Shown: positions 1 to 64,000 of the stretch, piece by piece | Layout: each line of letters opens with the position of its first letter | Numbering within the stretch: position 1 is the first letter of the stretch | DNA from: Candidatus Desulfofervidus auxilii | GTDB taxonomy: Bacteria > Desulfobacterota > Desulfofervidia > Desulfofervidales > Desulfofervidaceae | Length of the DNA stretch: 64,000 nt | Direction of reading: 5' to 3' | Assembly (NCBI RefSeq): GCF_001577525.1 | Contig: NZ_CP013015.1 | Span: 849,107-913,106, forward strand | Translations under genes and position numbers: made by a program | Notes under the pieces: model-generated | The model's input: only the letters and a program-made list of their open reading frames with translations | What the model was told of the DNA's origin: nothing | Databases searched by the model: none

Positions 1-638
1 CCAATCATCTTTATTTTAAGTAAAGCTCCCATAGTAAGTCTCTTATATCTCGAAAAATCAGGATACCTTACCAGAAGCCTCAACATCTTCTTGCTGTCTG
101 TATCACCAATCTCTAATATCTCAGGACATACTTCTAATAGCCTTTTTCGAAGCCTGTTTTGCAACCTTATCTTCTCATCTATCAGGGTTTGTTGATGCCG
201 AGACAGAATCTTTAACTTTTCATTGATTTTTGTTGCCTTCTCTACCGCAATGAATGCCTTTTCATTTTCAGCGTCTAAATAATCTCTTAATTTCAGCATT
301 TTTGCTAACATTTTTGCGTCCCTTTTATCGTTACGCCATTCTGCCCCAAATACATTCCGAAATTGTTTTAATTTTAAATTATCTACATTGTATAAGGTGA
401 ATCCGCTCTCTATAAGTATCCGATCAAATGGTGCTCCGTATCCATTCTTTCCTTCAATTGCAAATGATATTATCCCACCTTCTCTTTTCTCAATCTCTCT
501 AAATTCTCTAACTGCCTTATAAAATTCACTGAATTTGTGTGCTATCTTCTGGTCATACAAAATCTGTTCTTCATCATCCATGATAATTATGTGATGATTA
601 TCACTGCCAATATCGATTCCTCCAGATAACCTTTTCAC
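1..638 (-). CDS. IS110-family transposase, C-terminus outside window
   Basis: An open frame runs from a GTG at 638, with the Shine-Dalgarno GGAGGGTGAG at 641-650, to the window edge (212 codons). The N-terminus reads GIDIGSDNHH, followed by FAIEGKNGYGAPF and NDKRDAKMLAKML. These match the DEDD (RuvC-like) catalytic domain of IS110 transposases (D, E and the paired ND..DA). IS110 enzymes are usually 320-450 aa, so about half is missing here. IS110 elements move by a bridge-RNA-guided recombinase and lack terminal inverted repeats. It lies beyond the 3' end of the pst genes, where pstB/phoU would be expected, so it may have split that operon. Confidence 0.85.
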   Translation of the reverse strand, partial: MKRLSGGIDIGSDNHHIIIMDDEEQILYDQKIAHKFSEFYKAVREFREIEKREGGIISFAIEGKNGYGAPFDRILIESGFTLYNVDNLKLKQFRNVFGAEWRNDKRDAKMLAKMLKLRDYLDAENEKAFIAVEKATKINEKLKILSRHQQTLIDEKIRLQNRLRKRLLEVCPEILEIGDTDSKKMLRLLVRYPDFSRYKRLTMGALLKIKMI

Positions 639-640
639 GC

Positions 641-850
641 CTCACCCTCCTTTATGTTTGATATTTTATGGCTCTGCCAATACCTTTATCCCGTCTATAA
701 TAGCCACTTAAAGGCACCTTTCCATTAGACAGGGTATTGGCAGGAGAACATCCGGCAATTCAAACCGAGTCACAATAATTCAACATTATTGACTGACCCC
801 GTTAGCCACAAATGTTCCCCTAGCCATTTATCATTTATATCACATAAAGA
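641..850 (-). ncRNA. candidate IS110 bridge RNA region
   Basis: This non-coding stretch directly precedes the IS110-type transposase, where IS110 (not IS1111) elements encode their bridge RNA. An 11-bp perfect inverted repeat pairs 674-684 (CTGCCAATACC) with 733-743, enclosing about 48 nt. A second, slightly imperfect arm pair is 690-696 with 727-734, and a small AATAAT/ATTATT hairpin lies at 775-790. Large internal loops flanked by stems are typical of bridge RNAs. The element's left end and the loop guides cannot be defined from one copy. Confidence 0.35.
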
Positions 851-1122
851 AGGCTTCTTAATTTCATTCCCTATTTTTTACTCTCACTTTTAATTATAGA
901 CCCCAATTCCACTACATTTGGCTATTTCATTCCCTCACTATTTCACTACTCACTGGTTTTAATGTTTTGGCATTTAGATATTTGGATTTCATTTGGTATT
1001 TGGATTTTGAAATTTGGATTTTTTAGACCATATTTAAACGTTTGTTCTTTTTGTTAAATTACTTATAGCCTGACTTTGACGTAGCCCTGTCAATTTTATA
1101 TTTGGGGTTTATACGAATTGGG
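851..1122. other. AT-rich intergenic stretch after pstA
   Basis: No credible reading frame is seen. There is a run of degenerate ATTTGGATTT-like direct repeats around 965-1030. pstB and phoU, which normally follow pstA, are absent. Nothing else is recognised. Confidence 0.5.
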
Positions 1123-1974
1123 TTAACGGGCTCCTAACTTCTTTCTAAACCTAATACGTAAAATAATAGCACCTAAATTGAGCACAAACACTAAGGAAAT
1201 TAATACCAAGGCAGTGCCATATTGAATTGCTTTGGTTTCTTCAATATGGGTGCCTGCGGTAGCCAGGACATAGATGTGGTATGGAAGTGCCATTACCTCA
1301 TCAAATATGGAGTGGGGAAGCCTTGGGGTATAAAAGGCAGCAGCAGTGAACATAATAGGGGCAGTTTCCCCTGCAGCCCGACTCAAGCCCAAAATAGCAC
1401 TGGTTAAAATTCCAGGGAAGGCGGCAGGTAATACCACTCTAAAAATAGTCTGCCACTTGGTAGCTCCTAAGGCATAAGAAGCCTCTCTATAAGACTGAGG
1501 GACTGCCTTTAGTGCCTCTTCAGATGCTTGAATAATAATAGGTAATATTAAAACGCCTAGCGTCAAAGAACCAGAAAGGATAGATGAACCAAATTTAAGA
1601 TATACTACAAAAAGGGCAAGCCCAAACAGCCCAAAAACAATGGAAGGCACTCCTGCCAGATTGTTAATTCCAATTCTTATAATATGCACAATTTTTCCTT
1701 CTTTTGCATATTCAGAAAGGTATATGGCCGTTCCTACCCCTAAAGGAAAGGCAAAAGCAATAGCCCCTAGACTAAGGTAAAATGTGCCTACAATAGCTGG
1801 AAATATACCCCCCTTGGTCATGGCCTCTATAGGCGGCTTTGTCAGAAAATCAAAATTTATAGCACTTATACCGTTTTTAAAGATAAAAAATAATATGGAA
1901 AAGAGTCCCAGGCATATAATGATAGTAGCCAGATGTATCAAGAAAAATGCAAAAAATTGTTTTATCTTTCTCAA
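1123..1974 (-). CDS. pstA: phosphate ABC transporter permease PstA
   Basis: A 283-aa inner-membrane permease with about six hydrophobic segments. The family EAA loop is visible around residues 155-190 (EALKAVPQSYREASYALGAT). With PstC it forms the channel of the PstSCAB phosphate importer. Translation starts at a TTG that overlaps the pstC stop (TTGA), with a GGGAGG Shine-Dalgarno inside the pstC 3' end, so the two are translationally coupled. The ATPase gene pstB does not follow; the next thing downstream is non-coding DNA and an IS110 element. Confidence 0.93.
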   Translation of the reverse strand: MRKIKQFFAFFLIHLATIIICLGLFSILFFIFKNGISAINFDFLTKPPIEAMTKGGIFPAIVGTFYLSLGAIAFAFPLGVGTAIYLSEYAKEGKIVHIIRIGINNLAGVPSIVFGLFGLALFVVYLKFGSSILSGSLTLGVLILPIIIQASEEALKAVPQSYREASYALGATKWQTIFRVVLPAAFPGILTSAILGLSRAAGETAPIMFTAAAFYTPRLPHSIFDEVMALPYHIYVLATAGTHIEETKAIQYGTALVLISLVFVLNLGAIILRIRFRKKLGAR

Positions 1975-2849
1975 AGTGCCTCCCCTACTTTTTTATATTT
2001 TTGGGCAATGTAATAAGCAATAAGATTAAAACCCAAAGTAAAGAAAAAGAGCACCAGACCAATAGCAAAAAGGGCATGATAATGCTCACTGCCTACAGGT
2101 GCTTCTCCCATTTCTGCTGCAATCGCCGCTGGCATAGGACGCACCGGGTCAAAAATGCTTTCTGGTATCCATGCAGCCCCTCCTGCCACCATCAAAACCA
2201 CCATAGTTTCCCCTAATGCTCTTGCTATGCCTAAAATAACCGCCGTGCCTATACCTGATAAAGCAGCCGGCACTACAACATAATAAATAGTCTCCCACTT
2301 GGTTGCCCCTAATGCAAAAGAAGCTTCTCTTAATTCTGAAGGCACATTGTGCAAAGCATCTTCAGAAATACTAGTAATGGTGGGAATAGACATTAATGCA
2401 AGCATTAAAGAGGCATTAAAGGCATTTAATCCTGTAGATAGATTAAACGTCTTTTGTAAAAAAGGTGCTATAATGGTCATACCAAAAAGGCCAATCACTA
2501 CAGAAGGCAGTGCTGCCAAAAGTTCAATGAGAGGCTTTAGTATCTCTTTTATAAAAGGTCTTGCCAATTCAGAGATATAAATTGCTGAAAGCACTCCTAG
2601 AGGGACAGCTATAAGGGATGAAAGGAGAGTTACTACCAACGAGCCTATAATCAATGGCAAAATGCCAAAGGCAGGTGGCTCATCTGTAGGATACCATTCT
2701 TTACCAAATAAAAATGTCTTTAAAGACACCTTTTTAAAAATGGGAAGCCCTTCTTTAAAAAGGAAAATGGCAATAAAGGCAAGAGAAAAGATGGAAACCA
2801 GGGCCAAGCATAAAAATACCATTTTTATTATGATTTCCTTTGTTTTCAT
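1971..2849 (-). CDS. pstC: phosphate ABC transporter permease PstC
   Basis: A 292-aa permease partner of PstA. The N-terminal membrane segment is followed by the PstC-typical periplasmic stretch (FLFGKEWYPTDEPPAFG, near residues 45-65), and the EAA motif is DALHNVPSELREASFALGAT. It is the first gene of the minus-strand pair and faces the porin gene. The ATG at 2849 has no obvious Shine-Dalgarno; an alternative ATG at 2822 (codon 10) has AAAGGAAA about 12 nt upstream. A PHO-box-like repeat lies at 2875-2902, so phosphate-starvation control is likely. Confidence 0.93.
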   Translation of the reverse strand: MKTKEIIIKMVFLCLALVSIFSLAFIAIFLFKEGLPIFKKVSLKTFLFGKEWYPTDEPPAFGILPLIIGSLVVTLLSSLIAVPLGVLSAIYISELARPFIKEILKPLIELLAALPSVVIGLFGMTIIAPFLQKTFNLSTGLNAFNASLMLALMSIPTITSISEDALHNVPSELREASFALGATKWETIYYVVVPAALSGIGTAVILGIARALGETMVVLMVAGGAAWIPESIFDPVRPMPAAIAAEMGEAPVGSEHYHALFAIGLVLFFFTLGFNLIAYYIAQKYKKVGEAL

Positions 2850-2874
2850 AAAAACTGATTATTAGCACCTTTTT

Positions 2875-2902
2875 GTTACAATTTTATTACCAAATTGTGA
2901 CA
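2875..2902 (-). promoter_or_regulatory. PHO-box-like triple repeat for pstC
   Basis: On the minus strand TGTCAC (2902-2897), GGTAAT (2891-2886) and TGTAAC (2880-2875) recur at an exact 11-bp spacing. This is the layout of PhoB/PhoP-binding direct repeats. A TAATAAT -10-like sequence follows closely. Confidence 0.6.
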
Positions 2903-2917
2903 TAAAATTATTAAAAA

Positions 2918-2945
2918 TGTCATCATTTTGTAATGAATTTGGTAT
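2918..2945 (+). promoter_or_regulatory. PHO-box-like triple repeat for the porin
   Basis: TGTCAT (2918-2923), TGTAAT (2929-2934) and TGGTAT (2940-2945) are spaced exactly 11 bp apart on the plus strand. This mirrors the set facing pstC. Confidence 0.6.
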
Positions 2946-2975
2946 ATTTTGACCAAAATTTTTTAGGAGGTTAAA

Positions 2976-4145
2976 ATGAGAAGTGTTTTTTTAGTTTTTT
3001 TACTGGTGTTTTTGCCACTCACTTTGTTAGAGGCAAACATTGATTTACCAAAGGGACTGAAAGGGGTTTCTATTGGAGGATTGTGGTATTTGGATTTTAA
3101 GAGTGGAGAAGATAAAGAAGGAAAAGATTATAGTGGGTGGGGTATTACTAGAGGGTATATAAATATAAAAAAACAAATTACGCCTTGGTTTCATGCACGG
3201 GTTACTCCTGATGTGACAAGGGATAGAGATGGTGATGTAAAGGTAAGACTAAAATATCTTTATGGGAAATTTTATTTTAAAAATTTTTTATTTTTTACGA
3301 ATAATTTCATAGAGATTGGACAGATTCATTTTCCCTGGCTGGATTTTGAGGAACATGTAAATCCCTATCGCTGTCAGGGCACTATGTTTCAAGAAAGAAA
3401 TCATATGTTTAATTCAGCAGACCAAGGAATTGCCTGGTTTGGATATTTTGGTGGTGAAATGAGTGAAAAATATAAGGAAGAAGTTAATAAATACTATGCT
3501 GGTCGCTATGGCAGCTTTGCCTTTGGAGTATATAACGGCAGTGGCTATCATCAAGGTGAAAAAAATACTAATAAAGCCTTAGAGACGCGTATTACTTTAA
3601 GACCACTACCTAATATTTTACCAGGATTACAATTTACTTATTTTGGGATCTTGGGTAAAGGGAATCTTTCTAATGAAGGGGAAAATTATAAAGAGCAAAA
3701 AGTCTATTTTCCTGGGACTGATAATATAGCCACAGGAGACCCACCTGATTGGTATGTAAATACATTTTTTATTAGCTATCAGGCACCTGCTTTCACTATC
3801 ACCGCTGAATATGCTAGGGATAAAGGGTCTCAAAATGGATTTTATAAAGGGGATGATGGAAAACTTTACCGTGATGAAAGAGACAAGAGGGGGTTTTCCT
3901 TTTGGGGTATGTATAGAATACCCTGGTATAAAAAATTGAAAGTTTGGGCAAGATACGATGTGTGGGACCCAAATCTAGATAGCACCAATGATATTCAAAG
4001 AAGATTAATTACCTCCATAAGTCATGATATTTATAAAGGGGTTTGGGGTTGTATGTTTTTAATCACTTTTGAAAAACTTTGGCATGATAATCCTCATTAT
4101 GAAGATGAGTATTTTGGTCAAACCGTATTACAGTTAAAGTTTTAA
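2976..4145 (+). CDS. outer-membrane porin, probable phosphate-selective type
   Basis: 389 aa with a clear signal peptide (MRSVFLVFLLVFLPLTLLEA, cleavage near residue 20). The mature protein has alternating aromatic beta-strands and ends VLQLKF; the terminal Phe is the usual outer-membrane beta-barrel signal. It has the size and style of OprO/OprP-family porins. Divergence from pstC and its own PHO-box-like repeats point to phosphate or phosphorylated-substrate uptake under starvation. AGGAGG lies 7 nt before the ATG. Substrate is inferred from context. Confidence 0.75.
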   Translation: MRSVFLVFLLVFLPLTLLEANIDLPKGLKGVSIGGLWYLDFKSGEDKEGKDYSGWGITRGYINIKKQITPWFHARVTPDVTRDRDGDVKVRLKYLYGKFYFKNFLFFTNNFIEIGQIHFPWLDFEEHVNPYRCQGTMFQERNHMFNSADQGIAWFGYFGGEMSEKYKEEVNKYYAGRYGSFAFGVYNGSGYHQGEKNTNKALETRITLRPLPNILPGLQFTYFGILGKGNLSNEGENYKEQKVYFPGTDNIATGDPPDWYVNTFFISYQAPAFTITAEYARDKGSQNGFYKGDDGKLYRDERDKRGFSFWGMYRIPWYKKLKVWARYDVWDPNLDSTNDIQRRLITSISHDIYKGVWGCMFLITFEKLWHDNPHYEDEYFGQTVLQLKF

Positions 4146-4186
4146 CTCCCATGACAGGACTTCCCCAGAATTGTTTTATTTTAAAG

Positions 4187-5629
4187 TTATCGCGGTTTTG
4201 AGTAGATATTGTTAGCCTCAGCCTTCAAAAAAGGGACTAAGATTTTATCAGCATAACAAAGAATCTGTTTAAATTTCCCCCCATAGGCAGGGGTTTCACC
4301 AAAGAGTTCTTGGCGGAGAATATTTAGCTCTTTATTATCTGTAGAAATCAAACTCAATGGCTTTGTATTAAGCAGATATCTTTCTTTTAAGAGAAGAGAT
4401 TTTGCCTTTTCTAAAAAGGGCAAAACAATTTTTACTAAGGTTTCCAAGTGAGGAATGATTAAATCAGGAGAAACAAAAACTGGCTTTTTATGTGTATATC
4501 TATTTATTTCCTTTATTAAAAGATAAAGGGTAAGATAATGAAATCCCCTTATGCCTTTTCGCCATCTGAGCATCCAGGGTTTATACCAATACCAAAGAAA
4601 ATTTCTTTGACCAAATTGGAAAAATTCCTCCATTGCCATTTTAAGTTTTTTTATAAGCTTTAAAACATATTTGGGCATTTCTTCATAAGACTTTAATGGT
4701 TGAGTTGGTATGGCAAAGGGCTTGTTAAAAAAGGAATGATATAGATTGAATAAGGCCAAGGCTTCCCAGGGATTATCAGGTGTGTCTAAGTGAGGATAAG
4801 TAAGCACTACTTTACCCTGGTCATATTTCCCCTCTAAAAGGGCAGGTTGATTTTTTAAAATACCAGGGTCTATGTTTACTTGATATTGTTCTTCCCATTT
4901 TTGTATTTTACTGTATTTCTTGAGGTCTAAAATGTTTAAATCAGCTACAAAAAATTCTGGGCTGATGTCACTGTATGTTCCTAAAATTGTAATGGCTTCT
5001 TTATCTTGAACCTCAAATAGGGCTGGCCACCAGACATTAAAAGGAGCCTCATTTGGAATACCCTCCCATAAAGGGTGGGAAGTAGTTTGTTTGAGGACAA
5101 TCTTTCCATAAAAATTAGCGATGCCCCTGTTTTTTTTTCGCTTTATGGGTAAAAGTCCCAAACCATCTGTATCACTCAAGGCCAAACCTGCTCCTCCACA
5201 TATGCCCAAGTAATTTCCCCCTTGTCTCACAAATTTCCTAATTTCCTTCTTTCCTTTTTCACCTAAAGCCTCACTTTTAGGACCAGACCATCCTCCTGGA
5301 ACCAGCAAAAGATGGTGTTTTTCTAATATTCCCTGTTTAATTTCTTCTGCTGTGATTACTGAGCAAGGGATGCCAAGTTTTTTTAACTGCCAGAAAGTCA
5401 TAAGGCCAAACAAATAGCTTCCATTCCATAAAAGGGCAACATGGCCCAAATGAAGAGGTTTAAGAGAAGAAGTGTGATTTAAATCAATTACCTTGGCATT
5501 TTTCTTTTCCTTTAGAAAATAGAAATTACGCCCTTGACGGTAAACAGGTAGTTCATCTTTTAATAATTGGGCAACATCTTTTAAAACCTGGCATGAAGTA
5601 GTCTTCCATTTTAGCCAAAAAAACTGCAT
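4187..5629 (-). CDS. BPL_N / class-I glutamine-amidotransferase-like protein
   Basis: About 480 aa. Residues 70-240 resemble the biotin-protein-ligase N-terminal (BPL_N, GATase-1-like) fold: HLGHVALLWNGSY, LLVPGGWSGP, then the nucleophile elbow GICGGAGLAL, with Cys in the position of GATase-1 catalytic cysteines. The remaining 240 residues are helical and not recognised. The frame is open up to a TTG at 5665, but that TTG is the -35 box of a consensus promoter. The ATG at 5629, near the expected +1, is therefore preferred and the mRNA may be leaderless. It converges on the porin gene. The substrate is unknown. Confidence 0.7.
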   Translation of the reverse strand: MQFFWLKWKTTSCQVLKDVAQLLKDELPVYRQGRNFYFLKEKKNAKVIDLNHTSSLKPLHLGHVALLWNGSYLFGLMTFWQLKKLGIPCSVITAEEIKQGILEKHHLLLVPGGWSGPKSEALGEKGKKEIRKFVRQGGNYLGICGGAGLALSDTDGLGLLPIKRKKNRGIANFYGKIVLKQTTSHPLWEGIPNEAPFNVWWPALFEVQDKEAITILGTYSDISPEFFVADLNILDLKKYSKIQKWEEQYQVNIDPGILKNQPALLEGKYDQGKVVLTYPHLDTPDNPWEALALFNLYHSFFNKPFAIPTQPLKSYEEMPKYVLKLIKKLKMAMEEFFQFGQRNFLWYWYKPWMLRWRKGIRGFHYLTLYLLIKEINRYTHKKPVFVSPDLIIPHLETLVKIVLPFLEKAKSLLLKERYLLNTKPLSLISTDNKELNILRQELFGETPAYGGKFKQILCYADKILVPFLKAEANNIYSKPR

Positions 5630-5636
5630 AAAAAAC

Positions 5637-5665
5637 ATTATATTTGTAAGAAATCTGTGTGTCAA
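5637..5665 (-). promoter_or_regulatory. consensus sigma-70 promoter
   Basis: On the minus strand TTGACA (5665-5660), a 17-bp spacer and TATAAT (5642-5637) match the consensus exactly. Transcription would begin near 5630, at or next to the ATG at 5629 of the BPL_N gene. Confidence 0.7.
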
Positions 5666-5781
5666 TTTTTAGATATTTTCCATTTAAAAAATTTATAGCT
5701 CTATAAATATTTTCAATTAGATTTTTGAAAGGAGATTGTAATAAATAGAATTATCAATACGAGAGGAGGAAATAAAGCATC

Positions 5782-5808
5782 TTCAGGGGGCATTACATGC
5801 CCCTTGAA
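5782..5808 (-). terminator. hairpin after comM remnant
   Basis: A 12-bp stem with one G-U pair (5782-5793 with 5797-5808) and a 3-nt loop. It sits just downstream of the minus-strand comM remnant. The U-tract is weak. Confidence 0.45.
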
Positions 5809-5814
5809 TTTCTA

Positions 5815-6445
5815 TTAAATTATTTCTCTATCCAAGGTTCTATATTGAATAGCTTCGGCAATATGTTGAGGTAAAATCTTTTCTTCTGCTTCTAAATCGG
5901 CAATAGTGCGGGCAATCTTTAAGATACGCGTATAGGCCCTAGCACTTAAACCCAATCGTTCCATGGCGGTTTCAAGCAATGTCTTTCCTGTCTTATCAGG
6001 CACACAAAATTTGTTTACCAACTTAGTGCCCATTTGGGCATTACAATAAATCTTTCTTTTAGCAAATCGCTGATTTTGAATAGCCCTGGCTGCTTCTACC
6101 CTTTTTCTTACCTCCACTGAACTTTCACTCTTTAGAGGCTGACTTAAATCCTGATAATTAACGGCAGGCACTTCAATATGTAAGTCAATTCTGTCCAATA
6201 AAGGCCCTGAAACCTTGGCTCTATAACGCTGAATTTGTAAATAACTACAGGTGCATTGATGTTTAGAATCTCCTAAAAATCCACAAGGGCAGGGATTCAT
6301 GGCACAAACCAACATAAATCGGGCAGGATAACTAACAGTTGCCCCTACGCGGGCTACAGTAATCATGCCGTCTTCCAAAGGTTGTCTTAAGGCCTCCAGT
6401 ACATTCCTTCTAAATTCTGGAAGCTCATCTAAGAATAATATGCTG
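5815..6445 (-). pseudogene. comM: comM (YifB Mg-chelatase-like ATPase), 5'-truncated
   Basis: The frame encodes the C-terminal 40% of a ComM/YifB AAA+ protein. It starts within Walker B (SILFLDELPEF) and continues through LEALRQPLEDG, MLVCAMNPCPCGFLGD, GPLLDRIDLHIEVP and the SARAYTRILKIARTIADLE helix. Upstream of 6445 the frame meets a TAA and homology stops abruptly. The N-terminal domain and Walker A are absent, as expected if foreign DNA entered comM here. ComM is the branch-migration helicase of natural transformation. The fragment could make at most a 187-aa product from the internal ATG at 6378. Confidence 0.85.
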
Positions 6446-6958
6446 TTTTAAGTTTCTGGCTTACCTCTGAAAGTCGTGTATAGACATGGTTTTACCTCCG
6501 GCCTGACCTTGACAAATTGTTTCTGAAATGCAAAGATACATTCCCCCTGGCAAGTCTTTTCTGCCCTGCCTCATTCAGGCGTGGATTCAATTCTACTCCC
6601 TGGCTGCCAGGGGGAAAAGCAATGCATACTTGTTTATTGCTGTCGACTTCCTTCATTTTCCTTCAGAAGGCACTCCCAGCACCACAGGTTCGTCTCCGTA
6701 GGTCGTGGGGCGAATCCCTCCTGACACGCCAAGATTTTCACGGAACTTGGTGGAATTTCGGCTCAGTTTTTACGTCATTTGACGTAAACTTGACGGAATA
6801 ATCCTTTTTTCACAGTTGACACAAGTACATAATTTAGGTTACAACTTAAATAGATGTTAAACTGTTTGGAGATTCTGTTAAAATGCTGTTCCTTTTCCAA
6901 CCACAGGAACTTGCTTTTTTCTTGGTAAGCCTTGCTAAGTTTTTGGTTAGTTTAAAGT
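6446..6958. other. non-coding junction and leader of the Panacea unit
   Basis: Foreign DNA begins where comM breaks. It holds a perfect 12-bp inverted repeat (6541-6552 with 6605-6616, TTCCCCCTGGCA) and a perfect 20-bp palindrome (6768-6787, arms TTTACGTCA). A -35-like TTGACA lies at 6815-6820 with a weak -10 (TTACAA) 17 bp on. The palindrome is a reasonable operator candidate for the downstream pair. No convincing gene is present. Confidence 0.45.
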
Positions 6959-7624
6959 ATGAATAAGCAATATCTTGAATACCTCGTTGGTTTTGTTGCC
7001 GCTTATGCCCAGGAAATTGGTATTAGTCTTTCTAAAACTCAGGTAGTAAAATTTCTTTACCTAGCCGACCTTTTTTATGCTAGAGAATACAAAAAAACTC
7101 TGAGCAACTGGCCGTGGCGATACTGGCATTATGGCCCTTACTGCACAGAAGCAGTTGAATCTATTAAGAAAGCCCACCAAAAAAGTCTTATATTTGTTGA
7201 AGAAGGTTTGGAAGGTGAACTTTTCATAAAAGGTTCCAGATTTCATAGTGAGAAATATGAGCGGCATATCCCCGCTGAAGTTTCGTCTCCTCTAAAATAC
7301 TACATAAAAACATTTGCCGGCGACCTTACGGGTTTACTTAATTATATTTATTCAGAGACAGAGCCAATGTTAGAAGCCGATTATGGAGATTATCTCGACT
7401 TTTCTACAGCCCAGAAATTACCCCCTTTAAAAAAAATCCACCTTCCGAGAATGTCAAAGGAAAGGCGCAAAAAATGCCGTGCTTTGATCGAACGAATTGT
7501 CAGCAGAAGGGAACAAATATTAAAAAACAGAAAGCCGCTTTGTTTATCACCAGAAGTACTTAAGATTGTAGAAAAAGCCTATCGTATCTGGGACGAAGAG
7601 GAAGCTTCTTCAGAGTTGGAATAA
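6959..7624 (+). CDS. Panacea-domain protein, putative antitoxin
   Basis: 221 aa. Residues 20-60 (SKTQVVKFLYLADLFYAREY, then WPWRYWHYGPYCTEAVESI) match the Panacea (SocA/DUF4065-like) signature of a KFLYLAD-type helix followed by the W..GP core. Panacea proteins act as antitoxins for many unrelated toxins. The gene is followed after 16 nt by a same-strand gene, the usual two-gene arrangement. No strong Shine-Dalgarno precedes the ATG. The C-terminal third is basic and unassigned. Confidence 0.65.
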   Translation: MNKQYLEYLVGFVAAYAQEIGISLSKTQVVKFLYLADLFYAREYKKTLSNWPWRYWHYGPYCTEAVESIKKAHQKSLIFVEEGLEGELFIKGSRFHSEKYERHIPAEVSSPLKYYIKTFAGDLTGLLNYIYSETEPMLEADYGDYLDFSTAQKLPPLKKIHLPRMSKERRKKCRALIERIVSRREQILKNRKPLCLSPEVLKIVEKAYRIWDEEEASSELE

Positions 7625-7640
7625 TCGTTGCTAAAGATAA

Positions 7641-8399
7641 ATGACTTCAAATGGACTTTTAGAACTGATTGAACCTTTTTATGAAGAAATAGATCAATTT
7701 TGGCCAATACAAACCGGCCAGTTCTGCCATGTAGTCACCCCTTATTTGAAAAAAGTGCCACAGATCCTGGAAATCATCGATTTCAAAACTGGTGGTAACT
7801 TTGAAGCCAGAAAAAGAAACGTTCGGCGCAAGGATTTCCTTCCTGAATCTTTTCCAGAACCTTTGAAACATTTTAAGTTCACCTTCACAGAAAGACCTCT
7901 TTTCGTAAAGGCTAAAAAACGGCCGGTTATTGCAATAAATCCAACACACATGGGCCATGAACTTTTAGACCCTATTATTAACAAACCACGACAGCATTTT
8001 ATTTGGAAAGTTAAGTTAGGAATTCCAGTATACTCTCTTGAAACCGAAGAAAGGAGGTATTCGGGAATTCCCCAAGAGGTGGGAGTAATAGCCAATTATT
8101 TGCAATTGCCCCAATTTTTTTATTGCCCACCACCTGATTTTGTCACAAGGCACAGCATATCTGGAATAGCAAGGATAGACAGAATGTTTCTATTTTATCC
8201 CCAAGAACCTGCAGTAAAACCAACTAAATTGCGATTAACTCAGGAAGCCTGTAATATTTTGCTATGCATGATTGAAGAATGGATAGGTATTGGCTGTGAA
8301 GGAAAAGTGAGAGAAGATTTTAAAGCACTTAAGAAGGTGTTACATGACGAATTTGAAGACAAGGTTAAAGATAAAATCTCATTAAAAACCAAAAAGTAG
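7641..8399 (+). CDS. unknown protein paired with Panacea gene, candidate toxin
   Basis: 252 aa, no confident family. The middle has RPVIAINPTHMGHELLD, then RYSGIPQEVGVIANYLQLPQFFYCPP, then GIARIDRMFLFYP followed by LRLTQEACNILL. This loosely recalls the strand order of PemK/MazF SH3-barrel toxins (KRPxVxIS, a central strand with PQF, then a gxxRLDR strand and a closing helix). The tail is Lys-rich. The close link to the Panacea gene suggests a toxin; the fold call is tentative. Confidence 0.4.
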   Translation: MTSNGLLELIEPFYEEIDQFWPIQTGQFCHVVTPYLKKVPQILEIIDFKTGGNFEARKRNVRRKDFLPESFPEPLKHFKFTFTERPLFVKAKKRPVIAINPTHMGHELLDPIINKPRQHFIWKVKLGIPVYSLETEERRYSGIPQEVGVIANYLQLPQFFYCPPPDFVTRHSISGIARIDRMFLFYPQEPAVKPTKLRLTQEACNILLCMIEEWIGIGCEGKVREDFKALKKVLHDEFEDKVKDKISLKTKK

Positions 8400-8533
8400 T
8401 TATTGCGGACGGTCCAAGGTTTGGGTGTTGCAACTTAAAAATTCTCACTTTTAAAAAGCAGTTAAAATATCTATTCTCTGTGTATTTTGTTTTATTCAAT
8501 TACCTACATTTTCATTGTTCAAATTAAATTTAC

Positions 8534-8668
8534 TCATGTCTGGATCCATTTAGGACCTGCTTTCCCAATTTTTAAATATTTATCTCCATATTTAAAGAGA
8601 TAAATTCCCATTTTTCCTTGGGGGAGTCCTGATGAAAAATGCCCTCTATCCAATACTTCTATTTGATC
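8534..8668 (-). pseudogene. fragment of GIY-YIG-like protein
   Basis: A short minus-strand open stretch encodes LPQGKMGIYLFKYG then DKYLKIGKAGPKW, ending at TGA. The GIYLFKYGD..YLKIGKAGP pattern is typical of the first strands of GIY-YIG-like domains. No start, catalytic remainder or C-terminus is present, so this is a remnant. The rest of 8400-8729 shows nothing else. Confidence 0.35.
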
Positions 8669-8729
8669 TTATCCGATGTGCGAACAATTCCCTTTTTACA
8701 TTATCATAGCATTGAATCTATATATCAAT

Positions 8730-9647
8730 TTACTCTATTTTCTTTATCAAACCTTCGATAAGATACATTAGTATCAAACCAGAAAATGGCTCCTTGTATA
8801 CTCTCTCGCCCACAGTGATAGTGAGTTTGGCTTGGTCAATGCCTGTGAAATACTGCGTTTTTTCCTTACCCTCTCTTCTTATAGCTATGCCATCGCTGTA
8901 AGGTTCTACCGATACAATTTTTCGTAGGTCAATATTAATCGTGCGTTTCGCCCCCGAAAATACGAGTCTTTTATTAGTCAAAGTAAGAGAACCTTGATCT
9001 ATAGTTCTCAACTCTTCGTTAGATTCACTTTTGGCGCGAAATCCTCCAACTCTAAAATAGACGCCTTTGGCGACTCTGAAACTTGGTCCTCCATATCCAC
9101 CTATAGTTCGTCTAACTGCTCGTGGTTCCCACAAGAAAATATTAGGTAAGGCAAATATTAATTCTTCCTTTTTCTTCAATAAAATTGGTGCTTCACCGCC
9201 CATATGGATTGGAATATTCCCCTCTTTAAGTTGTGTCATCCAGTACTCCATATCCGCTTCTTTTTGTTTAGCATCTGACATACCACCATAAGCGATATTT
9301 TTCCATTCTCTTTCCGTGAGAAGCTGATTTCCATATTCCTGCCAGATTATGTTGGAGGTATCTGTAACCTTTGTAAGCTTGTATTTATCCCCTTTTGGCC
9401 TGAAGATTGCACCGCAACTGTCACACTCAAATTTTTCAGCGCTAACTAAGCCAAAAAACTTTTTTTTAGTGATCAGTAATAGTTTGCCTGATTTGCAAAC
9501 AGGACATCTATCAACCCATAAAGCCTCAGGTGGAGCCGTAGGAGCTTTCTGTTCTAGGGAGGAATTCGGCTGGGGGAGGGGTGCACCACAATTACTGCAA
9601 AATTTACCCTCGTCCTCAAATCCACATTTAGGACATTTTACTTTCAT
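8730..9647 (-). CDS. zinc-ribbon protein with PH-like C-terminal domain
   Basis: 305 aa. The N-terminus is a zinc ribbon (CPKCGFEDEGKFCSNCGAPLP), followed by a second four-Cys ribbon (CPVCKSGKLL, then CDSCGAIF, residues 48-83). The C-terminal 120 residues form a strand-rich segment with LTLTNKRLVFSG, the hallmark of GRAM/bacterial PH-like domains. It was presumably acquired as a minus-strand unit, because its upstream side is an attC-like R' box (GTTATAC, minus strand 9686-9680) next to a MITE. AGAGGTGA precedes the ATG. Confidence 0.6.
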   Translation of the reverse strand: MKVKCPKCGFEDEGKFCSNCGAPLPQPNSSLEQKAPTAPPEALWVDRCPVCKSGKLLLITKKKFFGLVSAEKFECDSCGAIFRPKGDKYKLTKVTDTSNIIWQEYGNQLLTEREWKNIAYGGMSDAKQKEADMEYWMTQLKEGNIPIHMGGEAPILLKKKEELIFALPNIFLWEPRAVRRTIGGYGGPSFRVAKGVYFRVGGFRAKSESNEELRTIDQGSLTLTNKRLVFSGAKRTINIDLRKIVSVEPYSDGIAIRREGKEKTQYFTGIDQAKLTITVGERVYKEPFSGLILMYLIEGLIKKIE

Positions 9648-9688
9648 GATTCACCTCTGCATAAATTTGTGAGCATTTCGTATAACGT

Positions 9689-9847
9689 CAGATTGTGTGA
9701 TAAGTATTTTTAAAATTTTACCTTCCCACTATTCCACATTATTTGATTACAAATTGGGTTTACTAAGCCACTTTTTATCAGTATTTTACCTCTTCCTCCC
9801 ACTTTTTGCGACCGTTAATTAGACTTTTTGACTTTTTACACAGCCTG
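9689..9847 (-). mobile_element. MITE copy 1 (159 bp)
   Basis: Terminal inverted repeats: CAGATTGTGTGATAAG at 9689 and, reading inward from 9847, CAGGCTGTGTAAAAAG. It is flanked by ACGT (9685-9688) and ACGG (9848-9851). It is nearly identical over its full 159 bp to the copy at 18776-18934 in the opposite orientation. It has no coding capacity. The bases around it (GTATAAC on one side, GTTAAGC on the other) look like attC core boxes. Confidence 0.75.
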
Positions 9848-9899
9848 ACGGTTAAGCTTTAACCTGTTCATATCCGAACTGTTCAGATATAATACCAAA

Positions 9900-10790
9900 T
9901 TAAGATACCGCCCCTGGAACCAAGTTCATCTTTCCCACTGCTTCTGCAACATCCTGGGGCCAGATGAAGATTCGGTTATAAGGCAAAACTCTGTAGTAGT
10001 CCTGAGGAGGAAAAATTTCTTTGGTGGTCATATCTGCACAAAATCGGCTAATCCAGCCATACTTTTCCCTTGATGAAAGCCTTTTGCCTTTTACCAACTT
10101 TTTTGTAATTTCATAGAGTCTGACGCACATTCTGAACTCATAACCAGTAAGCATCTTGGGTTCTGCCCATGCACCCTTCTTATTTTCATATGCATCCTTT
10201 GCCGCTTCCCGAAAAAGAACCAGGTCATCATATTTGGGCAGACTTGGATAAATAAGAAATGGAGCTCCCCAGCCTGATTCCACCATCAACAGGTTAAATG
10301 TGGCCCGGTCTTTACTAGACATAGAAGCCAATTCCTTTTTGCTGTAATAAGGAGACATATAAGCAAGCAACCGGCCATACTGGTCAAAATGCTGGTCAGC
10401 GGCACGCAGAAAGACCCTTCTTTTTTTACCATTAGGTAGGGTTAGTTTTTCTCTTACCAGTTCTCTGAATTTCTCTGTGGCCTTTATACCTTGTTCCTCT
10501 TGAAGTGTACCGGCCTTACCTGTAACGAGTTTGGGGTAAAGATATTCTGCCAGACCATCGCTTACAGGTGCCTTCCTCTGTTTAATCCATTCCGCCAGTT
10601 GTGCGAGTTTTTCATCATGCCTTGAAGGTTTCTGATTTCCAGGATAGTGCACTTCCGGGGTATCAATACTGAGCATTCTGATGCTGATGGAAACATAAGG
10701 AGTATCTCCATCTGTGGCTCTAAGATATTTCTTTCTCCCCAAACTATCAAGTTCAAAACCTTTGGGGTCCCAAAATATTTGAATAGGCAT
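9900..10790 (-). CDS. thermonuclease-like (SNase) protein, cytoplasmic
   Basis: 296 aa without a signal peptide. SNase-fold features: the ATDGDTPYVSISIRMLSIDTPE loop near residues 25-46 (D-G-D-T and the R of the OB barrel), FLRAADQHFDQYGRLLAYM, and NLLMVESGWGAPF followed by the REAAKDAYENKKGAW helix. Long insertions separate the core strands and the last 90 residues are extra. It lies in tandem, 60 nt apart, with a secreted SNase gene. It probably cleaves nucleic acid, but the insertions leave substrate uncertain. Confidence 0.7.
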   Translation of the reverse strand: MPIQIFWDPKGFELDSLGRKKYLRATDGDTPYVSISIRMLSIDTPEVHYPGNQKPSRHDEKLAQLAEWIKQRKAPVSDGLAEYLYPKLVTGKAGTLQEEQGIKATEKFRELVREKLTLPNGKKRRVFLRAADQHFDQYGRLLAYMSPYYSKKELASMSSKDRATFNLLMVESGWGAPFLIYPSLPKYDDLVLFREAAKDAYENKKGAWAEPKMLTGYEFRMCVRLYEITKKLVKGKRLSSREKYGWISRFCADMTTKEIFPPQDYYRVLPYNRIFIWPQDVAEAVGKMNLVPGAVS

Positions 10791-10850
10791 ACTGGAAATT
10801 ATATATCACGGAGAGACAATTGGTGTCAATGAGTTTTTTATTTTTACTCT

Positions 10851-11408
10851 TTACCTGCACAGACATTCCATAACATTGTAGTACTTTCCCCACAATCCCA
10901 CGTGATTTTTTCTGGCCTCTTCAAGAAGTTGATTTAGTTTCACCCATTCATCCTGGGGTAATTCTTTACTTTTTTGACCGCGGTATTTATAAACACACGA
11001 ATATCCATCCCGGACAATTCTTTCATTATAACAGGTCCCATCTGGAAGGTATATCAGAGCCAGAGTTCTGCCATAGTGTCCTGTGCCATAGACCACTACC
11101 CCAACTTTCTGGCCTTTATGCAGCAACGACTTGGCATAGTGTGTGGCTTCCTGGCCTAGGTTTTTTATGTAACCCTGAGAGACACCACACTCCTGGGCAT
11201 CTCTGGCCAGTTTCTTGCTTTTAAACTTTTCAGGAGTATCTATACCCAGCAAACGAAGTTTTACTCTCCGGCCATCCATTAACACCCAGACTGTATCGCC
11301 GTCTGAAACTTTCAGGATGGTAGCCTGATATGAGAATTGGGCAAAGGAGAGAGAACTGGCAAAAAACAATACAACCAGATACAGTAGGGCCAGTTTAAAT
11401 CGTCTCAT
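10851..11408 (-). CDS. secreted thermonuclease (SNase-like)
   Basis: 185 aa with a signal peptide (MRRFKLALLYLVVLFFASSLSFA). The SNase core is complete: VSDGDTVWVLMDGRRVKLRLLGIDTPE, GTGHYGRTLALIYL, then NERIVRDGYSCVYKY. Asp and the two catalytic Arg positions are present (RLLGIDTPE; GRTLA). The Cys residues near the ends suggest disulfides in the periplasm. Secreted SNases are common on conjugative plasmids, where the role is unclear. Confidence 0.85.
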   Translation of the reverse strand: MRRFKLALLYLVVLFFASSLSFAQFSYQATILKVSDGDTVWVLMDGRRVKLRLLGIDTPEKFKSKKLARDAQECGVSQGYIKNLGQEATHYAKSLLHKGQKVGVVVYGTGHYGRTLALIYLPDGTCYNERIVRDGYSCVYKYRGQKSKELPQDEWVKLNQLLEEARKNHVGLWGKYYNVMECLCR

Positions 11409-11543
11409 GTCTGCCCTCCTTGTTATTCAGAAGTCTACAGTGGGACGAGATAGCACTTTACTCATGAGAATTGCCTATAATGACGGCACACTTCCCTAAG
11501 TAATGAATCAATGCGGATGACTGTTAACAACTCTTACGCAGAA

Positions 11544-11816
11544 TTACTTAACTGCTTTAGCCAGTTTTGCACCAGCTCTGAACTTTGCCACTTTCTTGGC
11601 GGGGATTTTAATCTTCTTACCTGTTTGTGGATTTCTACCTGTCCTGGCCTTCCTTTTTGTTACGGAAAACGTCCCAAATCCTACAAGGGTAACCTTCTTC
11701 CCTTTTTTCAGGCTCTCTGTCACGTTGTTAATCATACTGTCCAGAACTTTACTTGCCACGGACTTTGATACACCAGCATCTGTAGCAATGGCACTGATCA
11801 ATTCTGCTTTGTTCAT
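11544..11816 (-). CDS. hup: HU-family DNA-binding protein
   Basis: 90 aa, full-length. [26 protein letters not shown] forms the dimerisation helices; [31 protein letters not shown] is the HU/IHF arm with the Arg-Asn-Pro tip. It bends DNA as a homodimer. A GGGGGGAA Shine-Dalgarno precedes the ATG. Element-encoded nucleoid proteins often accompany large plasmids. Confidence 0.95.
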
Positions 11817-11856
11817 AGCATTCCCCCCTTATGGTAAAAAATATTATCAACAATCG

Positions 11857-11884
11857 GTTATACACAAAGTATTTTGAATGTCAA
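11857..11884 (-). promoter_or_regulatory. sigma-70 promoter of HU gene
   Basis: Minus-strand TTGACA (11884-11879), 16-bp spacer, TATAAC (11862-11857), about 40 bp upstream of the HU start codon. Confidence 0.5.
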
Positions 11885-11944
11885 CATTTTTCTGCTGTTA
11901 TTCTCGTAGTAATTGTTCCATAAGACTATGGCATTTTTGGAGTT

Positions 11945-11989
11945 GTGAACTACCCCTCCCTTACGGAAGGGGACTTCCCGGCGGAAAAG
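11945..11989 (-). mobile_element. minimal IS200/IS605-type end element
   Basis: This 45-bp palindromic segment joins the left-end sequence (CTTTTCCGCCGGGAAG, read on the minus strand after TTTAA) directly to the right terminus GGGGTAGTTCAC seen in the full IS605 element at 37726-39570. It has the form of a palindrome-associated mini-element. It provides the apparent first 15 codons of the traD reading frame. Confidence 0.55.
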
Positions 11990-12079
11990 TTAAATGAAGA
12001 GCCCAAACGCACCACAATCACTCTTTTAAGGCACTTTTCAGACATTTACACACCTTCCCATCCAGCTAAACTGCTTTTT

Positions 12080-14395
12080 ATGGCAAAATTCAAACTGCCA
12101 CAAATCAAAACCAGTCGTAAGGTAAGACGTCGTTATCTCAATATTACGGTTGTATTCATTTTTCTGCTTACTCTATTTACTTCCTTTTTCCCGCCAGTGT
12201 TTTCTACTCCTCAGAGGCAGTTTACAGGATATAGTCTTTCTTTTTTAATACTTCTATGGAACTACCGCAGTGAATTATTCAGACTGATACTCAAGGTTCT
12301 AAATAAAAATCAAAGCCAGGAGCCAGACTCCACAGTAAAAACACAGAACAAACTGCTTCATATAAAACGAGCCACAATTTCTTACGAAGGCCCACGTCCC
12401 TATTTAACACTGGGTTTTGAGGAAGAAACCGGGAAGGAAATTATCTGGCCCAATGAAAAGGAAGTTGCCCATATGGTAATGGTTGGCACAACAGGCAGTG
12501 GAAAGAGCAGCTTCTTGTTTAACCTTCTGTGGCAGCAGATGTTAAGAGGTGGAGGAGCAATATTTGTTGATGGTGGAAGAAATCCCCAGACCCTGAAAAA
12601 CCTGGTTTTCATGTGTGAGCAGGCACGGACTCTTTCCAGATTAAGGATAGTTGACCCGCGTGAGCCAAAAACCGGTCATGCCTATAACCCACTCAGTTCA
12701 GGCGATGCGGATGCCATCACGAACAAAATCATGAAAGTGCTAAATCCCATCCCCGCCGGTTCTGACGCAGAATACTACAAGAGCAAGATTTATCACGCTA
12801 CCGCAACACTGATAAGAGCCCTGACTTCCATTGGAAAACCCTTTAACATAAGGGATATCCTGTGTCTCTATTGCCTCCCTGAAATCTCCTTTAAAATCCT
12901 TGAGGAACAACTCGCCCGCTACGAACTATCAGATGCCCTGATTTCCCTGCGTACCCTGATCATGGAGACCAAGACCATCAGGTCTTTCCGGGATGATCTT
13001 TCAAATATAATTGCCAATCTGGGCAGTATAACCACTGGTGAAGTGGGGAAATCACTCTGCTCCCCGGTAACTCAGGTAAACCTCTATGATGCCGTCAAGA
13101 AGAGTCAGATTCTCTATTTTATGCTTCCAAGGATGAGTGATGCAGAAAAGGCCACACGCCTGGGACGACTGCTGCTTGGAGATATCCAGACCACCATAGG
13201 CCTCTTTTACGAAGAAAAAGAATTCAAACCCATCGTTCCTTTCTTGATAATACTTGATGAGTTTGGAAGCTATGCCAACCCTGAATTCGCTGTGGTATTT
13301 GAGCAGGCAAGAAAGGCCAACTTTTCCGTTATAGCTGCCATTCAATCCTTTGGAAATCTCTGCAATCCCTATACCGGTCTCTCAAGAGAGTTTATGCAGC
13401 AGGTACTTGGAAATTCAAATACAAGAATGTTTCTCACTGTAAGCGACACAGAAACAGCGGAACTGGCCGCAAGGCTTGTAGGTAGAGACATAACCTATTT
13501 CAGGAGTTTTTCCAGTTCAACCCAGGAATCAGAAGGTGCTGACACAATCTCGGCCAAGAGATTTCTCAACCCTGTCAGGACAGACAGGGAGACAGTTTCA
13601 GAAGGTTACAGTGAAAGGTATGATTACAGGCTCAGACCGGAAGTATTCATGCATGAACTTGGAAAAATAAAGGGAAGAGCAATAGTGGACTTCAAGGACG
13701 GAAACCCCATCTTTGCCAGGGTATGCTGGCTGAAGCCGGGTGTGCCTCCAGACTACACTTATGAGGAGAAAATTCCTCACTTTGCTCCAGGAGAGGCAGA
13801 ACCTCTCTCACTCTGGGAAAGGGTGCAGGTAAAACTCAAATACATGAATGTATCTTTTGAAGAAGAAAAGAAAGAAAAACAACCTTCCTGCAAACTCCTG
13901 GTAAGTGCCAGAAAAATAAAAGGAAGCACACAGTATATATCTCTGATTGTTGATGGGAAAGAGATAGTAGTTAACTACAGCGGAAAGATTCACAAAAGAG
14001 ATGAAGTAATTGCTGCCTATAGGGGTATAGAATACGGACTACACGCTGCACAGGATAAGGGCTACAAGGTAATCAATGTTTATTCCCCCATAAAAACCGT
14101 TATCGGTCAGTTGGGAACAGGAAATGTAGCTGAACAGTCTGCTGAAAAACCCCTGTTTGATAGAGTAAAACAGCTTGAAAAAGAACTCACGGTCACCTAC
14201 CACCAGCCAGGTCCTGAGGAGACAGGTCTGCTGGATGAATATTTTCCACAGAGTCAAACCCAGGAAGCAGGAAACAGGCAGGCCAAAGCAGGACAGAAAC
14301 CTCCTGCTGAGCAACAAAAAGAAATGCATCCAGATAATCAAGAATCCACGTCAGAACAGACTGAACCCTGGTATAGCTCTCTACTTGAAGAGTAG
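12080..14395 (+). CDS. TraD/VirD4-like type IV coupling ATPase
   Basis: About 771 aa from the ATG at 12080. The frame is open back to 11945, but that part lies in an IS605 mini-element. After one or two N-terminal membrane segments comes Walker A (MVGTTGSGKSSFLFNLLWQ) and Walker B (PFLIILDEFGSYANP), then AAIQSFGNL. This is the pattern of coupling proteins that pump DNA into a type IV channel. The C-terminal 250 residues are not standard: YISLIVDGKEIVVNYSG then AAYRGIEYGLHAAQDKGY and INVYSPIKTVIGQL have the strand-helix order of an RNase H fold, without the acidic catalytic set. It is the clearest conjugation gene here. No relaxase is adjacent. Confidence 0.85.
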   Translation: MAKFKLPQIKTSRKVRRRYLNITVVFIFLLTLFTSFFPPVFSTPQRQFTGYSLSFLILLWNYRSELFRLILKVLNKNQSQEPDSTVKTQNKLLHIKRATISYEGPRPYLTLGFEEETGKEIIWPNEKEVAHMVMVGTTGSGKSSFLFNLLWQQMLRGGGAIFVDGGRNPQTLKNLVFMCEQARTLSRLRIVDPREPKTGHAYNPLSSGDADAITNKIMKVLNPIPAGSDAEYYKSKIYHATATLIRALTSIGKPFNIRDILCLYCLPEISFKILEEQLARYELSDALISLRTLIMETKTIRSFRDDLSNIIANLGSITTGEVGKSLCSPVTQVNLYDAVKKSQILYFMLPRMSDAEKATRLGRLLLGDIQTTIGLFYEEKEFKPIVPFLIILDEFGSYANPEFAVVFEQARKANFSVIAAIQSFGNLCNPYTGLSREFMQQVLGNSNTRMFLTVSDTETAELAARLVGRDITYFRSFSSSTQESEGADTISAKRFLNPVRTDRETVSEGYSERYDYRLRPEVFMHELGKIKGRAIVDFKDGNPIFARVCWLKPGVPPDYTYEEKIPHFAPGEAEPLSLWERVQVKLKYMNVSFEEEKKEKQPSCKLLVSARKIKGSTQYISLIVDGKEIVVNYSGKIHKRDEVIAAYRGIEYGLHAAQDKGYKVINVYSPIKTVIGQLGTGNVAEQSAEKPLFDRVKQLEKELTVTYHQPGPEETGLLDEYFPQSQTQEAGNRQAKAGQKPPAEQQKEMHPDNQESTSEQTEPWYSSLLEE

Positions 14396-14408
14396 AGTAG
14401 TAGTTCCT

Positions 14409-14666
14409 TTACGGTGCCAGTTTGAGTCCCATTTGGGGAAGAATCTCAAAAAGTCTATCATAAAAAGCAGGCAGCTCGGAACGAAACACAGCCACACCTT
14501 CTTCTTCCTTAACCCTTCCTGATTTAGTTTTCTTTATTCTCTTTATAACCAGATAAGGATCTCCACGTCTGTCCTCATAAACAAGAATCAAGAGCTCCCC
14601 ATTCCTGATGGGGATAACATGGCGCTGGGTGAACATCCGCTCATTATTTGTATTTGGTCTTGCCAT
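14409..14666 (-). CDS. small conserved-looking protein, unknown
   Basis: 85 aa from the ATG at 14666, with GGGAGGATGG as Shine-Dalgarno. The central part (GELLILVYEDRRGDPYLVIKRIKK, continuing to AVFRSELPAFYDRLFEIL) is strand-rich then helical, a bit like PC4-type ssDNA-binding domains, but this is only a resemblance. It converges with traD 13 nt away. Confidence 0.5.
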   Translation of the reverse strand: MARPNTNNERMFTQRHVIPIRNGELLILVYEDRRGDPYLVIKRIKKTKSGRVKEEEGVAVFRSELPAFYDRLFEILPQMGLKLAP

Positions 14667-14820
14667 CTGCCATCCTCCCACATCACTTTTACTCCAATCT
14701 CAAAGTTAGCAATAGAAGGAAAAAGTGCCTTTTTTTAAGTATTAAGACATCTATCAATACCAGACAGGAGAGTAAAAAAGGTTAAGACTAAGAGAAACAT
14801 AAAAAGAGAGGAGGATAAAA

Positions 14821-15165
14821 ATGGGAGATGTTTACCTGTTTAATCACAGCATTGACCCTCAGGACATTCAGGAATCACTTGGTATTGTCTGTGGTCTTTG
14901 CGTTTATTCCCGCAATGTCATAATGGATAAGTTTGCAAGGTTCAAGGATTTCATAGGAGGCAAGATAGGAACATACGAGAAGCTGGTCAGGAAAGCCGTG
15001 GAGCATGCTCAGAATGACCTTGCAGAGCAGGCTGCCCGTCGAAAGGCCAATGCGGTAGTAAATGTAACCATTGAGCTTGTTCCCACGGCACTCCTTGGCG
15101 AAGGCACTCAGATATGTGCTCTGGCTTACGGCACAGCAGTTCGGCTCAAACCCGGGCTACTCTAA
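14821..15165 (+). CDS. YbjQ-like (DUF74) protein
   Basis: 114 aa. The AVEHAQNDLAEQAARRKANAVVNVTIELVP segment and the strand-helix repeats match the YbjQ/DUF74 'heavy-metal-binding' pentameric fold (A..A...A...GANAVV..). GAGGAGG precedes the ATG. It overlaps the end of the convergent HD gene by 4 nt. Its function on mobile elements is not known. Confidence 0.6.
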   Translation: MGDVYLFNHSIDPQDIQESLGIVCGLCVYSRNVIMDKFARFKDFIGGKIGTYEKLVRKAVEHAQNDLAEQAARRKANAVVNVTIELVPTALLGEGTQICALAYGTAVRLKPGLL

Positions 15166-16466
15166 GTTTGAGTTTGTTTTTCCTGCCTGGCTACCTGGGC
15201 GTCAGAATTAGTCAGCAGCTCAAGCATCTCCTTTGTGCCTGGAGGAACGTTTACAGGAAGTTCGACAGGTCTGTGGTGGTGGGAAACCACAAGTAACATC
15301 CGGGTTATGCCCTCCTGAGAAAATCCCTCCATGGGAATTCCCCTGAGTATGGCACCGGAAAGTACATCGTGATACATGCCTGTTTTCATCCATTTTCCAT
15401 CTATTTTTCCATAGGTAAGGATTTTACCAAGGTCATGTGAAAGCCCACACATGGCGACTTCTTTTTTATCCATTTCAGGTGAAGCATTATCAAGCATCTT
15501 CTCCATTACCTCAACCGAATGCCGGTACAGTCCTCCTTCTGCTCCGCCATGTCCTCCGGAATCAACACTCGCAGGCCATTGCCGATAGGCCTGAAGCACA
15601 CCAAGAACCTCAGCAAGTGCCGGTGAAAACCAGCCTTCCTTCTTTGCTCTATCAAGAATTGCAGCATCGGGAGAGGCCTTTTTGAGATGAAAAAAGGCTT
15701 CTGAAACATTAGCCTGTACCTGAACAGCCGTAAGATGACTCTTATCTCGAATAAAATACCTCCGGCATAAACACATTCCTGCCACCAAACAGCCACAGGT
15801 GCCAATAGTCAAAAACATGCAGCAAAAACTGCACAACACCGCCCATCTGAGGTCCTGCCGCACCCTGGAGGCAGTCCTGATCAGTGTTCTTTCAACCCTG
15901 GCTGTTTCCCTGCGGTTTTCTGACAGGAGTTTCTTTATTGCCTCATCGGGTTTGTTTTTTAAGTACGCTGGCCTGGACGTTCTGAATAGCTCCTGAAATA
16001 AATCCTTCTGTTTTTTCTTTCCACCACTGCTATCAGGGACAACCGTCTTTCCCATCCAGCTGGAAAACTTCAAAAACCACCTGTCGATGGTTTCTGAATC
16101 AGGAACTCTCCTGGAATTCCTTCGCATCTGGCTGAGATAATAAGTAAGCATCTGTTTTCTGTAATCAAGTTCTGCCTTCCTTTGCTCCATCTTTATGACT
16201 GTTTCAATTAAACTCATGGCTTCGTCCAGAAAATACCTTGGTTTCTTGATAAACACATCACTTACTTTGCTAAATATGGAAATAGGAGATTTATAAAGAA
16301 ACTTTATGGTCTTTTCTACCTCAATAGAGAGACGATGACTTTCCCTGTATATACCAGACTGTCTCATTCTCGGAGGTGCCGCAGGCCTTGTGGTAAGAAG
16401 AACATATCCAAGACCCGCTGCAATGATGATCAGAAAGAAAAATGCCTCAATACCCCTGCTTGGCAT
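15162..16466 (-). CDS. membrane HD-domain protein (TraI_2/MOBH-like HD region)
   Basis: 434 aa. It has an N-terminal membrane anchor (residues 8-26), a helical linker rich in Arg/Lys, and a second hydrophobic, Cys-rich segment near residues 210-235. The C-terminal HD module follows: GLYRHSVEVM, GLSHDLGKILTYG, YHDVLSGAIL, VVSHHHRP, LTNSDAQVAR. All His/Asp ligands of the HD site are present. The layout recalls the HD domain of MOBH relaxases, but no nicking domain is seen. A link to conjugation is inferred from the neighbouring traD. Confidence 0.6.
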   Translation of the reverse strand: MPSRGIEAFFFLIIIAAGLGYVLLTTRPAAPPRMRQSGIYRESHRLSIEVEKTIKFLYKSPISIFSKVSDVFIKKPRYFLDEAMSLIETVIKMEQRKAELDYRKQMLTYYLSQMRRNSRRVPDSETIDRWFLKFSSWMGKTVVPDSSGGKKKQKDLFQELFRTSRPAYLKNKPDEAIKKLLSENRRETARVERTLIRTASRVRQDLRWAVLCSFCCMFLTIGTCGCLVAGMCLCRRYFIRDKSHLTAVQVQANVSEAFFHLKKASPDAAILDRAKKEGWFSPALAEVLGVLQAYRQWPASVDSGGHGGAEGGLYRHSVEVMEKMLDNASPEMDKKEVAMCGLSHDLGKILTYGKIDGKWMKTGMYHDVLSGAILRGIPMEGFSQEGITRMLLVVSHHHRPVELPVNVPPGTKEMLELLTNSDAQVARQEKQTQT

Positions 16467-16583
16467 AGTTCAGAGTTTAACCCTTTGATTTTTTGTAAAC
16501 ATCTCCACAATGGTGCACATTTGACATGCCAGAGGCACTGGTTTGACCTTTTAAGCATTTATGATTTTTCACAAAAAGAACAC

Positions 16584-17141
16584 ATGCAGCTCTCTGCATG
16601 GCTGGATATTATCGGGTTAATATTCATACTGAGCATCTGTTTTATCTGTTACAGAGAAGGGGCACTGTGGCCGATACTCTTTCTTTGTGGTTCCACCCTG
16701 GCCCACCTTCTGGCCACCAGCCCGGAATTTCAACAAAGGATCAGAACCGCCTTCCCCTCACTTGAAGAGGCAGTACCCTCACATTACACCATCCCGGTTG
16801 CCATCTTTGTCATAACTCTGTTTACATCTCACTACCTTGCCCGCTACATCGGGATAAAGATAGACCATTCTGCGATAAGAGTGCTGGGAACTTTAAACAG
16901 ACTCCTGGGAGGAATTCTGGGAGTTATCCTTGCTCTGACCATTGTGGCATGGGGGTATCACTTTGTAAGCTCTCATTCTCCTGATCTGGCAGTATATTGT
17001 GAAGGTTCATCTGTATGTAGATGGTGTGTTGAACAGGAAGAAAGATTTAACTTCGGCGAAAGAATAGCACGTATAGTAAGGGGAGAAGTGGAAAAAACAA
17101 GAGATGTTATTGAGCAGAAACCTCAATCAGCACGAAAGTAA
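16584..17141 (+). CDS. CvpA-family-like membrane protein
   Basis: About 185 aa from the ATG at 16584 (MQLSAWLDIIGL). The frame is open upstream but reads through the divergent gene. Four hydrophobic segments, a short ALLHLL-type loop and the GGILGVILALTIVAWGYHF helix resemble CvpA/colicin-V-production proteins. The tail is hydrophilic. Role unknown. Confidence 0.5.
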   Translation: MQLSAWLDIIGLIFILSICFICYREGALWPILFLCGSTLAHLLATSPEFQQRIRTAFPSLEEAVPSHYTIPVAIFVITLFTSHYLARYIGIKIDHSAIRVLGTLNRLLGGILGVILALTIVAWGYHFVSSHSPDLAVYCEGSSVCRWCVEQEERFNFGERIARIVRGEVEKTRDVIEQKPQSARK

Positions 17142-17164
17142 CAGTTTTTCATCCTGTCATTAAC

Positions 17165-17224
17165 TTTCCCGCCGGGAAGGCCCCTTTCATAAGGAAGGGG
17201 ATGAAAGACGGATGTTGATATCAG
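17165..17224 (+). mobile_element. solitary IS200/IS605 left end
   Basis: After ATTAAC, the sequence TTTCCCGCCGGGAAGG and the following palindrome and GATGTTGATATCAG match the left end of the IS605 element (read on the minus strand of 39520-39570). It is cut off at 17225 by the IS91-related fragment. Confidence 0.55.
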
Positions 17225-17225
17225 A

Positions 17226-18205
17226 AGGAATCAAAGGGTCATTTACAATATCCTTTTTCGTTCAGTTGCTGAAACCCTTACCGAGCTCAGCAGGGATCAA
17301 AAGTACCTGGGTGCACAAATTGGTTTTATAGGTATCTTGCACACATGGGGACAGAATCTCATGGATCATCCACATATTCACTGCATTGTTACCGGTGGGG
17401 GATTATCACCTGATGGAGATAAATGGGTTTCTTGCAGAAAGGGGTTTTTTTCTTTCTGTAAGGGTCATGTCCCGATTGTTCAGGGGTAAGTTCCTGGATT
17501 ATCCTAGAAAAAGCTATGACTCCCAAGAACTCATATTCCTAGGTAATATCAGTCATTTGCAAGAGTCAGAAGCATTCAGAGAGTTCTTGAAAGGATTTTA
17601 CAGCCAGGAATGGGCAGATTTTTGCTTCATGTATTGCCTGATAGGTTTGTAAAAATCAGATATTATGGTCTTTTGGGTAATAGAAATCGCAAAGCCATGC
17701 TGAGTAAATGTCGCAAATTTCTAGGAGTTATTACTGTTAAGGTAACTAATAGAGATGTATCTGAAACATGGCAGGAATTCTTACTCAGGGTCTGTGGGAT
17801 AAACCTTATGAGATGCCTTTTCTATGGTAAGGGCAAAATGGTCAGAAAAGCAGTCCTTCTGCCAGAAAGGTACAAAGAGCCTCCATAGATTAAGGTAATT
17901 ATGATACACTTAGAACTTACCTGTCCCTTCAGAAAGGTTATACCAAATAGCCACCCCTACTGGTTCGTCCAAATGCCACTTTTCGTGTGCAATTTTATTT
18001 AAAAGCCGGCACTCCCACCTACAGAAATTGATTCTATTTCATCATGGTCAGTTAATTATTTGTACTGGACAACCAAATCTATACCCTATATAATCGTAAA
18101 AAGATAGAAAATTTGCTTTATTGAAACTCCATAGGAGATGCGTAGCGGTTTCGTTCAACAGCTTCTTTCTGAAATTATCACATCAGAAAGAAGCTTAACC
18201 GTTAG
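17226..18205 (+). pseudogene. IS91-family transposase fragment, copy 1
   Basis: The encoded pieces (NILFRSVAETLTELSRDQ, HPHIHCIVTGGGLSPDG, then FVKIRYYGLLGNRNRKAMLSKC in another frame) belong to the Y2/HUH rolling-circle transposases of IS91. The zinc-binding N-terminus is absent. An internal deletion plus frameshift near 17610-17640 has removed the region that should join the two halves. The DNA is almost identical to 57336-58312, including the deletion and the non-coding tail. Confidence 0.8.
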
Positions 18206-18207
18206 GC
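18153..18207 (+). repeat. attC-like site A
   Basis: GTTCAAC (18153-18159) and GTTAGGC (18201-18207) fit the RYYYAAC and GTTRRRY boxes. They enclose a perfect 13-bp inverted repeat (18160-18172 with 18183-18195). The stem has no bulge, so it is a poorer attC than those that follow; it could instead be the IS91 terminal hairpin. Confidence 0.45.
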
Positions 18208-18235
18208 GACATGCTTATATCGTGAGTAACGAAAG

Positions 18236-18682
18236 ATGGAATATTTCGCATATGGTTCAAACATGAATCCTGACAGGATGAAACAAAGAGGGATTAATTT
18301 CTCAAAGCGAGAACACGCAATTTTAGAAGGATGGAAATTACTTTTTAATAAAATTGCTTCTCGAAATCCTAATGAAGGCTATGCAAATATAGAAAGGGAA
18401 GAAGGAAGCATAGTTGAGGGGATCCTTTATGAAATTCAAGGATCAGATGTAGAGAAACTTGATAAATATGAAGGTTATCCCAATCATTATGAAAGGTTAA
18501 ACGTTAGAGTTAGATTAGATAATGGAAAAGAAGTGGAAGCCGTAACTTATGTCGCCAATTCTAATAAAGTGAGAGAAGGACTAAGACCAAGTAGAGAATA
18601 TCTTATGCATCTTTTGAGAGGATGCGATCTATTGTCAATAGAATATTGGGAGAGGTTAAGACAATGGGAAACTCTGGATTAA
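18236..18682 (+). CDS. gamma-glutamylcyclotransferase-like (AIG2/GGCT) protein
   Basis: 148 aa. It opens with YFAYGSNMNPDRM, the nucleotide/substrate loop of the GGCT fold, followed by VEGILYEIQGSDVEKLDKYEG, where the Glu after DKYEG is the usual catalytic acid. It may cyclise gamma-glutamyl compounds; substrate unknown. It is the only gene in a 0.5-kb cassette-like unit: GTTAGGCGAC at 18201 is the exact complement of GTCGCCTAAC at 18696-18705. Confidence 0.8.
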   Translation: MEYFAYGSNMNPDRMKQRGINFSKREHAILEGWKLLFNKIASRNPNEGYANIEREEGSIVEGILYEIQGSDVEKLDKYEGYPNHYERLNVRVRLDNGKEVEAVTYVANSNKVREGLRPSREYLMHLLRGCDLLSIEYWERLRQWETLD

Positions 18683-18695
18683 TCATTTGTGGTAC

Positions 18696-18943
18696 GTCGC
18701 CTAACAGCGGACATACGGCTATGCTTCGCTCCGCCCAAATTCGACAAAGCCAAACTTCGTATGTCCGCAAACCGCCAGGCTGTGTGAAAAGTCAAAAAGT
18801 TTAATTAAGGATCGCAAAGAGTGGGAGAAAGAGGTAAAATACTGATAAAAAATGGTTTAGTAAACCCAATTTGTAATCAAATAATGTGGAATAGTGGGAA
18901 AGTGAAATTTTAAAAATACTTATCACACAATCTGCCGTTAAGC
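18696..18943 (+). repeat. attC-like site B, interrupted by MITE
   Basis: The R'' box GCCTAAC (18699-18705) is followed by a perfect 11-bp inverted repeat (18707-18717 with 18758-18768) around an asymmetric loop with small GCTTCGCTCCGC-type hairpins. The R' box GTTAAGC (18937-18943) is pushed away by a 159-bp insertion. Removing the insertion leaves a site of about 90 bp. Confidence 0.65.
18776..18934 (+). mobile_element. MITE copy 2 (159 bp)
   Basis: CAGGCTGTGTGAAAAG at the left and the inverse of CAGATTGTGTGATAAG at the right. The flanks CCGC/CCGT suggest a 4-bp target duplication with one change. Same length as copy 1. Confidence 0.75.
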
Positions 18944-18968
18944 GAAAGTGCCTTTATGAGGTGATTGT

Positions 18969-19448
18969 ATGGGAAACCTGATTGTAAATAGAATTGACCT
19001 TAATAATCGTAGAGTCGTAGATAAGCTTAGAAAAGTTATTGACAAATTGGTACAAAATTCTTCTTGTTACTATCCACTGAAATTCAAACCCCCATACTAT
19101 TTCGAGGTCTCTACTGAACAGGTACCATCGGAAAGTGGGTGGTATATAATTTTGGAAGGTAAGAAACCCCTCTACGCAGGTAAAGCGGACGATTTGAACA
19201 AACGTCTTAATATAGACAATGGAAGCAGGGATAATTTTGCCAACACGAAAAGGGCTTTCGACCCAGAAAGAAATTTCATAAAAAAGTTTGCAGAATTGAA
19301 TATCCTCTCCAATTTAAGGGTATGTGTCATCAAAGAAAAAGATGTCTGTTCAGAATTGAACATTAACCCTAATGATCTAAACGACCTTGACAGAGGAAAC
19401 ATAGAAAAACTAATCAACATCTTCAGATGTTATTTCAATTATCAATAA
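18969..19448 (+). CDS. GIY-YIG domain protein
   Basis: 159 aa. SGWYIILEGKKPLYAGKADDL followed by NKRL is a GIY-YIG motif (GWY..YAG with the downstream Arg), and FIKKFAELNILSNLRVCVI fits the following helix and strand. GIY-YIG domains cleave DNA; the usual metal-binding Glu near the C-terminus is not clear. It is alone in its cassette-like unit, whose ends (18937-18952 and 19453-19468) are complementary in 14 of 16 positions. Confidence 0.65.
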   Translation: MGNLIVNRIDLNNRRVVDKLRKVIDKLVQNSSCYYPLKFKPPYYFEVSTEQVPSESGWYIILEGKKPLYAGKADDLNKRLNIDNGSRDNFANTKRAFDPERNFIKKFAELNILSNLRVCVIKEKDVCSELNINPNDLNDLDRGNIEKLINIFRCYFNYQ

Positions 19449-19452
19449 CCAT

Positions 19453-19549
19453 GGCACCTTCGCCTAACAGAGCGTATCTGGTTTCGTGCCTTCGGCACTT
19501 CGCCCAAATCCAGCAAAGCTGGACTTCAGATACCCGCCAACCGTCAAGT
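19453..19549 (+). repeat. attC-like site C
   Basis: R'' box GCCTAAC (19462-19468), outer imperfect stem GCGTATCTGG (19472-19481) with a bulged complement near 19526-19537, and two inner hairpins (19486-19498; CCAGC/GCTGG near 19510-19522). The R' box is GTCAAGT (19543-19549), one base off GTTRRRY. Confidence 0.65.
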
Positions 19550-19593
19550 AAAATGTCCGCCGTCGCCTTTAAAAATAACAGGAGGTATTAATT

Positions 19594-21117
19594 ATGTGGT
19601 TCGGAAAACTTGATATATCAACTTTAGAAAACTGGTTATGGGAGGCTGCTTGTAGTATTAGAGGACCAATTGATGCTCCGAAATATAAAGACTATATAAT
19701 TCCCCTCATTTTCTACAAAAGACTTTGCGATGTGTATGAGGATGAAATTAAGAGACTTGCTGAAGAGTTCGGAAACGAAGAAATTGCAAAAAAGCTCGTA
19801 TCGGAGGATAGAAAGCTCATAAGGTTTTACATTCCAGAAGATTGTCTTTGGAGAAATATGAGGAAAATTACCACAGGAATAGGAGAGAAATTAACAGAAG
19901 CTTTAAGAAAAATAGCAAAGGAAAATCCAAAGTTGCAGGGAGTCATAGACATTGTTGATTTTAACGCAACTCAGGCTGGGCAGAGGATAATAAGCGATGA
20001 GCACATCCATAGACTAATGCAAATCTTGAGCAAATATAAGCTTGGCTTAAAAGATGTTGAGCCAGATATTCTGGGAAGAGCATATGAATATCTTTTGAGA
20101 AAATTTGCTGAAGGTTCTGGACAATCTGCTGGGGAATTTTACACACCAAGAGAAGTCGGCTTGCTCATGGCTTATCTGCTCGACCCCGAGGAAGGAGAAG
20201 AGATTTATGACCCTGCCTGTGGTTCTGGAGGTTTGCTTATTAAATCTCAGCTTGTTTTGAAAGAGAGGAAAAAAGAGATAAAGAGACCGCTTAAACTGTA
20301 TGGACAGGAGATAATCCCTTTTACCTATGCCATGGCAAAGATGAACGCTTTTATTCATGACATGGATGCTGATATAAGGGTTGGGGATACGATAAGAAAT
20401 CCAAAGTTTGTAGATGGAAGCAAAATAAGGGAGTTTGATAAAGTAACTGCAAATCCTATGTGGAATCAGAAATTTCCTCAATCTATTTTTGAAAACGACC
20501 CTTACAACAGATTCAGCTTTGGAATTCCACCTTCAAATCAAAGCTCTGACTGGGGATGGATTCAGCACATGTTCGCATCTCTGAAAGAAAACGGGAAGTT
20601 GGTCGTAGTTATTGATACTGGAGTTGTAACAAGAGGCTCAGGAAGTCAGGGAACTGATAGGGAAAAGGAGATAAGAAAAAAATTTGTTGAAAATAATTTG
20701 ATTGAAACAGTTATCTTGCTTACTGATAATTTATTCTACAATACAACCGCACCGGGCAACATTATCGTGATAAACAAAGCAAAGAAGCACAAAGGTGAAA
20801 TATTGCTTATAAACGCCTCAAAAGAATTCGCAAAGGGAAGACCTAAAAATTATCTTACAAATGAGAACATAAAGAAGATTTTTGACGCTTACTTTGGCTG
20901 GAAAGAAATAGAAGGTTTTTCAAAGATAATAACGATAGAGGAGGCGAGAAAGAACGATTACAACCTAAGCCCATCTCGTTATATCTCTTCGGATGAAAAG
21001 GAGGAAATTCAGCCAGTTGAAGATATTTTGGTGGAGCTTTCAAAGGTTGAGGAGGAGAGGGAGAGCATCGATAGGGAATTAAGGGAAATCATGCAAAAGA
21101 TAGGATTTAGGTGGTAA
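19594..21117 (+). CDS. hsdM: type I restriction-modification methyltransferase HsdM
   Basis: 507 aa, full-length. The N-terminal HsdM helical domain is followed by the SAM-binding motif (YDPACGSGGLL, near residue 210) and the catalytic N6-adenine motif as NPMW, a known variant of NPPF/Y. With HsdS it methylates adenines in a bipartite site. AGGAGG lies 8 nt before the ATG. It heads an operon hsdM-hsdS-mntA-hepT-hsdR-metallopeptidase with gaps of 3 nt or overlaps throughout. Confidence 0.95.
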   Translation: MWFGKLDISTLENWLWEAACSIRGPIDAPKYKDYIIPLIFYKRLCDVYEDEIKRLAEEFGNEEIAKKLVSEDRKLIRFYIPEDCLWRNMRKITTGIGEKLTEALRKIAKENPKLQGVIDIVDFNATQAGQRIISDEHIHRLMQILSKYKLGLKDVEPDILGRAYEYLLRKFAEGSGQSAGEFYTPREVGLLMAYLLDPEEGEEIYDPACGSGGLLIKSQLVLKERKKEIKRPLKLYGQEIIPFTYAMAKMNAFIHDMDADIRVGDTIRNPKFVDGSKIREFDKVTANPMWNQKFPQSIFENDPYNRFSFGIPPSNQSSDWGWIQHMFASLKENGKLVVVIDTGVVTRGSGSQGTDREKEIRKKFVENNLIETVILLTDNLFYNTTAPGNIIVINKAKKHKGEILLINASKEFAKGRPKNYLTNENIKKIFDAYFGWKEIEGFSKIITIEEARKNDYNLSPSRYISSDEKEEIQPVEDILVELSKVEEERESIDRELREIMQKIGFRW

Positions 21118-21120
21118 AAT

Positions 21121-22434
21121 ATGGCAGAGCAAAGTCAAAAAAACATAGAGATATTCAAAAGAGAAAACAAAGAAAACAACCTCAAACAAACCGAAATCGG
21201 CTCGATTCCAGAGGATTGGGAAGTGGTAAGGCTGGGGGAGGTGTTGAAGGAAGTTGATATACGGGTGAAGAATTTAAAAAATGTAAATCCGGAAAATTTG
21301 ACTGTTTTATCTCTCACTAAAAACTACGGTCTTATACCACAAACTAAGCGTTTCAAGAAACGCATAGCCGTAAAAGATGTAGCAAATTACAAGATTGTTA
21401 GAAAATTACAGATTGTTCACAACCCCTATGTTATTTGGGAAGGAGCGATTCATGCCTTAAGAACTATGGAAATTGGAATTGTAAGCCCTGTTTACTGTGT
21501 TTGGGAATGTAAAAATAACTCAGATCCTAGTTTTATAGACAGATTATTAAGAACTCCAAAGCTACTTAACGAATATTTAGCAAGAGCGTCTGGGGTTGTA
21601 AATAGACGCAGGTCTGTGAGCAAAGATGATTTTTTGAATATCAAAATTCCTCTCCCCCCTCTTCCCGAACAACGCAAAATCGCCAGAGTTCTTGACAAAA
21701 TCCAGCAGGCTATTGAGCTTCAGGACAGGATAATTGAGCAGGCTAAAAACCTCAAAAAATCGCTCATGCAAAAGCTATTTACAGAAGGGTTTTACGGCGA
21801 GGAGCAAAAGGAGACGGAAATAGGGTTAATTCCGAAAAGCTGGGAAGTGGTGAGGTTGGGGGAGATAGGTATATTTGAGTATGGATATACTGAAACAGCA
21901 TTAGAAGAAGACACGGGTATCAAGTTTCTGCGAATAACTGATATAAAAGATAATGGTTTGATTCTCTGGAATGAAGTTCCTTACTGTAAAATTAGCGAGA
22001 CAAAATTCAAAAAGTACCAATTGAAAAATGGAGACATACTATTTGCTCGAATTGGAGCAACAACAGGAAAGACATGTTTCATAGAATCGCCTCCTAAAAG
22101 TGTTTTTGCTTCTTATTTGATAACACTTAAGATAAAAACAGATGTTTATAAAAAGTTTGTTTATTACTACACTCAAACACCGATATATTGGAGTCAGGTA
22201 GAAGCTAATAAGGAAGGAAAATTAAAGAAAGGAATAAGTGCAACACTTTTAAGAACCTTCAAAATCCCCCTTCCCCCTCTCGAAGAACAAAAGCAAATCG
22301 CCCACATATTAAGCGTTCTTGATAAAAAAATAGAGGTTGAGCAGAAGAGAAAGCAAGTTTTAAAAGAACTCTTTAAAACCATGCTTCATAAATTAATGAG
22401 CGGGAAAATAAGACTTAAAGAGGTAGAAATATGA
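21121..22434 (+). CDS. hsdS: type I restriction-modification specificity subunit HsdS
   Basis: 437 aa with two target-recognition domains separated by conserved helical spacers. Repeated marks are IPEDWEVVRLGEV / IPKSWEVVRLGEI at the TRD starts and PLPPLPEQRKIARVLDKI / PLPPLEEQKQIAHILSVLDKKI at the ends. The two TRDs define the two halves of the recognised DNA site. The stop overlaps the mntA start (ATGA). Confidence 0.95.
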   Translation: MAEQSQKNIEIFKRENKENNLKQTEIGSIPEDWEVVRLGEVLKEVDIRVKNLKNVNPENLTVLSLTKNYGLIPQTKRFKKRIAVKDVANYKIVRKLQIVHNPYVIWEGAIHALRTMEIGIVSPVYCVWECKNNSDPSFIDRLLRTPKLLNEYLARASGVVNRRRSVSKDDFLNIKIPLPPLPEQRKIARVLDKIQQAIELQDRIIEQAKNLKKSLMQKLFTEGFYGEEQKETEIGLIPKSWEVVRLGEIGIFEYGYTETALEEDTGIKFLRITDIKDNGLILWNEVPYCKISETKFKKYQLKNGDILFARIGATTGKTCFIESPPKSVFASYLITLKIKTDVYKKFVYYYTQTPIYWSQVEANKEGKLKKGISATLLRTFKIPLPPLEEQKQIAHILSVLDKKIEVEQKRKQVLKELFKTMLHKLMSGKIRLKEVEI

Positions 22435-22733
22435 ATAAAGAAGAAATTTTAAAGAGGATAAGGGAAAATAAAGATAAAACAAAAAGTTTTGGAGTCAAAA
22501 GAATAGGGATTTTTGGCTCTGCAGTAAGGGATGAAATGAGTGGTGGGAGCGATATTGATGTTGTTGTGGAATTTGAGAGGGGTAAAGCGACATTTAAGAA
22601 TGTCTGTGGTCTTGTTGATTTCCTTGAGGAACTTTTTGGCAGAGAAGTTGATATTTTAACTCCTGATGGAATTGATTCCATAAGAATAAAGCATGTTAGG
22701 GAGGAGATAAAGAGGAATGTTGAATATGTCTAA
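22431..22733 (+). CDS. mntA: MntA-type minimal nucleotidyltransferase antitoxin
   Basis: 100 aa. GIFGSAVRDEMSGGSDIDVVVEF is the GS..R(8-10)SDxD nucleotidyltransferase motif, and the third acid lies in REVDILT. MntA antitoxins AMPylate their HepT partner to silence it. It overlaps both hsdS and hepT. Its place inside a restriction operon suggests an added guard or stabiliser. Confidence 0.9.
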   Translation: MNKEEILKRIRENKDKTKSFGVKRIGIFGSAVRDEMSGGSDIDVVVEFERGKATFKNVCGLVDFLEELFGREVDILTPDGIDSIRIKHVREEIKRNVEYV

Positions 22734-23079
22734 GCGAGGCGACAGAGAGTTTTTAATGGATATGCTCATTGCTTGCGAGAAAATAATGAAATACACGAGA
22801 GATTTATCTTATGAAGATTTCCGCAGGAATGATATGGTTATTGATGCTGTTGTAAGGAACATTGAAATCTTGGGAGAAGCATCCAAAAACATCTCGGAAG
22901 GACTAAAGAAAAGGTATCCAGAAGTTGAATGGCGAGAAATCTCAAGAACAAGAGACAAAATAATTCACTTTTACTTCGGTGTGGATTTAAGCATAGTTTG
23001 GGACATAATAACGGTGGACATTCCCCCTCTACGGAAAAAGCTTGAGAAGATAACAAAAGAAGAGGGTTGGGAAAAATGA
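22726..23079 (+). CDS. hepT: HepT-type HEPN toxin (RNase)
   Basis: About 117 aa. RTRDKIIHFYFGVD contains the HEPN RNase motif R-x4-H and the following x-Y that is the AMPylation target in HepT proteins. The ATG at 22726 has AGAGGA 9 nt upstream; the ATG at 22717 is less well placed. Its 3' end overlaps hsdR. Confidence 0.9.
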   Translation: MSKRGDREFLMDMLIACEKIMKYTRDLSYEDFRRNDMVIDAVVRNIEILGEASKNISEGLKKRYPEVEWREISRTRDKIIHFYFGVDLSIVWDIITVDIPPLRKKLEKITKEEGWEK

Positions 23080-25955
23080 AGCTAATAACAGAGAAAAGGG
23101 ATGTCCAAAATAGGGTAATAGATCATTTGCAGGCAATAGGCTGGGAGTATATTCCACCTGCTAATATTCAGGAGAAGAGAGAATATGATATTAAAGAGCC
23201 TTTCATTCTTGAAATTCTTGAGAAAAAACTGAAAGAGCTTAACAAAAGGATAATAACCGATGAAAACGCTCAAAATGTTATAAGAAGGCTAAGGCTTATA
23301 CCTTCCACACTCACAGGAAATCAAGAGTTTCTGGAATATTTGAGGGGCAAAAAGACGGTTTATGTTGAAAAAGAGAGGAGAGAAAGAAATTTTAAACTGA
23401 TAAATCTTGAAAATCCTGAAAACAATCATTTTGCCTTTACAAAAGAATACTGGTTTGAGGATAGAGAAAAAAGAAGAATGGATATTGTTTTTTTTATAAA
23501 CGGCATACCTATCTGCGATTTTCAACTAAAAAGTCCTACTGTCTGGGAGGCAGAAGAGGAGGCTTTTGAGCAGGTAAGAATTTACAGCAATGCCTTACCA
23601 GAACTTTTCAAATATCTTCAATTTTATGCAGTCTCGGAAGGATTAAGGCTCTTTTACGGCCCGACATGGAAATATGAATCAAAGACCTTCTACAGGTGGA
23701 AAATTGAAAACGGATTTAATTTTGAAAAACTTGTAAAGACTTTCTTTGATAGAAGGGAGGTAACTGAGACTCTCCGCTCGTATATAGTTTTTATGACAGT
23801 TGATGAAGAGCTCCAGAAATATATTTTGAAACAGCATCAGAGAAGGGCAATAGCAAAGATAATAAGGAGGGTTTTGGAGGAAAAGAAAAAGAAAGGTTTG
23901 ATATGGCATACTCAAGGAGCTTACAAAAGCCTTACAATGATTGTTTCTGCTGATGAACTGAAGAAAATACCTGAACTTGAGAATCCAACCGTAATTGTTG
24001 TCCTTGACAGACTTGAATTAGAGCATCAAATTTACCAGAATTTTCAGGCTTATGGCTTCCCAAACATTGTTAAAGCTGAAAGCAAAAATCACCTAAGAGA
24101 ATTGCTTGAAAGCGACTACAAAGGTCTAATTATTACAACAATACACAAATTTGAAAGGATGCCGAAACAGGTGAATGAAAGAGATAACATTATTGTTCTC
24201 GTAGATGAAGCCCACAGAAGTCAGGAAGGTGATTTAGGAAATTACATGCGTGGAGCTTTGCCAAATGCTTATTACTTCGGATTCACAGGCACGCCGATAG
24301 ACAGAACAAAGATTGGCAGAGGAACATTTATAGCATTTGGTTATCCACCAGATGAGCCCTACCTTGATAAATACACCATAGATGAATCAATAGAAGAAGG
24401 AACTACCGTTCCCCTATACTACACACTTGCGAAAATAGAGCTTCATGTGGATAAGGAAACCCTTGAGGAGGAGTTTTTCAGGGTTGTTGAAGAGGAAGGA
24501 ATTGGAAGCATTGAAGGAATAAATAAGGTCATAGAAAAAGCAGAGAAACTAAAGGCAGTGCTAAAAGCAAGAGATAGGATTGATAAGATAGCAAAGCATA
24601 TAGCTGAGCATTACAAAAAATTTGTTGAACCTCTTGGATTTAAGGCTTTCATAGTTGCAGTAGATAGGGAGGCATGCGCACTTTACAAGGAAGCCATTGA
24701 TAAGTATTTGCCAGAGGAATACACAAAGGTTGTATATACACCTGATTACAAAGATAACGAATTATTGAAAAAATACCACATTTCTGATGAGGAAGAGAAG
24801 AGAATAAGAAAGGATTTCAAATCTGCGGATAAATTGCCAAAAATCCTCATTGTCACAGAGAAGCTCCTTACCGGATATGATGCCCCCGTCCTTTATATCA
24901 TGTATCTTGATAAGCCCTTAAAAGATCATACTTTACTTCAAGCAATAGCAAGGATAAATAGACCCTATGTTGGAAAAAGTTGTGGATTGGTGATGGATTA
25001 CATAGGGATATTTGATAATTTACAGAGAGCCCTCGCTTTTTACTCAAAAGATGTAGAGGCGGGTCTTATTGATTTTGAGAAATTGAAAGAGAGATTCAAA
25101 GATTTGATGGAAAGTGTTGATAAGATTTTGAAAGAAATGGACTTAGAAGATGAATCAAAGAGGATTCAGAGTATAATCGATTACTTTTTTGAAGGAGAAA
25201 AAAGAAAAGAATTCATAAAGACTTTTAAGCAGATTCAGGAGATATATGAAATTTTATCCCCTGATGAGTTCTTAAGGGATTACATTGAAAAATACAAATT
25301 GCTGGTGCAGATTTATGAGCTAATCTATCAAACCTATAATCCTGAGGCTGAGAAAACGAAGATAAGGAGAGATATTCTAAAAAAGACAGAAAATTTGATA
25401 AAAGAAAATGTTGAACTTTTGCATATTGCAGATAATCTTCCTCTTTATGAGATAAACGAGGACATTGCGCGCACAATTAAAGCAGACAAAATTTCTCAAA
25501 GGGTGAAGATTGCAAACCTTTATAAGAGTGTAAAAGTGCACATTGAAAACAAAAGAAAAGAGAGCCCTTATTTAGTTTCAATTGCCAAAAAAGTTGAGGA
25601 AATAATTTCACAGCTTAGAGAAAGACAGAGAAGTGTTGAGTCTGCATTAGAAGAGCTTACAAGAATAGCAGAAGATATAGCAAAGGCTGAAGAAGAGCAA
25701 AAGAAGTCAGGACTCAACAAGGAGGAATTCAGTTACTTCTGGATATTAAGGAGACATGGTGTGAAAAATCCTGAGAAAATTTCAAAGGACATTTCCAATA
25801 TAATCGCCAAGAAAGAACACTGGATTTTTAATGAAAATGTTGAGCGAGAATTGCGAAAAGAGCTTTACAAGAAGCTCCTCGATTATAGTGGTGATGTTGT
25901 GAAATTGGTTAATGAACTTCTTGGCATTGATAGAATTATAAGAGGGGAAACATGA
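23076..25955 (+). CDS. hsdR: type I restriction endonuclease subunit HsdR
   Basis: 959 aa. The N-terminal PD-(D/E)xK nuclease is followed by the SF2 translocase. MDIVFFINGIPICDFQLKSP supplies D and the QxK pair. GLIWHTQGAYKSLTM is motif I in a degenerate form (GAYKS rather than GSGKS), VDEAHRSQEGDLG is motif II (DEAH), GFTGTPI is motif III, and LLQAIARINRPY is motif VI. The Walker A change Ser-Gly to Ala-Tyr is notable, although Lys-Ser is kept. It cuts unmodified DNA at a distance after translocation. Confidence 0.93.
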   Translation: MKLITEKRDVQNRVIDHLQAIGWEYIPPANIQEKREYDIKEPFILEILEKKLKELNKRIITDENAQNVIRRLRLIPSTLTGNQEFLEYLRGKKTVYVEKERRERNFKLINLENPENNHFAFTKEYWFEDREKRRMDIVFFINGIPICDFQLKSPTVWEAEEEAFEQVRIYSNALPELFKYLQFYAVSEGLRLFYGPTWKYESKTFYRWKIENGFNFEKLVKTFFDRREVTETLRSYIVFMTVDEELQKYILKQHQRRAIAKIIRRVLEEKKKKGLIWHTQGAYKSLTMIVSADELKKIPELENPTVIVVLDRLELEHQIYQNFQAYGFPNIVKAESKNHLRELLESDYKGLIITTIHKFERMPKQVNERDNIIVLVDEAHRSQEGDLGNYMRGALPNAYYFGFTGTPIDRTKIGRGTFIAFGYPPDEPYLDKYTIDESIEEGTTVPLYYTLAKIELHVDKETLEEEFFRVVEEEGIGSIEGINKVIEKAEKLKAVLKARDRIDKIAKHIAEHYKKFVEPLGFKAFIVAVDREACALYKEAIDKYLPEEYTKVVYTPDYKDNELLKKYHISDEEEKRIRKDFKSADKLPKILIVTEKLLTGYDAPVLYIMYLDKPLKDHTLLQAIARINRPYVGKSCGLVMDYIGIFDNLQRALAFYSKDVEAGLIDFEKLKERFKDLMESVDKILKEMDLEDESKRIQSIIDYFFEGEKRKEFIKTFKQIQEIYEILSPDEFLRDYIEKYKLLVQIYELIYQTYNPEAEKTKIRRDILKKTENLIKENVELLHIADNLPLYEINEDIARTIKADKISQRVKIANLYKSVKVHIENKRKESPYLVSIAKKVEEIISQLRERQRSVESALEELTRIAEDIAKAEEEQKKSGLNKEEFSYFWILRRHGVKNPEKISKDISNIIAKKEHWIFNENVERELRKELYKKLLDYSGDVVKLVNELLGIDRIIRGET

Positions 25956-26296
25956 CGAGTAAAACTACACGGGAAGATATATTAGAACTTTGTGGAAAGT
26001 GGCAGAAAGAATTAAGGGTTGATATAAAACAAATCCAAATAAGAGAAATGAAAAATAAGTGGGGCTCTTGTTCATCAAAAGGTGTGCTTACACTTAACAA
26101 AGAATTACTAAGCCTACCGTCCAAATATGTTGAATATGTTATAGTTCATGAACTTCTACATAGGATTGTTCCGAATCATGGGCGAACATTTAAAACCTTG
26201 TTTTATGTTTACCTTCCAAATTGGGAGGAATTGCATGAATATTTGGAATACAATGGAAAAGAGCAAAATTTACGGCGACGGCGGGCACTCACTTAA
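25952..26296 (+). CDS. YgjP/SprT-like zinc metallopeptidase
   Basis: 114 aa, shorter than most YgjP proteins. KWGSCSSKGVLTLNKELLSLP and VIVHELLHRIVPNHGRTF are the two family signatures; HELLH...H gives the HExxH zinc site and third ligand. Such genes often accompany type I restriction operons. It overlaps hsdR by ATGA. Its stop codon lies inside the attC-like R'' box at 26291-26297, so the cassette end defines the gene end. Confidence 0.85.
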   Translation: MTSKTTREDILELCGKWQKELRVDIKQIQIREMKNKWGSCSSKGVLTLNKELLSLPSKYVEYVIVHELLHRIVPNHGRTFKTLFYVYLPNWEELHEYLEYNGKEQNLRRRRALT

Positions 26297-26369
26297 CACC
26301 GTGTATGCGGTTCGCTACGCTCACCCAAATTGACCTATCGGCACTTCGCATGCCCGCCAAGCATCAGGC
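26291..26369 (+). repeat. attC-like site D
   Basis: R'' box ACTTAAC (26291-26297) and an imperfect stem GTATGCG (26303-26309) with CGCATGC around 26347-26353. The R' box is degenerate (CATCAGGC around 26362-26369). The 24 bases before and including the R'' box are complementary to the start of the restriction cassette at 19543. Confidence 0.6.
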
Positions 26370-26395
26370 ACCATTGCAAAATCGAGGCATTTAAA

Positions 26396-26816
26396 ATGAC
26401 AAAATCCACACCAAAATTGAAAGAGCGAATTGATAAGGATACAAAATGCTATTAACAGCCTTATTAAAGTTCATGCAGACATGCGAGACTCAATTTTAGC
26501 ATCTAATGAGCTAAGTCCCATAATGGCTGCGGTCTATTTTTTAATAGGAAGACTGCTTACACAAGGCCATGCCTTGCTGAAATTAATGCAAGAAGGATTT
26601 TGGACTGAAGCCACTATTATCATTCGCTCGATGTATGAAACTCAATGGCTCCTTGAGTATTTCAATATGGCAGAGCATGAATCAGAAATAGATCTCAGAA
26701 AATGGCTCAACGGGAAAATCATTAAGCCATCTAAAGTGCGAAAGAAAGTTTCTTTTGATGATAATGGCCCTAGCTATAGAATAAAGGAGAAAATGGGAGC
26801 TAAGAGTAATAACTAA
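26396..26816 (+). pseudogene. DUF5677-like protein, frameshifted and truncated
   Basis: An ATG at 26396 starts MTKSTPKLKERIDK, then the frame closes. Homologous-looking sequence continues in the next frame from about 26430 (INSLIKVHADMRDSILASNE, then LLTQGHALLKLMQEGFWTEA, IIRSMYETQWLLEYF), typical of DUF5677/HEPN-like helical proteins. It stops at 26816 in unrelated sequence with GGGGTCAA-type repeats that resemble an IS21-like end. It is the first gene of a cassette whose 3' end is lost. Confidence 0.5.
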
Positions 26817-26920
26817 GGGGGGTCAAAATTAAGTGGGAAAGGGGGTCAATTTTCAACGGGAATTAACAGGAAGTTTTAGATTCCAGTTAAATTTGGTAAA
26901 ACTTGCTAGGAGGAATAGAA

Positions 26921-28426
26921 ATGACAAAGGTTACAATATCTAAGGAACAAGGTAATGATTGGATAGATAAATTATGGAAGTGGGCAGATGAAAATAATGT
27001 GCCTGATCTGCATCTGAAGTGGGTTGAAGCTTTTGAAGTTGAATATCATGAAATGGAAATGACTGGAGTTATTAACAAAGTTAAGTGTTGGCGTGGTTTG
27101 CCAAGAAATAAAGAGAAGCTTTTAAGTTTAACTAAACTTGATCTTGTTGGTAACCAGCTTACACAGTTACCAAAAGAAATCGGTAATTTAGCTAACTTGA
27201 CTGAACTTCGTCTTGACGGTAATAAACTTACAGAAGTACCTGAAGAGATAGGAAATCTCACAAACTTAAGTAAACTTTGGCTTAGTTTTAATAAGTTCAC
27301 AGAGTTCCCAAAAGAGATTTGTAATCTGCCAAATTTAACTTACCTTAATCTTAGTTATAATCACCTTACAAAGTTACCGAAAGAAATTGCTAATCTTAAA
27401 AACTTAACTGAACTTGATATTAGCAGTAATGGTCTTACAAAACTGCCTAAAGAAATCTGTAACCTTATAAACTTAGTTTATCTTGATGTTGGAGTTGTTC
27501 CTTTCACAGCGAGTGAAGAAACTAATCAGCTTACAGAGTTGCCAGAAGAGATAGATAATCTTACAAACTTAACTGAACTCTATCTCAGTTATAACCGCCT
27601 TACAAAGTTGCCAAATAAGATAAGTAACTTGAAGAAGTTAACTGCGATTGATCTTAGTTATAATCAGTTTACAGAATTACCAAAAGAAGTCTGTAACCTT
27701 ACTAATTTAACTTACCTCAATATTAGTGGTAATAAACTGAAGAAACTGCCTCCAGAAATTAGTAATCTTACTAATCTAACCAAGCTTTATCTTAGTAACA
27801 ATAAGCTCACGAAATTGCCTGAGGGAATAAGTAACTTGACAGGTTTAACTATACTTGACCTTAGTAATAATCAATTTACAGAGATACCAAAAGAGGTCTA
27901 TAATCTTGGTAATTTAACCAAACTTGACTTTAGTAATAATCGACTTACAGAGTTACCAAGAGAGATAAATAATCTTACTAAGTTAATTAGACTTGATCTT
28001 AGTAACAATAAACTCACGAAATTGCCTGAGGGAATAAGCAACTTGACAGGTTTAACTATACTTGACCTTAGTAATAATCGGCTTACAAAACTGCCCAGGG
28101 AAATTTGTGCTCTCACTAATCTAACTTCTTTTGGTCTTAGCAACAATCAACTCACAGAAATTCCTCCAGAAATAGGCAATTTAACTAGTTTAACTGAACT
28201 TTGTCTTGATAATAATAAGCTTACAAAGCTGCCTAAAGAAATCTGTAATTTAACAAATCTAACTGAATTGTGTCTTAGAAATAACCCAAATTTAATCCTA
28301 ACATCAGAGCAGAAGGAATGGATAGAAATCCTTAAAGAATTAGAAATCCTTAAAGAAAAAGATCGGGATGTATTTATGGGTGGTGTATTTATAGATGTAG
28401 ATGATGACGACTTGTCTGGTAGGTAA
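26921..28426 (+). CDS. leucine-rich-repeat protein, ROCO/internalin-like repeats
   Basis: 501 aa from the ATG at 26921 (AGGAGG 7 nt upstream). A 70-residue N-terminal domain (DWIDKLWKWADENNVPD) precedes about 16 tandem 23-residue LRRs of the type LTKLPKEICNLTNLTELDLS. The last 50 residues are charged. No signal peptide, kinase or TIR domain is seen. The repeats are 69 bp at the DNA level and parts are almost identical (near 27800-27850 and 27990-28070), a sign of recent repeat duplication. Probably a protein-binding scaffold. Confidence 0.85.
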   Translation: MTKVTISKEQGNDWIDKLWKWADENNVPDLHLKWVEAFEVEYHEMEMTGVINKVKCWRGLPRNKEKLLSLTKLDLVGNQLTQLPKEIGNLANLTELRLDGNKLTEVPEEIGNLTNLSKLWLSFNKFTEFPKEICNLPNLTYLNLSYNHLTKLPKEIANLKNLTELDISSNGLTKLPKEICNLINLVYLDVGVVPFTASEETNQLTELPEEIDNLTNLTELYLSYNRLTKLPNKISNLKKLTAIDLSYNQFTELPKEVCNLTNLTYLNISGNKLKKLPPEISNLTNLTKLYLSNNKLTKLPEGISNLTGLTILDLSNNQFTEIPKEVYNLGNLTKLDFSNNRLTELPREINNLTKLIRLDLSNNKLTKLPEGISNLTGLTILDLSNNRLTKLPREICALTNLTSFGLSNNQLTEIPPEIGNLTSLTELCLDNNKLTKLPKEICNLTNLTELCLRNNPNLILTSEQKEWIEILKELEILKEKDRDVFMGGVFIDVDDDDLSGR

Positions 28427-28475
28427 GGTGGGGGCCCTATTGTCAAGACAGAAAATTATATAATTTAAGCCCGCC

Positions 28476-28596
28476 TTAAAGGGTGTAATATATCTCATAA
28501 GATGTCTTGTAGTCCAATGACTGATGGGGCCTCTCATTGTTGTAAAATTTAAAGTAACTTTCTATGCCTTCTTTTATTAGCCTGTTTAAAGCCGCT
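28476..28596 (-). pseudogene. IS3-family transposase C-terminal fragment
   Basis: Minus strand encodes EGIESYFKFYNNERPHQSLD followed by YKTSYEIY and a stop, the standard C-terminal end of IS3-type integrase-fold transposases. The rest of the element is gone. Confidence 0.7.
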
Positions 28597-28669
28597 GACA
28601 TAGGGAGTTGACAAAAAAGTATAAGGGAAAAGATGGGGGGATTGAAAGTAAAGGTAAATTTTAATGCAG

Positions 28670-29028
28670 AGCTTCCTTACAATCTCATCAAAAATCTCTT
28701 GAAATATACCACTTTCTTTAAACCTGCCATGACGGTTTTTAGAAAAGGTAGTGTGGTCAAGAACTTCATCATTCATATGTAGGCCTACAAACCACCTATA
28801 TCCAACCTGCCTGTCGGCAGAGGTATGCATCTTGACTTCTTCCCACAACTTTCTTTCTGAAGTGATACCATAAAGATACCCAATAAGGAGCATGCGGATA
28901 AGTACTTCAGGATCAATAGATGGACTGCCCATATTACTATAAAGATGTTTTACTTTGCTACGAATAAAAAAGTCCACATATTTATTGATGAGTCTTAAAA
29001 TATGGTTTTTGGGAATCATATCTGCCAT
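28670..29028 (-). pseudogene. IS5/IS1182-like transposase N-terminal fragment
   Basis: The minus strand encodes MADMIPKNHILRLINKYVDF, PSIDPEVLIRMLLIGYLYGI and DHTTFSKNRHGRFKESGIF, the DUF772 N-terminal region of IS1182-like DDE transposases. Recognisable sequence ends near 28670, before the first catalytic Asp, where IS3-like debris begins. It overlaps the tail of the Cas4-like gene by 47 nt. Confidence 0.75.
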
Positions 29029-29572
29029 ATTGAATAGGGAGGAGTGACTGTTTCATACCAAAACACTCTTTCCTGTAACTGCACACCTTACACCTGTTGG
29101 TATATCTCCTTTTTGGTACTTTACCCTGCTTTATCTCCCTGACCCTTTCTATACCCCACCTTACCAGAGTCTCAGCCTGCCGGTCAAGGACAAAAGGACC
29201 CACTCTTACATCATCTCTATAAACAAGGTAGCCTCTATTACATTTCCCGTAATTTTCCCTTACCAGAAGCACATAACTCAAAAGCTGTATCTTCTCTCCA
29301 TTGAAAACCTTTCCTAAATATGGCCTTTTCTTTACTTCCTCAACGATATACTCACCGGTTTCACAATCCTTCAAAATCCTGTCCGGCTTTCCACATAGAC
29401 CCAACTCAGAACAATAGAGAACCCTGCACCTATCTGACCCGTCATCCAATGAGATGACTTCAAATTTCCTGCCTTCCCGTTCAATTACAGACTTCGTTGA
29501 AAGTCTGGTTAAAACGAAAAGAATAATAGCAAGAATAATAACAACACCAGCAATACTAACACTGCTACCCAT
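28982..29572 (-). CDS. Cas4/Dna2-like nuclease, catalytic half with membrane anchor
   Basis: 196 aa. A membrane segment (residues 5-22) is followed by the PD-(D/E)xK core: GLCGKPDRIL (motif II Asp), EYIVEEVKKRPY (E-x-K), QLLSYVLLV (motif IV Gln/Tyr). The C-terminal Cys triad is RCKVCSYRKECF. With the Cys of the upstream half this completes the four-Cys iron-sulfur set of Cas4. The last 20 residues run into transposase debris. No cas1/cas2 is near, so a CRISPR role is unlikely. A plasmid DNA-processing role is an inference. Confidence 0.7.
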   Translation of the reverse strand: MGSSVSIAGVVIILAIILFVLTRLSTKSVIEREGRKFEVISLDDGSDRCRVLYCSELGLCGKPDRILKDCETGEYIVEEVKKRPYLGKVFNGEKIQLLSYVLLVRENYGKCNRGYLVYRDDVRVGPFVLDRQAETLVRWGIERVREIKQGKVPKRRYTNRCKVCSYRKECFGMKQSLLPIQYGRYDSQKPYFKTHQ

Positions 29573-29775
29573 TTTTCTTTTTCTCCTTTTGCCTCACGGA
29601 CCAGGTGCTCCTGGACTTCTCTATGATAAACCCTTCCCTCAGTCTGGTCCCTGGTGTCACACTTTAAATCAGGTATTTGTTCAAGATATACCGCTCTTGG
29701 ACAGAAAAAATACTGATTCAACTCACTTGAGTAAACAAGTATTTTCTTCTCTCTCACAATATTTTCCCTCTCCAT
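29509..29775 (-). CDS. Cas4/Dna2-like nuclease, N-terminal half
   Basis: 88 aa. SSELNQYFFCPRAVYLEQIP carries the first Fe-S cysteine of Cas4 proteins, and GRVYHREVQEHLV the motif I His. The frame ends in a run of Leu/Phe that looks like a membrane segment, overlapping the next gene by 64 nt in another frame. A -1 shift at the A-run near 29572-29580 would fuse both halves into one protein of about 260 aa with a central membrane helix. Confidence 0.65.
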   Translation of the reverse strand: MERENIVREKKILVYSSELNQYFFCPRAVYLEQIPDLKCDTRDQTEGRVYHREVQEHLVREAKGEKEKWVAVLVLLVLLLFLLLFFSF

Positions 29776-29991
29776 ATTTGTTTATAACTTTTCCGAATAC
29801 TGGCAAGTTGTAATATATGCCCTTTTAGGGCCAGAAAGCACTAATTCATACACCAAACACCATATTGCATTCTTTTATGTATTGATTATCATCTGCCATA
29901 TGAGACCATCCAACTGGATACTCGCTTCTGTCTTCATTTTTGCCATCTGGAACTATCCAGAAGAAAACCAGCAATTCATGTGAGAGGAAAG

Positions 29992-30441
29992 ATGGAAACA
30001 AAACTACCAGAAGAAGTGATTGCAGTATGCCATAAATACGGTATTTCCGGACAGACAATCTACATACCAAAAATATCTACTCACAAAAAAGAAAAAAGAA
30101 AGAAAATCCTTATTGCCTTGCTGGAGGAAATGGAAACTTTCTATGAAAACCACCTTGAGACCTTTCAAAGAGTTCCCCATCCCTTTACTGTCAGGCAGGT
30201 CAGAGCCAGATATTCCATTTCTACCTGGCTTGCTTCAACCGTGCTCAGAACAGCTCTGAGAACCTGGCGTCACTGGTTCAATAATTACGAAAAAATGATC
30301 TTTTCTGGCCTGTCTCCCAGGACAAAACCAGAATATCTACAAATACGCACACAACTCAGGAATGGATTGAAACCATCAGGCCGTGAAGACCTCATACAAA
30401 AAGCCAGAGAAAGCATACAAACCTGCCCCTGGCGTAACTGA
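29992..30441 (+). CDS. unknown basic helical protein upstream of parM
   Basis: 149 aa from the ATG at 29992 (AGAGGAAAG Shine-Dalgarno). A stretch with VRQVRARYSISTWLASTVLR and WRHWFNNYEKM looks like a helix-turn-helix-containing helical domain, but no family is recognised. It lies just before the C-rich repeats and the parM gene and might bind them. That is a guess from position. Confidence 0.5.
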   Translation: METKLPEEVIAVCHKYGISGQTIYIPKISTHKKEKRKKILIALLEEMETFYENHLETFQRVPHPFTVRQVRARYSISTWLASTVLRTALRTWRHWFNNYEKMIFSGLSPRTKPEYLQIRTQLRNGLKPSGREDLIQKARESIQTCPWRN

Positions 30442-30445
30442 TTCC

Positions 30446-30580
30446 CCTTATTCCCCCAAAATCCCCCCGTCTCCCCTCTATCTCTCCCACTTATTCCCCC
30501 AAAGTCCCCCTGTTTCCCCTCTATATCCCTATTATCCATCCACTTTCTCCCCCATATTTCCCTCTACTCCCCCAAAGTGC
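30446..30580. repeat. C-rich tandem repeats, candidate parC centromere
   Basis: Two imperfect ~50-bp direct repeats of the form TTCCCCCAAAATCCCC, then CTCCCCTCTAT, start near 30448 and 30493, with a third partial unit near 30545-30578. The other strand is a run of G4-G6 blocks spaced 4-8 nt and could form a G-quadruplex. It lies 85-220 bp upstream of parM, where type II plasmid centromeres are found. Confidence 0.5.
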
Positions 30581-30664
30581 CATTTACGTCCATCCAGGGC
30601 ATAATCTGGTTATTTACCTTCAGTTTAATCTCTTCTATTTACACAGAAAAAAAGGAGGAAAATT

Positions 30665-31624
30665 ATGGAAGTACTTGCTGCAGACATAGGTTATGGCTTT
30701 ACAAAGGTAGTATCGGCTTCCAGGGTGAGGGTTTATCCAAGTGTCGTAATACCGAAACTCCACACACACATCACCGTTGATATTGACACAGGAGAAAGCC
30801 CCGACATTGTCTCATATGGAAATACTGAATATCTTTATGGATCTAAAGCAATGCGTTTTGGTAAGAAATCTCAGTTTCCCCCCAGACACCGCTGCTTTAC
30901 TCAAAGCAATACCTATGCAGTGCTTCTGCTTTCGGCTCTTTCACTGGTGCGTAACAGGAACGTCTATTTTGTCACCGGACTGCCTGTTTCGGTATACGAA
31001 AACGAGGGTATTAAAACTTCCTACCAGGAATGGGTGTTGAATATTCTTCGCCCGCATGGAGCAATTAACATCAAGGTTTTACCCCAGGCAATGGGGGCGT
31101 ATTATGATGCTGTTTTGGACATACAGGGCAAACCAATAGACAAAAATCTTTTGATGAAGAAATGCGCCGTTGTTGACATAGGATATTACACTACAGATAT
31201 TGTTGTTCTTGACCATCTGGACTTGATATACAGAGAAACCATCCCACTGGGTGTCTCAATTGCCTGTGAGTTTTTGGTCCAAGAACTTTCAAGCCAGAAG
31301 GAAATATCAATGCATGAAGCAGAAATGCTGCTCAGAGGAGAAAAATTATTCATCTGTGGTAAGCCGGTTGATGTAAGTAACACCATCGAGGCAGCAAAAG
31401 ACCGGGCATGGAATCTCATATCCACAGCAGTAACTGACCGCATAGGAAGAGGAGAGGATTTTCACTTTGTGATACCTGTGGGTGGTGGGGCTGTTCTTTA
31501 CAGAGATAAATTAGCCCAGCTTTTTAAAGAAGCTCACTTTTCTCATAACCCTTCACTGTCCAACGCTTACGGATATTTCAAGTATGGAATAAGACAAATC
31601 AGGAAGGGGTCTAAAGATGCCTAA
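30665..31624 (+). CDS. parM: actin-like plasmid segregation ATPase ParM
   Basis: 319 aa. Actin-fold phosphate loops are visible: VLAADIGYGFTKVV (phosphate 1), AVVDIGYYTTDIVV (phosphate 2), and PVGGGAVLY (adenosine motif), with the NVYFVTGLPVSVYEN strand typical of ParM/Alp proteins. It polymerises to push plasmid copies apart. AAGGAGG precedes the ATG. It overlaps parR by 8 nt. Confidence 0.9.
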   Translation: MEVLAADIGYGFTKVVSASRVRVYPSVVIPKLHTHITVDIDTGESPDIVSYGNTEYLYGSKAMRFGKKSQFPPRHRCFTQSNTYAVLLLSALSLVRNRNVYFVTGLPVSVYENEGIKTSYQEWVLNILRPHGAINIKVLPQAMGAYYDAVLDIQGKPIDKNLLMKKCAVVDIGYYTTDIVVLDHLDLIYRETIPLGVSIACEFLVQELSSQKEISMHEAEMLLRGEKLFICGKPVDVSNTIEAAKDRAWNLISTAVTDRIGRGEDFHFVIPVGGGAVLYRDKLAQLFKEAHFSHNPSLSNAYGYFKYGIRQIRKGSKDA

Positions 31625-31820
31625 AAAACCAGAAATAAGAATCAAACTGAACTTGAAGAACAGCTGGGATATTGAAATATACAACTGGCTCAAGAATGCT
31701 CCACGCACCGCATGGCCTGTCCTTGTCCGGCAGGCCATAGTTGAATACCTGCACTCCAAACACAAAGCTCCGCCTGTTTCCCTTCCTGACGATATTGATA
31801 AGAAATTGGACCGATTCTGA
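31617..31820 (+). CDS. parR: ParR-like ribbon-helix-helix adaptor
   Basis: 67 aa. RIKLNLKNSWDIEIYNWLKN then WPVLVRQAIVEYLHSK fits a ribbon-helix-helix: strand, helix, turn, helix. ParR binds the parC repeats and caps the ParM filament. Pairing with parM and the 8-nt overlap make this assignment good even though the sequence is short. Confidence 0.75.
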   Translation: MPKKPEIRIKLNLKNSWDIEIYNWLKNAPRTAWPVLVRQAIVEYLHSKHKAPPVSLPDDIDKKLDRF

Positions 31821-32466
31821 GCAAAAAAGAGGAATTTTGATTCAGGACCATATTGCAGGTAATATGGCACTTTTTAAACAGGAATACTGCCCTGCCTGTC
31901 CCCGCCTGCCGTCGGGCAGGGGCAGACAGAAAACCAGCATAAATAAAGGCTTCTAGCATCTTATTGGTTTTTTAGTGCCATATCATACCCTTTTTGTCCC
32001 TTATTTCAGATTAACAAAGTGCAATTTTACCCCATTTATGTCCCTATGTTACTAAAATTCTTAGAATAAATCCCCCGTATATTTCAACAAAAAATAGATA
32101 GGCAATTTTGAGGTGCTGAAAATGCGCACCAGTATTGAAAAAATGAGATTAGTGTTGTTACTGAAAATCTGAGAACTGTTCCTCCCTATATTTCAAGAAA
32201 AAATGAAGGTGGATTTTGGGTGTTCCCGGAAATGCAGACTGCATAAGGAAAATCGGGAGGCGAAAAATAACAAAAATGTTTCTAAAACTCTTTGAAAGTG
32301 TCCTATATGAATTATTGTTACTGGGAGGTGAAAGGGGAAAATCCAGTTTCATAAAAAGGTGATAGAGAAAAGGGGGAAAGGTGTCAGGAAGGGAGACGAT
32401 TGGCATTATTGAGAAAAGGGAGTGACATAGTAATTCAGAGAAGGTACTATTGTGACTTATTCCATA
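31821..32466. other. non-coding region after parMR, possible replication or control region
   Basis: No plausible gene. It holds a REP-like palindrome (31904-31923). Two imperfect direct repeats of about 55 bp begin near 32073 and 32181, sharing CCCTATATTTCAAGAAAAAATG-like and GGATTTTGGGTG-like blocks; such spacing can mark iterons. The element has no recognised Rep protein in this window. Confidence 0.35.
31904..31923. repeat. REP-like palindrome
   Basis: CGCCTGCCGTCGGGCAGG type palindrome. The same GC-rich palindrome recurs at 32582-32601, 34741-34768, 36517-36534, 44641-44689, 51888-51907 and, degenerate, 62649-62668, all between or at the edges of genes. Confidence 0.6.
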
Positions 32467-32502
32467 TTTTTTGCTTTCACTTTTCTGTGAAAAGCAAAAA
32501 AA
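32467..32502 (+). promoter_or_regulatory. intergenic hairpin a
   Basis: TTTTTTGCTTT (32467-32477) pairs with 32490-32502; loop CACTTTTCTGTG. AAAGGAAG follows at 32510, but no clear gene starts there. Confidence 0.45.
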
Positions 32503-32581
32503 TTATTTAAAGGAAGAACATAACGTTAGTATCTCTTCCTCTGGTCTATATCAGGTTTTATTGCTCTTGAGAAATGTCTTC

Positions 32582-32601
32582 CCCGCCTGCCGTCGGGCAG
32601 G
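32582..32601. repeat. REP-like palindrome
   Basis: Copy of the CCGCCTGCCGTCGGGCAGG palindrome in an otherwise empty stretch. Confidence 0.6.
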
Positions 32602-32682
32602 TTTTCCCATAATTTTGGTCTTACAACAACAAGCACACCCACACTATCCCACTACATTCGGGTAAAAGAAAAAAGAACCAGT

Positions 32683-32714
32683 ACAAACCTTTTCCTTTCC
32701 ACGAAAAGGTTTGT
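32683..32714 (+). promoter_or_regulatory. pre-Shine-Dalgarno hairpin b
   Basis: Perfect 11-bp stem, 32683-32693 with 32704-32714 (ACAAACCTTTT). AGGAGG begins 4 nt later. Confidence 0.6.
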
Positions 32715-32729
32715 CAAAGGAGGAGTTGA

Positions 32730-33143
32730 ATGAAACTGATTAAGAAGGCATACCTTGTCTGCCTTTCATACCGCCAGAGACCACCCCTGATCGTCTTCTT
32801 TTACGATATAGTTTCACTTGTTTATATTACAATATACTTATTCTTTGACATATTTGGCCCCTTTGCAAAAAATTCTTTTAGACAAATTAAGTATCTTTAT
32901 TCTACCTTTATTAACACGTATGTATTCCATAGGCAAAATAGGCCGATAGGCAGGCTTAGCCGGTGGCCTGAGGACAAAGTGGCTTTGGGGGTGTATGAGG
33001 AAGTGATTCTTGGTTGTGGTCTTACCAGTCCTATCCTTACCCAGGACAAATTAGAAGAGAAAATTGAGAGTACCTGGAGAGAGGTAGAGGATTTCAGAAG
33101 GAGCATTCAAAGCGTTTCACGATCAAGTGAAAACGCTTTTTAA
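32730..33143 (+). CDS. unknown membrane-associated protein
   Basis: 137 aa with one hydrophobic segment (IVFFYDIVSLVYITIYLFF, near residues 21-40) and a charged C-terminal half. AAAGGAGG precedes the ATG. Its last ten codons are part of the hairpin that precedes the next gene, so that sequence is under two constraints. No family recognised. Confidence 0.6.
   Translation: MKLIKKAYLVCLSYRQRPPLIVFFYDIVSLVYITIYLFFDIFGPFAKNSFRQIKYLYSTFINTYVFHRQNRPIGRLSRWPEDKVALGVYEEVILGCGLTSPILTQDKLEEKIESTWREVEDFRRSIQSVSRSSENAF
33109..33140 (+). promoter_or_regulatory. pre-Shine-Dalgarno hairpin c (GCGTTT type)
   Basis: AAAGCGTTTCAC (33109-33120) pairs with GTGAAAACGCTTT (33127-33139), one bulged base, loop GATCAA. 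AGAGG follows. Confidence 0.65.
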
Positions 33144-33155
33144 AGAGGTAGAAAG

Positions 33156-33398
33156 ATGACTCTGGAAGAACTGAAAGAGTTAACGAAAAAAACAAAAGAT
33201 TTTAAAGGGCTCTGCGGGGCCTCGGTTGACTTCGTGAATCCGGAGGACAACAAACCAACTCTTAAATTATTCCTTTCAGTTGAAAGGGCGATCAATTTTT
33301 ATGAAAAATGCCCCAAGCCAAAGAAGCTTGGAGTTAGTGTTCAAGTCCGTGACCTCTATGGTAACGGTCGGTGGTTAGACATAAATATTCAGGAATAA
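33156..33398 (+). CDS. small unknown protein
   Basis: 80 aa: a short helix (LEELKELTKKTKDFKGLCG), then a strand-rich part ending VSVQVRDLYGNGRWLDINI. It is bracketed by two almost identical GCGTTT hairpins. No family recognised. Confidence 0.6.
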   Translation: MTLEELKELTKKTKDFKGLCGASVDFVNPEDNKPTLKLFLSVERAINFYEKCPKPKKLGVSVQVRDLYGNGRWLDINIQE

Positions 33399-33407
33399 CC
33401 CTTCCTC

Positions 33408-33440
33408 AAAAGCGTTTCACGATTAAGTGAAAACGCTTTT
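33408..33440 (+). promoter_or_regulatory. intergenic hairpin d (GCGTTT type)
   Basis: AAAAGCGTTTCAC (33408-33420) with GTGAAAACGCTTTT (33427-33440), loop GATTAA. A second AT-only palindrome (TTTTATAAA) lies between it and the AGGAGG at 33476. Confidence 0.65.
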
Positions 33441-33485
33441 TAAAAAGGCATTTTATAAAAAAGAAATTTTATAAAGGAGGTAAAG

Positions 33486-33878
33486 ATGGGTAGAAATTAT
33501 TTCGCTTTAGCTTTTTCAGCTGCAATGTTACCTAAAGAAAAGGTCGTTATCGTTAAAACTGAGATGACCCTGGAAAAACTCAGAGACGAGATGATGGAAA
33601 AGATTAAAAATGGGGTGAAAATCAATTGCATTCTCAACCCATCTCACAAGGCTACCATTGAAGTTATTAAAGATTGGGGTATTCCTGTAGAAATTCCTCA
33701 ATCTCCACCTAAAGTTGAGTTGGGTCCCAATGATGTTTTGTATTTAGTCCAGGTCTCTGGTCTTCCCAGGTTGACGGATCGCCATCAATATACCACCAAA
33801 GAAATTCAGCGGGCAGACTGGCGCTTCATGAAGATAGAAGTCTTTACTGATAGTTTACTCATGCCCCTTCTTTGCTAA
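33486..33878 (+). CDS. DUF1874 protein, AcrIII-1/Crn2-like ring nuclease
   Basis: 130 aa. The order of motifs matches the DUF1874 (STIV B116/AcrIII-1) fold: NYFALAFSAAML (first strand), LNPSHKATIEVIKDW (the His of the GH-ST active-site helix), PPKVELGPNDVLYLVQVSGL then PRLTDRHQYTTKEI, and WRFMKIEVFTD (last strand). AcrIII-1 proteins degrade cyclic tetra-adenylate and so switch off type III CRISPR effectors; the His after LNPS is at the catalytic position. The acid after PRL is Asp where AcrIII-1 has Glu. Activity is inferred. A SLOG-domain gene lies 0.2 kb downstream. Confidence 0.7.
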   Translation: MGRNYFALAFSAAMLPKEKVVIVKTEMTLEKLRDEMMEKIKNGVKINCILNPSHKATIEVIKDWGIPVEIPQSPPKVELGPNDVLYLVQVSGLPRLTDRHQYTTKEIQRADWRFMKIEVFTDSLLMPLLC

Positions 33879-33921
33879 CCTTAAAACTTTTAAGCTCTTT
33901 ACCCTGCAGCAGTAGCTTTAG

Positions 33922-33950
33922 TAAGTCTTTGCTTTTCTGTGAAAGACTTA
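33922..33950 (+). promoter_or_regulatory. intergenic hairpin e
   Basis: TAAGTCTTT (33922-33930) with AAAGACTTA (33942-33950); loop GCTTTTCTGTG. Confidence 0.45.
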
Positions 33951-34006
33951 ATGCTCGTGAAGAAGCTAGAAAAGAAGTCAACAAGGGGTATTAAGTATGT
34001 AGGAAA

Positions 34007-34102
34007 ATGAAAAAGGAAAGAATTAAAGAAAGTATTAAGGTCCATAAAAAAATTGCAAGAAAGCGTTTCCTGTTCTATGAAAACGCTTTTAAAGGAGAAT
34101 AA
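34007..34102 (+). CDS. small basic peptide overlapping a hairpin
   Basis: 31 aa (MKKERIKESIKVHKKIARKR, then FLFYENAFKGE). The start resembles the 45-aa peptide at 34538 (MKKE.(I/V)K..I..KV.K.IAR), so it may be a real small family. Its last 14 codons are hairpin f. Translation is not certain. Confidence 0.35.
   Translation: MKKERIKESIKVHKKIARKRFLFYENAFKGE
34060..34089 (+). promoter_or_regulatory. pre-Shine-Dalgarno hairpin f (GCGTTT type)
   Basis: AAAGCGTTT (34060-34068) with AAACGCTTT (34081-34089); loop CCTGTTCTATGA. AAAGGAG follows immediately. Confidence 0.65.
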
Positions 34103-34525
34103 ATGAATAAAAAAGTTTTTATCTCAGGTTCTATTTCGATAAAAAGACTTCCAAAAGAAGCTTTAAAATCTATAGACAAAATTATCTCAAAAAAGTTTGA
34201 GATATTAGTTGGGGATGCTAGAGGTGTTGATTCTCTGGTGCAAAGGTATTGTGCTAGCCGTGGCTATTACAATGTTAAAGTTTACTCAATCTATGATATT
34301 CCCAGAAATAAAATCAGTGATAAATTTAGATTTGAGAAAGTTGAAGTGACCGAATCAGTCAGAAGAAAAAGAGAGTCTGAGAGACAACAGGCAAAAGACC
34401 AAGCAATGACAAGAGATTGTGATTACTGCCTGGTCATCTGGAATGGGAAAAGTAAGGGAAGTTACGCAAACATTTTAAGGGCGAAAGAGTTGAAAAAAGG
34501 ACTTAAAGTAGTTATTAACAATTAA
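34103..34525 (+). CDS. SLOG-superfamily nucleotide-binding-like protein
   Basis: 140 aa. VFISGSISIKRLPKEA, FEILVGDARGVDSLVQRYC and RDCDYCLVIWNGKSKGSYAN follow the Rossmann-like SLOG/DprA-LOG order (G-S loop, G-DARG-D helix, then D..iW.G.S.Gs). SLOG domains bind nucleotides or their cyclic derivatives and act as sensors in defence systems. The close position to a DUF1874 ring-nuclease gene is suggestive. No effector domain is fused. Confidence 0.65.
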   Translation: MNKKVFISGSISIKRLPKEALKSIDKIISKKFEILVGDARGVDSLVQRYCASRGYYNVKVYSIYDIPRNKISDKFRFEKVEVTESVRRKRESERQQAKDQAMTRDCDYCLVIWNGKSKGSYANILRAKELKKGLKVVINN

Positions 34526-34537
34526 CACAGGAAGAAA

Positions 34538-34675
34538 ATGAAAAAAGAAACAGTTAAACTCAGGATAAATACCAAGGTCTATAAAAGGATTGCAAGAGAT
34601 CTTTACCCTATCTTACCAACCAGGGTTTACCAGAATAAAAAAAGTATAACAGGAAGAAAGCCAGGGCTGCTCTAA
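34538..34675 (+). CDS. small basic peptide, paralogue of the one at 34007
   Basis: 45 aa: MKKETVKLRINTKVYKRIAR, then a Pro/Lys-rich end. AGGAAG precedes the ATG by 4 nt. It starts 12 nt after the SLOG gene, in operon style. Confidence 0.45.
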   Translation: MKKETVKLRINTKVYKRIARDLYPILPTRVYQNKKSITGRKPGLL

Positions 34676-34740
34676 AGAAAGAAATCAGCGAAATTTGGTA
34701 GTCGGGGCAGCACTTTGAAATTACTCTTTTTTACCACTAT

Positions 34741-34768
34741 GCCTGCCTGCCGCAGGCAGGCCTGCCTG
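34741..34768. repeat. REP-like palindrome
   Basis: Nested copies of CCTGCCTGCCGCAGG and its complement; part of a non-coding stretch 34676-34880. Confidence 0.6.
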
Positions 34769-34808
34769 AATCAACCCAAACGCTTTTCTGTAAAAACTTC
34801 AAAACAAC

Positions 34809-34845
34809 GCCAGCAGGCCTTTCCATTCATAATGAGCCTGCTGGC
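34809..34845 (+). terminator. GC-rich hairpin
   Basis: Perfect 10-bp stem GCCAGCAGGC (34809-34818 with 34836-34845) followed by TTAATTTTTT. It resembles an intrinsic terminator and also sits before the next gene. Confidence 0.6.
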
Positions 34846-34880
34846 TTAATTTTTTAAAGTAGTTGGAGATGACAATAATC

Positions 34881-35180
34881 ATGTCTTTCCTGTCAAAAAT
34901 CCAGCATAATCTAAACGAACTCCACATTTACTGCAGACTTAGAGAAAGAGGAATACCTGAAGATAGAGCCAGGAAACTGGCAAAACTAATGTCTCCAAAG
35001 GAAATCATCTACAGGGAAAGACTCTTGCACAAAATCAGAGAATACGCAGCTGTGCTCGTAGCATTTACAGGGTTTGCACTTGGAAGTGCGGAATCTGATA
35101 ACTGGACAGCACTAATCCTGAGTAAAATTGCAGGATTCGCACTTGCTCTCATAGGTATGAAAGCCCTGAAGAAAAAATAA
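34881..35180 (+). CDS. small membrane protein, unknown
   Basis: 99 aa from the ATG at 34881 (TTGGAG 12 nt upstream). Helical N-terminus, then two hydrophobic stretches (AAVLVAFTGFALG, then IAGFALALIGM) and a Lys-rich end. No family recognised. Confidence 0.55.
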   Translation: MSFLSKIQHNLNELHIYCRLRERGIPEDRARKLAKLMSPKEIIYRERLLHKIREYAAVLVAFTGFALGSAESDNWTALILSKIAGFALALIGMKALKKK

Positions 35181-35189
35181 AAAATCCAG

Positions 35190-35227
35190 GGCTTCTCAGG
35201 AGAGAAGCCTTAAGAGGTGTCTCTTAA
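35190..35227 (+). terminator. two tandem hairpins
   Basis: GGCTTCTC/GAGAAGCC (35190-35197 with 35202-35209) and TTAAGAG/CTCTTAA (35210-35216 with 35221-35227), just before the small gene at 35255. Confidence 0.45.
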
Positions 35228-35254
35228 CCCCAAACTCTCTGATAAACGGAGAAT

Positions 35255-35425
35255 ATGATGAAACAAAGAGTTTTCTTTAAACGCACTGACGGCCATAAAA
35301 GCCACATATCTGGATTACGCCGTGCACTGGCCAACAAACAGTTCAGGAAAAAATTTATAGCTCGGGCCGACTCCCAGGTAAAGCACCTGAGCAGACAACT
35401 CAAAATAACCCAGGAGCCTGAATAG
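35255..35425 (+). CDS. small basic protein, unknown
   Basis: 56 aa, starting MMKQRVFFKRTDGHKSHISG, very rich in Lys/Arg. ACGGAG lies 6 nt before the ATG. Possibly a nucleic-acid binder. No family recognised. Confidence 0.45.
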   Translation: MMKQRVFFKRTDGHKSHISGLRRALANKQFRKKFIARADSQVKHLSRQLKITQEPE

Positions 35426-35449
35426 AACTGGAAAGTAACACAACTACCT

Positions 35450-35482
35450 CAAAAGCGTTCCCTGTTTGTAAGAACGCTTTTG
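35450..35482 (+). promoter_or_regulatory. pre-Shine-Dalgarno hairpin h (compensated stem)
   Basis: CAAAAGCGTTC (35450-35460) pairs perfectly with GAACGCTTTTG (35472-35482). Compared with the other copies, the T-A pair at the stem top is C-G here on both arms. AAGGAGG follows. Confidence 0.65.
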
Positions 35483-35494
35483 AAGGAGGATAAG

Positions 35495-35701
35495 ATGAAA
35501 AGTAACTCCTGTGTTTTAAGCAAAATACTGGGAGGAGTAAAACTGGTTTCAGGTAGGACCTACGTCATTACTACAAAAAGCCTCCCACCGGATAGAAAAG
35601 CCACTATTGATAAACTTCTACCCCCCGGCACAAGCCTTGTAAGAGGCGTTCTTCTCTCCAGACCAGCCACAAGTCCCGAGATGATCAGAATTTTTACATA
35701 G
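35495..35701 (+). CDS. small unknown protein
   Basis: 68 aa from the ATG at 35495. VKLVSGRTYVITTKSLPPDR is strand-rich; the rest is Pro-rich. No family recognised. Confidence 0.5.
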   Translation: MKSNSCVLSKILGGVKLVSGRTYVITTKSLPPDRKATIDKLLPPGTSLVRGVLLSRPATSPEMIRIFT

Positions 35702-35750
35702 AGAAACAGAAAAATTAACAGCTCAAACGTTTTACATTAAACATTTATTG

Positions 35751-35779
35751 TTGAACTTTCAGAAAAAATGTTTTACAAT
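35751..35779 (+). promoter_or_regulatory. promoter of vapBC-1
   Basis: TTGAAC (35751-35756), 17-bp spacer, TACAAT (35774-35779). A GTTTTACA direct repeat (35730, 35771) overlaps it and could be the VapB operator. Confidence 0.55.
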
Positions 35780-35806
35780 TGTGAGAAATACGCATGGGAG
35801 GAAATT

Positions 35807-36016
35807 ATGCCTACGGTAACAATTTCTGGCAAATATCAAGTTGTTATTCCTAAAGAGATACGCAAGTTACTTGGTTTAAGGAAGGGACAGAGGATGATAG
35901 TGCTGGTAAAGGATGGGGTTATAAACCTTATTCCAAAAAAAGAGCTTTCCAGCATGAAAGGTATATTTAAGGGAATGGACACCAGAAACCTGAGAGAGGA
36001 GACAGAAAGATTATGA
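35807..36016 (+). CDS. vapB: AbrB-type antitoxin VapB
   Basis: 69 aa from the ATG at 35807 (GGGAGG upstream). VTISGKYQVVIPKEIRKLLGLRKGQ is the swapped-hairpin AbrB/MazE DNA-binding motif, and the C-terminal tail wraps the toxin. The stop overlaps the toxin start (ATGA). Confidence 0.92.
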   Translation: MPTVTISGKYQVVIPKEIRKLLGLRKGQRMIVLVKDGVINLIPKKELSSMKGIFKGMDTRNLREETERL

Positions 36017-36381
36017 TTGTTGTGGATTCCTATGGATGGATTGAATATTTCGCAGACGGCCCCTTATCTGATAAATATCAGAAATATATTACAAATCCTG
36101 AAGATATTTTGACTCCGGTAATTGTGGTTTATGAAGTGTATAAAAAAGTAAAACGAGAGAGAGGTGAAAAGGCAGCTCTGGTAGTTCTAGCTCATATCAA
36201 CCAGACAAACATTGTTCCTCTCGACGAGACTCTCGCAGTAAAAGCAGCAGATGTAGCCCTGGAGTTTAAACTTCCAATGGCCGATGCCATTGTGTATGCC
36301 ACTGCTATTGTCAAGAACTGCAAGGTGGCTACAAGCGACCCCCATTTTAAGAAACTACCCCATGTAATATTCGTAGAATGA
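36013..36381 (+). CDS. vapC: PIN-domain toxin VapC
   Basis: 122 aa. The acidic set is in place: VVDSYGWIEYF (D), VYEVYKKVKRE (E), LPMADAIVYA (D), ATSDPHFKKL (D). VapC proteins cut tRNA or rRNA. Confidence 0.92.
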   Translation: MIVVDSYGWIEYFADGPLSDKYQKYITNPEDILTPVIVVYEVYKKVKRERGEKAALVVLAHINQTNIVPLDETLAVKAADVALEFKLPMADAIVYATAIVKNCKVATSDPHFKKLPHVIFVE

Positions 36382-36483
36382 TCTCAATGCATTCAGGCAA
36401 ATTCTAGCTTTAAGAAATCTTCCTCCGGTTCCATCTGTCCTGTCAGGACAAAATAATACCGTTTTTTTAAAACCTTATTCTTC

Positions 36484-36534
36484 GCTTTATTTCCCTTTAT
36501 GTGAAGATAAAGCTGCCCCTGCCGCAGGCAGGAA
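36484..36534 (+). promoter_or_regulatory. hairpin plus REP-like palindrome before 36546
   Basis: GCTTTAT (36484-36490) with ATAAAGC (36507-36513), whose loop ends TTATGTGAAG, followed by the REP-like CCTGCCGCAGGCAGG. AAGGAG comes 3 nt later. The stretch 36382-36483 holds nothing clear. Confidence 0.4.
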
Positions 36535-36545
36535 GGAGAAAACCC

Positions 36546-36743
36546 ATGAGCAATATGTTGAGATGTAATGCACCATTGAAGTTGATAGAAAAATACCTGG
36601 TGAAGAAAACAAAACCAATCGTTCGCAAAAGTAACAATCCAGAAGAACAGCAAGAGATATTCGAAAAAACTAAAAAGAGCCTTCCTGACCTGTTGGTCCT
36701 AAAAGAAAGTTTTTTCAAAAATGGAGGTAATAACAATGTTTAA
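36546..36743 (+). CDS. small basic protein, unknown
   Basis: 65 aa from the ATG at 36546 (AAGGAG 7 nt upstream). Helical and Lys-rich. It overlaps the RNase HI start by 8 nt. No family recognised. Confidence 0.5.
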   Translation: MSNMLRCNAPLKLIEKYLVKKTKPIVRKSNNPEEQQEIFEKTKKSLPDLLVLKESFFKNGGNNNV

Positions 36744-37392
36744 AGTAACCATCTATACAGACGGCGCCTGCATCGGCAACCCGGGACCCATGGGAATCGG
36801 GTTTATCCTTCAATGTAACGGCCACCAGCTCAAAGTGGCTCGCTACATCGGTGAAGGCACCAATAATGTAGCGGAGCTTACCGCAGTTATTGAGGCATTC
36901 AAGGCCATCAAAAACAAAAAAGTCCATGCAGTTCTGCACACAGATAGCCAGCTCGTGTATGGATTCCTCAAGGGAACTTCCAAAGCCAGAGCACTTAGAC
37001 ATTATGCTGAGGAAATGAAAAAGCTGGCTGCCGAATTCGGGAAACTTGAAGTAGTAAAAGTCACTGCCCATGCCGATGACACGATGAACAACACGGTGGA
37101 TAAACTTGCAAGAAAGGCTGCAAAAACAAAAAAGAGCTTTGAAGAAAGAAATAAACCGAGGCTAACAATGTCTGATGCATTTTTTCCATGGAAGTTATAC
37201 ATAAACAACACTCTTACAGATGAAGCGAATAGTTTGGAAGATGTAAGAAAAATCCTATCCAGAGAGGGGCTCAAACTCGCTGCACGGGGTGCTGAAATCA
37301 AGTTCGTTGACACGCTCGACTACACTGTCCTTAAAATTGAAAACGGTATCTTTGTCTGGCCTGAAGAACTGAAGGGAAAAAGGTATGTGTAA
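36736..37392 (+). CDS. ribonuclease HI with C-terminal extension
   Basis: 218 aa from the ATG at 36736. Catalytic acids of RNase HI: IYTDGACIGNPGP (D), NNVAELTAVIEAF (E), LHTDSQLVYGFL (D), NNTVDKLARKAA (D). Residues 148-218 are an extra module (FPWKLYINNTLTDEANSLED, then a strand pair) not found in E. coli RnhA. It removes RNA from RNA-DNA hybrids, useful for plasmid replication. Confidence 0.9.
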   Translation: MFKVTIYTDGACIGNPGPMGIGFILQCNGHQLKVARYIGEGTNNVAELTAVIEAFKAIKNKKVHAVLHTDSQLVYGFLKGTSKARALRHYAEEMKKLAAEFGKLEVVKVTAHADDTMNNTVDKLARKAAKTKKSFEERNKPRLTMSDAFFPWKLYINNTLTDEANSLEDVRKILSREGLKLAARGAEIKFVDTLDYTVLKIENGIFVWPEELKGKRYV

Positions 37393-37567
37393 TGAGTATG
37401 AATCCAAAAACCGTGAACGTATCAAAATGAAAAAAGAAATTGAAAAATGGCAAAGAGAAATGGAAGAGAAAAGAAGACCATCTCTTGAGCGCATCTTAAC
37501 TGCCCTGGAAAAATTCCAAAAGAAGCATTTCACCAGTAATTCGCAAAAGACTAAAAAAGGTATTTAG
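37385..37567 (+). CDS. small coiled-coil protein, unknown
   Basis: 60 aa, almost entirely charged helix (MKKEIEKWQREMEEKRRPSL). It overlaps RNase HI by 8 nt in operon style. No family recognised. Confidence 0.45.
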   Translation: MCNEYESKNRERIKMKKEIEKWQREMEEKRRPSLERILTALEKFQKKHFTSNSQKTKKGI

Positions 37568-37725
37568 CATCAAGTCACAATTTTTCAATAAATAAAGAAT
37601 TTTCTAAAAGAGGTGCACAATGACAGCAACTCAATTTGCCAAACTCTTGAATAATTTAAAGTCAGAACTCCGAGGGAAAAAAGTAATGGTTATTGCTCCT
37701 AATGGTTTATATTTACCAGCGACGA

Positions 37726-37860
37726 GTGAACTACCCCTCCCTTACGGAAGGGGCTTCCGGTAGGTTGCCCACCCGGAAAACCCGCTAGTGGGATTCCTGC
37801 TTCAGCGACCGAGCTTGCCCATTCCCGTAGGGATGAGTAGAGGCTCGATCTCCACAGGCG
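37726..37860 (-). ncRNA. candidate TnpB guide RNA (reRNA/omega RNA)
   Basis: In IS605 elements the guide RNA comes from the 3' end of tnpB and the right end. This stretch has the expected palindrome (CCCTTCCGTAAGGG) at the terminus. The guide would read out into the flank as TCGTCGCTGG from 37725 downward on the minus strand. Confidence 0.45.
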
Positions 37861-39101
37861 TGACTTCGGACCGCCCCGGCCCTAGGGCTTCTAAAAGGGG
37901 TTGTCTCCCTCAAAAATGCTTTCTGTTCGATTACCCTTGCCGCATTGGTATCTCGGTCGAGTTCTATCCCGCAGTACGGGCATTTGTGGATCCTCTCAGC
38001 CAAAGCTTTTGGAACGAGAGCATGACAGGCGCTACACTCTTGGCTCGTATATCTTGGATCTACTCTCACTACCTCATTACCCCTGAGCATGACACTCTTA
38101 TAGGTGGTAAGGGTGATAAGAGTTGCCCATCCTGCATCAAGTATTGCCTTTGCTAAATGATGATTTTTCACCATTCCCCTTATGTTTAGCCTTTCAAAGG
38201 CAATAAAGCTGTAGTTTACCACCAGCCATAGGGCCAGTTTGTGTAAAAAATCTCTGCGCTGATTCGCAACTTTCTCGTGTAATCTTGCCAGCCTGATTCT
38301 CTGTTTTTCGTAATTCGCTGAACCTTTTTGTTTGCGGGAAAGCCTTTTCTGGGCTCTCTTTATCCGGGCTTCAGACCTGTAGATAAATTTCGGATGTTCT
38401 TGATAATTGGTATCAGAAGTGTTAACGATTTTTTTCAGTCCAAGGTCAATGCCTGTAGATTTACCGTTATCCTGAAGTTGAAGCTCTACTGCTTTTTTAA
38501 GGGTGATACAGAGATACCACTTACCTGATTTTTCCCGCTTCAGTATAACGGTTTTGGCCTGTTTCCAGTCTAATGGCCTATGTACCCTTATCCTTACCTC
38601 ACCGAAACCAGGCAGGACAGTTGTGCCAAATTTATTGTTATCCTGTCTGAACTTGATAACTTGTTTTAGCTCTCCCTTTTGCTTCATCCAGACCTGTGGA
38701 TAGGTGAATGAACGATATTTGGATAGTTTTTTCAGACGAGGATATCCCACCTTGACATGTTTTCCATTCTTCTTTCGTTTTAGGTCCTCAAAAAATTTTT
38801 GATAGGCCCTATCCACACGCTGGAGACAGTTCTGCAATAGCTGACTGTGCACTTTTTTCAATGTGGGATCTGAATCTTTGAGCAAGAGCAAGCCATTTTG
38901 CTGTTGGCTGTAGGTTATAGTCTTTTTTTCGGTACGATATGCGTTTCTGCGTTCTTTAATGGCTGAATTGTATAGATTACAAAGAGTATATAACCAGCTC
39001 TCCGCCTTATATTCCTGGAGGGCTGTTAAGTATGCCCGGTATCTGTGTGTAATCTCAATTATATTATCAGGCTCTTTATTTTTCTTTCTGGGTACTGACA
39101 T
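37785..39101 (-). CDS. tnpB: RNA-guided nuclease TnpB
   Basis: 438 aa, apparently intact. RuvC acids: TGIDLGLKKIVN (D), IAFERLNIRGMVKN (E), DRDTNAARVI (D). The zinc ribbon is CSACHALVPKALAERIHKCP followed by YC. The N-terminal HTH/OB part is Lys/Arg-rich. TnpB cuts DNA next to a TAM with a guide RNA made from the element's right end, favouring its retention. It overlaps tnpA by 26 nt. Confidence 0.92.
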   Translation of the reverse strand: MSVPRKKNKEPDNIIEITHRYRAYLTALQEYKAESWLYTLCNLYNSAIKERRNAYRTEKKTITYSQQQNGLLLLKDSDPTLKKVHSQLLQNCLQRVDRAYQKFFEDLKRKKNGKHVKVGYPRLKKLSKYRSFTYPQVWMKQKGELKQVIKFRQDNNKFGTTVLPGFGEVRIRVHRPLDWKQAKTVILKREKSGKWYLCITLKKAVELQLQDNGKSTGIDLGLKKIVNTSDTNYQEHPKFIYRSEARIKRAQKRLSRKQKGSANYEKQRIRLARLHEKVANQRRDFLHKLALWLVVNYSFIAFERLNIRGMVKNHHLAKAILDAGWATLITLTTYKSVMLRGNEVVRVDPRYTSQECSACHALVPKALAERIHKCPYCGIELDRDTNAARVIEQKAFLRETTPFRSPRAGAVRSHACGDRASTHPYGNGQARSLKQESH

Positions 39102-39483
39102 AGTGCTTGATATCCTCTAATTTCACCTGTCCAGTGGATGCGATAAAGTAAGAGTCTGACCAGAATTTTCCAGCCCAAAGATGCTTGCTCATAACATCAG
39201 GAAACTCTTTTCTCAGTATCCTTGAGCTTACGGATTTGAGGCTGTTTACAAATTTAGACAGGGTAACAGGCGGTCTGGATGCAAAAAGTATGTGTATATG
39301 GTCTTTGTCTGTCTCCTGCTCTATAATTTCTATTCCGAAGCGTTTTGCAACATCTCTAACTATTTCCTTTAGTCTATTATCCAGCACCCCTACCAAAACC
39401 TTCTTTCTGTATTTTACGCACATGACGAGGTGGAACTGAAGAGAATAGACTGAATGACATCCCTTGTCTAACCTGTATTTCAT
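39076..39483 (-). CDS. tnpA: IS200/IS605 Y1 transposase TnpA
   Basis: 135 aa, intact. The HUH motif is DHIHILF, and the catalytic Tyr lies in WSDSYFIASTG. It excises and inserts single-stranded DNA at a short target. Confidence 0.93.
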   Translation of the reverse strand: MKYRLDKGCHSVYSLQFHLVMCVKYRKKVLVGVLDNRLKEIVRDVAKRFGIEIIEQETDKDHIHILFASRPPVTLSKFVNSLKSVSSRILRKEFPDVMSKHLWAGKFWSDSYFIASTGQVKLEDIKHYVSTQKEK

Positions 39484-39704
39484 GGGTATTTTTTACCATA
39501 GAACTCCACCTGATGTCAACATCTGCCTCTCATCCCCTCCCTTACGGAAGGGGACTTCCCGGCGGAAAAGTTAAATTTGTAATAAAAGACCCCTACAATC
39601 TTTCCTTAACTGAGGGAAATGTGAAATACATAGTAGTAACGTATGAAGAAGGATAACAGAGCTTCTTAGAAAAGGAAACAACGACCCATAAAAAACAATA
39701 CATC

Positions 39705-39736
39705 AAAAGCGTTTCCTGTTTTATGAAAACGCTTTT
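39705..39736 (+). promoter_or_regulatory. pre-Shine-Dalgarno hairpin i (GCGTTT type)
   Basis: AAAAGCGTTT (39705-39714) with AAACGCTTTT (39727-39736); loop CCTGTTTTATGA. GGAG follows 14 nt later. Confidence 0.65.
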
Positions 39737-39764
39737 AAATAAAAAAAGAAGGAGAATGAGATAA

Positions 39765-40106
39765 GTGGGTATTAAAATTACTAATCAGGGATTTAAGGGG
39801 AAGGGGATTTATATTGGAAGGCCAAGCCCGTATGGAAATCCATACCCAACTAAGAAGAGCCAATTTTCAGATAAGGTATATTCCTTGAAGGAAAGCTTGA
39901 GAATGTATGCGAAGAAAGTTGACAAGGGAGAAATAGATATTTCCGAACTAGTTGAGAAATATAAAAATGAAGGTTCTTTGGTCTTGGATTGTTTTTGCAC
40001 AAACAGAATTATTCAAGATATAAGCGATATTGAACCTGAGAACTTTGTGTGTCATGGTGAAGTGTTAGCTTGGTATATCCTTTTGGAAGTCTTTTTATTG
40101 AAATAG
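39765..40106 (+). CDS. DUF4326 protein
   Basis: 113 aa from a GTG. KGIYIGRPSPYGNPYPTKKS and FVCHGEVLAWYILLEVF, with a Cys pair (LDCFCTNRII), match DUF4326 (YIGRp..fGNPf..., C-C, CHGd-LA). These phage/plasmid proteins are probably nucleotide-related; function unknown. It stands next to a macro-domain-like gene. Confidence 0.8.
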   Translation: MGIKITNQGFKGKGIYIGRPSPYGNPYPTKKSQFSDKVYSLKESLRMYAKKVDKGEIDISELVEKYKNEGSLVLDCFCTNRIIQDISDIEPENFVCHGEVLAWYILLEVFLLK

Positions 40107-40144
40107 AACCTGAAATAAAAACTTTTTTATTCATTTATTCTCCT

Positions 40145-40179
40145 TTAAAAGCGTTTCCTGTTCTGTGAAAACGCTTTAA
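40145..40179 (+). promoter_or_regulatory. intergenic hairpin j (GCGTTT type)
   Basis: TTAAAAGCGTTT (40145-40156) with AAACGCTTTAA (40169-40179), loop CCTGTTCTGTGA. The next gene starts 83 nt further on. Confidence 0.6.
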
Positions 40180-40262
40180 CAACGTTTTTGTAGGAGATAA
40201 AGTAGGGGTTTCCGCCGCTCAAGGAAAGTTGGAGTGAAATCAAAATAAAGAGGAAACAACAG

Positions 40263-40787
40263 ATGAGGTATGTATTTGGTGATATGTTTTCTATGGTTAA
40301 CCGGGGTAGTAATAATATTCTCTGTGTAACTACAAATGGCACTATAACTAAATCAAATCAGCTTGTAATGGGTAGAGGTAATGCTTTGCAAGCTGCCAGG
40401 TTGTTTCCATCTCTTAAGACAAAGGCAGCTTTAATGCTTCTTAAACACTTTAAACCGCAGACCTACATCCCGGTAAATCTTATGCCGGGAAAGGAAAAAT
40501 TTAAAAAGCCATGGAAGACTATAATCTATGGCTTCTTCTATTCGGAAAACCTACCTGTAGCCCTATTTCAGGTTAAGAAGCACTTCGGCGAATATGCAGA
40601 TCCTGGATTAATTAATTTCTCTACTGGAATGCTAAAGGCATATGCATTTAAGACCCCTACCAAAATCATCCACCTGCCTTTTCCTGGCATTGGATTCGGG
40701 GGACTTTCAGTCGAGGCGGTTGAGCCATTACTCAGGGTTCTGCCGGATAATGTATGTGTGTGGAGAAGGAGGAAATCAGTTGGGTAG
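40263..40787 (+). CDS. macro-domain-like (ADP-ribose-binding) protein
   Basis: 174 aa. ILCVTTNGTITKSNQLVMGR then GNALQAARLFP corresponds to the macro-domain Asn/Gly-rich loop (NxxNg..k..GG.a.a), and LPFPGIGFGGLSVEAVEPLL to the second ligand loop and last helix. It likely binds ADP-ribose or a related NAD product. Confidence 0.7.
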   Translation: MRYVFGDMFSMVNRGSNNILCVTTNGTITKSNQLVMGRGNALQAARLFPSLKTKAALMLLKHFKPQTYIPVNLMPGKEKFKKPWKTIIYGFFYSENLPVALFQVKKHFGEYADPGLINFSTGMLKAYAFKTPTKIIHLPFPGIGFGGLSVEAVEPLLRVLPDNVCVWRRRKSVG

Positions 40788-40791
40788 AAGG

Positions 40792-40825
40792 CCGAGTCCG
40801 GGTAAACCCTGGCTCGGTTTCTTGT
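40792..40825 (+). terminator. intrinsic terminator after macro-domain gene
   Basis: CCGAGTCCGGGT (40792-40803) pairs, with small mismatches, with CCCTGGCTCGG (40807-40817), followed by TTTCTTGTT. Confidence 0.65.
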
Positions 40826-40883
40826 TAAAAAATTCCCTGCCTTTCTAGTCAAAAATGAGAAAAACAAAATAGGAGGTACAAAA

Positions 40884-41681
40884 ATGAATTTTATTTATGA
40901 ACCATTGACCACACCAAGTCTAACTGAAAGGTATATCGGTGAGTTACTACCTTTCAGGGAAATTTCACCGGTGCTGTTAAAAGGTCCAAAGGGCCAGGGC
41001 AAGACCATGCAGGTGTTTGCCTATGCCATGGAAAACGACTACAAGCTACTGATATTTGAGGCCTCCGAGGAAGCCAGATACGGCCAGATTATTGGTCAGT
41101 TTGGCCTTAAGGGAAGGGAGGCATATTTTTCCCTTGGTGTTATCCCTACTGCTATTCAATATGCAAACAGTGGTGAACGTTTCATACTACTCATTGAGGA
41201 ACTTAATGCGCTTTCACCTGCGGCCCAGAAGCAGCTTAACTCGCTTCTTGATCTTAAGAAGGGAGTGACTGTGAAAGAGATTGGACAAAGGTTTGAGTTA
41301 CATAACAACTCTGACAACTTCCTTGTGGTAGCAACTATGGCTCTCACATTCTACGGTGGTGTATTTGAATTAAATGAGGACCTCAAATCCAGATTTAACA
41401 TTGTATCAGTAGGATATCCACCAGAAGACAAAGAAAGAGAAATTTTGTCTCAGCATACCACAGACAATGAGCTTGCATCAAAACTTGTTACACTAGCAAC
41501 TCAGACAAGAACGAGTTCTTTTGTCTATCAGCTCTCTACTCGTGATCTGGTTAAGGCCGTAAAGGTTATAAATAGACTTGGCCTTAAGTGGGGGCTTAAG
41601 GCCCTTGAGGGAAAGTTTGAAGAAGAGGACAGGAAAACGTTCTGGGAAAGGGTGGCAGGAATCTTTGGGGAGGTAAAGTAA
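40884..41681 (+). CDS. MoxR-like AAA+ ATPase
   Basis: 265 aa. Walker A VLLKGPKGQGKTMQVFAYA, Walker B FILLIEELNALSPAAQKQL, sensor 1 FLVVATMAL and the Arg-finger region LNEDLKSRFNIVSVGYP. MoxR AAA proteins work with a VWA partner to remodel target complexes. AGGAGG precedes the ATG. The stop overlaps the VWA gene start. Confidence 0.88.
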   Translation: MNFIYEPLTTPSLTERYIGELLPFREISPVLLKGPKGQGKTMQVFAYAMENDYKLLIFEASEEARYGQIIGQFGLKGREAYFSLGVIPTAIQYANSGERFILLIEELNALSPAAQKQLNSLLDLKKGVTVKEIGQRFELHNNSDNFLVVATMALTFYGGVFELNEDLKSRFNIVSVGYPPEDKEREILSQHTTDNELASKLVTLATQTRTSSFVYQLSTRDLVKAVKVINRLGLKWGLKALEGKFEEEDRKTFWERVAGIFGEVK

Positions 41682-43288
41682 TGAAATTATTTACTACTGA
41701 CAGTTTCTGGTATCAATGGCGGATTTACAGGGACCTGATATATATCTTAAAGAATAAGGACCGCCTGGATAGCCGACTTTTAAAGGAAGAAAAACCTTCA
41801 GGGCTTGAACAGTATAAAGAAAAAGAGCTAACCTATTTTTACAAACTCTTTCGTTATTCTTTAACCGAGGGTACACCTTACCATACTGTGGCTACCCTTC
41901 TTGATGTCTTTAGATGCCAGAGATTAATGCATTACATCTATCCTGGGTTTTCACAGGTTAAACCAGAGCAGTATGTTTCTATATTGGGCAAATATACTTC
42001 TATTTCCACGGAAGAACTGTGTCATACACTGGTTGAATGCTGGTGCGGGAAAAGGTCAAAACATGACCTGATAAATACAACAGTCTCCGAGTTAAAAAGG
42101 AGACTTGTTTCAAAAAGATGGATCGAAACAAGAGCACAGCAACTGGTCAAGCATTTTGAAAAAAAGAAAGAGCCAGATAAGCCAGAAGACATCACAATAA
42201 CCGCTCTGTTCAAGGTTTCTCAAAAGGAAAATTCTGATTTGCTACCAAGTAATAGTGAAACAGAAAGAGAAATAGATGATCCTGGTAACCGGAATGAAAG
42301 TCCTCAAAGTATTCCTCAGAGTATTGAGGAATATCTACAGGGTCCCCAGAATAACGCATCTGCCCAGAATGATGTGCCTACCAAAGAAGAACCCGGTATG
42401 GAAGAACAAGGAGAGAATACACAGACAAAAACAGATGTAGATGACGCTTCTGACGAAATTGATGAGACTAAAAGAATTCTCGCTGCTTACTCCAGGGTTA
42501 TGCAACGGATGAGAAACGCCTACAGAAAAGATAGGGGCAGGTATAGGGACGTTTACGCAAGGGTTTACTTTGAAGAAAGTAAACCACAGCAGGAAATTAA
42601 AGTATCGACAGAGGACAGACAAATTGCAAATATCTTGAGGAGAATTGTTTTAAGAACAAAGCTGAGGGAAGAATGGAACATAACTGGAACCGCACTTGAT
42701 ATAAAAAGATATGTAAATCTTCTGGCTTCTGATAATGCAAGCCCGGAAGTCTTTAAAGTGCCTTCGCTTAAGCAGGGTGGAAAAATAGTATTCCTCGCTG
42801 ACGCATCTGGCAGCATGACAGACTACTATACCCTTGAATCAAGGGTATATTCAATCATCAAAGAGGCGTTTAAAGGCTGTCTGGATCTTGATCTGTTCTG
42901 CTTTGACTCGCCTGCATATGGCAAAGTCAGCATTAAAAGAAAGTTTTATGAAGGTAGGTATACTCCGATTGTCTTCGCCGCAAACTATATTGTCAACTGG
43001 ATGCTCGCATTCTCTTCTCAATACAACTATCAGGTCTTGATCCTATTCAGCGATATGGAAGAAAATGTGAGTAAATATTGGAGCTTTGAGGAAGGACTTA
43101 AGTCACTGCTGCGCAAAGTCCAGAAAAGCAGAATAAAAGTTGTAGGAGCAGTCCCAGTTGGTGAATATGACAACTCGCATTCTCTTACTTTCAGAAAATT
43201 TTTTCCCTGTGTGCCCATTTCCAGAGAAGGGGTAGAAGAACTTACTCAAAATCTTATAAGGCTTTTTCGGGCAATAAAAATTGCCTAG
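41681..43288 (+). CDS. VWA-domain protein, partner of MoxR
   Basis: 535 aa. The N-terminal helical part and an acidic, Glu/Asp-rich linker (residues 165-265) precede a C-terminal VWA domain with the MIDAS motif VFLADASGSMTDY and VLILFSDMEENV. It overlaps the AAA gene by 1 nt. MoxR-VWA pairs act as chaperone-like or metal-chelatase-like machines; the client is unknown. Confidence 0.85.
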   Translation: MKLFTTDSFWYQWRIYRDLIYILKNKDRLDSRLLKEEKPSGLEQYKEKELTYFYKLFRYSLTEGTPYHTVATLLDVFRCQRLMHYIYPGFSQVKPEQYVSILGKYTSISTEELCHTLVECWCGKRSKHDLINTTVSELKRRLVSKRWIETRAQQLVKHFEKKKEPDKPEDITITALFKVSQKENSDLLPSNSETEREIDDPGNRNESPQSIPQSIEEYLQGPQNNASAQNDVPTKEEPGMEEQGENTQTKTDVDDASDEIDETKRILAAYSRVMQRMRNAYRKDRGRYRDVYARVYFEESKPQQEIKVSTEDRQIANILRRIVLRTKLREEWNITGTALDIKRYVNLLASDNASPEVFKVPSLKQGGKIVFLADASGSMTDYYTLESRVYSIIKEAFKGCLDLDLFCFDSPAYGKVSIKRKFYEGRYTPIVFAANYIVNWMLAFSSQYNYQVLILFSDMEENVSKYWSFEEGLKSLLRKVQKSRIKVVGAVPVGEYDNSHSLTFRKFFPCVPISREGVEELTQNLIRLFRAIKIA

Positions 43289-43358
43289 TTCCTCAAAGAT
43301 TCTCGTGTATATCAATCCCTTTATGCTAATGCACTCAAGAAGATAGAGAAAAATTCCT

Positions 43359-43390
43359 AAAGCGTTTCCTGTTCTATGAAAACGCTTTTT
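43359..43390 (+). promoter_or_regulatory. pre-Shine-Dalgarno hairpin k (GCGTTT type)
   Basis: AAAGCGTTT (43359-43367) with AAACGCTTT (43380-43388); loop CCTGTTCTATGA. GGAGG follows directly at 43391. Confidence 0.65.
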
Positions 43391-43400
43391 GGAGGAAGAT

Positions 43401-43769
43401 ATGAGGGTTTTTTGCTTTAAACAGGATGAGGCAAGATGCCCGGGGTGCGGGTGGCGTACAGCCAAGTTTTATGTCTTGGCTGAAGACCCCGGGGAAGCCA
43501 GGGCAGTCCTAAACCAGGATGAAGCCCTCTGTGCAGAGTGTATGGCTGAGCTACTCTCTGAGGAAGCCTACTCAATCACAGCAGACAAAGTGGAACAAAG
43601 GCCTATTTTTACCATTACCAGCGAGGAGGTGCAGAAGATTGCTAAAGAGGTGATCGGCAGGGAGCTTACAGAGGAAGAGCTAAGGCGTGTAAAGAAGGGC
43701 ATAGAGTTTGGGCTTGAGTGCTGGGAAGATGTAGTAAGGGCAGCCATTGAAGGTGTAATCGTTAAATAA
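43401..43769 (+). CDS. Cys-rich small protein, unknown
   Basis: 122 aa from the ATG at 43401. The N-terminus has CPGCGWRTAKFYVLA and CAECMAELL, a likely zinc ribbon. The C-terminal half (ELTEEELRRVKKGIEFGLEC) is helical and DUF-like. It lies directly before ssb with a 21-nt gap. Confidence 0.55.
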   Translation: MRVFCFKQDEARCPGCGWRTAKFYVLAEDPGEARAVLNQDEALCAECMAELLSEEAYSITADKVEQRPIFTITSEEVQKIAKEVIGRELTEEELRRVKKGIEFGLECWEDVVRAAIEGVIVK

Positions 43770-43790
43770 AAAGAAAGAAGGAGGTACGTT

Positions 43791-44207
43791 ATGGCAGAAA
43801 AACAAAAGAAGCAACAGAGCAATGGCAATGGAAAGACTTACTGGGATGTAAACGATGTTACCATCACAGGCAGACTGGGCATGGATCCCGAGTTGCGCTA
43901 TACACCAAATGGAACAGCAGTCTGCCAGCTCCGTCTCGCCATTGCTGAAGGCCAGAGGACAAGCTGGGTAACAGTGGTAACATTTGGGAAGGTAGCAGAA
44001 TCTGTAGCTAATTACCTTGGTAAGGGAAGAAAGGTTCTTGTAAAAGGACGCCTCCATACCAACGAATGGACCACCCAGGATGGCCAGAAGAGATCAAGGG
44101 TTGAAGTGTATGCCAGCAGGGTCAGATTCATGGATACTCCAAAGAAACAGGAAATTCCTCCAGAACCGGAAGAGCCTGAAGTTGTTGACGAAGATGTGCC
44201 ATTCTAG
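43791..44207 (+). CDS. ssb: single-stranded DNA-binding protein
   Basis: 138 aa. OB-fold marks: VTITGRLGMDPELRYTPNGT, WVTVVTFGKVAESVANYLGK, VLVKGRLHTNEWTTQDG. It ends with the acidic tail DEDVPF used to recruit partners. AGGAGG precedes the ATG. A strong terminator follows. Confidence 0.95.
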   Translation: MAEKQKKQQSNGNGKTYWDVNDVTITGRLGMDPELRYTPNGTAVCQLRLAIAEGQRTSWVTVVTFGKVAESVANYLGKGRKVLVKGRLHTNEWTTQDGQKRSRVEVYASRVRFMDTPKKQEIPPEPEEPEVVDEDVPF

Positions 44208-44214
44208 CATAAAG

Positions 44215-44240
44215 GGCCGCCTTCGGGCGGCCTTAATTTT
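44215..44240 (+). terminator. intrinsic terminator of ssb
   Basis: GGCCGCC (44215-44221), TTCG tetraloop, GGCGGCC (44226-44232), then TTAATTTTT. Confidence 0.85.
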
Positions 44241-44252
44241 TAAGGAGGAAAT

Positions 44253-44495
44253 ATGGGAAATAAGAATATTATAAGCACTGCGAATTTTATACCTTCTATC
44301 TATACCCGGCACAACCTTTTCCTTATAGAGGAAAATGAAAATTCCTATGTTGTTATAGATGAGTGAAAACGAGAAGGAGATCCTCATCTTCCTGACGACA
44401 AACAACAAACTTGCCATCATTACACTACTGAAAGAGAAGCCTGGAAGAAGTTCGTAGCCTTGATCAAAGTATACAGTAAACTTTATCCCATTTAA
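44253..44495 (+). pseudogene. 80-codon unknown gene with in-frame TGA
   Basis: AAGGAGG precedes the ATG. 37 codons end at a TGA (44364-44366), and the same frame stays open for 42 more codons (KREGDPHLPDDKQQ, then REAWKKFVALIKVYSKLYPI). A TGG-to-TGA change is the simplest reading. No family recognised. Confidence 0.45.
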
Positions 44496-44504
44496 ACAAT
44501 AAAA

Positions 44505-44580
44505 GAGTATTTTTTTAATTTTACCTTCCTACTATTCTACTGTGACCTTTAATCAGGTTTTTGAGTTTTTACACAGCTTG
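44505..44580 (-). mobile_element. degenerate MITE copy 4
   Basis: Reading the minus strand from 44580, CAAGCTGTGTAAAAAC and then blocks shared with copies 1 and 2 (GAATAGTAGGAAGGTAAAAT). An internal part and the other terminus are missing. ACGG follows at 44581, as at copy 1. Confidence 0.5.
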
Positions 44581-44640
44581 ACGGAAGCTTCTGGAAACCA
44601 GATCTTTTCAACTCAATAATTTCCCTTCTTCCGCTGATAT

Positions 44641-44689
44641 GCCCGCCTGCCTGCGGGCAGGGGCAGACACGGCCGTCGGGCAGGCCCTA
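44641..44689. repeat. REP-like palindromes, two in tandem
   Basis: CCCGCCTGCCTGCGGGCAGG and a second partial unit, between the MITE remnant and the hairpin before 44768. Confidence 0.6.
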
Positions 44690-44708
44690 CAATAGATTCA
44701 GAGCCACC

Positions 44709-44740
44709 AACTGCTTTCCATTATAAGCAGGAAAGCAGTT
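44709..44740 (+). promoter_or_regulatory. pre-Shine-Dalgarno hairpin l
   Basis: Perfect 11-bp stem AACTGCTTTCC (44709-44719) with GGAAAGCAGTT (44730-44740), then TTTTATTTTTTTC. It could work as a terminator. AGGAGG starts 16 nt later. Confidence 0.6.
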
Positions 44741-44767
44741 TTTTATTTTTTTCTCAGGAGGTTTCCC

Positions 44768-45382
44768 ATGAAAGTATCTGCATACTGCAACGCAGCCATA
44801 TATCAGGGGAAAGCAGGAATTATAGGAATACTGCATGATGGTAAAAACAAAAAAAGGGTTTATGATCAGTTTAAAAATTCCAACGAAGACCTAGCAGTAC
44901 AGGCAGCCATAATCAGAACTCTCAGGGAACTCAAAAAACCACAAAATACCGATGTAACCATTTACCTGCCCAGAAAAATTCAGTTAAACCACCCCAAACT
45001 AAAAAACTTATTACGACAGCTCAAGAGTTACACGGTTAAGATCAATCCAAAACTTGTAAAAATCAAGGCCATTGCAGCCCAGAAACTCACTGAGAAAACA
45101 GATAAACAAAAAACCTCAGCTCCGCATAAAAAAATAATGTCCTATGTAAATAACCTCATCAGCCGGGGATATGAAGTAGAAGTTAACTTTTCCAGAAACA
45201 CAGAAGAATATACAGAGGCAGAAATAGAAATATATGACCGCCAGAGCAAAAAACTCCTCTGTGCCCAGGAAGTCATCGCAGACACAAAAGGTTATGAAAT
45301 CCAGGGATGTTACCGCTGCCCACTTCCCTCACAGTGTCCGTTCTACGGAAGACCATACTGTACAGAACAGAATATTTACTAG
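44768..45382 (+). CDS. RNase H-fold-like protein with C-terminal Cys cluster
   Basis: 204 aa. The N-terminal part (SAYCNAAIYQGKAGIIGILH, LAVQAAIIRTLREL, TDVTIYLPRKI) follows the RNase H strand/helix order, but the catalytic acids are missing. The last 20 residues have four Cys (GCYRCPLPSQCPFYGRPYC), perhaps a zinc or Fe-S site. It lies 6 nt before a helicase gene and may be its partner. No named family. Confidence 0.5.
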   Translation: MKVSAYCNAAIYQGKAGIIGILHDGKNKKRVYDQFKNSNEDLAVQAAIIRTLRELKKPQNTDVTIYLPRKIQLNHPKLKNLLRQLKSYTVKINPKLVKIKAIAAQKLTEKTDKQKTSAPHKKIMSYVNNLISRGYEVEVNFSRNTEEYTEAEIEIYDRQSKKLLCAQEVIADTKGYEIQGCYRCPLPSQCPFYGRPYCTEQNIY

Positions 45383-45388
45383 ACAGCC

Positions 45389-46831
45389 ATGGAAGAAATA
45401 CAGCTAACAGACGAGCAACTCAGGGCCGTCACCGCTCCCCCTTCCATTGTCCAGGTGGTAGCCGGTCCTGGCACAGGAAAAACCAGGTGTGTTACAGCCA
45501 GAGCAATCTATCTCCTTTCAATGAGTAAGCATTCCAGAATCCTGGTGCTGTCCCACACCAGAAAGGCGGTCTCTGAAATAGCTAAAAGAGTTAGCGTCGC
45601 AATCCCCTCAAATCGGGTCAATGTTTCTTACCGGAGAATTTCCGATCTGTCCAGGGTGAAAGTCATGACCCTGCATGGATTCTGCATGAAAACCGCAAGA
45701 ATACTTGGAGTATTTAATAAAAACGCCAGACTCTTAAAAGACAAAGAAAAAAAGGAATTCCTTAAAAAGTGCCTGGAGATTCACCCGGTATTCCAGGAAA
45801 TAGATACCATTGAGGATACTATTGAAAACTGCAAAAATCTCCTTATCACCCCCGAAGAAGCATACTGTCTGCTACCTGAAGACCTGGCAAAAATCTATGA
45901 AATATACGAAAGAGAAAAAGAAGAGGAAAACCTCTTTGATTTTGAGGATATGCTGGTTTCAGTATATAGAAAACTCTCCTCCAACCATAAACTGGCAGAT
46001 ACCCTGAGACAGCAATTCCAGCACGTAATAGTTGATGAAGCACATGATATGAATAAAGCACAATACGAGATTGTGAGGCTCATCCAGAATGGTTCATTCT
46101 TTACAGTACTTGATCCTAACCAGAGAATATATGCCTTCCGTGCAGGTGGAGGACCACTGCACAGATTTGAACGGGATTATCCCTACAGTTCCCGCCTGCC
46201 CCTCACAGTAAACTTCAGGAGTACCAGAAAAATCGTCAACAGCACAAATAAATTCATGGGAACAAATATAAAACCAAGAGAAGATGCACCTGAAGGTAAA
46301 ATTGAAATTCTAATCCAGACAACCTGGGAAAAACAGGCAAAGGAAATAGCCAGGAAAATAATAGAAATCACAAAGGACTACCCCAATGAAACAGTAGCAG
46401 TCCTGGTTAGAACCAACCTTCAGGCTGCTACAATTGCACCAGTACTTGAGGACTACGGCATAAAATCAAATATTAACGTTGAAAAGCACACAGCAGCTCA
46501 TAAACCTCCTGATACTCCAAAAAGACTCTGGGAAAAGGCCCTCTCAGTCCTGAAAAAACTTTCCAGCCCACCCGAATCTAAAGGTAACGGGAAAATCAGG
46601 GTAACCATTTCAACAATTCATAAAGCGAAAGGAAGGGAATGGGACCACGTAGTAATTCCCGATGTGGTTGATAAACTTCCCTGCTGTAAACAAGAACGGG
46701 AAGAAGAGGAAAAAAGAATATTTTACGTGGCCACCACCAGGCCACGCAAAACACTTATCATCTCAGCAGCAGAAGAATGCTATGGACAGGATACAAATCC
46801 ATCTCGTTACATTGAATATTTTAGATCTTAA
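45389..46831 (+). CDS. UvrD/Rep-type SF1 DNA helicase
   Basis: 480 aa, compact. Motif I VVAGPGTGKTRCVTARA, II VIVDEAHDMNKAQ, III FTVLDPNQRIYAFRAG, IV LPLTVNFRSTRKIV, V VTISTIHKAKGREWDHVVIP, VI FYVATTRPRKTLII. It unwinds DNA 3' to 5'. The 2A/2B region is short compared with Rep/UvrD. Confidence 0.92.
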   Translation: MEEIQLTDEQLRAVTAPPSIVQVVAGPGTGKTRCVTARAIYLLSMSKHSRILVLSHTRKAVSEIAKRVSVAIPSNRVNVSYRRISDLSRVKVMTLHGFCMKTARILGVFNKNARLLKDKEKKEFLKKCLEIHPVFQEIDTIEDTIENCKNLLITPEEAYCLLPEDLAKIYEIYEREKEEENLFDFEDMLVSVYRKLSSNHKLADTLRQQFQHVIVDEAHDMNKAQYEIVRLIQNGSFFTVLDPNQRIYAFRAGGGPLHRFERDYPYSSRLPLTVNFRSTRKIVNSTNKFMGTNIKPREDAPEGKIEILIQTTWEKQAKEIARKIIEITKDYPNETVAVLVRTNLQAATIAPVLEDYGIKSNINVEKHTAAHKPPDTPKRLWEKALSVLKKLSSPPESKGNGKIRVTISTIHKAKGREWDHVVIPDVVDKLPCCKQEREEEEKRIFYVATTRPRKTLIISAAEECYGQDTNPSRYIEYFRS

Positions 46832-46865
46832 TCGTTTTTTCACCATTTGTGAAAAAAACGATTAA
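46828..46865 (+). promoter_or_regulatory. pre-Shine-Dalgarno hairpin m
   Basis: TTAATCGTTTTTTCAC (46828-46843) with a 17-nt complement (46849-46865), loop CATTT, one bulge. GGAGG starts at the foot of the stem (46866). Confidence 0.6.
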
Positions 46866-46875
46866 GGAGGAAAAA

Positions 46876-48129
46876 ATGGGATTCAAACTGGTTGATCTGG
46901 TTGACCCGGATACAATGGATAAACTCGAAGAATCTTATGAAAAACTGAATGAGTCGCACATTCCTGAAGGTTTTACCGTCCATCAGGTGGAAGAACTTGA
47001 GGAAAGAAAAGAAGAAAAAATGCACCAGCTCTATTCGTCACCACTTGGGCTCTTCAACCAGAATAAGGAGAAAATCTGTCCAAAAAACAGACTTGGAAAG
47101 TGGATATCAACACTTCTGGCTTTAAGCAACGGCAACGGAAAAGAAGCATGGCAAAAAGCAGTTCACCTTACAATACTCAATGTCCCTGTTTACTTTGAAA
47201 GACATATTGAACCACCACAGGAGGAAGCATCGTTTAAACTCCAGCCAGGAAAGAAAATAAAAGTCCCGGCTTTTCTGAAAAGACTCTCCAATAAAAAAGT
47301 AAAAGACGCAGCCAAACTGGCCGCCTTTGCAGGAGTGAAAATTAAATATGACAAAAAAATAGAAAACGTAAAACTTGAATGTCTGTGTAAATTTTCAAAT
47401 CATGCCTTATACCCCATAAACTTCCTACATGCAGCAAAAAGAGACAGAATCGCCAACCAGACCTACAAGAAAGTCGCAGACTGGTATGAGAAGCTACCAG
47501 AAGAGGATAAACAGTTCTTCCTTGAAAGCTATATCAAACAGGATGGTATCCCCATCAATTTTACACCCAGAGAGCTTACCTTTGAAAAATCAGCTGATCC
47601 ATTAGCTGAAAGGCTTAAGGGCCTCAAATACTGGGAAAGAAATGGAAAGGTAATATTCGACGGTGAAGTATGGCACACACCCAGAAAGGAAGCTGTCTCT
47701 TATCTGGGAAATACCATTAAATATGACCCACATAAAGTCATAAATGAGAGAAAACAAACTCTCAGGAATACCCTGAGAAAAACCTTCCTGCCGGTGAAAA
47801 ATATTCCTCAGAGAATACTATTCTATGGTTTTTTTCTTAAAGCAGGCAGAAAAATAATACCCGCCGGTATCTTCACCTCACAGTTCAATAAAGAAATGCT
47901 CTATGAAAGCGAACAAGTGAAAAGCATATTTCAGAAAAAGAAAGAAGAAATAAAGGCAAAACAAACCGAAAAACAACAGCAATTCAACACTTACTACAAC
48001 AGGGCACTTAAAGCTCTAAAAGCCAAAGACTGGACTGCGTTCTGGAAAACTCTGAAGGCTACCACTAACAACCTTGAGAAAACCGCCTATTATAAGGCAA
48101 AAAAGGACATTGCAGATGAGGCAAGATAA
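46876..48129 (+). CDS. unknown plasmid protein, basic, 417 aa
   Basis: The ATG at 46876 has GGAGG 5 nt upstream; the frame is open back to a GTG at 46849 inside the hairpin. It is Lys-rich throughout with a helical, coiled C-terminus (residues 355-417). It follows the helicase gene and could be a replication or processing protein by position. No family recognised. Confidence 0.6.
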   Translation: MGFKLVDLVDPDTMDKLEESYEKLNESHIPEGFTVHQVEELEERKEEKMHQLYSSPLGLFNQNKEKICPKNRLGKWISTLLALSNGNGKEAWQKAVHLTILNVPVYFERHIEPPQEEASFKLQPGKKIKVPAFLKRLSNKKVKDAAKLAAFAGVKIKYDKKIENVKLECLCKFSNHALYPINFLHAAKRDRIANQTYKKVADWYEKLPEEDKQFFLESYIKQDGIPINFTPRELTFEKSADPLAERLKGLKYWERNGKVIFDGEVWHTPRKEAVSYLGNTIKYDPHKVINERKQTLRNTLRKTFLPVKNIPQRILFYGFFLKAGRKIIPAGIFTSQFNKEMLYESEQVKSIFQKKKEEIKAKQTEKQQQFNTYYNRALKALKAKDWTAFWKTLKATTNNLEKTAYYKAKKDIADEAR

Positions 48130-48131
48130 AA

Positions 48132-48347
48132 ATGAGTAGAAAAATTTACTACGAGGGATGGATAATAGCAGACTACGAGGATAAAGAATTCCTGGAAAAA
48201 CTTGGCATTAGACTGGGTAAGTACAATGAAGAAACTACTTCATTTGAAAATTGCGAAGTCTCACTGGAAGCTCTTGAAAAGTTAGACCCTTATTGGGGAC
48301 GGTTTTATTGGGGGCTGTGGCCATCAGAGAGCTCTGTCTCAAGCTAA
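48132..48347 (+). CDS. small acidic protein, unknown
   Basis: 71 aa. KIYYEGWIIADYEDKEFLEK; rich in Asp/Glu and aromatic residues. It begins 2 nt after the previous stop. No family recognised. Confidence 0.5.
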   Translation: MSRKIYYEGWIIADYEDKEFLEKLGIRLGKYNEETTSFENCEVSLEALEKLDPYWGRFYWGLWPSESSVSS

Positions 48348-48404
48348 ACCCTTGAAGTTTCCCATTTTAACTCTGTCAAAACGCCAAAAAAACAGGAGGA
48401 AGAC

Positions 48405-48729
48405 ATGTTCAAAGAAAAACAAACGGTACTCAAAAACAATATCTGTCCAAAGTGCAAAACAAGAGGGAGTTTGCACTTCCAGGAGAGTTTTCAAGGAACA
48501 GTTGAAAACCCCATAAATAAAAATGGAACCATTAACTCTAAGCCTGATGGATGGAAGTTCTCAATTGAAAAAAGTTGAAAACCCCATAAATAAAAATGGA
48601 ACCATTAACTTTAAGGTAAAGTTCCTTGATGGAGAAGCAGAAGATAAGAGAGTTGTTTGCAATAAATGTGGCTTTTCGGCCCATGTAGAAGTTGATGAAG
48701 ATGAAAGACCAGTAATTCTGGAGCCATAA
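48405..48729 (+). pseudogene. zinc-ribbon gene split by a 73-bp tandem duplication
   Basis: ATG 48405 (AGGAGG upstream) starts a frame with ICPKCKTRGSLHF and stops at 48578. The end of the gene (VVCNKCGFSAHVEVDEDERP) is in another frame. The block starting GTTGAAAACCCCATAA at 48501 is repeated at 48574. Removing one 73-bp unit leaves 252 nt, an open 83-aa frame with two CxxC pairs. The duplication therefore broke a small zinc-ribbon gene. Confidence 0.7.
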
Positions 48730-48740
48730 GGGAGATAAAA

Positions 48741-49394
48741 ATGGAAGAAAGAAAAAACTACATAACAATGAAGCCTCTACCAAAAGGTTTACTAATAGCC
48801 TCAGCAGTAGCACTGGCAGTCTCAACAGAGGTTATCCTGGTTAACTCAACTAAAACATCGCCTGAAAATGCAAAACCAGCACCACAGGCCAACATAACAA
48901 AACCCGAAATCCTTGAGACAGCCTACAAACTGGCCATAGCAAATGCCAAACCTTATATTCCCGAAACCATAATCAAAAACATAGTGAATACAGCTTACAA
49001 AACTGACAACCCCCTTCTCTTACTTGCCCTGATTACCGAGGAAAGCCACTTTGACATCTTTGCAAAGAGCAGGCAGGGAGCAGCTGGCTGTGCCCAGATA
49101 GTTCCCAAAGTGTGGGAAAAGGAACTAAAAAAAGCAGGACTTCTTAAAGGATATAGAGACTACTTTGATCCTGAAAAGTCCGTCCTTATGGCAGACTACA
49201 TCATCACCAGGCTTATCAAAAAACAAGGCGACGTAAAAAAGGCACTGATGAGCTATCAGTGCGGAAATAGATATAAGGGCAGAAAATGTGAAAAATACGC
49301 TGAGGCAGTCCTTGCAAGATATGGGGAGTACGTTATTGCAGCGAAATTATTGCAGGACAATAAAGGCAAACGCCATGTAGAAATAGCACAATAA
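48741..49394 (+). CDS. lytic transglycosylase (SLT, VirB1-like)
   Basis: 217 aa with an N-terminal membrane anchor (LLIASAVALAVSTEVIL). The SLT domain is ALITEESHFDIFAKSRQGAA (catalytic Glu in EES), CAQIVPKVW and the MSYQCG..Y region. Such enzymes open peptidoglycan for conjugation machinery. Confidence 0.85.
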   Translation: MEERKNYITMKPLPKGLLIASAVALAVSTEVILVNSTKTSPENAKPAPQANITKPEILETAYKLAIANAKPYIPETIIKNIVNTAYKTDNPLLLLALITEESHFDIFAKSRQGAAGCAQIVPKVWEKELKKAGLLKGYRDYFDPEKSVLMADYIITRLIKKQGDVKKALMSYQCGNRYKGRKCEKYAEAVLARYGEYVIAAKLLQDNKGKRHVEIAQ

Positions 49395-49436
49395 CTATTT
49401 CCCCCTCTTTATGAAAAAAATTAAAAGGGGGCAAAA

Positions 49437-49982
49437 ATGAGTAGGTTCAAAGATGTAAAGTTTATGTCAGCAAAAGAAAAAGAGAGAGTGGTTGAGGACT
49501 TCAGGCGCTTTCTCAAAAGTAATTTTGATAGAAAATACTTCACAAAGAGGCTTTATGAGCACCTTCATTTACATTGTTCCTTCATTGCCCACTACGATAT
49601 AGATGGCTTTTACGCTACCTACTTTGACGAACCCGAGATGAGCATTGAATTCCTTAACCAGTTCTTAACGGGAGAAAGCACGGAGCTTAAGGGCACGTGG
49701 TGGCTCAGTGGAGATTACGCTGATGTAAATAAGGCTATGTGTGAAGTGGCCAGGAAAATTGCTAAAAAAGGTCTTATTGCTTCCCTTAGAAACAAACAAT
49801 ACAGGATAGATATGCCACGTGCACAGGCACTAATTGAAAAACACGGCAATAACAAGGACAAAATGGTAATGCAAATTATTGAGGCATCTGTCAGGGAAGC
49901 ATATGATGAAACAGAGGAAGGTGCAATGCTTTTTGCTACCGGGTTGGTGGAAAAGCTAAAAAACGCAGGATGTCTTCTCTAA
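49437..49982 (+). CDS. unknown protein, probably 3'-truncated
   Basis: 181 aa. HCSFIAHYDIDGFYATYF and a helical second half. The Shine-Dalgarno GGGGG is in the right arm of an imperfect hairpin (49401-49432), so translation may be restrained. The end of the gene runs into TnpB-derived sequence at about 49970, so the natural C-terminus may be missing. No family recognised. Confidence 0.5.
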   Translation: MSRFKDVKFMSAKEKERVVEDFRRFLKSNFDRKYFTKRLYEHLHLHCSFIAHYDIDGFYATYFDEPEMSIEFLNQFLTGESTELKGTWWLSGDYADVNKAMCEVARKIAKKGLIASLRNKQYRIDMPRAQALIEKHGNNKDKMVMQIIEASVREAYDETEEGAMLFATGLVEKLKNAGCLL

Positions 49983-50432
49983 ACACAGATTTTTTAGCTA
50001 AGCTCCATGAAAAGATAAGAAACCAGAGAAATGATTTTTCCCATAAACTAAGCAAGAAAATAATAAGCGATAACCAAGCGGTAGTTGTAGAAAGTTTAAA
50101 CATCAAAGGTATGGTTAAAAACCATCGCCTTGCAAAGTGCATTTCAGATTCAGGATGGTATAAGTTTATAAACATGCTGGAATACAAGGCAAAGTTTTAT
50201 GACAGAAGGCTTATTAAAGTAAAACCATTTTATCCATCATCTAAGCTATGTCATGTGTGTGGATACAAAAATAGGTTTTTAACTTTATCTGACAGGAAGT
50301 GAACTTGCCCAATTTGTGGGAAAACACACGATAGAGATGTTAATGCTGCATTGAATCTACTTAAAGTAGCAGTAGGGATGGACCGTCCCGACCTTATGCC
50401 CGCTGAGGAAACAGCCTCTGCCTGCGGGTAAG
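49970..50432 (+). pseudogene. TnpB C-terminal remnant
   Basis: LHEKIRNQRNDFSHKLSKKI, VVVESLNIKGMVKNHRLAK and CHVCGYKNRF are TnpB parts. The frame meets TGA at 50300 where Trp is expected (DRK-W-TCPICGKTHDRDVNAA). The N-terminal two thirds are gone. A right-end-like hairpin CTCCTCAT/ATGAGGAG follows near 50455-50474. Confidence 0.8.
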
Positions 50433-50532
50433 CTGTCTCCAATGAAGCGGGAAGCTCCTCATTTCAATGAGGAGAGGAGGTCACATGATATTAAGCGACT
50501 ACAGGAAAATATATGCATTCAAAGGAGAAAAC

Positions 50533-51288
50533 ATGAGGGCAACCAAGATTGAGTGGGTAACAAATCCTGATGGTACAAGGGGTGATACATGGAACCCCAT
50601 AATAGGGTGCAGGAATAACTGCCCCTACTGCTATGCCAGAAAGATAGCTACACGGTTTACCGGCACAAAAATGTACCCAAATGGTTTTTCCCCGACATTT
50701 TTCCCTGAAAGACTACGCATTCCCTACAAAAAGAAGAAACCATGCATGTTCTTTGTTTGTTCCATGGGAGAAATGTTTGGCAATCCATATCCCTGGCTTA
50801 CCCAGGTATTTAAAGTTATTGAGGAAACCCCCCAGCATACTTTCGTAATCCTTACAAAAAATATCATTGATAGCGAAATCTGGTTTCTCAATCAAACGCT
50901 AGCCTGTTATCCCAATGTCTGGTTTGGAGTGAGTGTTGATGGAATCTACACACCCAGAATTTATGGTGGCAGTGGGAAACTCAAGCCAGATTACTACCTC
51001 TGGCTGAAACACGCAATCAGTGTACTCAGGAAGGTAAAAAGGTCAGGTAGGATTGGAAAGGCGATTGTCTCTTTTGAACCACTACTTGCCCCAATACCTT
51101 CTAATGCACTATCTGACCTTGCAGAGTTCTGTGACTGGTTCATCATTGGTGCTCAGACGAATCCGAACAGGCAGCCAGGTAAGCAGTGGGTAGAGTCTAT
51201 TGTGAAAATAGCAAGAGTCTGCAATATCCCTGTTTTTATTAAAGATAACCTTGAATGGCCTGAGAAAATACAGCAATTGCCCACTTAG
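50533..51288 (+). CDS. DUF5131 (phage Gp37/Gp68-like) radical-SAM-type protein
   Basis: 251 aa from the ATG at 50533 (AAAGGAG 7 nt upstream). GDTWNPIIGCRNNCPYCYAR contains the CxxxCxxC cluster motif, and FFVCSMGEMFGNP and WFGVSVDG are family marks. These proteins are carried by phages and plasmids; the reaction is not known. Confidence 0.85.
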   Translation: MRATKIEWVTNPDGTRGDTWNPIIGCRNNCPYCYARKIATRFTGTKMYPNGFSPTFFPERLRIPYKKKKPCMFFVCSMGEMFGNPYPWLTQVFKVIEETPQHTFVILTKNIIDSEIWFLNQTLACYPNVWFGVSVDGIYTPRIYGGSGKLKPDYYLWLKHAISVLRKVKRSGRIGKAIVSFEPLLAPIPSNALSDLAEFCDWFIIGAQTNPNRQPGKQWVESIVKIARVCNIPVFIKDNLEWPEKIQQLPT

Positions 51289-51463
51289 CTTTTTGCCAAA
51301 GAACAGAAACTATTTCCCTGGTTATGAAAAAAGAAACTGAAGGGAAATAAACCTGAGACTCTAATTTGTATTTTCCAGCATTTTTGAAATGGAAACGTGC
51401 CTTGAAGAACTTTATAAAAAAATTTTGGACAAGGTAAATAACCAGTCCAGAAAGGAGAAAAAG

Positions 51464-51745
51464 ATGCATAAAAAAAAGATGTATCAAAAGGAAAACTTTA
51501 AAAGACTTGTGCTGTCCTATGCTGCAGAACTCTTTGAGGATTGCAGCGAGGAAATGGCAGAAAGGGCTCTTCGGGCCCACGCAAAGGAGTGGGGCGGATG
51601 TATTTCCTGCGTGCATTCCAGGAGGCATCCAGATGTTACACCTCAAGAAAAAGACTTTTGGCTTCGACGGACATGCGTGCTGGGTTTGAAGCAGGGAACA
51701 TGTGGAAATCATGTCCCCTTCCCAGAAACAGAAGAAGAAGTATAA
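51464..51745 (+). CDS. small Cys-containing protein, unknown
   Basis: 93 aa from the ATG at 51464 (AAAGGAG 7 nt upstream). WGGCISCVHSRRHPDVTPQE and the Cys near the end suggest a metal site. The 40 nt around 51370-51410 copy a part of the gene at 53398 (FSSIFEM), so the upstream leader contains gene debris. Confidence 0.5.
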   Translation: MHKKKMYQKENFKRLVLSYAAELFEDCSEEMAERALRAHAKEWGGCISCVHSRRHPDVTPQEKDFWLRRTCVLGLKQGTCGNHVPFPETEEEV

Positions 51746-51762
51746 TTAGATTGCAAGTTTAC

Positions 51763-51838
51763 GCTGGTGTAGCTCAATAGGCAGAGCGGCTGATTCGTAA
51801 TCAGCAGATTGTGGGTTCAAGTCCCTCCGCCAGCTCCA
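51763..51838 (+). tRNA. tRNA-Thr (anticodon CGU), CCA encoded
   Basis: Acceptor GCTGGTG pairs with CGCCAGC (51828-51834). The anticodon stem GCTGA/TCAGC holds loop TTCGTAA, anticodon CGT. The T-arm is GTGGG-TTCAAGT-CCCTC-like. Discriminator T and CCA are encoded. It lies alone in the plasmid-like part. Confidence 0.93.
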
Positions 51839-51887
51839 GAGGTAAAAAACGAATGTAAATCACAAAAAGGTTTATCGGATTTGGAAA

Positions 51888-51907
51888 CCTGCCCGACGGC
51901 AGGCGGG
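51888..51907. repeat. REP-like palindrome
   Basis: CCTGCCCGACGGCAGGCGGG, between the tRNA and the IS3 remnant. Confidence 0.6.
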
Positions 51908-51937
51908 GAAGAGGGATTTAATAGATATGGTTTCTTT

Positions 51938-52484
51938 AAGAGCAAAAGACGGCATAAGAAAAGGAAAGTTTCTTTTACACCTACTGTTGCCAATTATGCA
52001 GGAGAGATCTGGGGTATTGATTTTATTCATGATAGCCTTGAAAATGGAAGGGCTTTTAGAGTGTTCAATGTAATAGATGTTTATTCCAGGAAGGCATTTG
52101 AGCCTGTAGTTGACTTTAGACTTTAGTATTAGTGGTAAAGTTGTATCTGGGCATCTTGAGAAACTTTTTAGACTATACGGGCCTCCCAAAATGATAAGAC
52201 GTGACGATGGGCCTGAATTTAAATCAAAACATTTCAAGGCACTTATACATAGATGGAATATAGAAGAGGAAGTGATACCACCTGGACAGCCATTTAATAA
52301 TGGTCATATGGAAAGCTTTCACAAGCTTTTGCGCCTTGAATGCTTGAATAGAGAGATATTTAGTGATATTTTTGAGGCAAGGGAAAAGATAAATAACTGG
52401 ATAGAGAACCACAACACTTGCAGATTACACAGTGCACTTGGATATAAAACACCAGAGAAAATATGGGAAAAAGGCAGAGAATAA
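51938..52484 (+). pseudogene. IS3-family transposase (integrase fold), frameshifted
   Basis: GEIWGIDFIHDSLENGRAFR (first D), FKSKHFKALIHRW after RDDGPEF (second D), and PFNNGHMESFHKLLRLECLN (E) form the DDE set, but the frame changes near 52110. The N-terminal HTH part is absent. Non-functional remnant. Confidence 0.8.
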
Positions 52485-52645
52485 AAGATTCTTTAACACT
52501 AACAGTGTCCAAAATTTGGGAGCATCCCAGTACAGACTAACACCATCATTAGAATACTATTTAGTTTACTTAAATTGCAAAATGAGATTTGGGAGGATAA
52601 GCCTGTTAGAAATTTTTAATTTTACACAAATAAGGAAACACTGCC

Positions 52646-53149
52646 ATGAAAATAACAAGGAAAGACATCCGTCAAATTGTAATTAGTTTTATAGTTGTTA
52701 TAACTATTATAATTATTTCAGGTGAAGCATGGTTAGATCAAAAAAGAGAAAATTTATTAAAGTTTGAGCAACAAGTTACTAAAGAAAAGATAGAACTTGA
52801 AGCAACTAAACAACAACTTAAAGAGAAAAAAAAGAAGATTGAAAATTTAAAAGAAATGTTAAGAAAAAAAGAAAGAAGATTAAACGAGAAAAAAAAGAAG
52901 CTTGCTTCCGAAAAATTATTAAATTTTTACATTTTAACGTATATATCTAAATATGGAGATATTGACATCCACAAAGAATGCCTCTCAAATAAGAAATATA
53001 TGGAAAGATATAGAAAAGCGAAAGCATTATTGGACATTATAGAGGCAAAGGCTAAGGAACTTGGAAAAAAAGATATCCTTGAGAAATTTATTTGGCCAAG
53101 ACGAAATTGTATTCATACATTAAGCGTAAGATGTAAGAATTGTCGCTAA
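52646..53149 (+). CDS. membrane-anchored coiled-coil protein, unknown
   Basis: 167 aa. A membrane segment (IVISFIVVITIIIISGEAW) is followed by a Lys/Glu coiled coil (residues 32-90) and a Cys-containing end (RRNCIHTLSVRCKNC). No family recognised. No clear Shine-Dalgarno. Confidence 0.5.
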   Translation: MKITRKDIRQIVISFIVVITIIIISGEAWLDQKRENLLKFEQQVTKEKIELEATKQQLKEKKKKIENLKEMLRKKERRLNEKKKKLASEKLLNFYILTYISKYGDIDIHKECLSNKKYMERYRKAKALLDIIEAKAKELGKKDILEKFIWPRRNCIHTLSVRCKNCR

Positions 53150-53397
53150 CAATTGGGCGCACTTGACTGCCACTCCGCTACTGCCTGAAGAACCTGAGAC
53201 ACATATCTCAGGGATCTGGCACGTGGCAACCACAAGTGTTTGTTCCATTCATGGGTTACCCATGCCGGGGTGGCCTTCACCCTGTCCCCATAGCCAGGGG
53301 TGTTTTTAATAAGAAGAAATGTCTGGGTCCGATTGGAGGCTACCATTCCTCATCTCACGGCCGGTTTATCCCTGCCTCCAGGTTCCCCGGCAGGTAG
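53150..53397. other. hairpin-rich stretch without a clear gene
   Basis: Perfect short hairpins CCTGAGA/TCTCAGG (53189-53209) and CATGGGT/CCCATG (53249-53263) and GC-rich segments. The minus strand is open for 66 codons (53146-53346), but the composition does not look coding. Base use is unlike its neighbours, so it may be part of an unrecognised mobile element. Confidence 0.35.
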
Positions 53398-53811
53398 GCT
53401 AAAAAACTTGGCTACGTAAGCAGTAGGGTTTTAGAGGGGGTTTCTTTTCCACTGACTTTTATTCACTTTATATTTGACCCGGTAGCAAGACAGATTGAAA
53501 AGGATTTCCCAGATATTAAAAGAATTTCTGTTTATGTTGAACCTTCCTATGACGATTACAGCCGTGTAGTTATAGTTACGGAAAATAAAGTTCTCTATCA
53601 AGACTGTATGAAAGCATGGCATCTTGTATTTTCCAGCATTTTTGAAATGAAAACGTACCTTAAAGACCACCCCATGCCAGAGGACCCAGCATACTCAAAA
53701 GAAGAACTGATAGATGATATTACAAAAAGCTCAGGGTTTTATTGCTTACCAAATGACACAAAAGAAGAAACACGAGAGTATGTAGCAGAACTCTTAAATG
53801 CCTTAATATAA
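53398..53811 (+). CDS. 5'-truncated unknown gene
   Basis: The frame is open from 53398 to TAA at 53811 (137 codons) without a good start: KKLGYVSSRVLEGVSFPLTF, ISVYVEPSYDDYSRVVIVT and onwards. The protein continues well on both sides of the first Met. The N-terminus has probably been lost to the adjoining segment. Part of it is repeated near 51370. Confidence 0.45.
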   Translation, partial: AKKLGYVSSRVLEGVSFPLTFIHFIFDPVARQIEKDFPDIKRISVYVEPSYDDYSRVVIVTENKVLYQDCMKAWHLVFSSIFEMKTYLKDHPMPEDPAYSKEELIDDITKSSGFYCLPNDTKEETREYVAELLNALI

Positions 53812-53833
53812 TAAAAAACTGGATGGTTTCTCC

Positions 53834-54589
53834 GTGCTAGATCAACTCCAGAAACATATAGGATACCAGTTCAAAAACAAAGATCTCCTCAAACAAGCCC
53901 TGACCCACCGCTCATATGCTCATGAAAAGAAAGTTAAGGACAATGAAAGGCTTGAGTTTTTGGGAGATGCAGTATTAGAACTGGTGGTTAGGGACTACCT
54001 CTTTCACAAATATCCAGATCTGAATGAAGGTTGCCTCTCTCAATTTAAGGAATTTCTGGTGGGAGAAGGTACTTTAGCTGAGATAGCCAGGTTTTTAGAG
54101 TTAGGCAAGTATTTATATCTGGGTAAAGGAGAGATTCAAGCACATGGTGAAGAGAAAACATCCATCTTAGCCGATGCTGTTGAGGCCATAATCGGTGCCA
54201 TTTACCTGGACAGTAATTTTCTGACAGCTTCACAGGTAGTAAAGCAGTTTTTTCTACCATGGTTAGATAAAATAAAATTTAATGCCAATAGTGATTACAA
54301 AACACTTTTGCAAAACTGGTTACAGCAGGATTATCATATTTTACCTCGTTATCATATTTTAAAGACATCGGGTCCTGACCATGACAAAGAATTTGAAGTA
54401 GGAGTTTACATCCAGGGAAAACTATGGGCCATAGGAAAGGGTAAATCTAGAAAGGCTGCGGAACAAATGGCTGCTAAAATGGTTCTAAAAAAACTAAGAA
54501 GTGTAAAAAAGGAGAAAAAAACATGCGCATCTTTAAAAATGTCAAAGAGTTCTACAAGAATAGGAAAAGAGAAACCTCAGGGGAATTAG
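53834..54589 (+). CDS. rnc: ribonuclease III
   Basis: 251 aa from a GTG. The signature NERLEFLGDAVLELVVRDYL carries the catalytic Glu/Asp, the second acid pair is in SILADAVEAIIGAIYLD, and the dsRNA-binding domain is DYKTLLQNWLQQDYH to KSRKAAEQMAAKMVLKKL. The last 25 residues are extra and overlap the next gene. It is not next to the usual chromosomal partners (fabF, acpP, era) but to element genes, so it is likely carried by the element. Confidence 0.92.
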   Translation: MLDQLQKHIGYQFKNKDLLKQALTHRSYAHEKKVKDNERLEFLGDAVLELVVRDYLFHKYPDLNEGCLSQFKEFLVGEGTLAEIARFLELGKYLYLGKGEIQAHGEEKTSILADAVEAIIGAIYLDSNFLTASQVVKQFFLPWLDKIKFNANSDYKTLLQNWLQQDYHILPRYHILKTSGPDHDKEFEVGVYIQGKLWAIGKGKSRKAAEQMAAKMVLKKLRSVKKEKKTCASLKMSKSSTRIGKEKPQGN

Positions 54590-54825
54590 ATTTTGGATGC
54601 TGGTGGATGTCCAGAATAGCACCTGGACATACCTTTAGAATCTCATGGATAGAGAATACAGGAGAGTTTTACGCGATAGACCTTATGACTAATGAGATCT
54701 ACCTCTTTGATATTACCTGCAATACCAGGGAGGAGGCAGAGGCTCATATGGAAGGATGGGCAGAGATACTGGCAAAGAAAAGGTATATTGAGAAGTATTT
54801 TCCAGAGATAATTAGTCTAAGTTAA
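54523..54825 (+). CDS. small unknown protein
   Basis: 100 aa with AAGGAG 8 nt before the ATG, inside the rnc 3' end (67-nt overlap). GCWWMSRIAPGHTFRISWIE then EFYAIDLMTNEIYLFD, rich in aromatic residues. No family recognised. Confidence 0.55.
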   Translation: MRIFKNVKEFYKNRKRETSGELDFGCWWMSRIAPGHTFRISWIENTGEFYAIDLMTNEIYLFDITCNTREEAEAHMEGWAEILAKKRYIEKYFPEIISLS

Positions 54826-54838
54826 TAAAGCCCAGCGT

Positions 54839-55468
54839 TTACACCAACCCCTTCTCTCTTAAAATTCCCTTTGCTTCCTGACCACTGATTCTAAGGTATA
54901 CAGCAGTAGTCGTCAAAGCCGAATGTCCCAATAAATCCTGCACAATCGTTACCGGCACTCCTGCTCTTAACAACTCAATTGCTCTTGTGTGCCTGAGTAT
55001 GTGAGGATGGGCCAGGTCTTTTGGTATATCTGCTTCTTTTGCCCTTTCGTAAAACACCCGCCTGAAGTTGCCCTGGTCAAGCTTAAACACCCTTCCCCTC
55101 TGCTCAGGAAACTCAGCCAGATAGGTTGCAATCTCAGAAATCACACTGGCAGGAACAGGAATAATTCTGGTGCTGTTTCTTCTCCTGGAATTATGTCGTT
55201 TGAGAGTAACCAGCTTGATCTCCCCATTCCTGAAATCTATATCTGTTCTATCGTCTATACCTAGCACCTCTCCTATCCTTGCACCAGTAAACCTGAGCAC
55301 CAGGAAGGTCAGCCAGTACCTCCCCCGTATTCTTCCTTTTGCTTTTGTAGGACTTTTATCATACCATTCCTGAAAAACCTGAACCAGAGCATTGGTCTGA
55401 ATCTCTGTCAGATACTGAATCGGCTTGGTACCTACCAGCGGTAAGGTTTGATACGGAGTTATAGCCAT
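54839..55468 (-). CDS. tyrosine recombinase, catalytic domain only
   Basis: 209 aa. Catalytic residues: R in TGARIGEVLGI, H-x-x-R in HPHILRHTRAIEL, H in LLGHSALTTT, Y in TAVYLRISG. The usual N-terminal core-binding domain (about 90 aa) is reduced to 40 residues. The extra helix that marks integron integrases is not present. An AT-rich -10-like TAATAT sits right at the ATG and no Shine-Dalgarno is seen. It could resolve dimers or integrate the element. Confidence 0.88.
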   Translation of the reverse strand: MAITPYQTLPLVGTKPIQYLTEIQTNALVQVFQEWYDKSPTKAKGRIRGRYWLTFLVLRFTGARIGEVLGIDDRTDIDFRNGEIKLVTLKRHNSRRRNSTRIIPVPASVISEIATYLAEFPEQRGRVFKLDQGNFRRVFYERAKEADIPKDLAHPHILRHTRAIELLRAGVPVTIVQDLLGHSALTTTAVYLRISGQEAKGILREKGLV

Positions 55469-55472
55469 TATA

Positions 55473-55503
55473 TTACACGATTATTTTAAAAGATTTAGTG
55501 TAA
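55473..55503. repeat. recombinase-site candidate 1
   Basis: TTACAC (55473-55478) and GTGTAA (55498-55503) frame an AT-only centre, immediately upstream of the recombinase start. Confidence 0.4.
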
Positions 55504-55566
55504 AAATATCACAAAGAACTGTCGTTTGTCAATACTTTTATAAGGATTCTTTGAGTAAAAATTTAT

Positions 55567-55599
55567 TTTTTACACGGAAATTTGGATTTTCGTGTAAAA
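55567..55599. repeat. recombinase-site candidate 2
   Basis: TTTTACACG and CGTGTAAAA arms (14 bp each with one mismatch) with a TTGG centre. Same outer hexamers as site 1, about 95 bp away. Confidence 0.45.
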
Positions 55600-55792
55600 T
55601 TTTATATGGAAGTCGTTTACGCTCTCTGGATTTGGTCTAAGTACAACATGGATCCAAAATCCTCTGTGTCCTTTGCGGTGAACGCCTACAAAAATACAAT
55701 GCAATATAAAGAAAATTATTTACAGATTTTAATGATCATGATCTTTTGCATCTTTAGAAAAATATGCAAGCAGGGTTAAAGTATAAAAGAAA

Positions 55793-55948
55793 ATGAAGAT
55801 AGAAATTTTAGCAACCGAATCTCTGGGTGTAAGAGGAATTTGCTGTTTTGTAAAAACAAAAAAGAGGAAAATACTAATTGATCCCGGTATTGCTTTGGGA
55901 TATAAGAAAACGGGACTTTTACCCCAAAATTTTTTATATTGTAAGTGA
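55793..55948 (+). pseudogene. N-terminal fragment of UPF0282-like metallo-hydrolase
   Basis: 51 codons: IEILATESLGVRGICCFVKT then ILIDPGIALGYKKTGLLP match the start of UPF0282/MBL-fold proteins. The metal-binding His motif and the rest are missing. The preceding stretch 55604-55792 holds nothing clear. Confidence 0.6.
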
Positions 55949-55950
55949 AA

Positions 55951-55979
55951 TTGACAATAAAAACATAATAATTTATTAT
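55951..55979 (+). promoter_or_regulatory. promoter of vapBC-2
   Basis: TTGACA (55951-55956), 17-bp spacer, TATTAT (55974-55979), 35 bp before the antitoxin ATG. Confidence 0.65.
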
Positions 55980-56014
55980 TTTATTAATCATTTAATAATT
56001 AAAAGGAGTCAAAC

Positions 56015-56245
56015 ATGGCTACTAAAATACTGACAATAGCGGTTTCAGAGGAAATTTGGAAGAAAATTAAACAAATCGCGGCTTTACAGGGAAAAAGTAT
56101 ATCAGCCTTGATGAGAGAGCAAATAGAAAAATTTTTAGGGGAAGAAAATAGATATACAGAGGTTCATGAAAGGATTGCAAAGATAGCCAAGGAGAACAGG
56201 GGTAAGTTAGAAAAGTGGGAAAGAAAAGAGCTTTACGATGTATAA
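56015..56245 (+). CDS. vapB: ribbon-helix-helix antitoxin
   Basis: 76 aa. ILTIAVSEEIWKKIKQIAAL then SISALMREQIEKFL is a RHH DNA-binding fold; the charged tail binds the toxin. AAAGGAG precedes the ATG. It overlaps vapC by 8 nt. Confidence 0.88.
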   Translation: MATKILTIAVSEEIWKKIKQIAALQGKSISALMREQIEKFLGEENRYTEVHERIAKIAKENRGKLEKWERKELYDV

Positions 56246-56669
56246 AGCTTTTTTTGATACTAATATTTTAGCCTATGAATTTGATAAGAGTGAACATAGA
56301 AAACAGGCTTTAGTAGTAGATTTGATTAATGAATGGAGACCTTCGGGTCGGATGATAATCTCGACTCAGGTACTTCAAGAACTTTATGTAGTTTTAATAC
56401 AAAAGCTTAAACCTGCTTTAAAAGAAGAAATAGCTGAAGAGATTATCCGAAATTATAGTAAACTTGATGTAGTGATTATCGATCCGTCTTTAATTTTAAG
56501 TGGAATAGGTATAAAAAGAAAATATAAAATTTCTTTTTGGGATGCATTGATAGTGGCAGCAGCTCAAAGAGCAGGATGTAAAATCCTTTTTACAGAAGAT
56601 CTTTCTCACGGGATGAAAATAGCAGGTATAGAAATAGTTAATCCATTTTTTAAATTCGCTGTTTTGTAG
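56238..56669 (+). CDS. vapC: PIN-domain toxin VapC
   Basis: 143 aa. FFDTNILAYEFD (D), QVLQELYVVL (E), ISFWDALIVAAA (D), FTEDLSHG (D). Second VapBC unit of the window, unrelated in its antitoxin class to the first. Confidence 0.92.
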   Translation: MYKAFFDTNILAYEFDKSEHRKQALVVDLINEWRPSGRMIISTQVLQELYVVLIQKLKPALKEEIAEEIIRNYSKLDVVIIDPSLILSGIGIKRKYKISFWDALIVAAAQRAGCKILFTEDLSHGMKIAGIEIVNPFFKFAVL

Positions 56670-56718
56670 TCTCCTCTCTTGTTATTTTGAAATTCTTCCC
56701 TGATCCCTAATTCTGATC

Positions 56719-56924
56719 TTAATCTATCCAGACAATAAGGCCTCTGGAATACATCTCAATAGCTAATTTCTCTAATACTTGAGAGTTATTCCTGAAAAAA
56801 GCCGCCAGCTTTGAACAAAAGGACTTTTCTGTATTTCTTGGCTTTAAGGCTTATATACACAAATTTTGCCCTCAGCTGTTTTTATATGAAATGGCTCATA
56901 GCCATTGTCAAATTTATCCATCAT
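56719..56924 (-). pseudogene. small frameshifted gene, unknown
   Basis: Minus strand: MMDKFDNGYEPFHIKTAEGK ... CVYKP then, after a shift in frame, NTEKSFCSKLAAFFRNNSQV and GLIVWID-stop. The two parts join into a likely 70-aa protein. No family recognised. The rest of 56670-57014 shows nothing. Confidence 0.4.
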
Positions 56925-57014
56925 AACTAGGCCACTTTTTTACAGGAATTATAAGACATCACCTTGTTTTAAATGAGGTTACAAAGACCTCTATAGCTAT
57001 CTAGGGAGTTCCCA

Positions 57015-58312
57015 ATGTGTGCTGTAGAGGTAGCAGACATATTCCGGCAATATGGGCATGTTTATAGAAGGTCTCATGAGATGCCACTTAATCAGCTACG
57101 TGCCATGCGTGCCATTGAAGTGTGCTGAACTGCAGAGCTTGGAGGTCATGTAGAACAGTGTGATACCTGCGGGGCTATAAGGATATCTCACAACTCATGT
57201 CGAAATTGACACTGTCCAAAGTGTCAGTTCTTGAGGAAAGAGAAATGGCTTGAGAAAAGGAAAGAAGACCTCCTTCCAGTGCAGTACTTCCATGTTGTCT
57301 TTACCATACCTGATAAAATCAATCCCCTTGCCTTAAGGAATCAAAGGGTCATTTACAATATCCTTTTTCGTTCAGTTGCTGAAACCCTTACCGAGCTCAG
57401 CAGGGATCAAAAGCACCTGGGTGCACAAATTGGTTTTATAGGTATCTTGCACACATGGGGACAGAATCTCATGGATCATCCACATATTCACTGCATCGTT
57501 ACCGGTGGGGGATTATCACCTGATGGAGATAAATGGGTTTCTTGCAGAAAGGGGTTTTTTCTTTCTGTAAGGGTCATGTTCCGATTGTTCAGGGGTAAGT
57601 TCCTGGATTATCTTAGAAAAAGCTATGACTCCCAAGAACTCATATTCCCAGGTAATATCAGTCATTTGCAAGAGTCAGAAGCATTCAAAGAGTTCTTGAA
57701 AGGGTTTTACAGCCAGGAATGGGCAGATTTTTGCTTCATGTATTGCCTGATAGGTTTGTAAAAATCAGATATTATGGTCTTTTGGGTAATAGAAATCGCA
57801 AAGCCATGCTGAGTAAATGTCGCAAATTTCTAGGAGTTATTACTGTTAAGGTAACTAATAGAGATGTATCTGAAACATGGCAGGAATTCTTACTCAGGGT
57901 CTGTGGGATAAACCTTATGAGATGCCCTTTCTATGGTAAAGGCAAAATGGTCAGAAAAACAGTCCTTCTGCCAGAAAGGTACAAAGAGCCTCCATAGATT
58001 AAGGTAATTATGATACACTTAGAACTTACCTGTACCTTCAGAAAGGTTATCCCAAATAGCCACCCTACTGGTTCGTCCAAATGCCACTTTTGGTGTGCAA
58101 TTTTATTTAAAAGCCGGCACTCCCACCTACAGAAATTGATTCTATTTCATCATGGTCAGTTAATTATTTGTGCTGGACAACCAAATCTATACCCTATATA
58201 ATCGTAAAAAGATAGAAAATTGCTTTATTGAAACTCCATAGGAGGTGCGTAGCAACTTCGTTCAACAGCTTCTTTCTGAAATTATCACATCAGAGAGAAG
58301 CCTAACCGTTAG
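57015..58312 (+). pseudogene. IS91-family transposase, copy 2
   Basis: ATG 57015 starts MCAVEVADIFRQYGHVYRRS, then the zinc-finger part (HVEQCDTCGAIRISHNSCRN, then HCPKCQFLRKEKW) and HPHIHCIVTGGGLSPDG. Two TGA codons (57126, 57207) replace expected Arg codons, each a single CGA-to-TGA change. The same internal deletion and frameshift as in copy 1 lies near 57720. The coding part ends at 57997; 57998-58312 is the non-coding tail shared with copy 1. Confidence 0.85.
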
Positions 58313-58314
58313 CT
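58260..58314 (+). repeat. attC-like site E
   Basis: Same as site A (GTTCAAC at 58260, 13-bp stem with small changes), but the following box is GTTAGCT, and what follows is a different cassette-like unit. Confidence 0.45.
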
Positions 58315-58422
58315 CCCATTTGAGTTGGTGTGGTAGAAGGAGGTAATGTGTGAGGGACAATAAAAACGGCTTTGTTAATGAAAGGGTTAAGATAAGAACA
58401 AAGTCAAAAGGAGGTAAAGAAA

Positions 58423-59496
58423 ATGGCTAATGCTGATATTAAATTAGAAGATGGGACAGTAATTGTTGAGGGTAATTGGTTATTGGTCAAGTGCTGGAAA
58501 ATCAAACAGGATCATGTGCGCTTAGAAGCACACGATTTGCACTTGGATCATCCTAACCGGCGTAAGACCCAAGGGGGAGACCGACGGGCTTTAGTCCATG
58601 GCTTCAATGATGAATTGGTTATAAATTGGAATGGTGATTATCCCGGAAATGTAGTTGTTCATAAAGACCTAAAGATTGCTAAAGGTGGTAAACTAGTTAT
58701 AGAGGACGATAAGGGGAATACTGTAGCCAAGATTGATAGATGGGGTAATTTTGAAGCCGGTGGAAATGGAGAGCAAGACGGCGATGTGTTATTGAATGAT
58801 AAGAATGGTAATCGAATCATACATATTGGCGCTGGTGAAGGTAAGATAGAGATTAAAGACACAAGTGGCAACACTGTAGCCAAGATTGATAGATGGGGTA
58901 ATTTTGAAGCCGGTGGAAATGGAGAAGTAGATGGCGATGTGTTATTGAATGATAAGAATGGTAATCGAATCATTCATATTGGTGCTGATGAAGGTAAGAT
59001 AGAGATTAAAGATACAAGTGGCAACACTGTAGCCAAGATTGATAGACATGGTAATTTTGAAGCCGGTGGAAATGGAGAAGTAGATGGCGATGTGTTATTG
59101 AATGATAAGAATGGTAATCGAATCATTCATATTGGTGCTGATGAAGGTAAGATAGAGATTAAAGATACAAGTGGCAACACTGTAGCCAAGATTGATAAAT
59201 TTGGTAATTTGTATCTTGGCGGTGGTGGTCGAGATGGCGACATCATTCTTAAGGATGGGAATGGGAATGTATTGATACGTATTGACACACAGTATAAACG
59301 GATAGATTTTAAAGACCCCAGTGGTTCTGTAAAAATGCGAATCTGTACGGATGACTTTACAGAGGCAACATGGCCTGCTTGGCCAGAAGAGAGTTCTCCG
59401 TCACAGTTGGATTTAATCAAGGAATTGCGCAGAATGAAAGAAGAAATTTTAGCTCTGCGTGAGAGAGTTGAAGAACTTGAATCGAGCTCACCATGA
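58423..59496 (+). CDS. tandem-repeat protein (four 51-residue repeats), unknown
   Basis: 357 aa. After an 85-residue N-terminal part come four repeats of 51 residues (GNTVAKIDRWGNFEAGGNGE, GDVLLNDKNGNRIIHIGA, GKIEIKDTS), the first three almost identical in DNA (153 bp). The Gly/Asp/Asn strand pattern suggests a beta-solenoid or beta-helix. It ends in a coiled coil (KELRRMKEEILALRERVEEL). No signal peptide. AGGAGG precedes the ATG. It is followed by a metzincin-like gene in the same unit. Confidence 0.7.
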   Translation: MANADIKLEDGTVIVEGNWLLVKCWKIKQDHVRLEAHDLHLDHPNRRKTQGGDRRALVHGFNDELVINWNGDYPGNVVVHKDLKIAKGGKLVIEDDKGNTVAKIDRWGNFEAGGNGEQDGDVLLNDKNGNRIIHIGAGEGKIEIKDTSGNTVAKIDRWGNFEAGGNGEVDGDVLLNDKNGNRIIHIGADEGKIEIKDTSGNTVAKIDRHGNFEAGGNGEVDGDVLLNDKNGNRIIHIGADEGKIEIKDTSGNTVAKIDKFGNLYLGGGGRDGDIILKDGNGNVLIRIDTQYKRIDFKDPSGSVKMRICTDDFTEATWPAWPEESSPSQLDLIKELRRMKEEILALRERVEELESSSP

Positions 59497-59545
59497 GTAA
59501 GGTAAGACGATGAAAATCCAATTTTAGAATGAAGGAGGTATTACC

Positions 59546-60196
59546 ATGACACTAAGTCTAAAAGATATTGCACAAGATTGTCTGGCTCTCTCACCACCCT
59601 TTTCGGTAGTCCGAGATGTTTTTGGGTACAGCGCTCCAAGACGAACTATGTCCATTAAGCGACAATTAGAATTGATAAAAGGTCCATGCCTTAAAGGTAT
59701 AAATCTTATCTTGGTAGGATCTCAAAATTTTACAGCAGCAGATTTTAACGAGATTGAATATGCTATACAATTTATGCGGGATATCTATTCACAAGTAAAT
59801 CTTGGAATTCGAAAAATTAGCAAGTGGTACTCTGTACCAGGTTCAGCGAGTCTCTCTTCGAGTGATGCCTTCGACCTAGCAGATGAGTACAAAGTTGATA
59901 ATGATTTTCTTGATCTCTTCATTGTTCGGACTATGACAGATGCAGATGGGGTATCTTCTATAGATGGCCCTTGTGACAAGGATACTAAAGACGGAGAGTG
60001 TGTAGTATCACTTAATGGCAATCCCAATAACTCTGGGAATACCTTTGCACACGAGATTGGTCACTTCCTCGGACTAGGGCACAGTGGAGACCCTAACAAC
60101 TTTATTACCAGTGCATCTAATGCTAATACAGCAATTACAAACAATCAAGGAAACACAATGAAGAAACATTGTTTTGTAGATAAAGGTTGTTATTGA
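59546..60196 (+). CDS. metzincin-type zinc metalloprotease
   Basis: 216 aa. FAHEIGHFLGLGHSGDPNNF contains HExxHxxGxxH, the zinc site of metzincins; a later Met-turn is less clear (NTMKKHCF). No signal peptide. AAGGAGG precedes the ATG. Family within the clan not assigned. Confidence 0.8.
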   Translation: MTLSLKDIAQDCLALSPPFSVVRDVFGYSAPRRTMSIKRQLELIKGPCLKGINLILVGSQNFTAADFNEIEYAIQFMRDIYSQVNLGIRKISKWYSVPGSASLSSSDAFDLADEYKVDNDFLDLFIVRTMTDADGVSSIDGPCDKDTKDGECVVSLNGNPNNSGNTFAHEIGHFLGLGHSGDPNNFITSASNANTAITNNQGNTMKKHCFVDKGCY

Positions 60197-60223
60197 TGAA
60201 TGTTTTAAAAGGAGGTTTTGAAA

Positions 60224-61306
60224 ATGGAGAATAGAGATGATTATTTAAGGCAACGTGGGATTTCTCCTCATGTAGAGAGGGTGCTTTCTGAGAAACACTT
60301 TTTTTCTCGTGAGTTGTTATCTGTTTTAAATGCTACTGACCTACAGGAACTCAAAGAAATTGCCATGGGGAAAATTCCTCAAATAAGCAGAGGAGATAGA
60401 GTGAAAGCCTTATCAGCTATAGCTCGCATAGGAGCTGCCGAGGAATGTAAAATTCTAAGCAAGATTATAGCGGACGAGAAAGAAGAGGTTGATTTACGAG
60501 CAGTTGCAGCAGCGAACCTCAGCCTTTTACCACCAGAAGATGCCGAGCGTGAGTTGATTACCCATCTGAATGTTGAGAACGAGTTAGTTCAAGCAAAAAT
60601 TATTAGATCATTAGGGTGTATTGGTAGTAAAAAGGCGATTGAAGCACTGGATAGAATCTCTCAAGCACCTTCAGATTTTATTAAGAAAGAAATAGCTTTT
60701 GCAAAAACGCTGATTTCATATCGATTTGGTCTTGATCGTGATACGCTACCATTTGTACCCGGAGCCGATAGAAAATTAGAAGCAAGAAGCGATGCTATTA
60801 ATTTTATTATTAAACAAATTGGAAAAGATGGATTGATGAATTATCTCCAATCCTTTGAAGGTAGTAATTATGGGATAGAAGTATCTGAAAATATTGGATT
60901 TAAAGTAGAGTGTGGTGGTAGAGTCACCTTCCTTTTTTTACTAAACAAGAAATATGATCACCATATCTTATCAAGCATTATAGAAAAGAAAGTGCTCTTT
61001 GGTTTATTAGCTCGATATATTGAGGAGAGAGATACATACACAACGCAATCTTTGGTATTGTCATCTCCTTACGATCGTCACACTCTTGATATCATAGTTT
61101 GCCGGACTGATGGTGAACCCTTATTTTCAGGTCGAGGGTATATTAAAGAAAGCACAATGACCTTCTCAATAACCGATATAGAACGCCCTGGAACTTTACC
61201 ATGTCAAATCACCGGCCGATTGACTGATGAGAGTTTGGAGTTTCAAAAATGCTACTTCCTTAAAAGACGACAAAACAAGCGTAGCATAATGAGACTAAAT
61301 AGGTAA
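60224..61306 (+). CDS. HEAT-repeat-containing protein, unknown C-terminus
   Basis: 360 aa from the ATG at 60224 (AAGGAGG upstream). Residues 60-150 contain two to three HEAT-like helical pairs (ALSAIARIGAAEECKILSKI, VAAANLSLLPPEDAERELI, IIRSLGCIGSKKAIEALDRI). The second half is strand-rich and unknown. Third gene of the same cassette-like unit. Confidence 0.6.
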   Translation: MENRDDYLRQRGISPHVERVLSEKHFFSRELLSVLNATDLQELKEIAMGKIPQISRGDRVKALSAIARIGAAEECKILSKIIADEKEEVDLRAVAAANLSLLPPEDAERELITHLNVENELVQAKIIRSLGCIGSKKAIEALDRISQAPSDFIKKEIAFAKTLISYRFGLDRDTLPFVPGADRKLEARSDAINFIIKQIGKDGLMNYLQSFEGSNYGIEVSENIGFKVECGGRVTFLFLLNKKYDHHILSSIIEKKVLFGLLARYIEERDTYTTQSLVLSSPYDRHTLDIIVCRTDGEPLFSGRGYIKESTMTFSITDIERPGTLPCQITGRLTDESLEFQKCYFLKRRQNKRSIMRLNR

Positions 61307-61361
61307 AAGTGATGCTTTGACTTTAGAAGAGAGATCAGAAAGTAAAAAACTGAAAAACGGC

Positions 61362-61438
61362 GGCTAACACGGTGTTTGTGGGAAGCTACGCTTCCCCAAA
61401 TCCGCCTAGCGGACTTCACAAACACCGAAAACTTATAC
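61362..61438 (+). repeat. attC-like site F
   Basis: GGCTAAC (61362-61368), perfect 11-bp stem CGGTGTTTGTG (61370-61380) with 61417-61427, inner GGAAGC/GCTTCC and TCCGC/GCGGA hairpins. The R' box is degenerate (CTTATAC). Confidence 0.6.
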
Positions 61439-61476
61439 GTAATCGGGAGCAAAAGGTTTAAAAAGATAGTGAGAGA

Positions 61477-62424
61477 ATGGAAGATTTAGAAAAAATGACA
61501 ACAGATAAAAAAAGATGGTATATCTTTGAGGATATAAGTTTTGAGGGGCGACCTCGCTCCAAGTGGATTATCGATTGCTTGTTAGGGGATATTCAAACTT
61601 TTTTTGACGGTATCGAAAATTTTATTAAAAATAAAGAAAAATCGGGAAAAAGGGATGGTGGTGGAAACTTATCAGTTCCTATCCTTATCAGCACTGCTCT
61701 TGAGTTTGTAGCTGCATTGTATACGGGGAAGACTAATTATATCTTATGTTTTAGTGAAGACATAAGTGAGGAATTAAGAGAAGAATGGAACCAGTTAAAA
61801 ATAGAAAATCTCACAAATAGATTGAGAGAGATGATCAAGAGCAAAGGACTTAAGATTAATGAAAGAGCAACCATTGCATCTATCTCAAAAAATAGGATAG
61901 AAATTGACAAGTACCAAATCAAGAAAGAAGGTGGAAAACTGAACGTTTATGAAAACTATAATGCTACAGATAACGTCAGAAGATTTATTAAAGATTTCTT
62001 TCCAAAGGAATATAAAGACATTCCTTTCCTTCTCTGGGATGGGGTAAGAAATGGTCTTGTTCATTCTTTTTATCCGAAATCTTTTAGCTTCCAAAGAAGT
62101 AGTCAAAGATCAGAGAGATACATCCAATTTCAATTCTATGTGGAAGACAAGAACATCTCATCGCATTTTAAAAAAGACAAAGACACAATCTGGATATGTA
62201 TCAATGTCTTCGAGCTGTACCGTGTTGTGAAGAAGGCGATTGAAGATTATCTTGACAAATTGAAGCATGACAAAACACTTCAAGATAGATTCATAAAGGC
62301 TTGGTCTTCAGTTGAAGATTACAGGGATAAAGCAGATTCTAACCAATTGGATGAGATAAAAAAATTAAAAAAATTGCTTGATTATTTGGACTTAAACTCT
62401 GCTGCACCAATCTTGAGGGAGTAG
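61477..62424 (+). CDS. unknown protein, single gene of a cassette-like unit
   Basis: 315 aa, helical, with charged C-terminal third. IPFLLWDGVRNGLVHSFYP has an R-N-x-x-x-H pattern (RNGLVH) that recalls HEPN motifs, followed by a second helical block. No family recognised. A weak Shine-Dalgarno (GAGAG) precedes the ATG. Confidence 0.55.
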   Translation: MEDLEKMTTDKKRWYIFEDISFEGRPRSKWIIDCLLGDIQTFFDGIENFIKNKEKSGKRDGGGNLSVPILISTALEFVAALYTGKTNYILCFSEDISEELREEWNQLKIENLTNRLREMIKSKGLKINERATIASISKNRIEIDKYQIKKEGGKLNVYENYNATDNVRRFIKDFFPKEYKDIPFLLWDGVRNGLVHSFYPKSFSFQRSSQRSERYIQFQFYVEDKNISSHFKKDKDTIWICINVFELYRVVKKAIEDYLDKLKHDKTLQDRFIKAWSSVEDYRDKADSNQLDEIKKLKKLLDYLDLNSAAPILRE

Positions 62425-62510
62425 TAAAAGTGAGGAGGAAAAGAGTGTGCATATTCCTAATCGGCCTTTCGCTCACGACTCTCCGCTTCGCTCCGACCCT
62501 TACGGGTTGC

Positions 62511-62779
62511 ATATAACATGGCATATCTGGTTCGGGCTATATCCTCGCCCAAATCGCCTTCGGCGACTTCAGATATGCCAAAAACGTCAGGCTGTGTGAT
62601 AAGTATTTTTTGTCCACTTTGCAAGCAAAATTCCAACTGATTTCATCCCTGCCTGTCGGCAGACAGGTGGGAACGCCCTGAATATACTTCATATTTCCCT
62701 CTTATCATTTTTTTCTTGCCAAAATGATAACAATATTTTATTATTTTTAAAAGGGTTTTCACACAATCTGACGTTATAT
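62511..62779 (+). repeat. attC-like site G, interrupted by MITE
   Basis: ATATAAC (62511-62517), 10-bp stem (62520-62529 with 62570-62579), central CGCCTTCGGCG hairpin, then the MITE, then GTTATAT (62773-62779), the perfect complement of the first box. Confidence 0.7.
62588..62770 (+). mobile_element. MITE copy 3 (183 bp)
   Basis: Ends CAGGCTGTGTGATAAG and the inverse of CAGATTGTGTGAAAAC; flanked on both sides by ACGT (62584-62587, 62771-62774), a perfect 4-bp target duplication. The interior differs from copies 1 and 2 and includes a degenerate REP-like palindrome (62649-62668). Confidence 0.75.
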
Positions 62780-62810
62780 GAATTTGCCAGTTGAAAAAGA
62801 GGAATAAAAA

Positions 62811-63338
62811 GTGAAAAAGTCTTTAATCATTATTTGTGCTTTTGTTCTGGTAGTAACTATTGGAATATATGGTTTCAATTATTTCCGGTTACAATCGCAA
62901 ATGAACGATGTGCTTAAAGGTGATCCCAGAAATGAGGGGGTTGAGGTATCAGTGCATTTTGGTAATTACGTCAATCCTTCGATCCTCGTATATGACCTAA
63001 GATCAATTTCTGGCACGAATAGCATGGCAGATGTTTTTAGAGTGTTCTTGCAGTTTGCAGAGAAAGTGCAATCAAAAAAATTTGATGTGGTTGAGTTAGC
63101 CTTCAGAGGCAAAACGAAATTCAAAATAAGAGGTGACTATTTTCAAACACTTGGGAAAGAATACTCATGGCAGAACCCTGTTTACACAGCCCGGACTTTC
63201 CCTGAAAATCTTATGAATCCCGATGGCTCAAGGGCATATCCAAAATGGACTGGTGGGTGGCTTGGAGTTGCAGGAAAGCAGATGGAGGACTTTAATGATT
63301 TTCATAAGAAATGGTATTTGGAAGATATGGTAAAATAA
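62811..63338 (+). CDS. membrane-anchored or secreted protein, unknown
   Basis: 175 aa. An N-terminal hydrophobic segment (LIIICAFVLVVTIGIYGF) and a soluble domain containing VVELAFRGKTKFKIRGDYFQ. No lipobox. It is the last cassette-like gene before the chromosomal recN. No family recognised. Confidence 0.55.
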   Translation: MKKSLIIICAFVLVVTIGIYGFNYFRLQSQMNDVLKGDPRNEGVEVSVHFGNYVNPSILVYDLRSISGTNSMADVFRVFLQFAEKVQSKKFDVVELAFRGKTKFKIRGDYFQTLGKEYSWQNPVYTARTFPENLMNPDGSRAYPKWTGGWLGVAGKQMEDFNDFHKKWYLEDMVK

Positions 63339-63432
63339 TGGGCAACTTCAGGTACCGTCCCTTTATTTGTGTAAATTTAAAAATTTGCAATGAGCTTACC
63401 CTCCCAAATCTCACTTTGCTTACTTATAGTCT

Positions 63433-64000
63433 CTAAATAGGGCTGCCAATTTTAACCATCTCCCTTGCATGCTCTATTGCTGCCTTATCACCCCCTAGCA
63501 TCCTTGCAATCTCATCTATCCTCTCATTACCCTCTAGCACCTTTACCCTTGTAACCGTCCTTTTATCCTTTATCTCCTTTTTGACAAAAAAGTGCCTGTC
63601 TGCAAAGGCTGCAATCTGTGGTAGGTGTGTTATGCATATTACCTGCTGTGATTCTGAAAGCTCCTTTAGCATCCTTCCAACTACCTCGCCTGTCCTTCCG
63701 CCTATGCCAACATCTACCTCATCAAATATAACTGTTGGGATGCTGTATCTTCCTGAGAGGATAGTCTTTATGACAAGTAGTACCCTGCAGAGCTCACCAC
63801 CTGATGCAGTCATTGAAAGGGGTCTAAGTGGCTCACCTGGGTTTGCAGAGAATAAAAAGCTTGCCCTTTCCTTTCCCCTCTCAGTTAGCTCTGTCCCTAT
63901 AAACTCAGTATCAAACCTTGCCCTCATATTAAGGGATAAAAGCCCCTTTTCTACCTCAGATTTAAGCCTTGCTGCTGCCTCCTTTCTCTTTTTTGACAGC
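63433..64000 (-). CDS. recN: DNA repair protein RecN, C-terminal part
   Basis: The frame is open to the window edge (188 codons, including the part upstream of the Met at 63927). ASGGELCRVLLVIKTIL is the ABC signature, VIFDEVDVGIGGRTGE Walker B, and VICITHLPQIAAFADRHFFV the switch His region of RecN. RecN is an SMC-like ATPase in double-strand-break repair. It marks the chromosomal flank on the right. Confidence 0.93.
   Translation of the reverse strand, partial: LSKKRKEAAARLKSEVEKGLLSLNMRARFDTEFIGTELTERGKERASFLFSANPGEPLRPLSMTASGGELCRVLLVIKTILSGRYSIPTVIFDEVDVGIGGRTGEVVGRMLKELSESQQVICITHLPQIAAFADRHFFVKKEIKDKRTVTRVKVLEGNERIDEIARMLGGDKAAIEHAREMVKIGSPI

Follow-up and report, generated by a model that had tools for sequence, protein, structure and literature searches.

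A predicted two-chain, membrane-anchored Cas4-family nuclease encoded by plasmids and conjugative elements

Introduction

The Cas4 nucleases described so far are soluble proteins of one chain, which take part in CRISPR adaptation, stand alone as solo genes, or belong to viruses. Members of the family (PF01930/TIGR00372), including its solo-Cas4 and MGE-Cas4 forms, share a fold, a first cysteine (Cys-1) with a C-x2-C-x5-C triad, a G..H motif I, a PD-(D/E)xK core and a glutamine past the core. Dna2, MGME1 and the Fe-S or RecB-type nucleases of the AddB-AdnAB kind belong to the same superfamily, and the Argonaute-associated Cas4 family ACE1 (PDB 9iac, 9iab) is one chain of about 270 aa.

Here we analyse a locus of Candidatus Desulfofervidus auxilii, in a 64,000-nt stretch of its genome (positions 849107-913106; hereafter the window), where the same fold, as judged by sequence and model, and the same motifs are shared out between two short chains, A and B. 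Known Cas4 proteins, whether aligned here or described elsewhere, are single soluble chains, whereas in this pair motif I and the core are on separate chains, and each of these has a membrane helix. Likewise, Dna2, MGME1 and the AddB-AdnAB nucleases are single polypeptides or fused to a helicase and, unlike the pair, lack paired membrane anchors. We estimate a probability of roughly 60% that the locus encodes a two-chain, membrane-anchored Cas4-family nuclease acting at a site of DNA transfer. No earlier description of a membrane or split Cas4 was found in the open-access literature searched; a search of the Cas4 study by Hudaiberdiev et al. 2017 (PMC5704561) revealed no membrane-borne or split form.

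Results

A Cas4 domain divided between two reading frames

An earlier note on this DNA had described two open frames, of 88 and 196 aa, with the marks of a Cas4 nuclease divided between them. Open reading frames, alignments and profiles all confirmed this description (Table 1). Chain A contains Cys25 (in YFFCPR) and the motif I residues Gly47 and His51, while alignments place G61-x-P63-D64, E79-x-K81, Q96 and C161-x2-C164-x5-C170 in chain B. Read from the sequence, the window pair has the full set of Cas4 residues, comprising the catalytic motifs (G..H in A; D, E-x-K and Q in B) and four cysteines for a predicted 4Fe-4S cluster. The frames overlap by 64 nt (29509-29572), and B lies in the -1 frame relative to A, at an offset of 203 nt. 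An alternative start of chain A, an in-frame GTG at codon 7 that follows GAGAGGG, would give a protein of 82 aa.

The two chains matched successive parts of the TIGR00372 Cas4 profile, chain A at positions 4-59 (E 3.8e-5) and chain B at positions 65-178 (E 5.5e-14). Chain B alone scored 52.4 bits, under the curated cut-off of 65 bits, whereas A and B joined scored 70.5 bits, above it; against PF01930, chain B reached 41.6 bits (cut-off 22.7). The Cas4 domain is thus interrupted after motif I and before the nuclease core, where each chain adds one membrane helix.

Profiles were also built from a mostly Cys-bearing set of relatives: the window, the planctomycete plasmids pSINAC03 and PALBO2, and G391, plus G122, the last two being genomes of the window's own phylum. 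Compared with soluble Cas4, the chain A set matched at 94.5% (E 7.9e-8) and chain B at 98.6% (E 1.1e-15), and window chain B matched that of Pseudomonas at 97% (E 1e-10). The Pseudomonas-lineage chain A had no significant Cas4 match on its own in the profile comparison and a weak match to the Cys-bearing chain A; this short chain was assigned to Cas4 because of its position, its motif and a bridging alignment.

AlphaFold models were obtained for chain B only, with a pLDDT of 62.5 for the window protein (from a shallow alignment, with TM-scores of 0.3-0.5) and of 80.8 for a Pseudomonas relative. The top Foldseek matches of both models were Cas4-family structures (ACE1, SSO0001 and Cas4-Cas1-Cas2), with ACE1 as the best match of each; Dna2, MGME1 and the AddB-AdnAB nucleases matched more weakly. 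No Argonaute was seen among the neighbours of the pair examined. A sequence search of the PDB gave weak Cas4 and EndoMS matches only. A single continuous soluble domain, as in other Cas4 proteins, was found neither in the pair nor in any of its relatives, which represent a variant architecture. By its motifs and fold the pair is a member of the Cas4 family, and its two-chain membrane architecture is new.

The same genome encodes a CRISPR-associated Cas4 (1579612-1580088) that also belongs to PF01930, but this protein is a soluble single chain of 165 aa and its gene adjoins cas1. The cas1 loci of the genome are at 1035400, 1079459 and 1580921, more than 120 kb from the window, and an identity of the pair as a CRISPR adaptation Cas4 (adjoining cas1/cas2) was rejected.

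The pair occurs once in its genome. At its 3' end, a fragment of an IS1182-type transposase gene overlaps the last codons of chain B and leaves the Cas4 domain itself intact; when 28440-29400 was used as a DNA query, no other copy of this region turned up in the genome. With the insertion sequence fragment and the single genomic copy in mind, we regard the activity of the window copy as putative.

Table 1. Positions of the Cas4-like pair, its sequence elements and neighbouring genes in the window.
Feature	Position	Strand	Size	Basis and remarks
TraG/TraD-type coupling protein	11945..14395	plus		PF12696 E 1.5e-12, PF10412, PF02534
HD-domain protein	15162..16466	minus		PF01966; G122 homologue, tblastn E 1.3e-26
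CvpA-like membrane protein	16335..17141	plus		PF02674; homologue of the gene just before G122 chain A, tblastn E 2.3e-6
Truncated IS1182-type transposase	28549..29028	minus		transpos_IS1182 (NCBIfam) E 1.4e-31; PF05598; about residues 15-128 of 488
Chain B	28982..29572	minus	196 aa	ORF; N-terminal membrane helix, PD-(D/E)xK core, Cys triad
N-terminal membrane helix of chain B (SVSIAGVVIILAIILFVLT)	29507..29563	minus		Kyte-Doolittle 2.86
Chain A	29509..29775	minus	88 aa from ATG	ORF; Cas4 N-terminal segment, then C-terminal tail-anchor helix
Tail-anchor helix of chain A (VAVLVLLVLLLFLLLFFSF)	29512..29568	minus		Kyte-Doolittle 3.33
Shine-Dalgarno of chain B (AAAAGGAG)	29583..29590	minus		Read from sequence; inside the chain A frame, 10 nt before ATG
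Protein adjoining the pair, no assigned family	29980..30441	plus	153 aa	G122 homologue: tblastn 31.6% over 177 aa, E 2.6e-19
ParM/ALP-type actin homologue (plasmid segregation type)	30665..31624	plus		PF17989 E 1.3e-19
Small protein	31617..31820	plus	67 aa	Homologue of a small ORF in the G122 element, tblastn E 3.6e-5

One stretch of DNA encodes two membrane helices

The earlier note had claimed a hydrophobic helix in both frames of the overlap, and the hydropathy values agree: each frame has a Kyte-Doolittle 19-mer above 2.8 (Table 1). The helix of chain B is encoded mostly by the same DNA as that of chain A, read in the -1 frame. When chain B was recoded synonymously with local codon usage, the A frame was membrane-like in 0.5% of 20,000 trials and the observed hydrophobicity was never reached. 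In the converse recoding, with A fixed, B was membrane-like in 10% of trials, which makes the B helix alone the weaker half of the case. Since NTT codons are read as TTN (Leu/Phe) in the next frame, a hydrophobic double reading is not miraculous. The double helix is above chance, yet its meaning is decided by the relatives and not by this test alone.

Basic residues (EKEKW) precede the chain A helix, predicting a cytoplasmic N-terminus, and others (RLSTK) follow the chain B helix, predicting a cytoplasmic C-terminal domain. By the positive-inside rule, both soluble halves would be cytoplasmic and the two helices antiparallel.

Double reading recurs in the A/B overlaps of two Pseudoalteromonas plasmids (L028 3899-3926, 28 nt; L054 3947-3992, 46 nt), where membrane-helix residues are encoded in both frames. 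Together with the window, three copies use a single stretch of DNA, read in two frames, for parts of both membrane helices. The annotated start of chain B in L054 looks too short.

The split is conserved among distant relatives

When plasmids were searched by tblastn with the A-B fusion as query, a weak match appeared on the Pseudomonas plasmid pQBR103. There, a 174-aa ORF begins with a membrane helix, and the 73-aa ORF preceding it has the motif I G..AH and a C-terminal membrane helix. With the pQBR103 protein as query, at least 160 plasmid records were matched (161-162 matches), spanning Pseudomonas megaplasmids, Halopseudomonas, Stutzerimonas, Vibrio and Photobacterium pAQU1-type plasmids and Pseudoalteromonas; many were large IncP-2-type Pseudomonas plasmids. 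Further relatives were found on pSINAC03 and PALBO2 and in G122 and G391. Most are annotated as hypothetical, chain A is unannotated or hypothetical, and the Pseudomonas plasmid chain B had no Pfam, PHROG or PADLOC match.

We read 22 loci besides the window, some of them near-identical, from plasmids of Pseudomonas, Halopseudomonas, Vibrio, Photobacterium, Pseudoalteromonas and Planctomycetota and from the two genomes of the window's own phylum. All 22 have the split pair, that is, chain A with a C-terminal helix followed by chain B with an N-terminal helix and the nuclease core, even where chain A is unannotated. No fused membrane-bearing form was found among the relatives inspected. Among the best 30 loci of a scan of the window's own phylum, three were membrane-bearing and all of these were split, while those of the remaining loci that were read from sequence encode soluble Cas4 or Cas4-Cas1 proteins whose N-terminal part is in one ORF with the rest. 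The earlier note had named homologues that are always fused and devoid of a membrane segment as an outcome that would refute it. The loci show otherwise: every relative with a membrane helix is split, and fused forms are confined to ordinary soluble Cas4 proteins. A broken pair was seen on the Planctomyces plasmid pPL62-2 (L053 3843-4342), with chain B out of frame and an IS701 transposase just upstream.

The fused reading had no close relatives in genome contigs, viral contigs or phages. In 99 relatives, the nearest matches were ordinary Cas4 and Cas4-Cas1 proteins, unrelated to the pair. Sampling of 398 Pseudomonadota genomes gave no match beyond the centre itself, indicating that the pair is rare on sampled chromosomes.

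Both chains are under purifying selection in the plasmid relatives, with dN/dS values, where calculable, of 0.08-0.27 for A and 0.08-0.10 for B. The four cysteines (Cys-1 and the triad) are kept in the window, pSINAC03, PALBO2 and G391 and are absent from G122 and the gammaproteobacterial members; in branches without them, function may differ from that of the others. This loss in several branches, the very short chain A and the neighbours of the pair in IncP-2 plasmids, which include replication and motility-type genes, would all suit a real two-chain membrane complex that is inactive as a nuclease and serves as a DNA-binding scaffold or a regulator of transfer, replication or segregation. We consider such an inactive complex unlikely, as D64, E79, K81, Q96 and the motif I G/H vary little or not at all among the aligned branches, a pattern that fits catalysis.

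Chain B appears to have its own start

Chain B is preceded, within gene A, by a Shine-Dalgarno sequence of its own (Table 1), from which it would be translated. The A-rich stretch before 29572 consists of two runs of five A. The earlier note had taken this stretch for a slip site, at which a -1 slip near 29575 would yield one protein with a central membrane segment. On our reading of the sequence, the stretch is instead the spacer between AAAAGGAG and the chain B ATG.

A programmed -1 ribosomal frameshift, producing one Cas4 with a single central membrane segment either alone or beside the two chains, would be consistent with the position of chain B in the -1 frame and with the SD-like AAAAGGAG upstream of the A-runs, as in dnaX-type signals. 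In addition, the RNA over the chain B start (29470-29580, minus strand), downstream of the A-run, folds better than shuffled sequences (z -3.42). However, the codons at the A-rich stretch (GGA GAA AAA GAA AAA TGG) allow only single A-AAA slips, with no slippery heptamer X-XXY-YYZ in frame at the window junction, and the most stable predicted stem starts more than 40 nt downstream. Moreover, the fused protein would have a single helix between motif I and the core, which would place the two halves of the active site on opposite sides of the membrane.

The relatives differ in how the two frames are joined. In G391, the stop of A is followed by GCC-ATG in frame 0; in pQBR103 and others, a 1-nt gap places B in the +1 frame; and elsewhere the genes overlap in the -1 frame by 1, 4, 7, 28, 46 or 64 nt. 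No single slip or base change can join chains whose frame relation is 0, +1 or -1 depending on the locus, and relatives with B in frame 0 or +1 are not joinable by a -1 slip. A conserved -1 frameshift or a sequencing error is thereby excluded as a general cause. We regard a programmed frameshift in the window as very improbable; given the RNA fold, low-level slippage may occur at this locus alone. The fold could also tune translation of chain B.

A one-base sequencing error, or a recent mutation, in a once-fused membrane Cas4 gene seems scarcely credible to us. A-runs are error-prone and the window copy is flanked by a broken insertion sequence, but the same split site is found in the 22 other loci, on different plasmids and genomes, where a fused membrane form is missing and where both plasmid genes are under purifying selection. 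Furthermore, the out-of-frame tail of window chain A is a membrane helix, as in all relatives, which recoding produced by chance at the 0.5% rate given above. Of the three readings offered by the earlier note, the relatives thus favour a two-chain membrane nuclease, with the split and the twin anchors recurring in them, and the variable frame relation speaks against both frameshift and base error.

The pair belongs to plasmids and conjugative elements

In G122 (L049), the genes beside the pair, encoding a coupling protein, an HD-domain protein, a CvpA-like protein, a 161-aa protein and a small ORF, all have homologues in the window, spread over 11.9-31.8 kb. The two coupling proteins are 48.9% identical (tblastn E 3e-180). 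A homologue of the 153-aa window protein is encoded just upstream of the G122 pair, with only the CvpA-like gene between them. On the G391 contig, an SLT transglycosylase gene lies just upstream of the pair and, further off, a MOBH relaxase TraI_2 (E 5.5e-53) and a coupling protein are encoded. MobF is near the pair on pSINAC03, one Pseudoalteromonas copy adjoins TraC and TraV, and the Vibrio and Photobacterium pAQU1-type plasmids that host the pair are MOBH/MPF_F.

The 22 other loci all have an A-B pair borne on a plasmid or near conjugation genes, and conjugation genes are near the pair in the window, G122, G391, pSINAC03 and Pseudoalteromonas. In the window, the coupling protein gene is 15 kb from the pair, and the genes beside the pair in IncP-2 plasmids are not transfer genes, so that a direct role in transfer can only be called possible. 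The ParM-like actin, SSB, RNase H, UvrD and SLT genes of the window fit a plasmid-derived element. No TraI_2 relaxase was found in the window's genome. A VirB4-type ATPase (PF19044) is encoded at 979506-980537, some 66 kb past the window, so that either a large conjugative element or a second one may be present; we claim no complete conjugation system. Because of this conjugation context, and because of the distance to the nearest cas1, we conclude that the pair is a component of plasmids and conjugative elements, in at least three bacterial groups, and not of CRISPR.

Several other features of the window were noted. Two ORFs with staphylococcal nuclease domains (9900-11408) lie beside the coupling protein gene. 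The same element region contains a type I restriction-modification system (hsdM, hsdS and hsdR-like) and a YgjP-type metallopeptidase gene (19594-26296). Between the restriction system and the Cas4 pair is a leucine-rich repeat ORF formed from 69-nt DNA repeats (26903-28426). A palindromic element (AAAGCGTTTC...GAAAACGCTTTT) occurs in five copies (33109-33148, 33409-33448, 34060-34110, 35451-35501 and 39706-39756). Directly after several of these copies come a ribosome-binding site of AAAGGAG type and an ATG, which suggests a common operator or leader sequence within the element.

The gene neighbourhoods also bear on whether the pair could serve its element in repair or recombination, as a membrane-bound nuclease that trims 5' ends with a nearby UvrD-type helicase, and not as a barrier to other DNA. 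A UvrD-type helicase gene adjoins the pair in IncP-2 plasmids, and such a gene and SSB are present elsewhere in the window element. However, the IncP-2 helicase gene is convergent with the pair and not co-operonic, it is not beside the pair in the Vibrio, planctomycete and G391 loci, and general repair would not be expected to need membrane anchoring. A repair role therefore appears improbable.

Discussion

Our analysis points to a Cas4-family nuclease made of two membrane-anchored chains. The two-chain membrane architecture is, judging by its recurrence in the sequences of the relatives, very highly probable. In the mechanism that we propose, chain A would provide the N-terminal part, with Cys-1 of the Fe-S site and the motif I histidine, and end in its tail-anchor helix, while chain B would begin with its own membrane helix and continue into the PD-(D/E)xK core and the other three cysteines. 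The antiparallel helices would allow the soluble halves to meet in the cytoplasm and complete a single Cas4 fold, whose active site, divided between the chains, would lie at the inner membrane. Given the residues present, A and B together are likely to form an active nuclease, presumably as a heterodimer with a Fe-S cluster in the Cys-bearing branches.

The heterodimer would trim or degrade DNA ends where DNA enters or leaves the cell. We infer such a role at the entry or transfer site from the plasmids and conjugative elements on which the pair is found; that it acts on transferred DNA at the membrane is possible, at slightly less than even odds. Its most likely target would be DNA that arrives in competition with the element; the second candidate is the strand that the element itself transfers. 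In Synechococcus, a host Cas4-like nuclease lowers the transfer or maintenance of RSF1010 (PMC10653904), and this analogy may serve as the nearest functional hint for the pair.

We tentatively suggest, with somewhat less confidence still, that these loci represent a family of Cas4-type nucleases that has so far gone unrecognised, whose members would be obligate two-chain enzymes of the inner membrane. The family would recur as an accessory on conjugative elements of different phyla and act as a DNA-entry nuclease, in plasmid-encoded exclusion or self-processing. In such enzymes, the active site and the Fe-S site would exist only once the tail-anchored half meets the N-anchored half at the membrane. 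Split, membrane-tethered Cas4 proteins have mostly been missed by annotation. The split active site offers an experimental handle, as either half alone would be expected to be inactive. Should its substrate indeed be DNA at the point of transfer, the pair would provide a plasmid-encoded nuclease, open to testing, that selects which molecules may enter or leave the cell.
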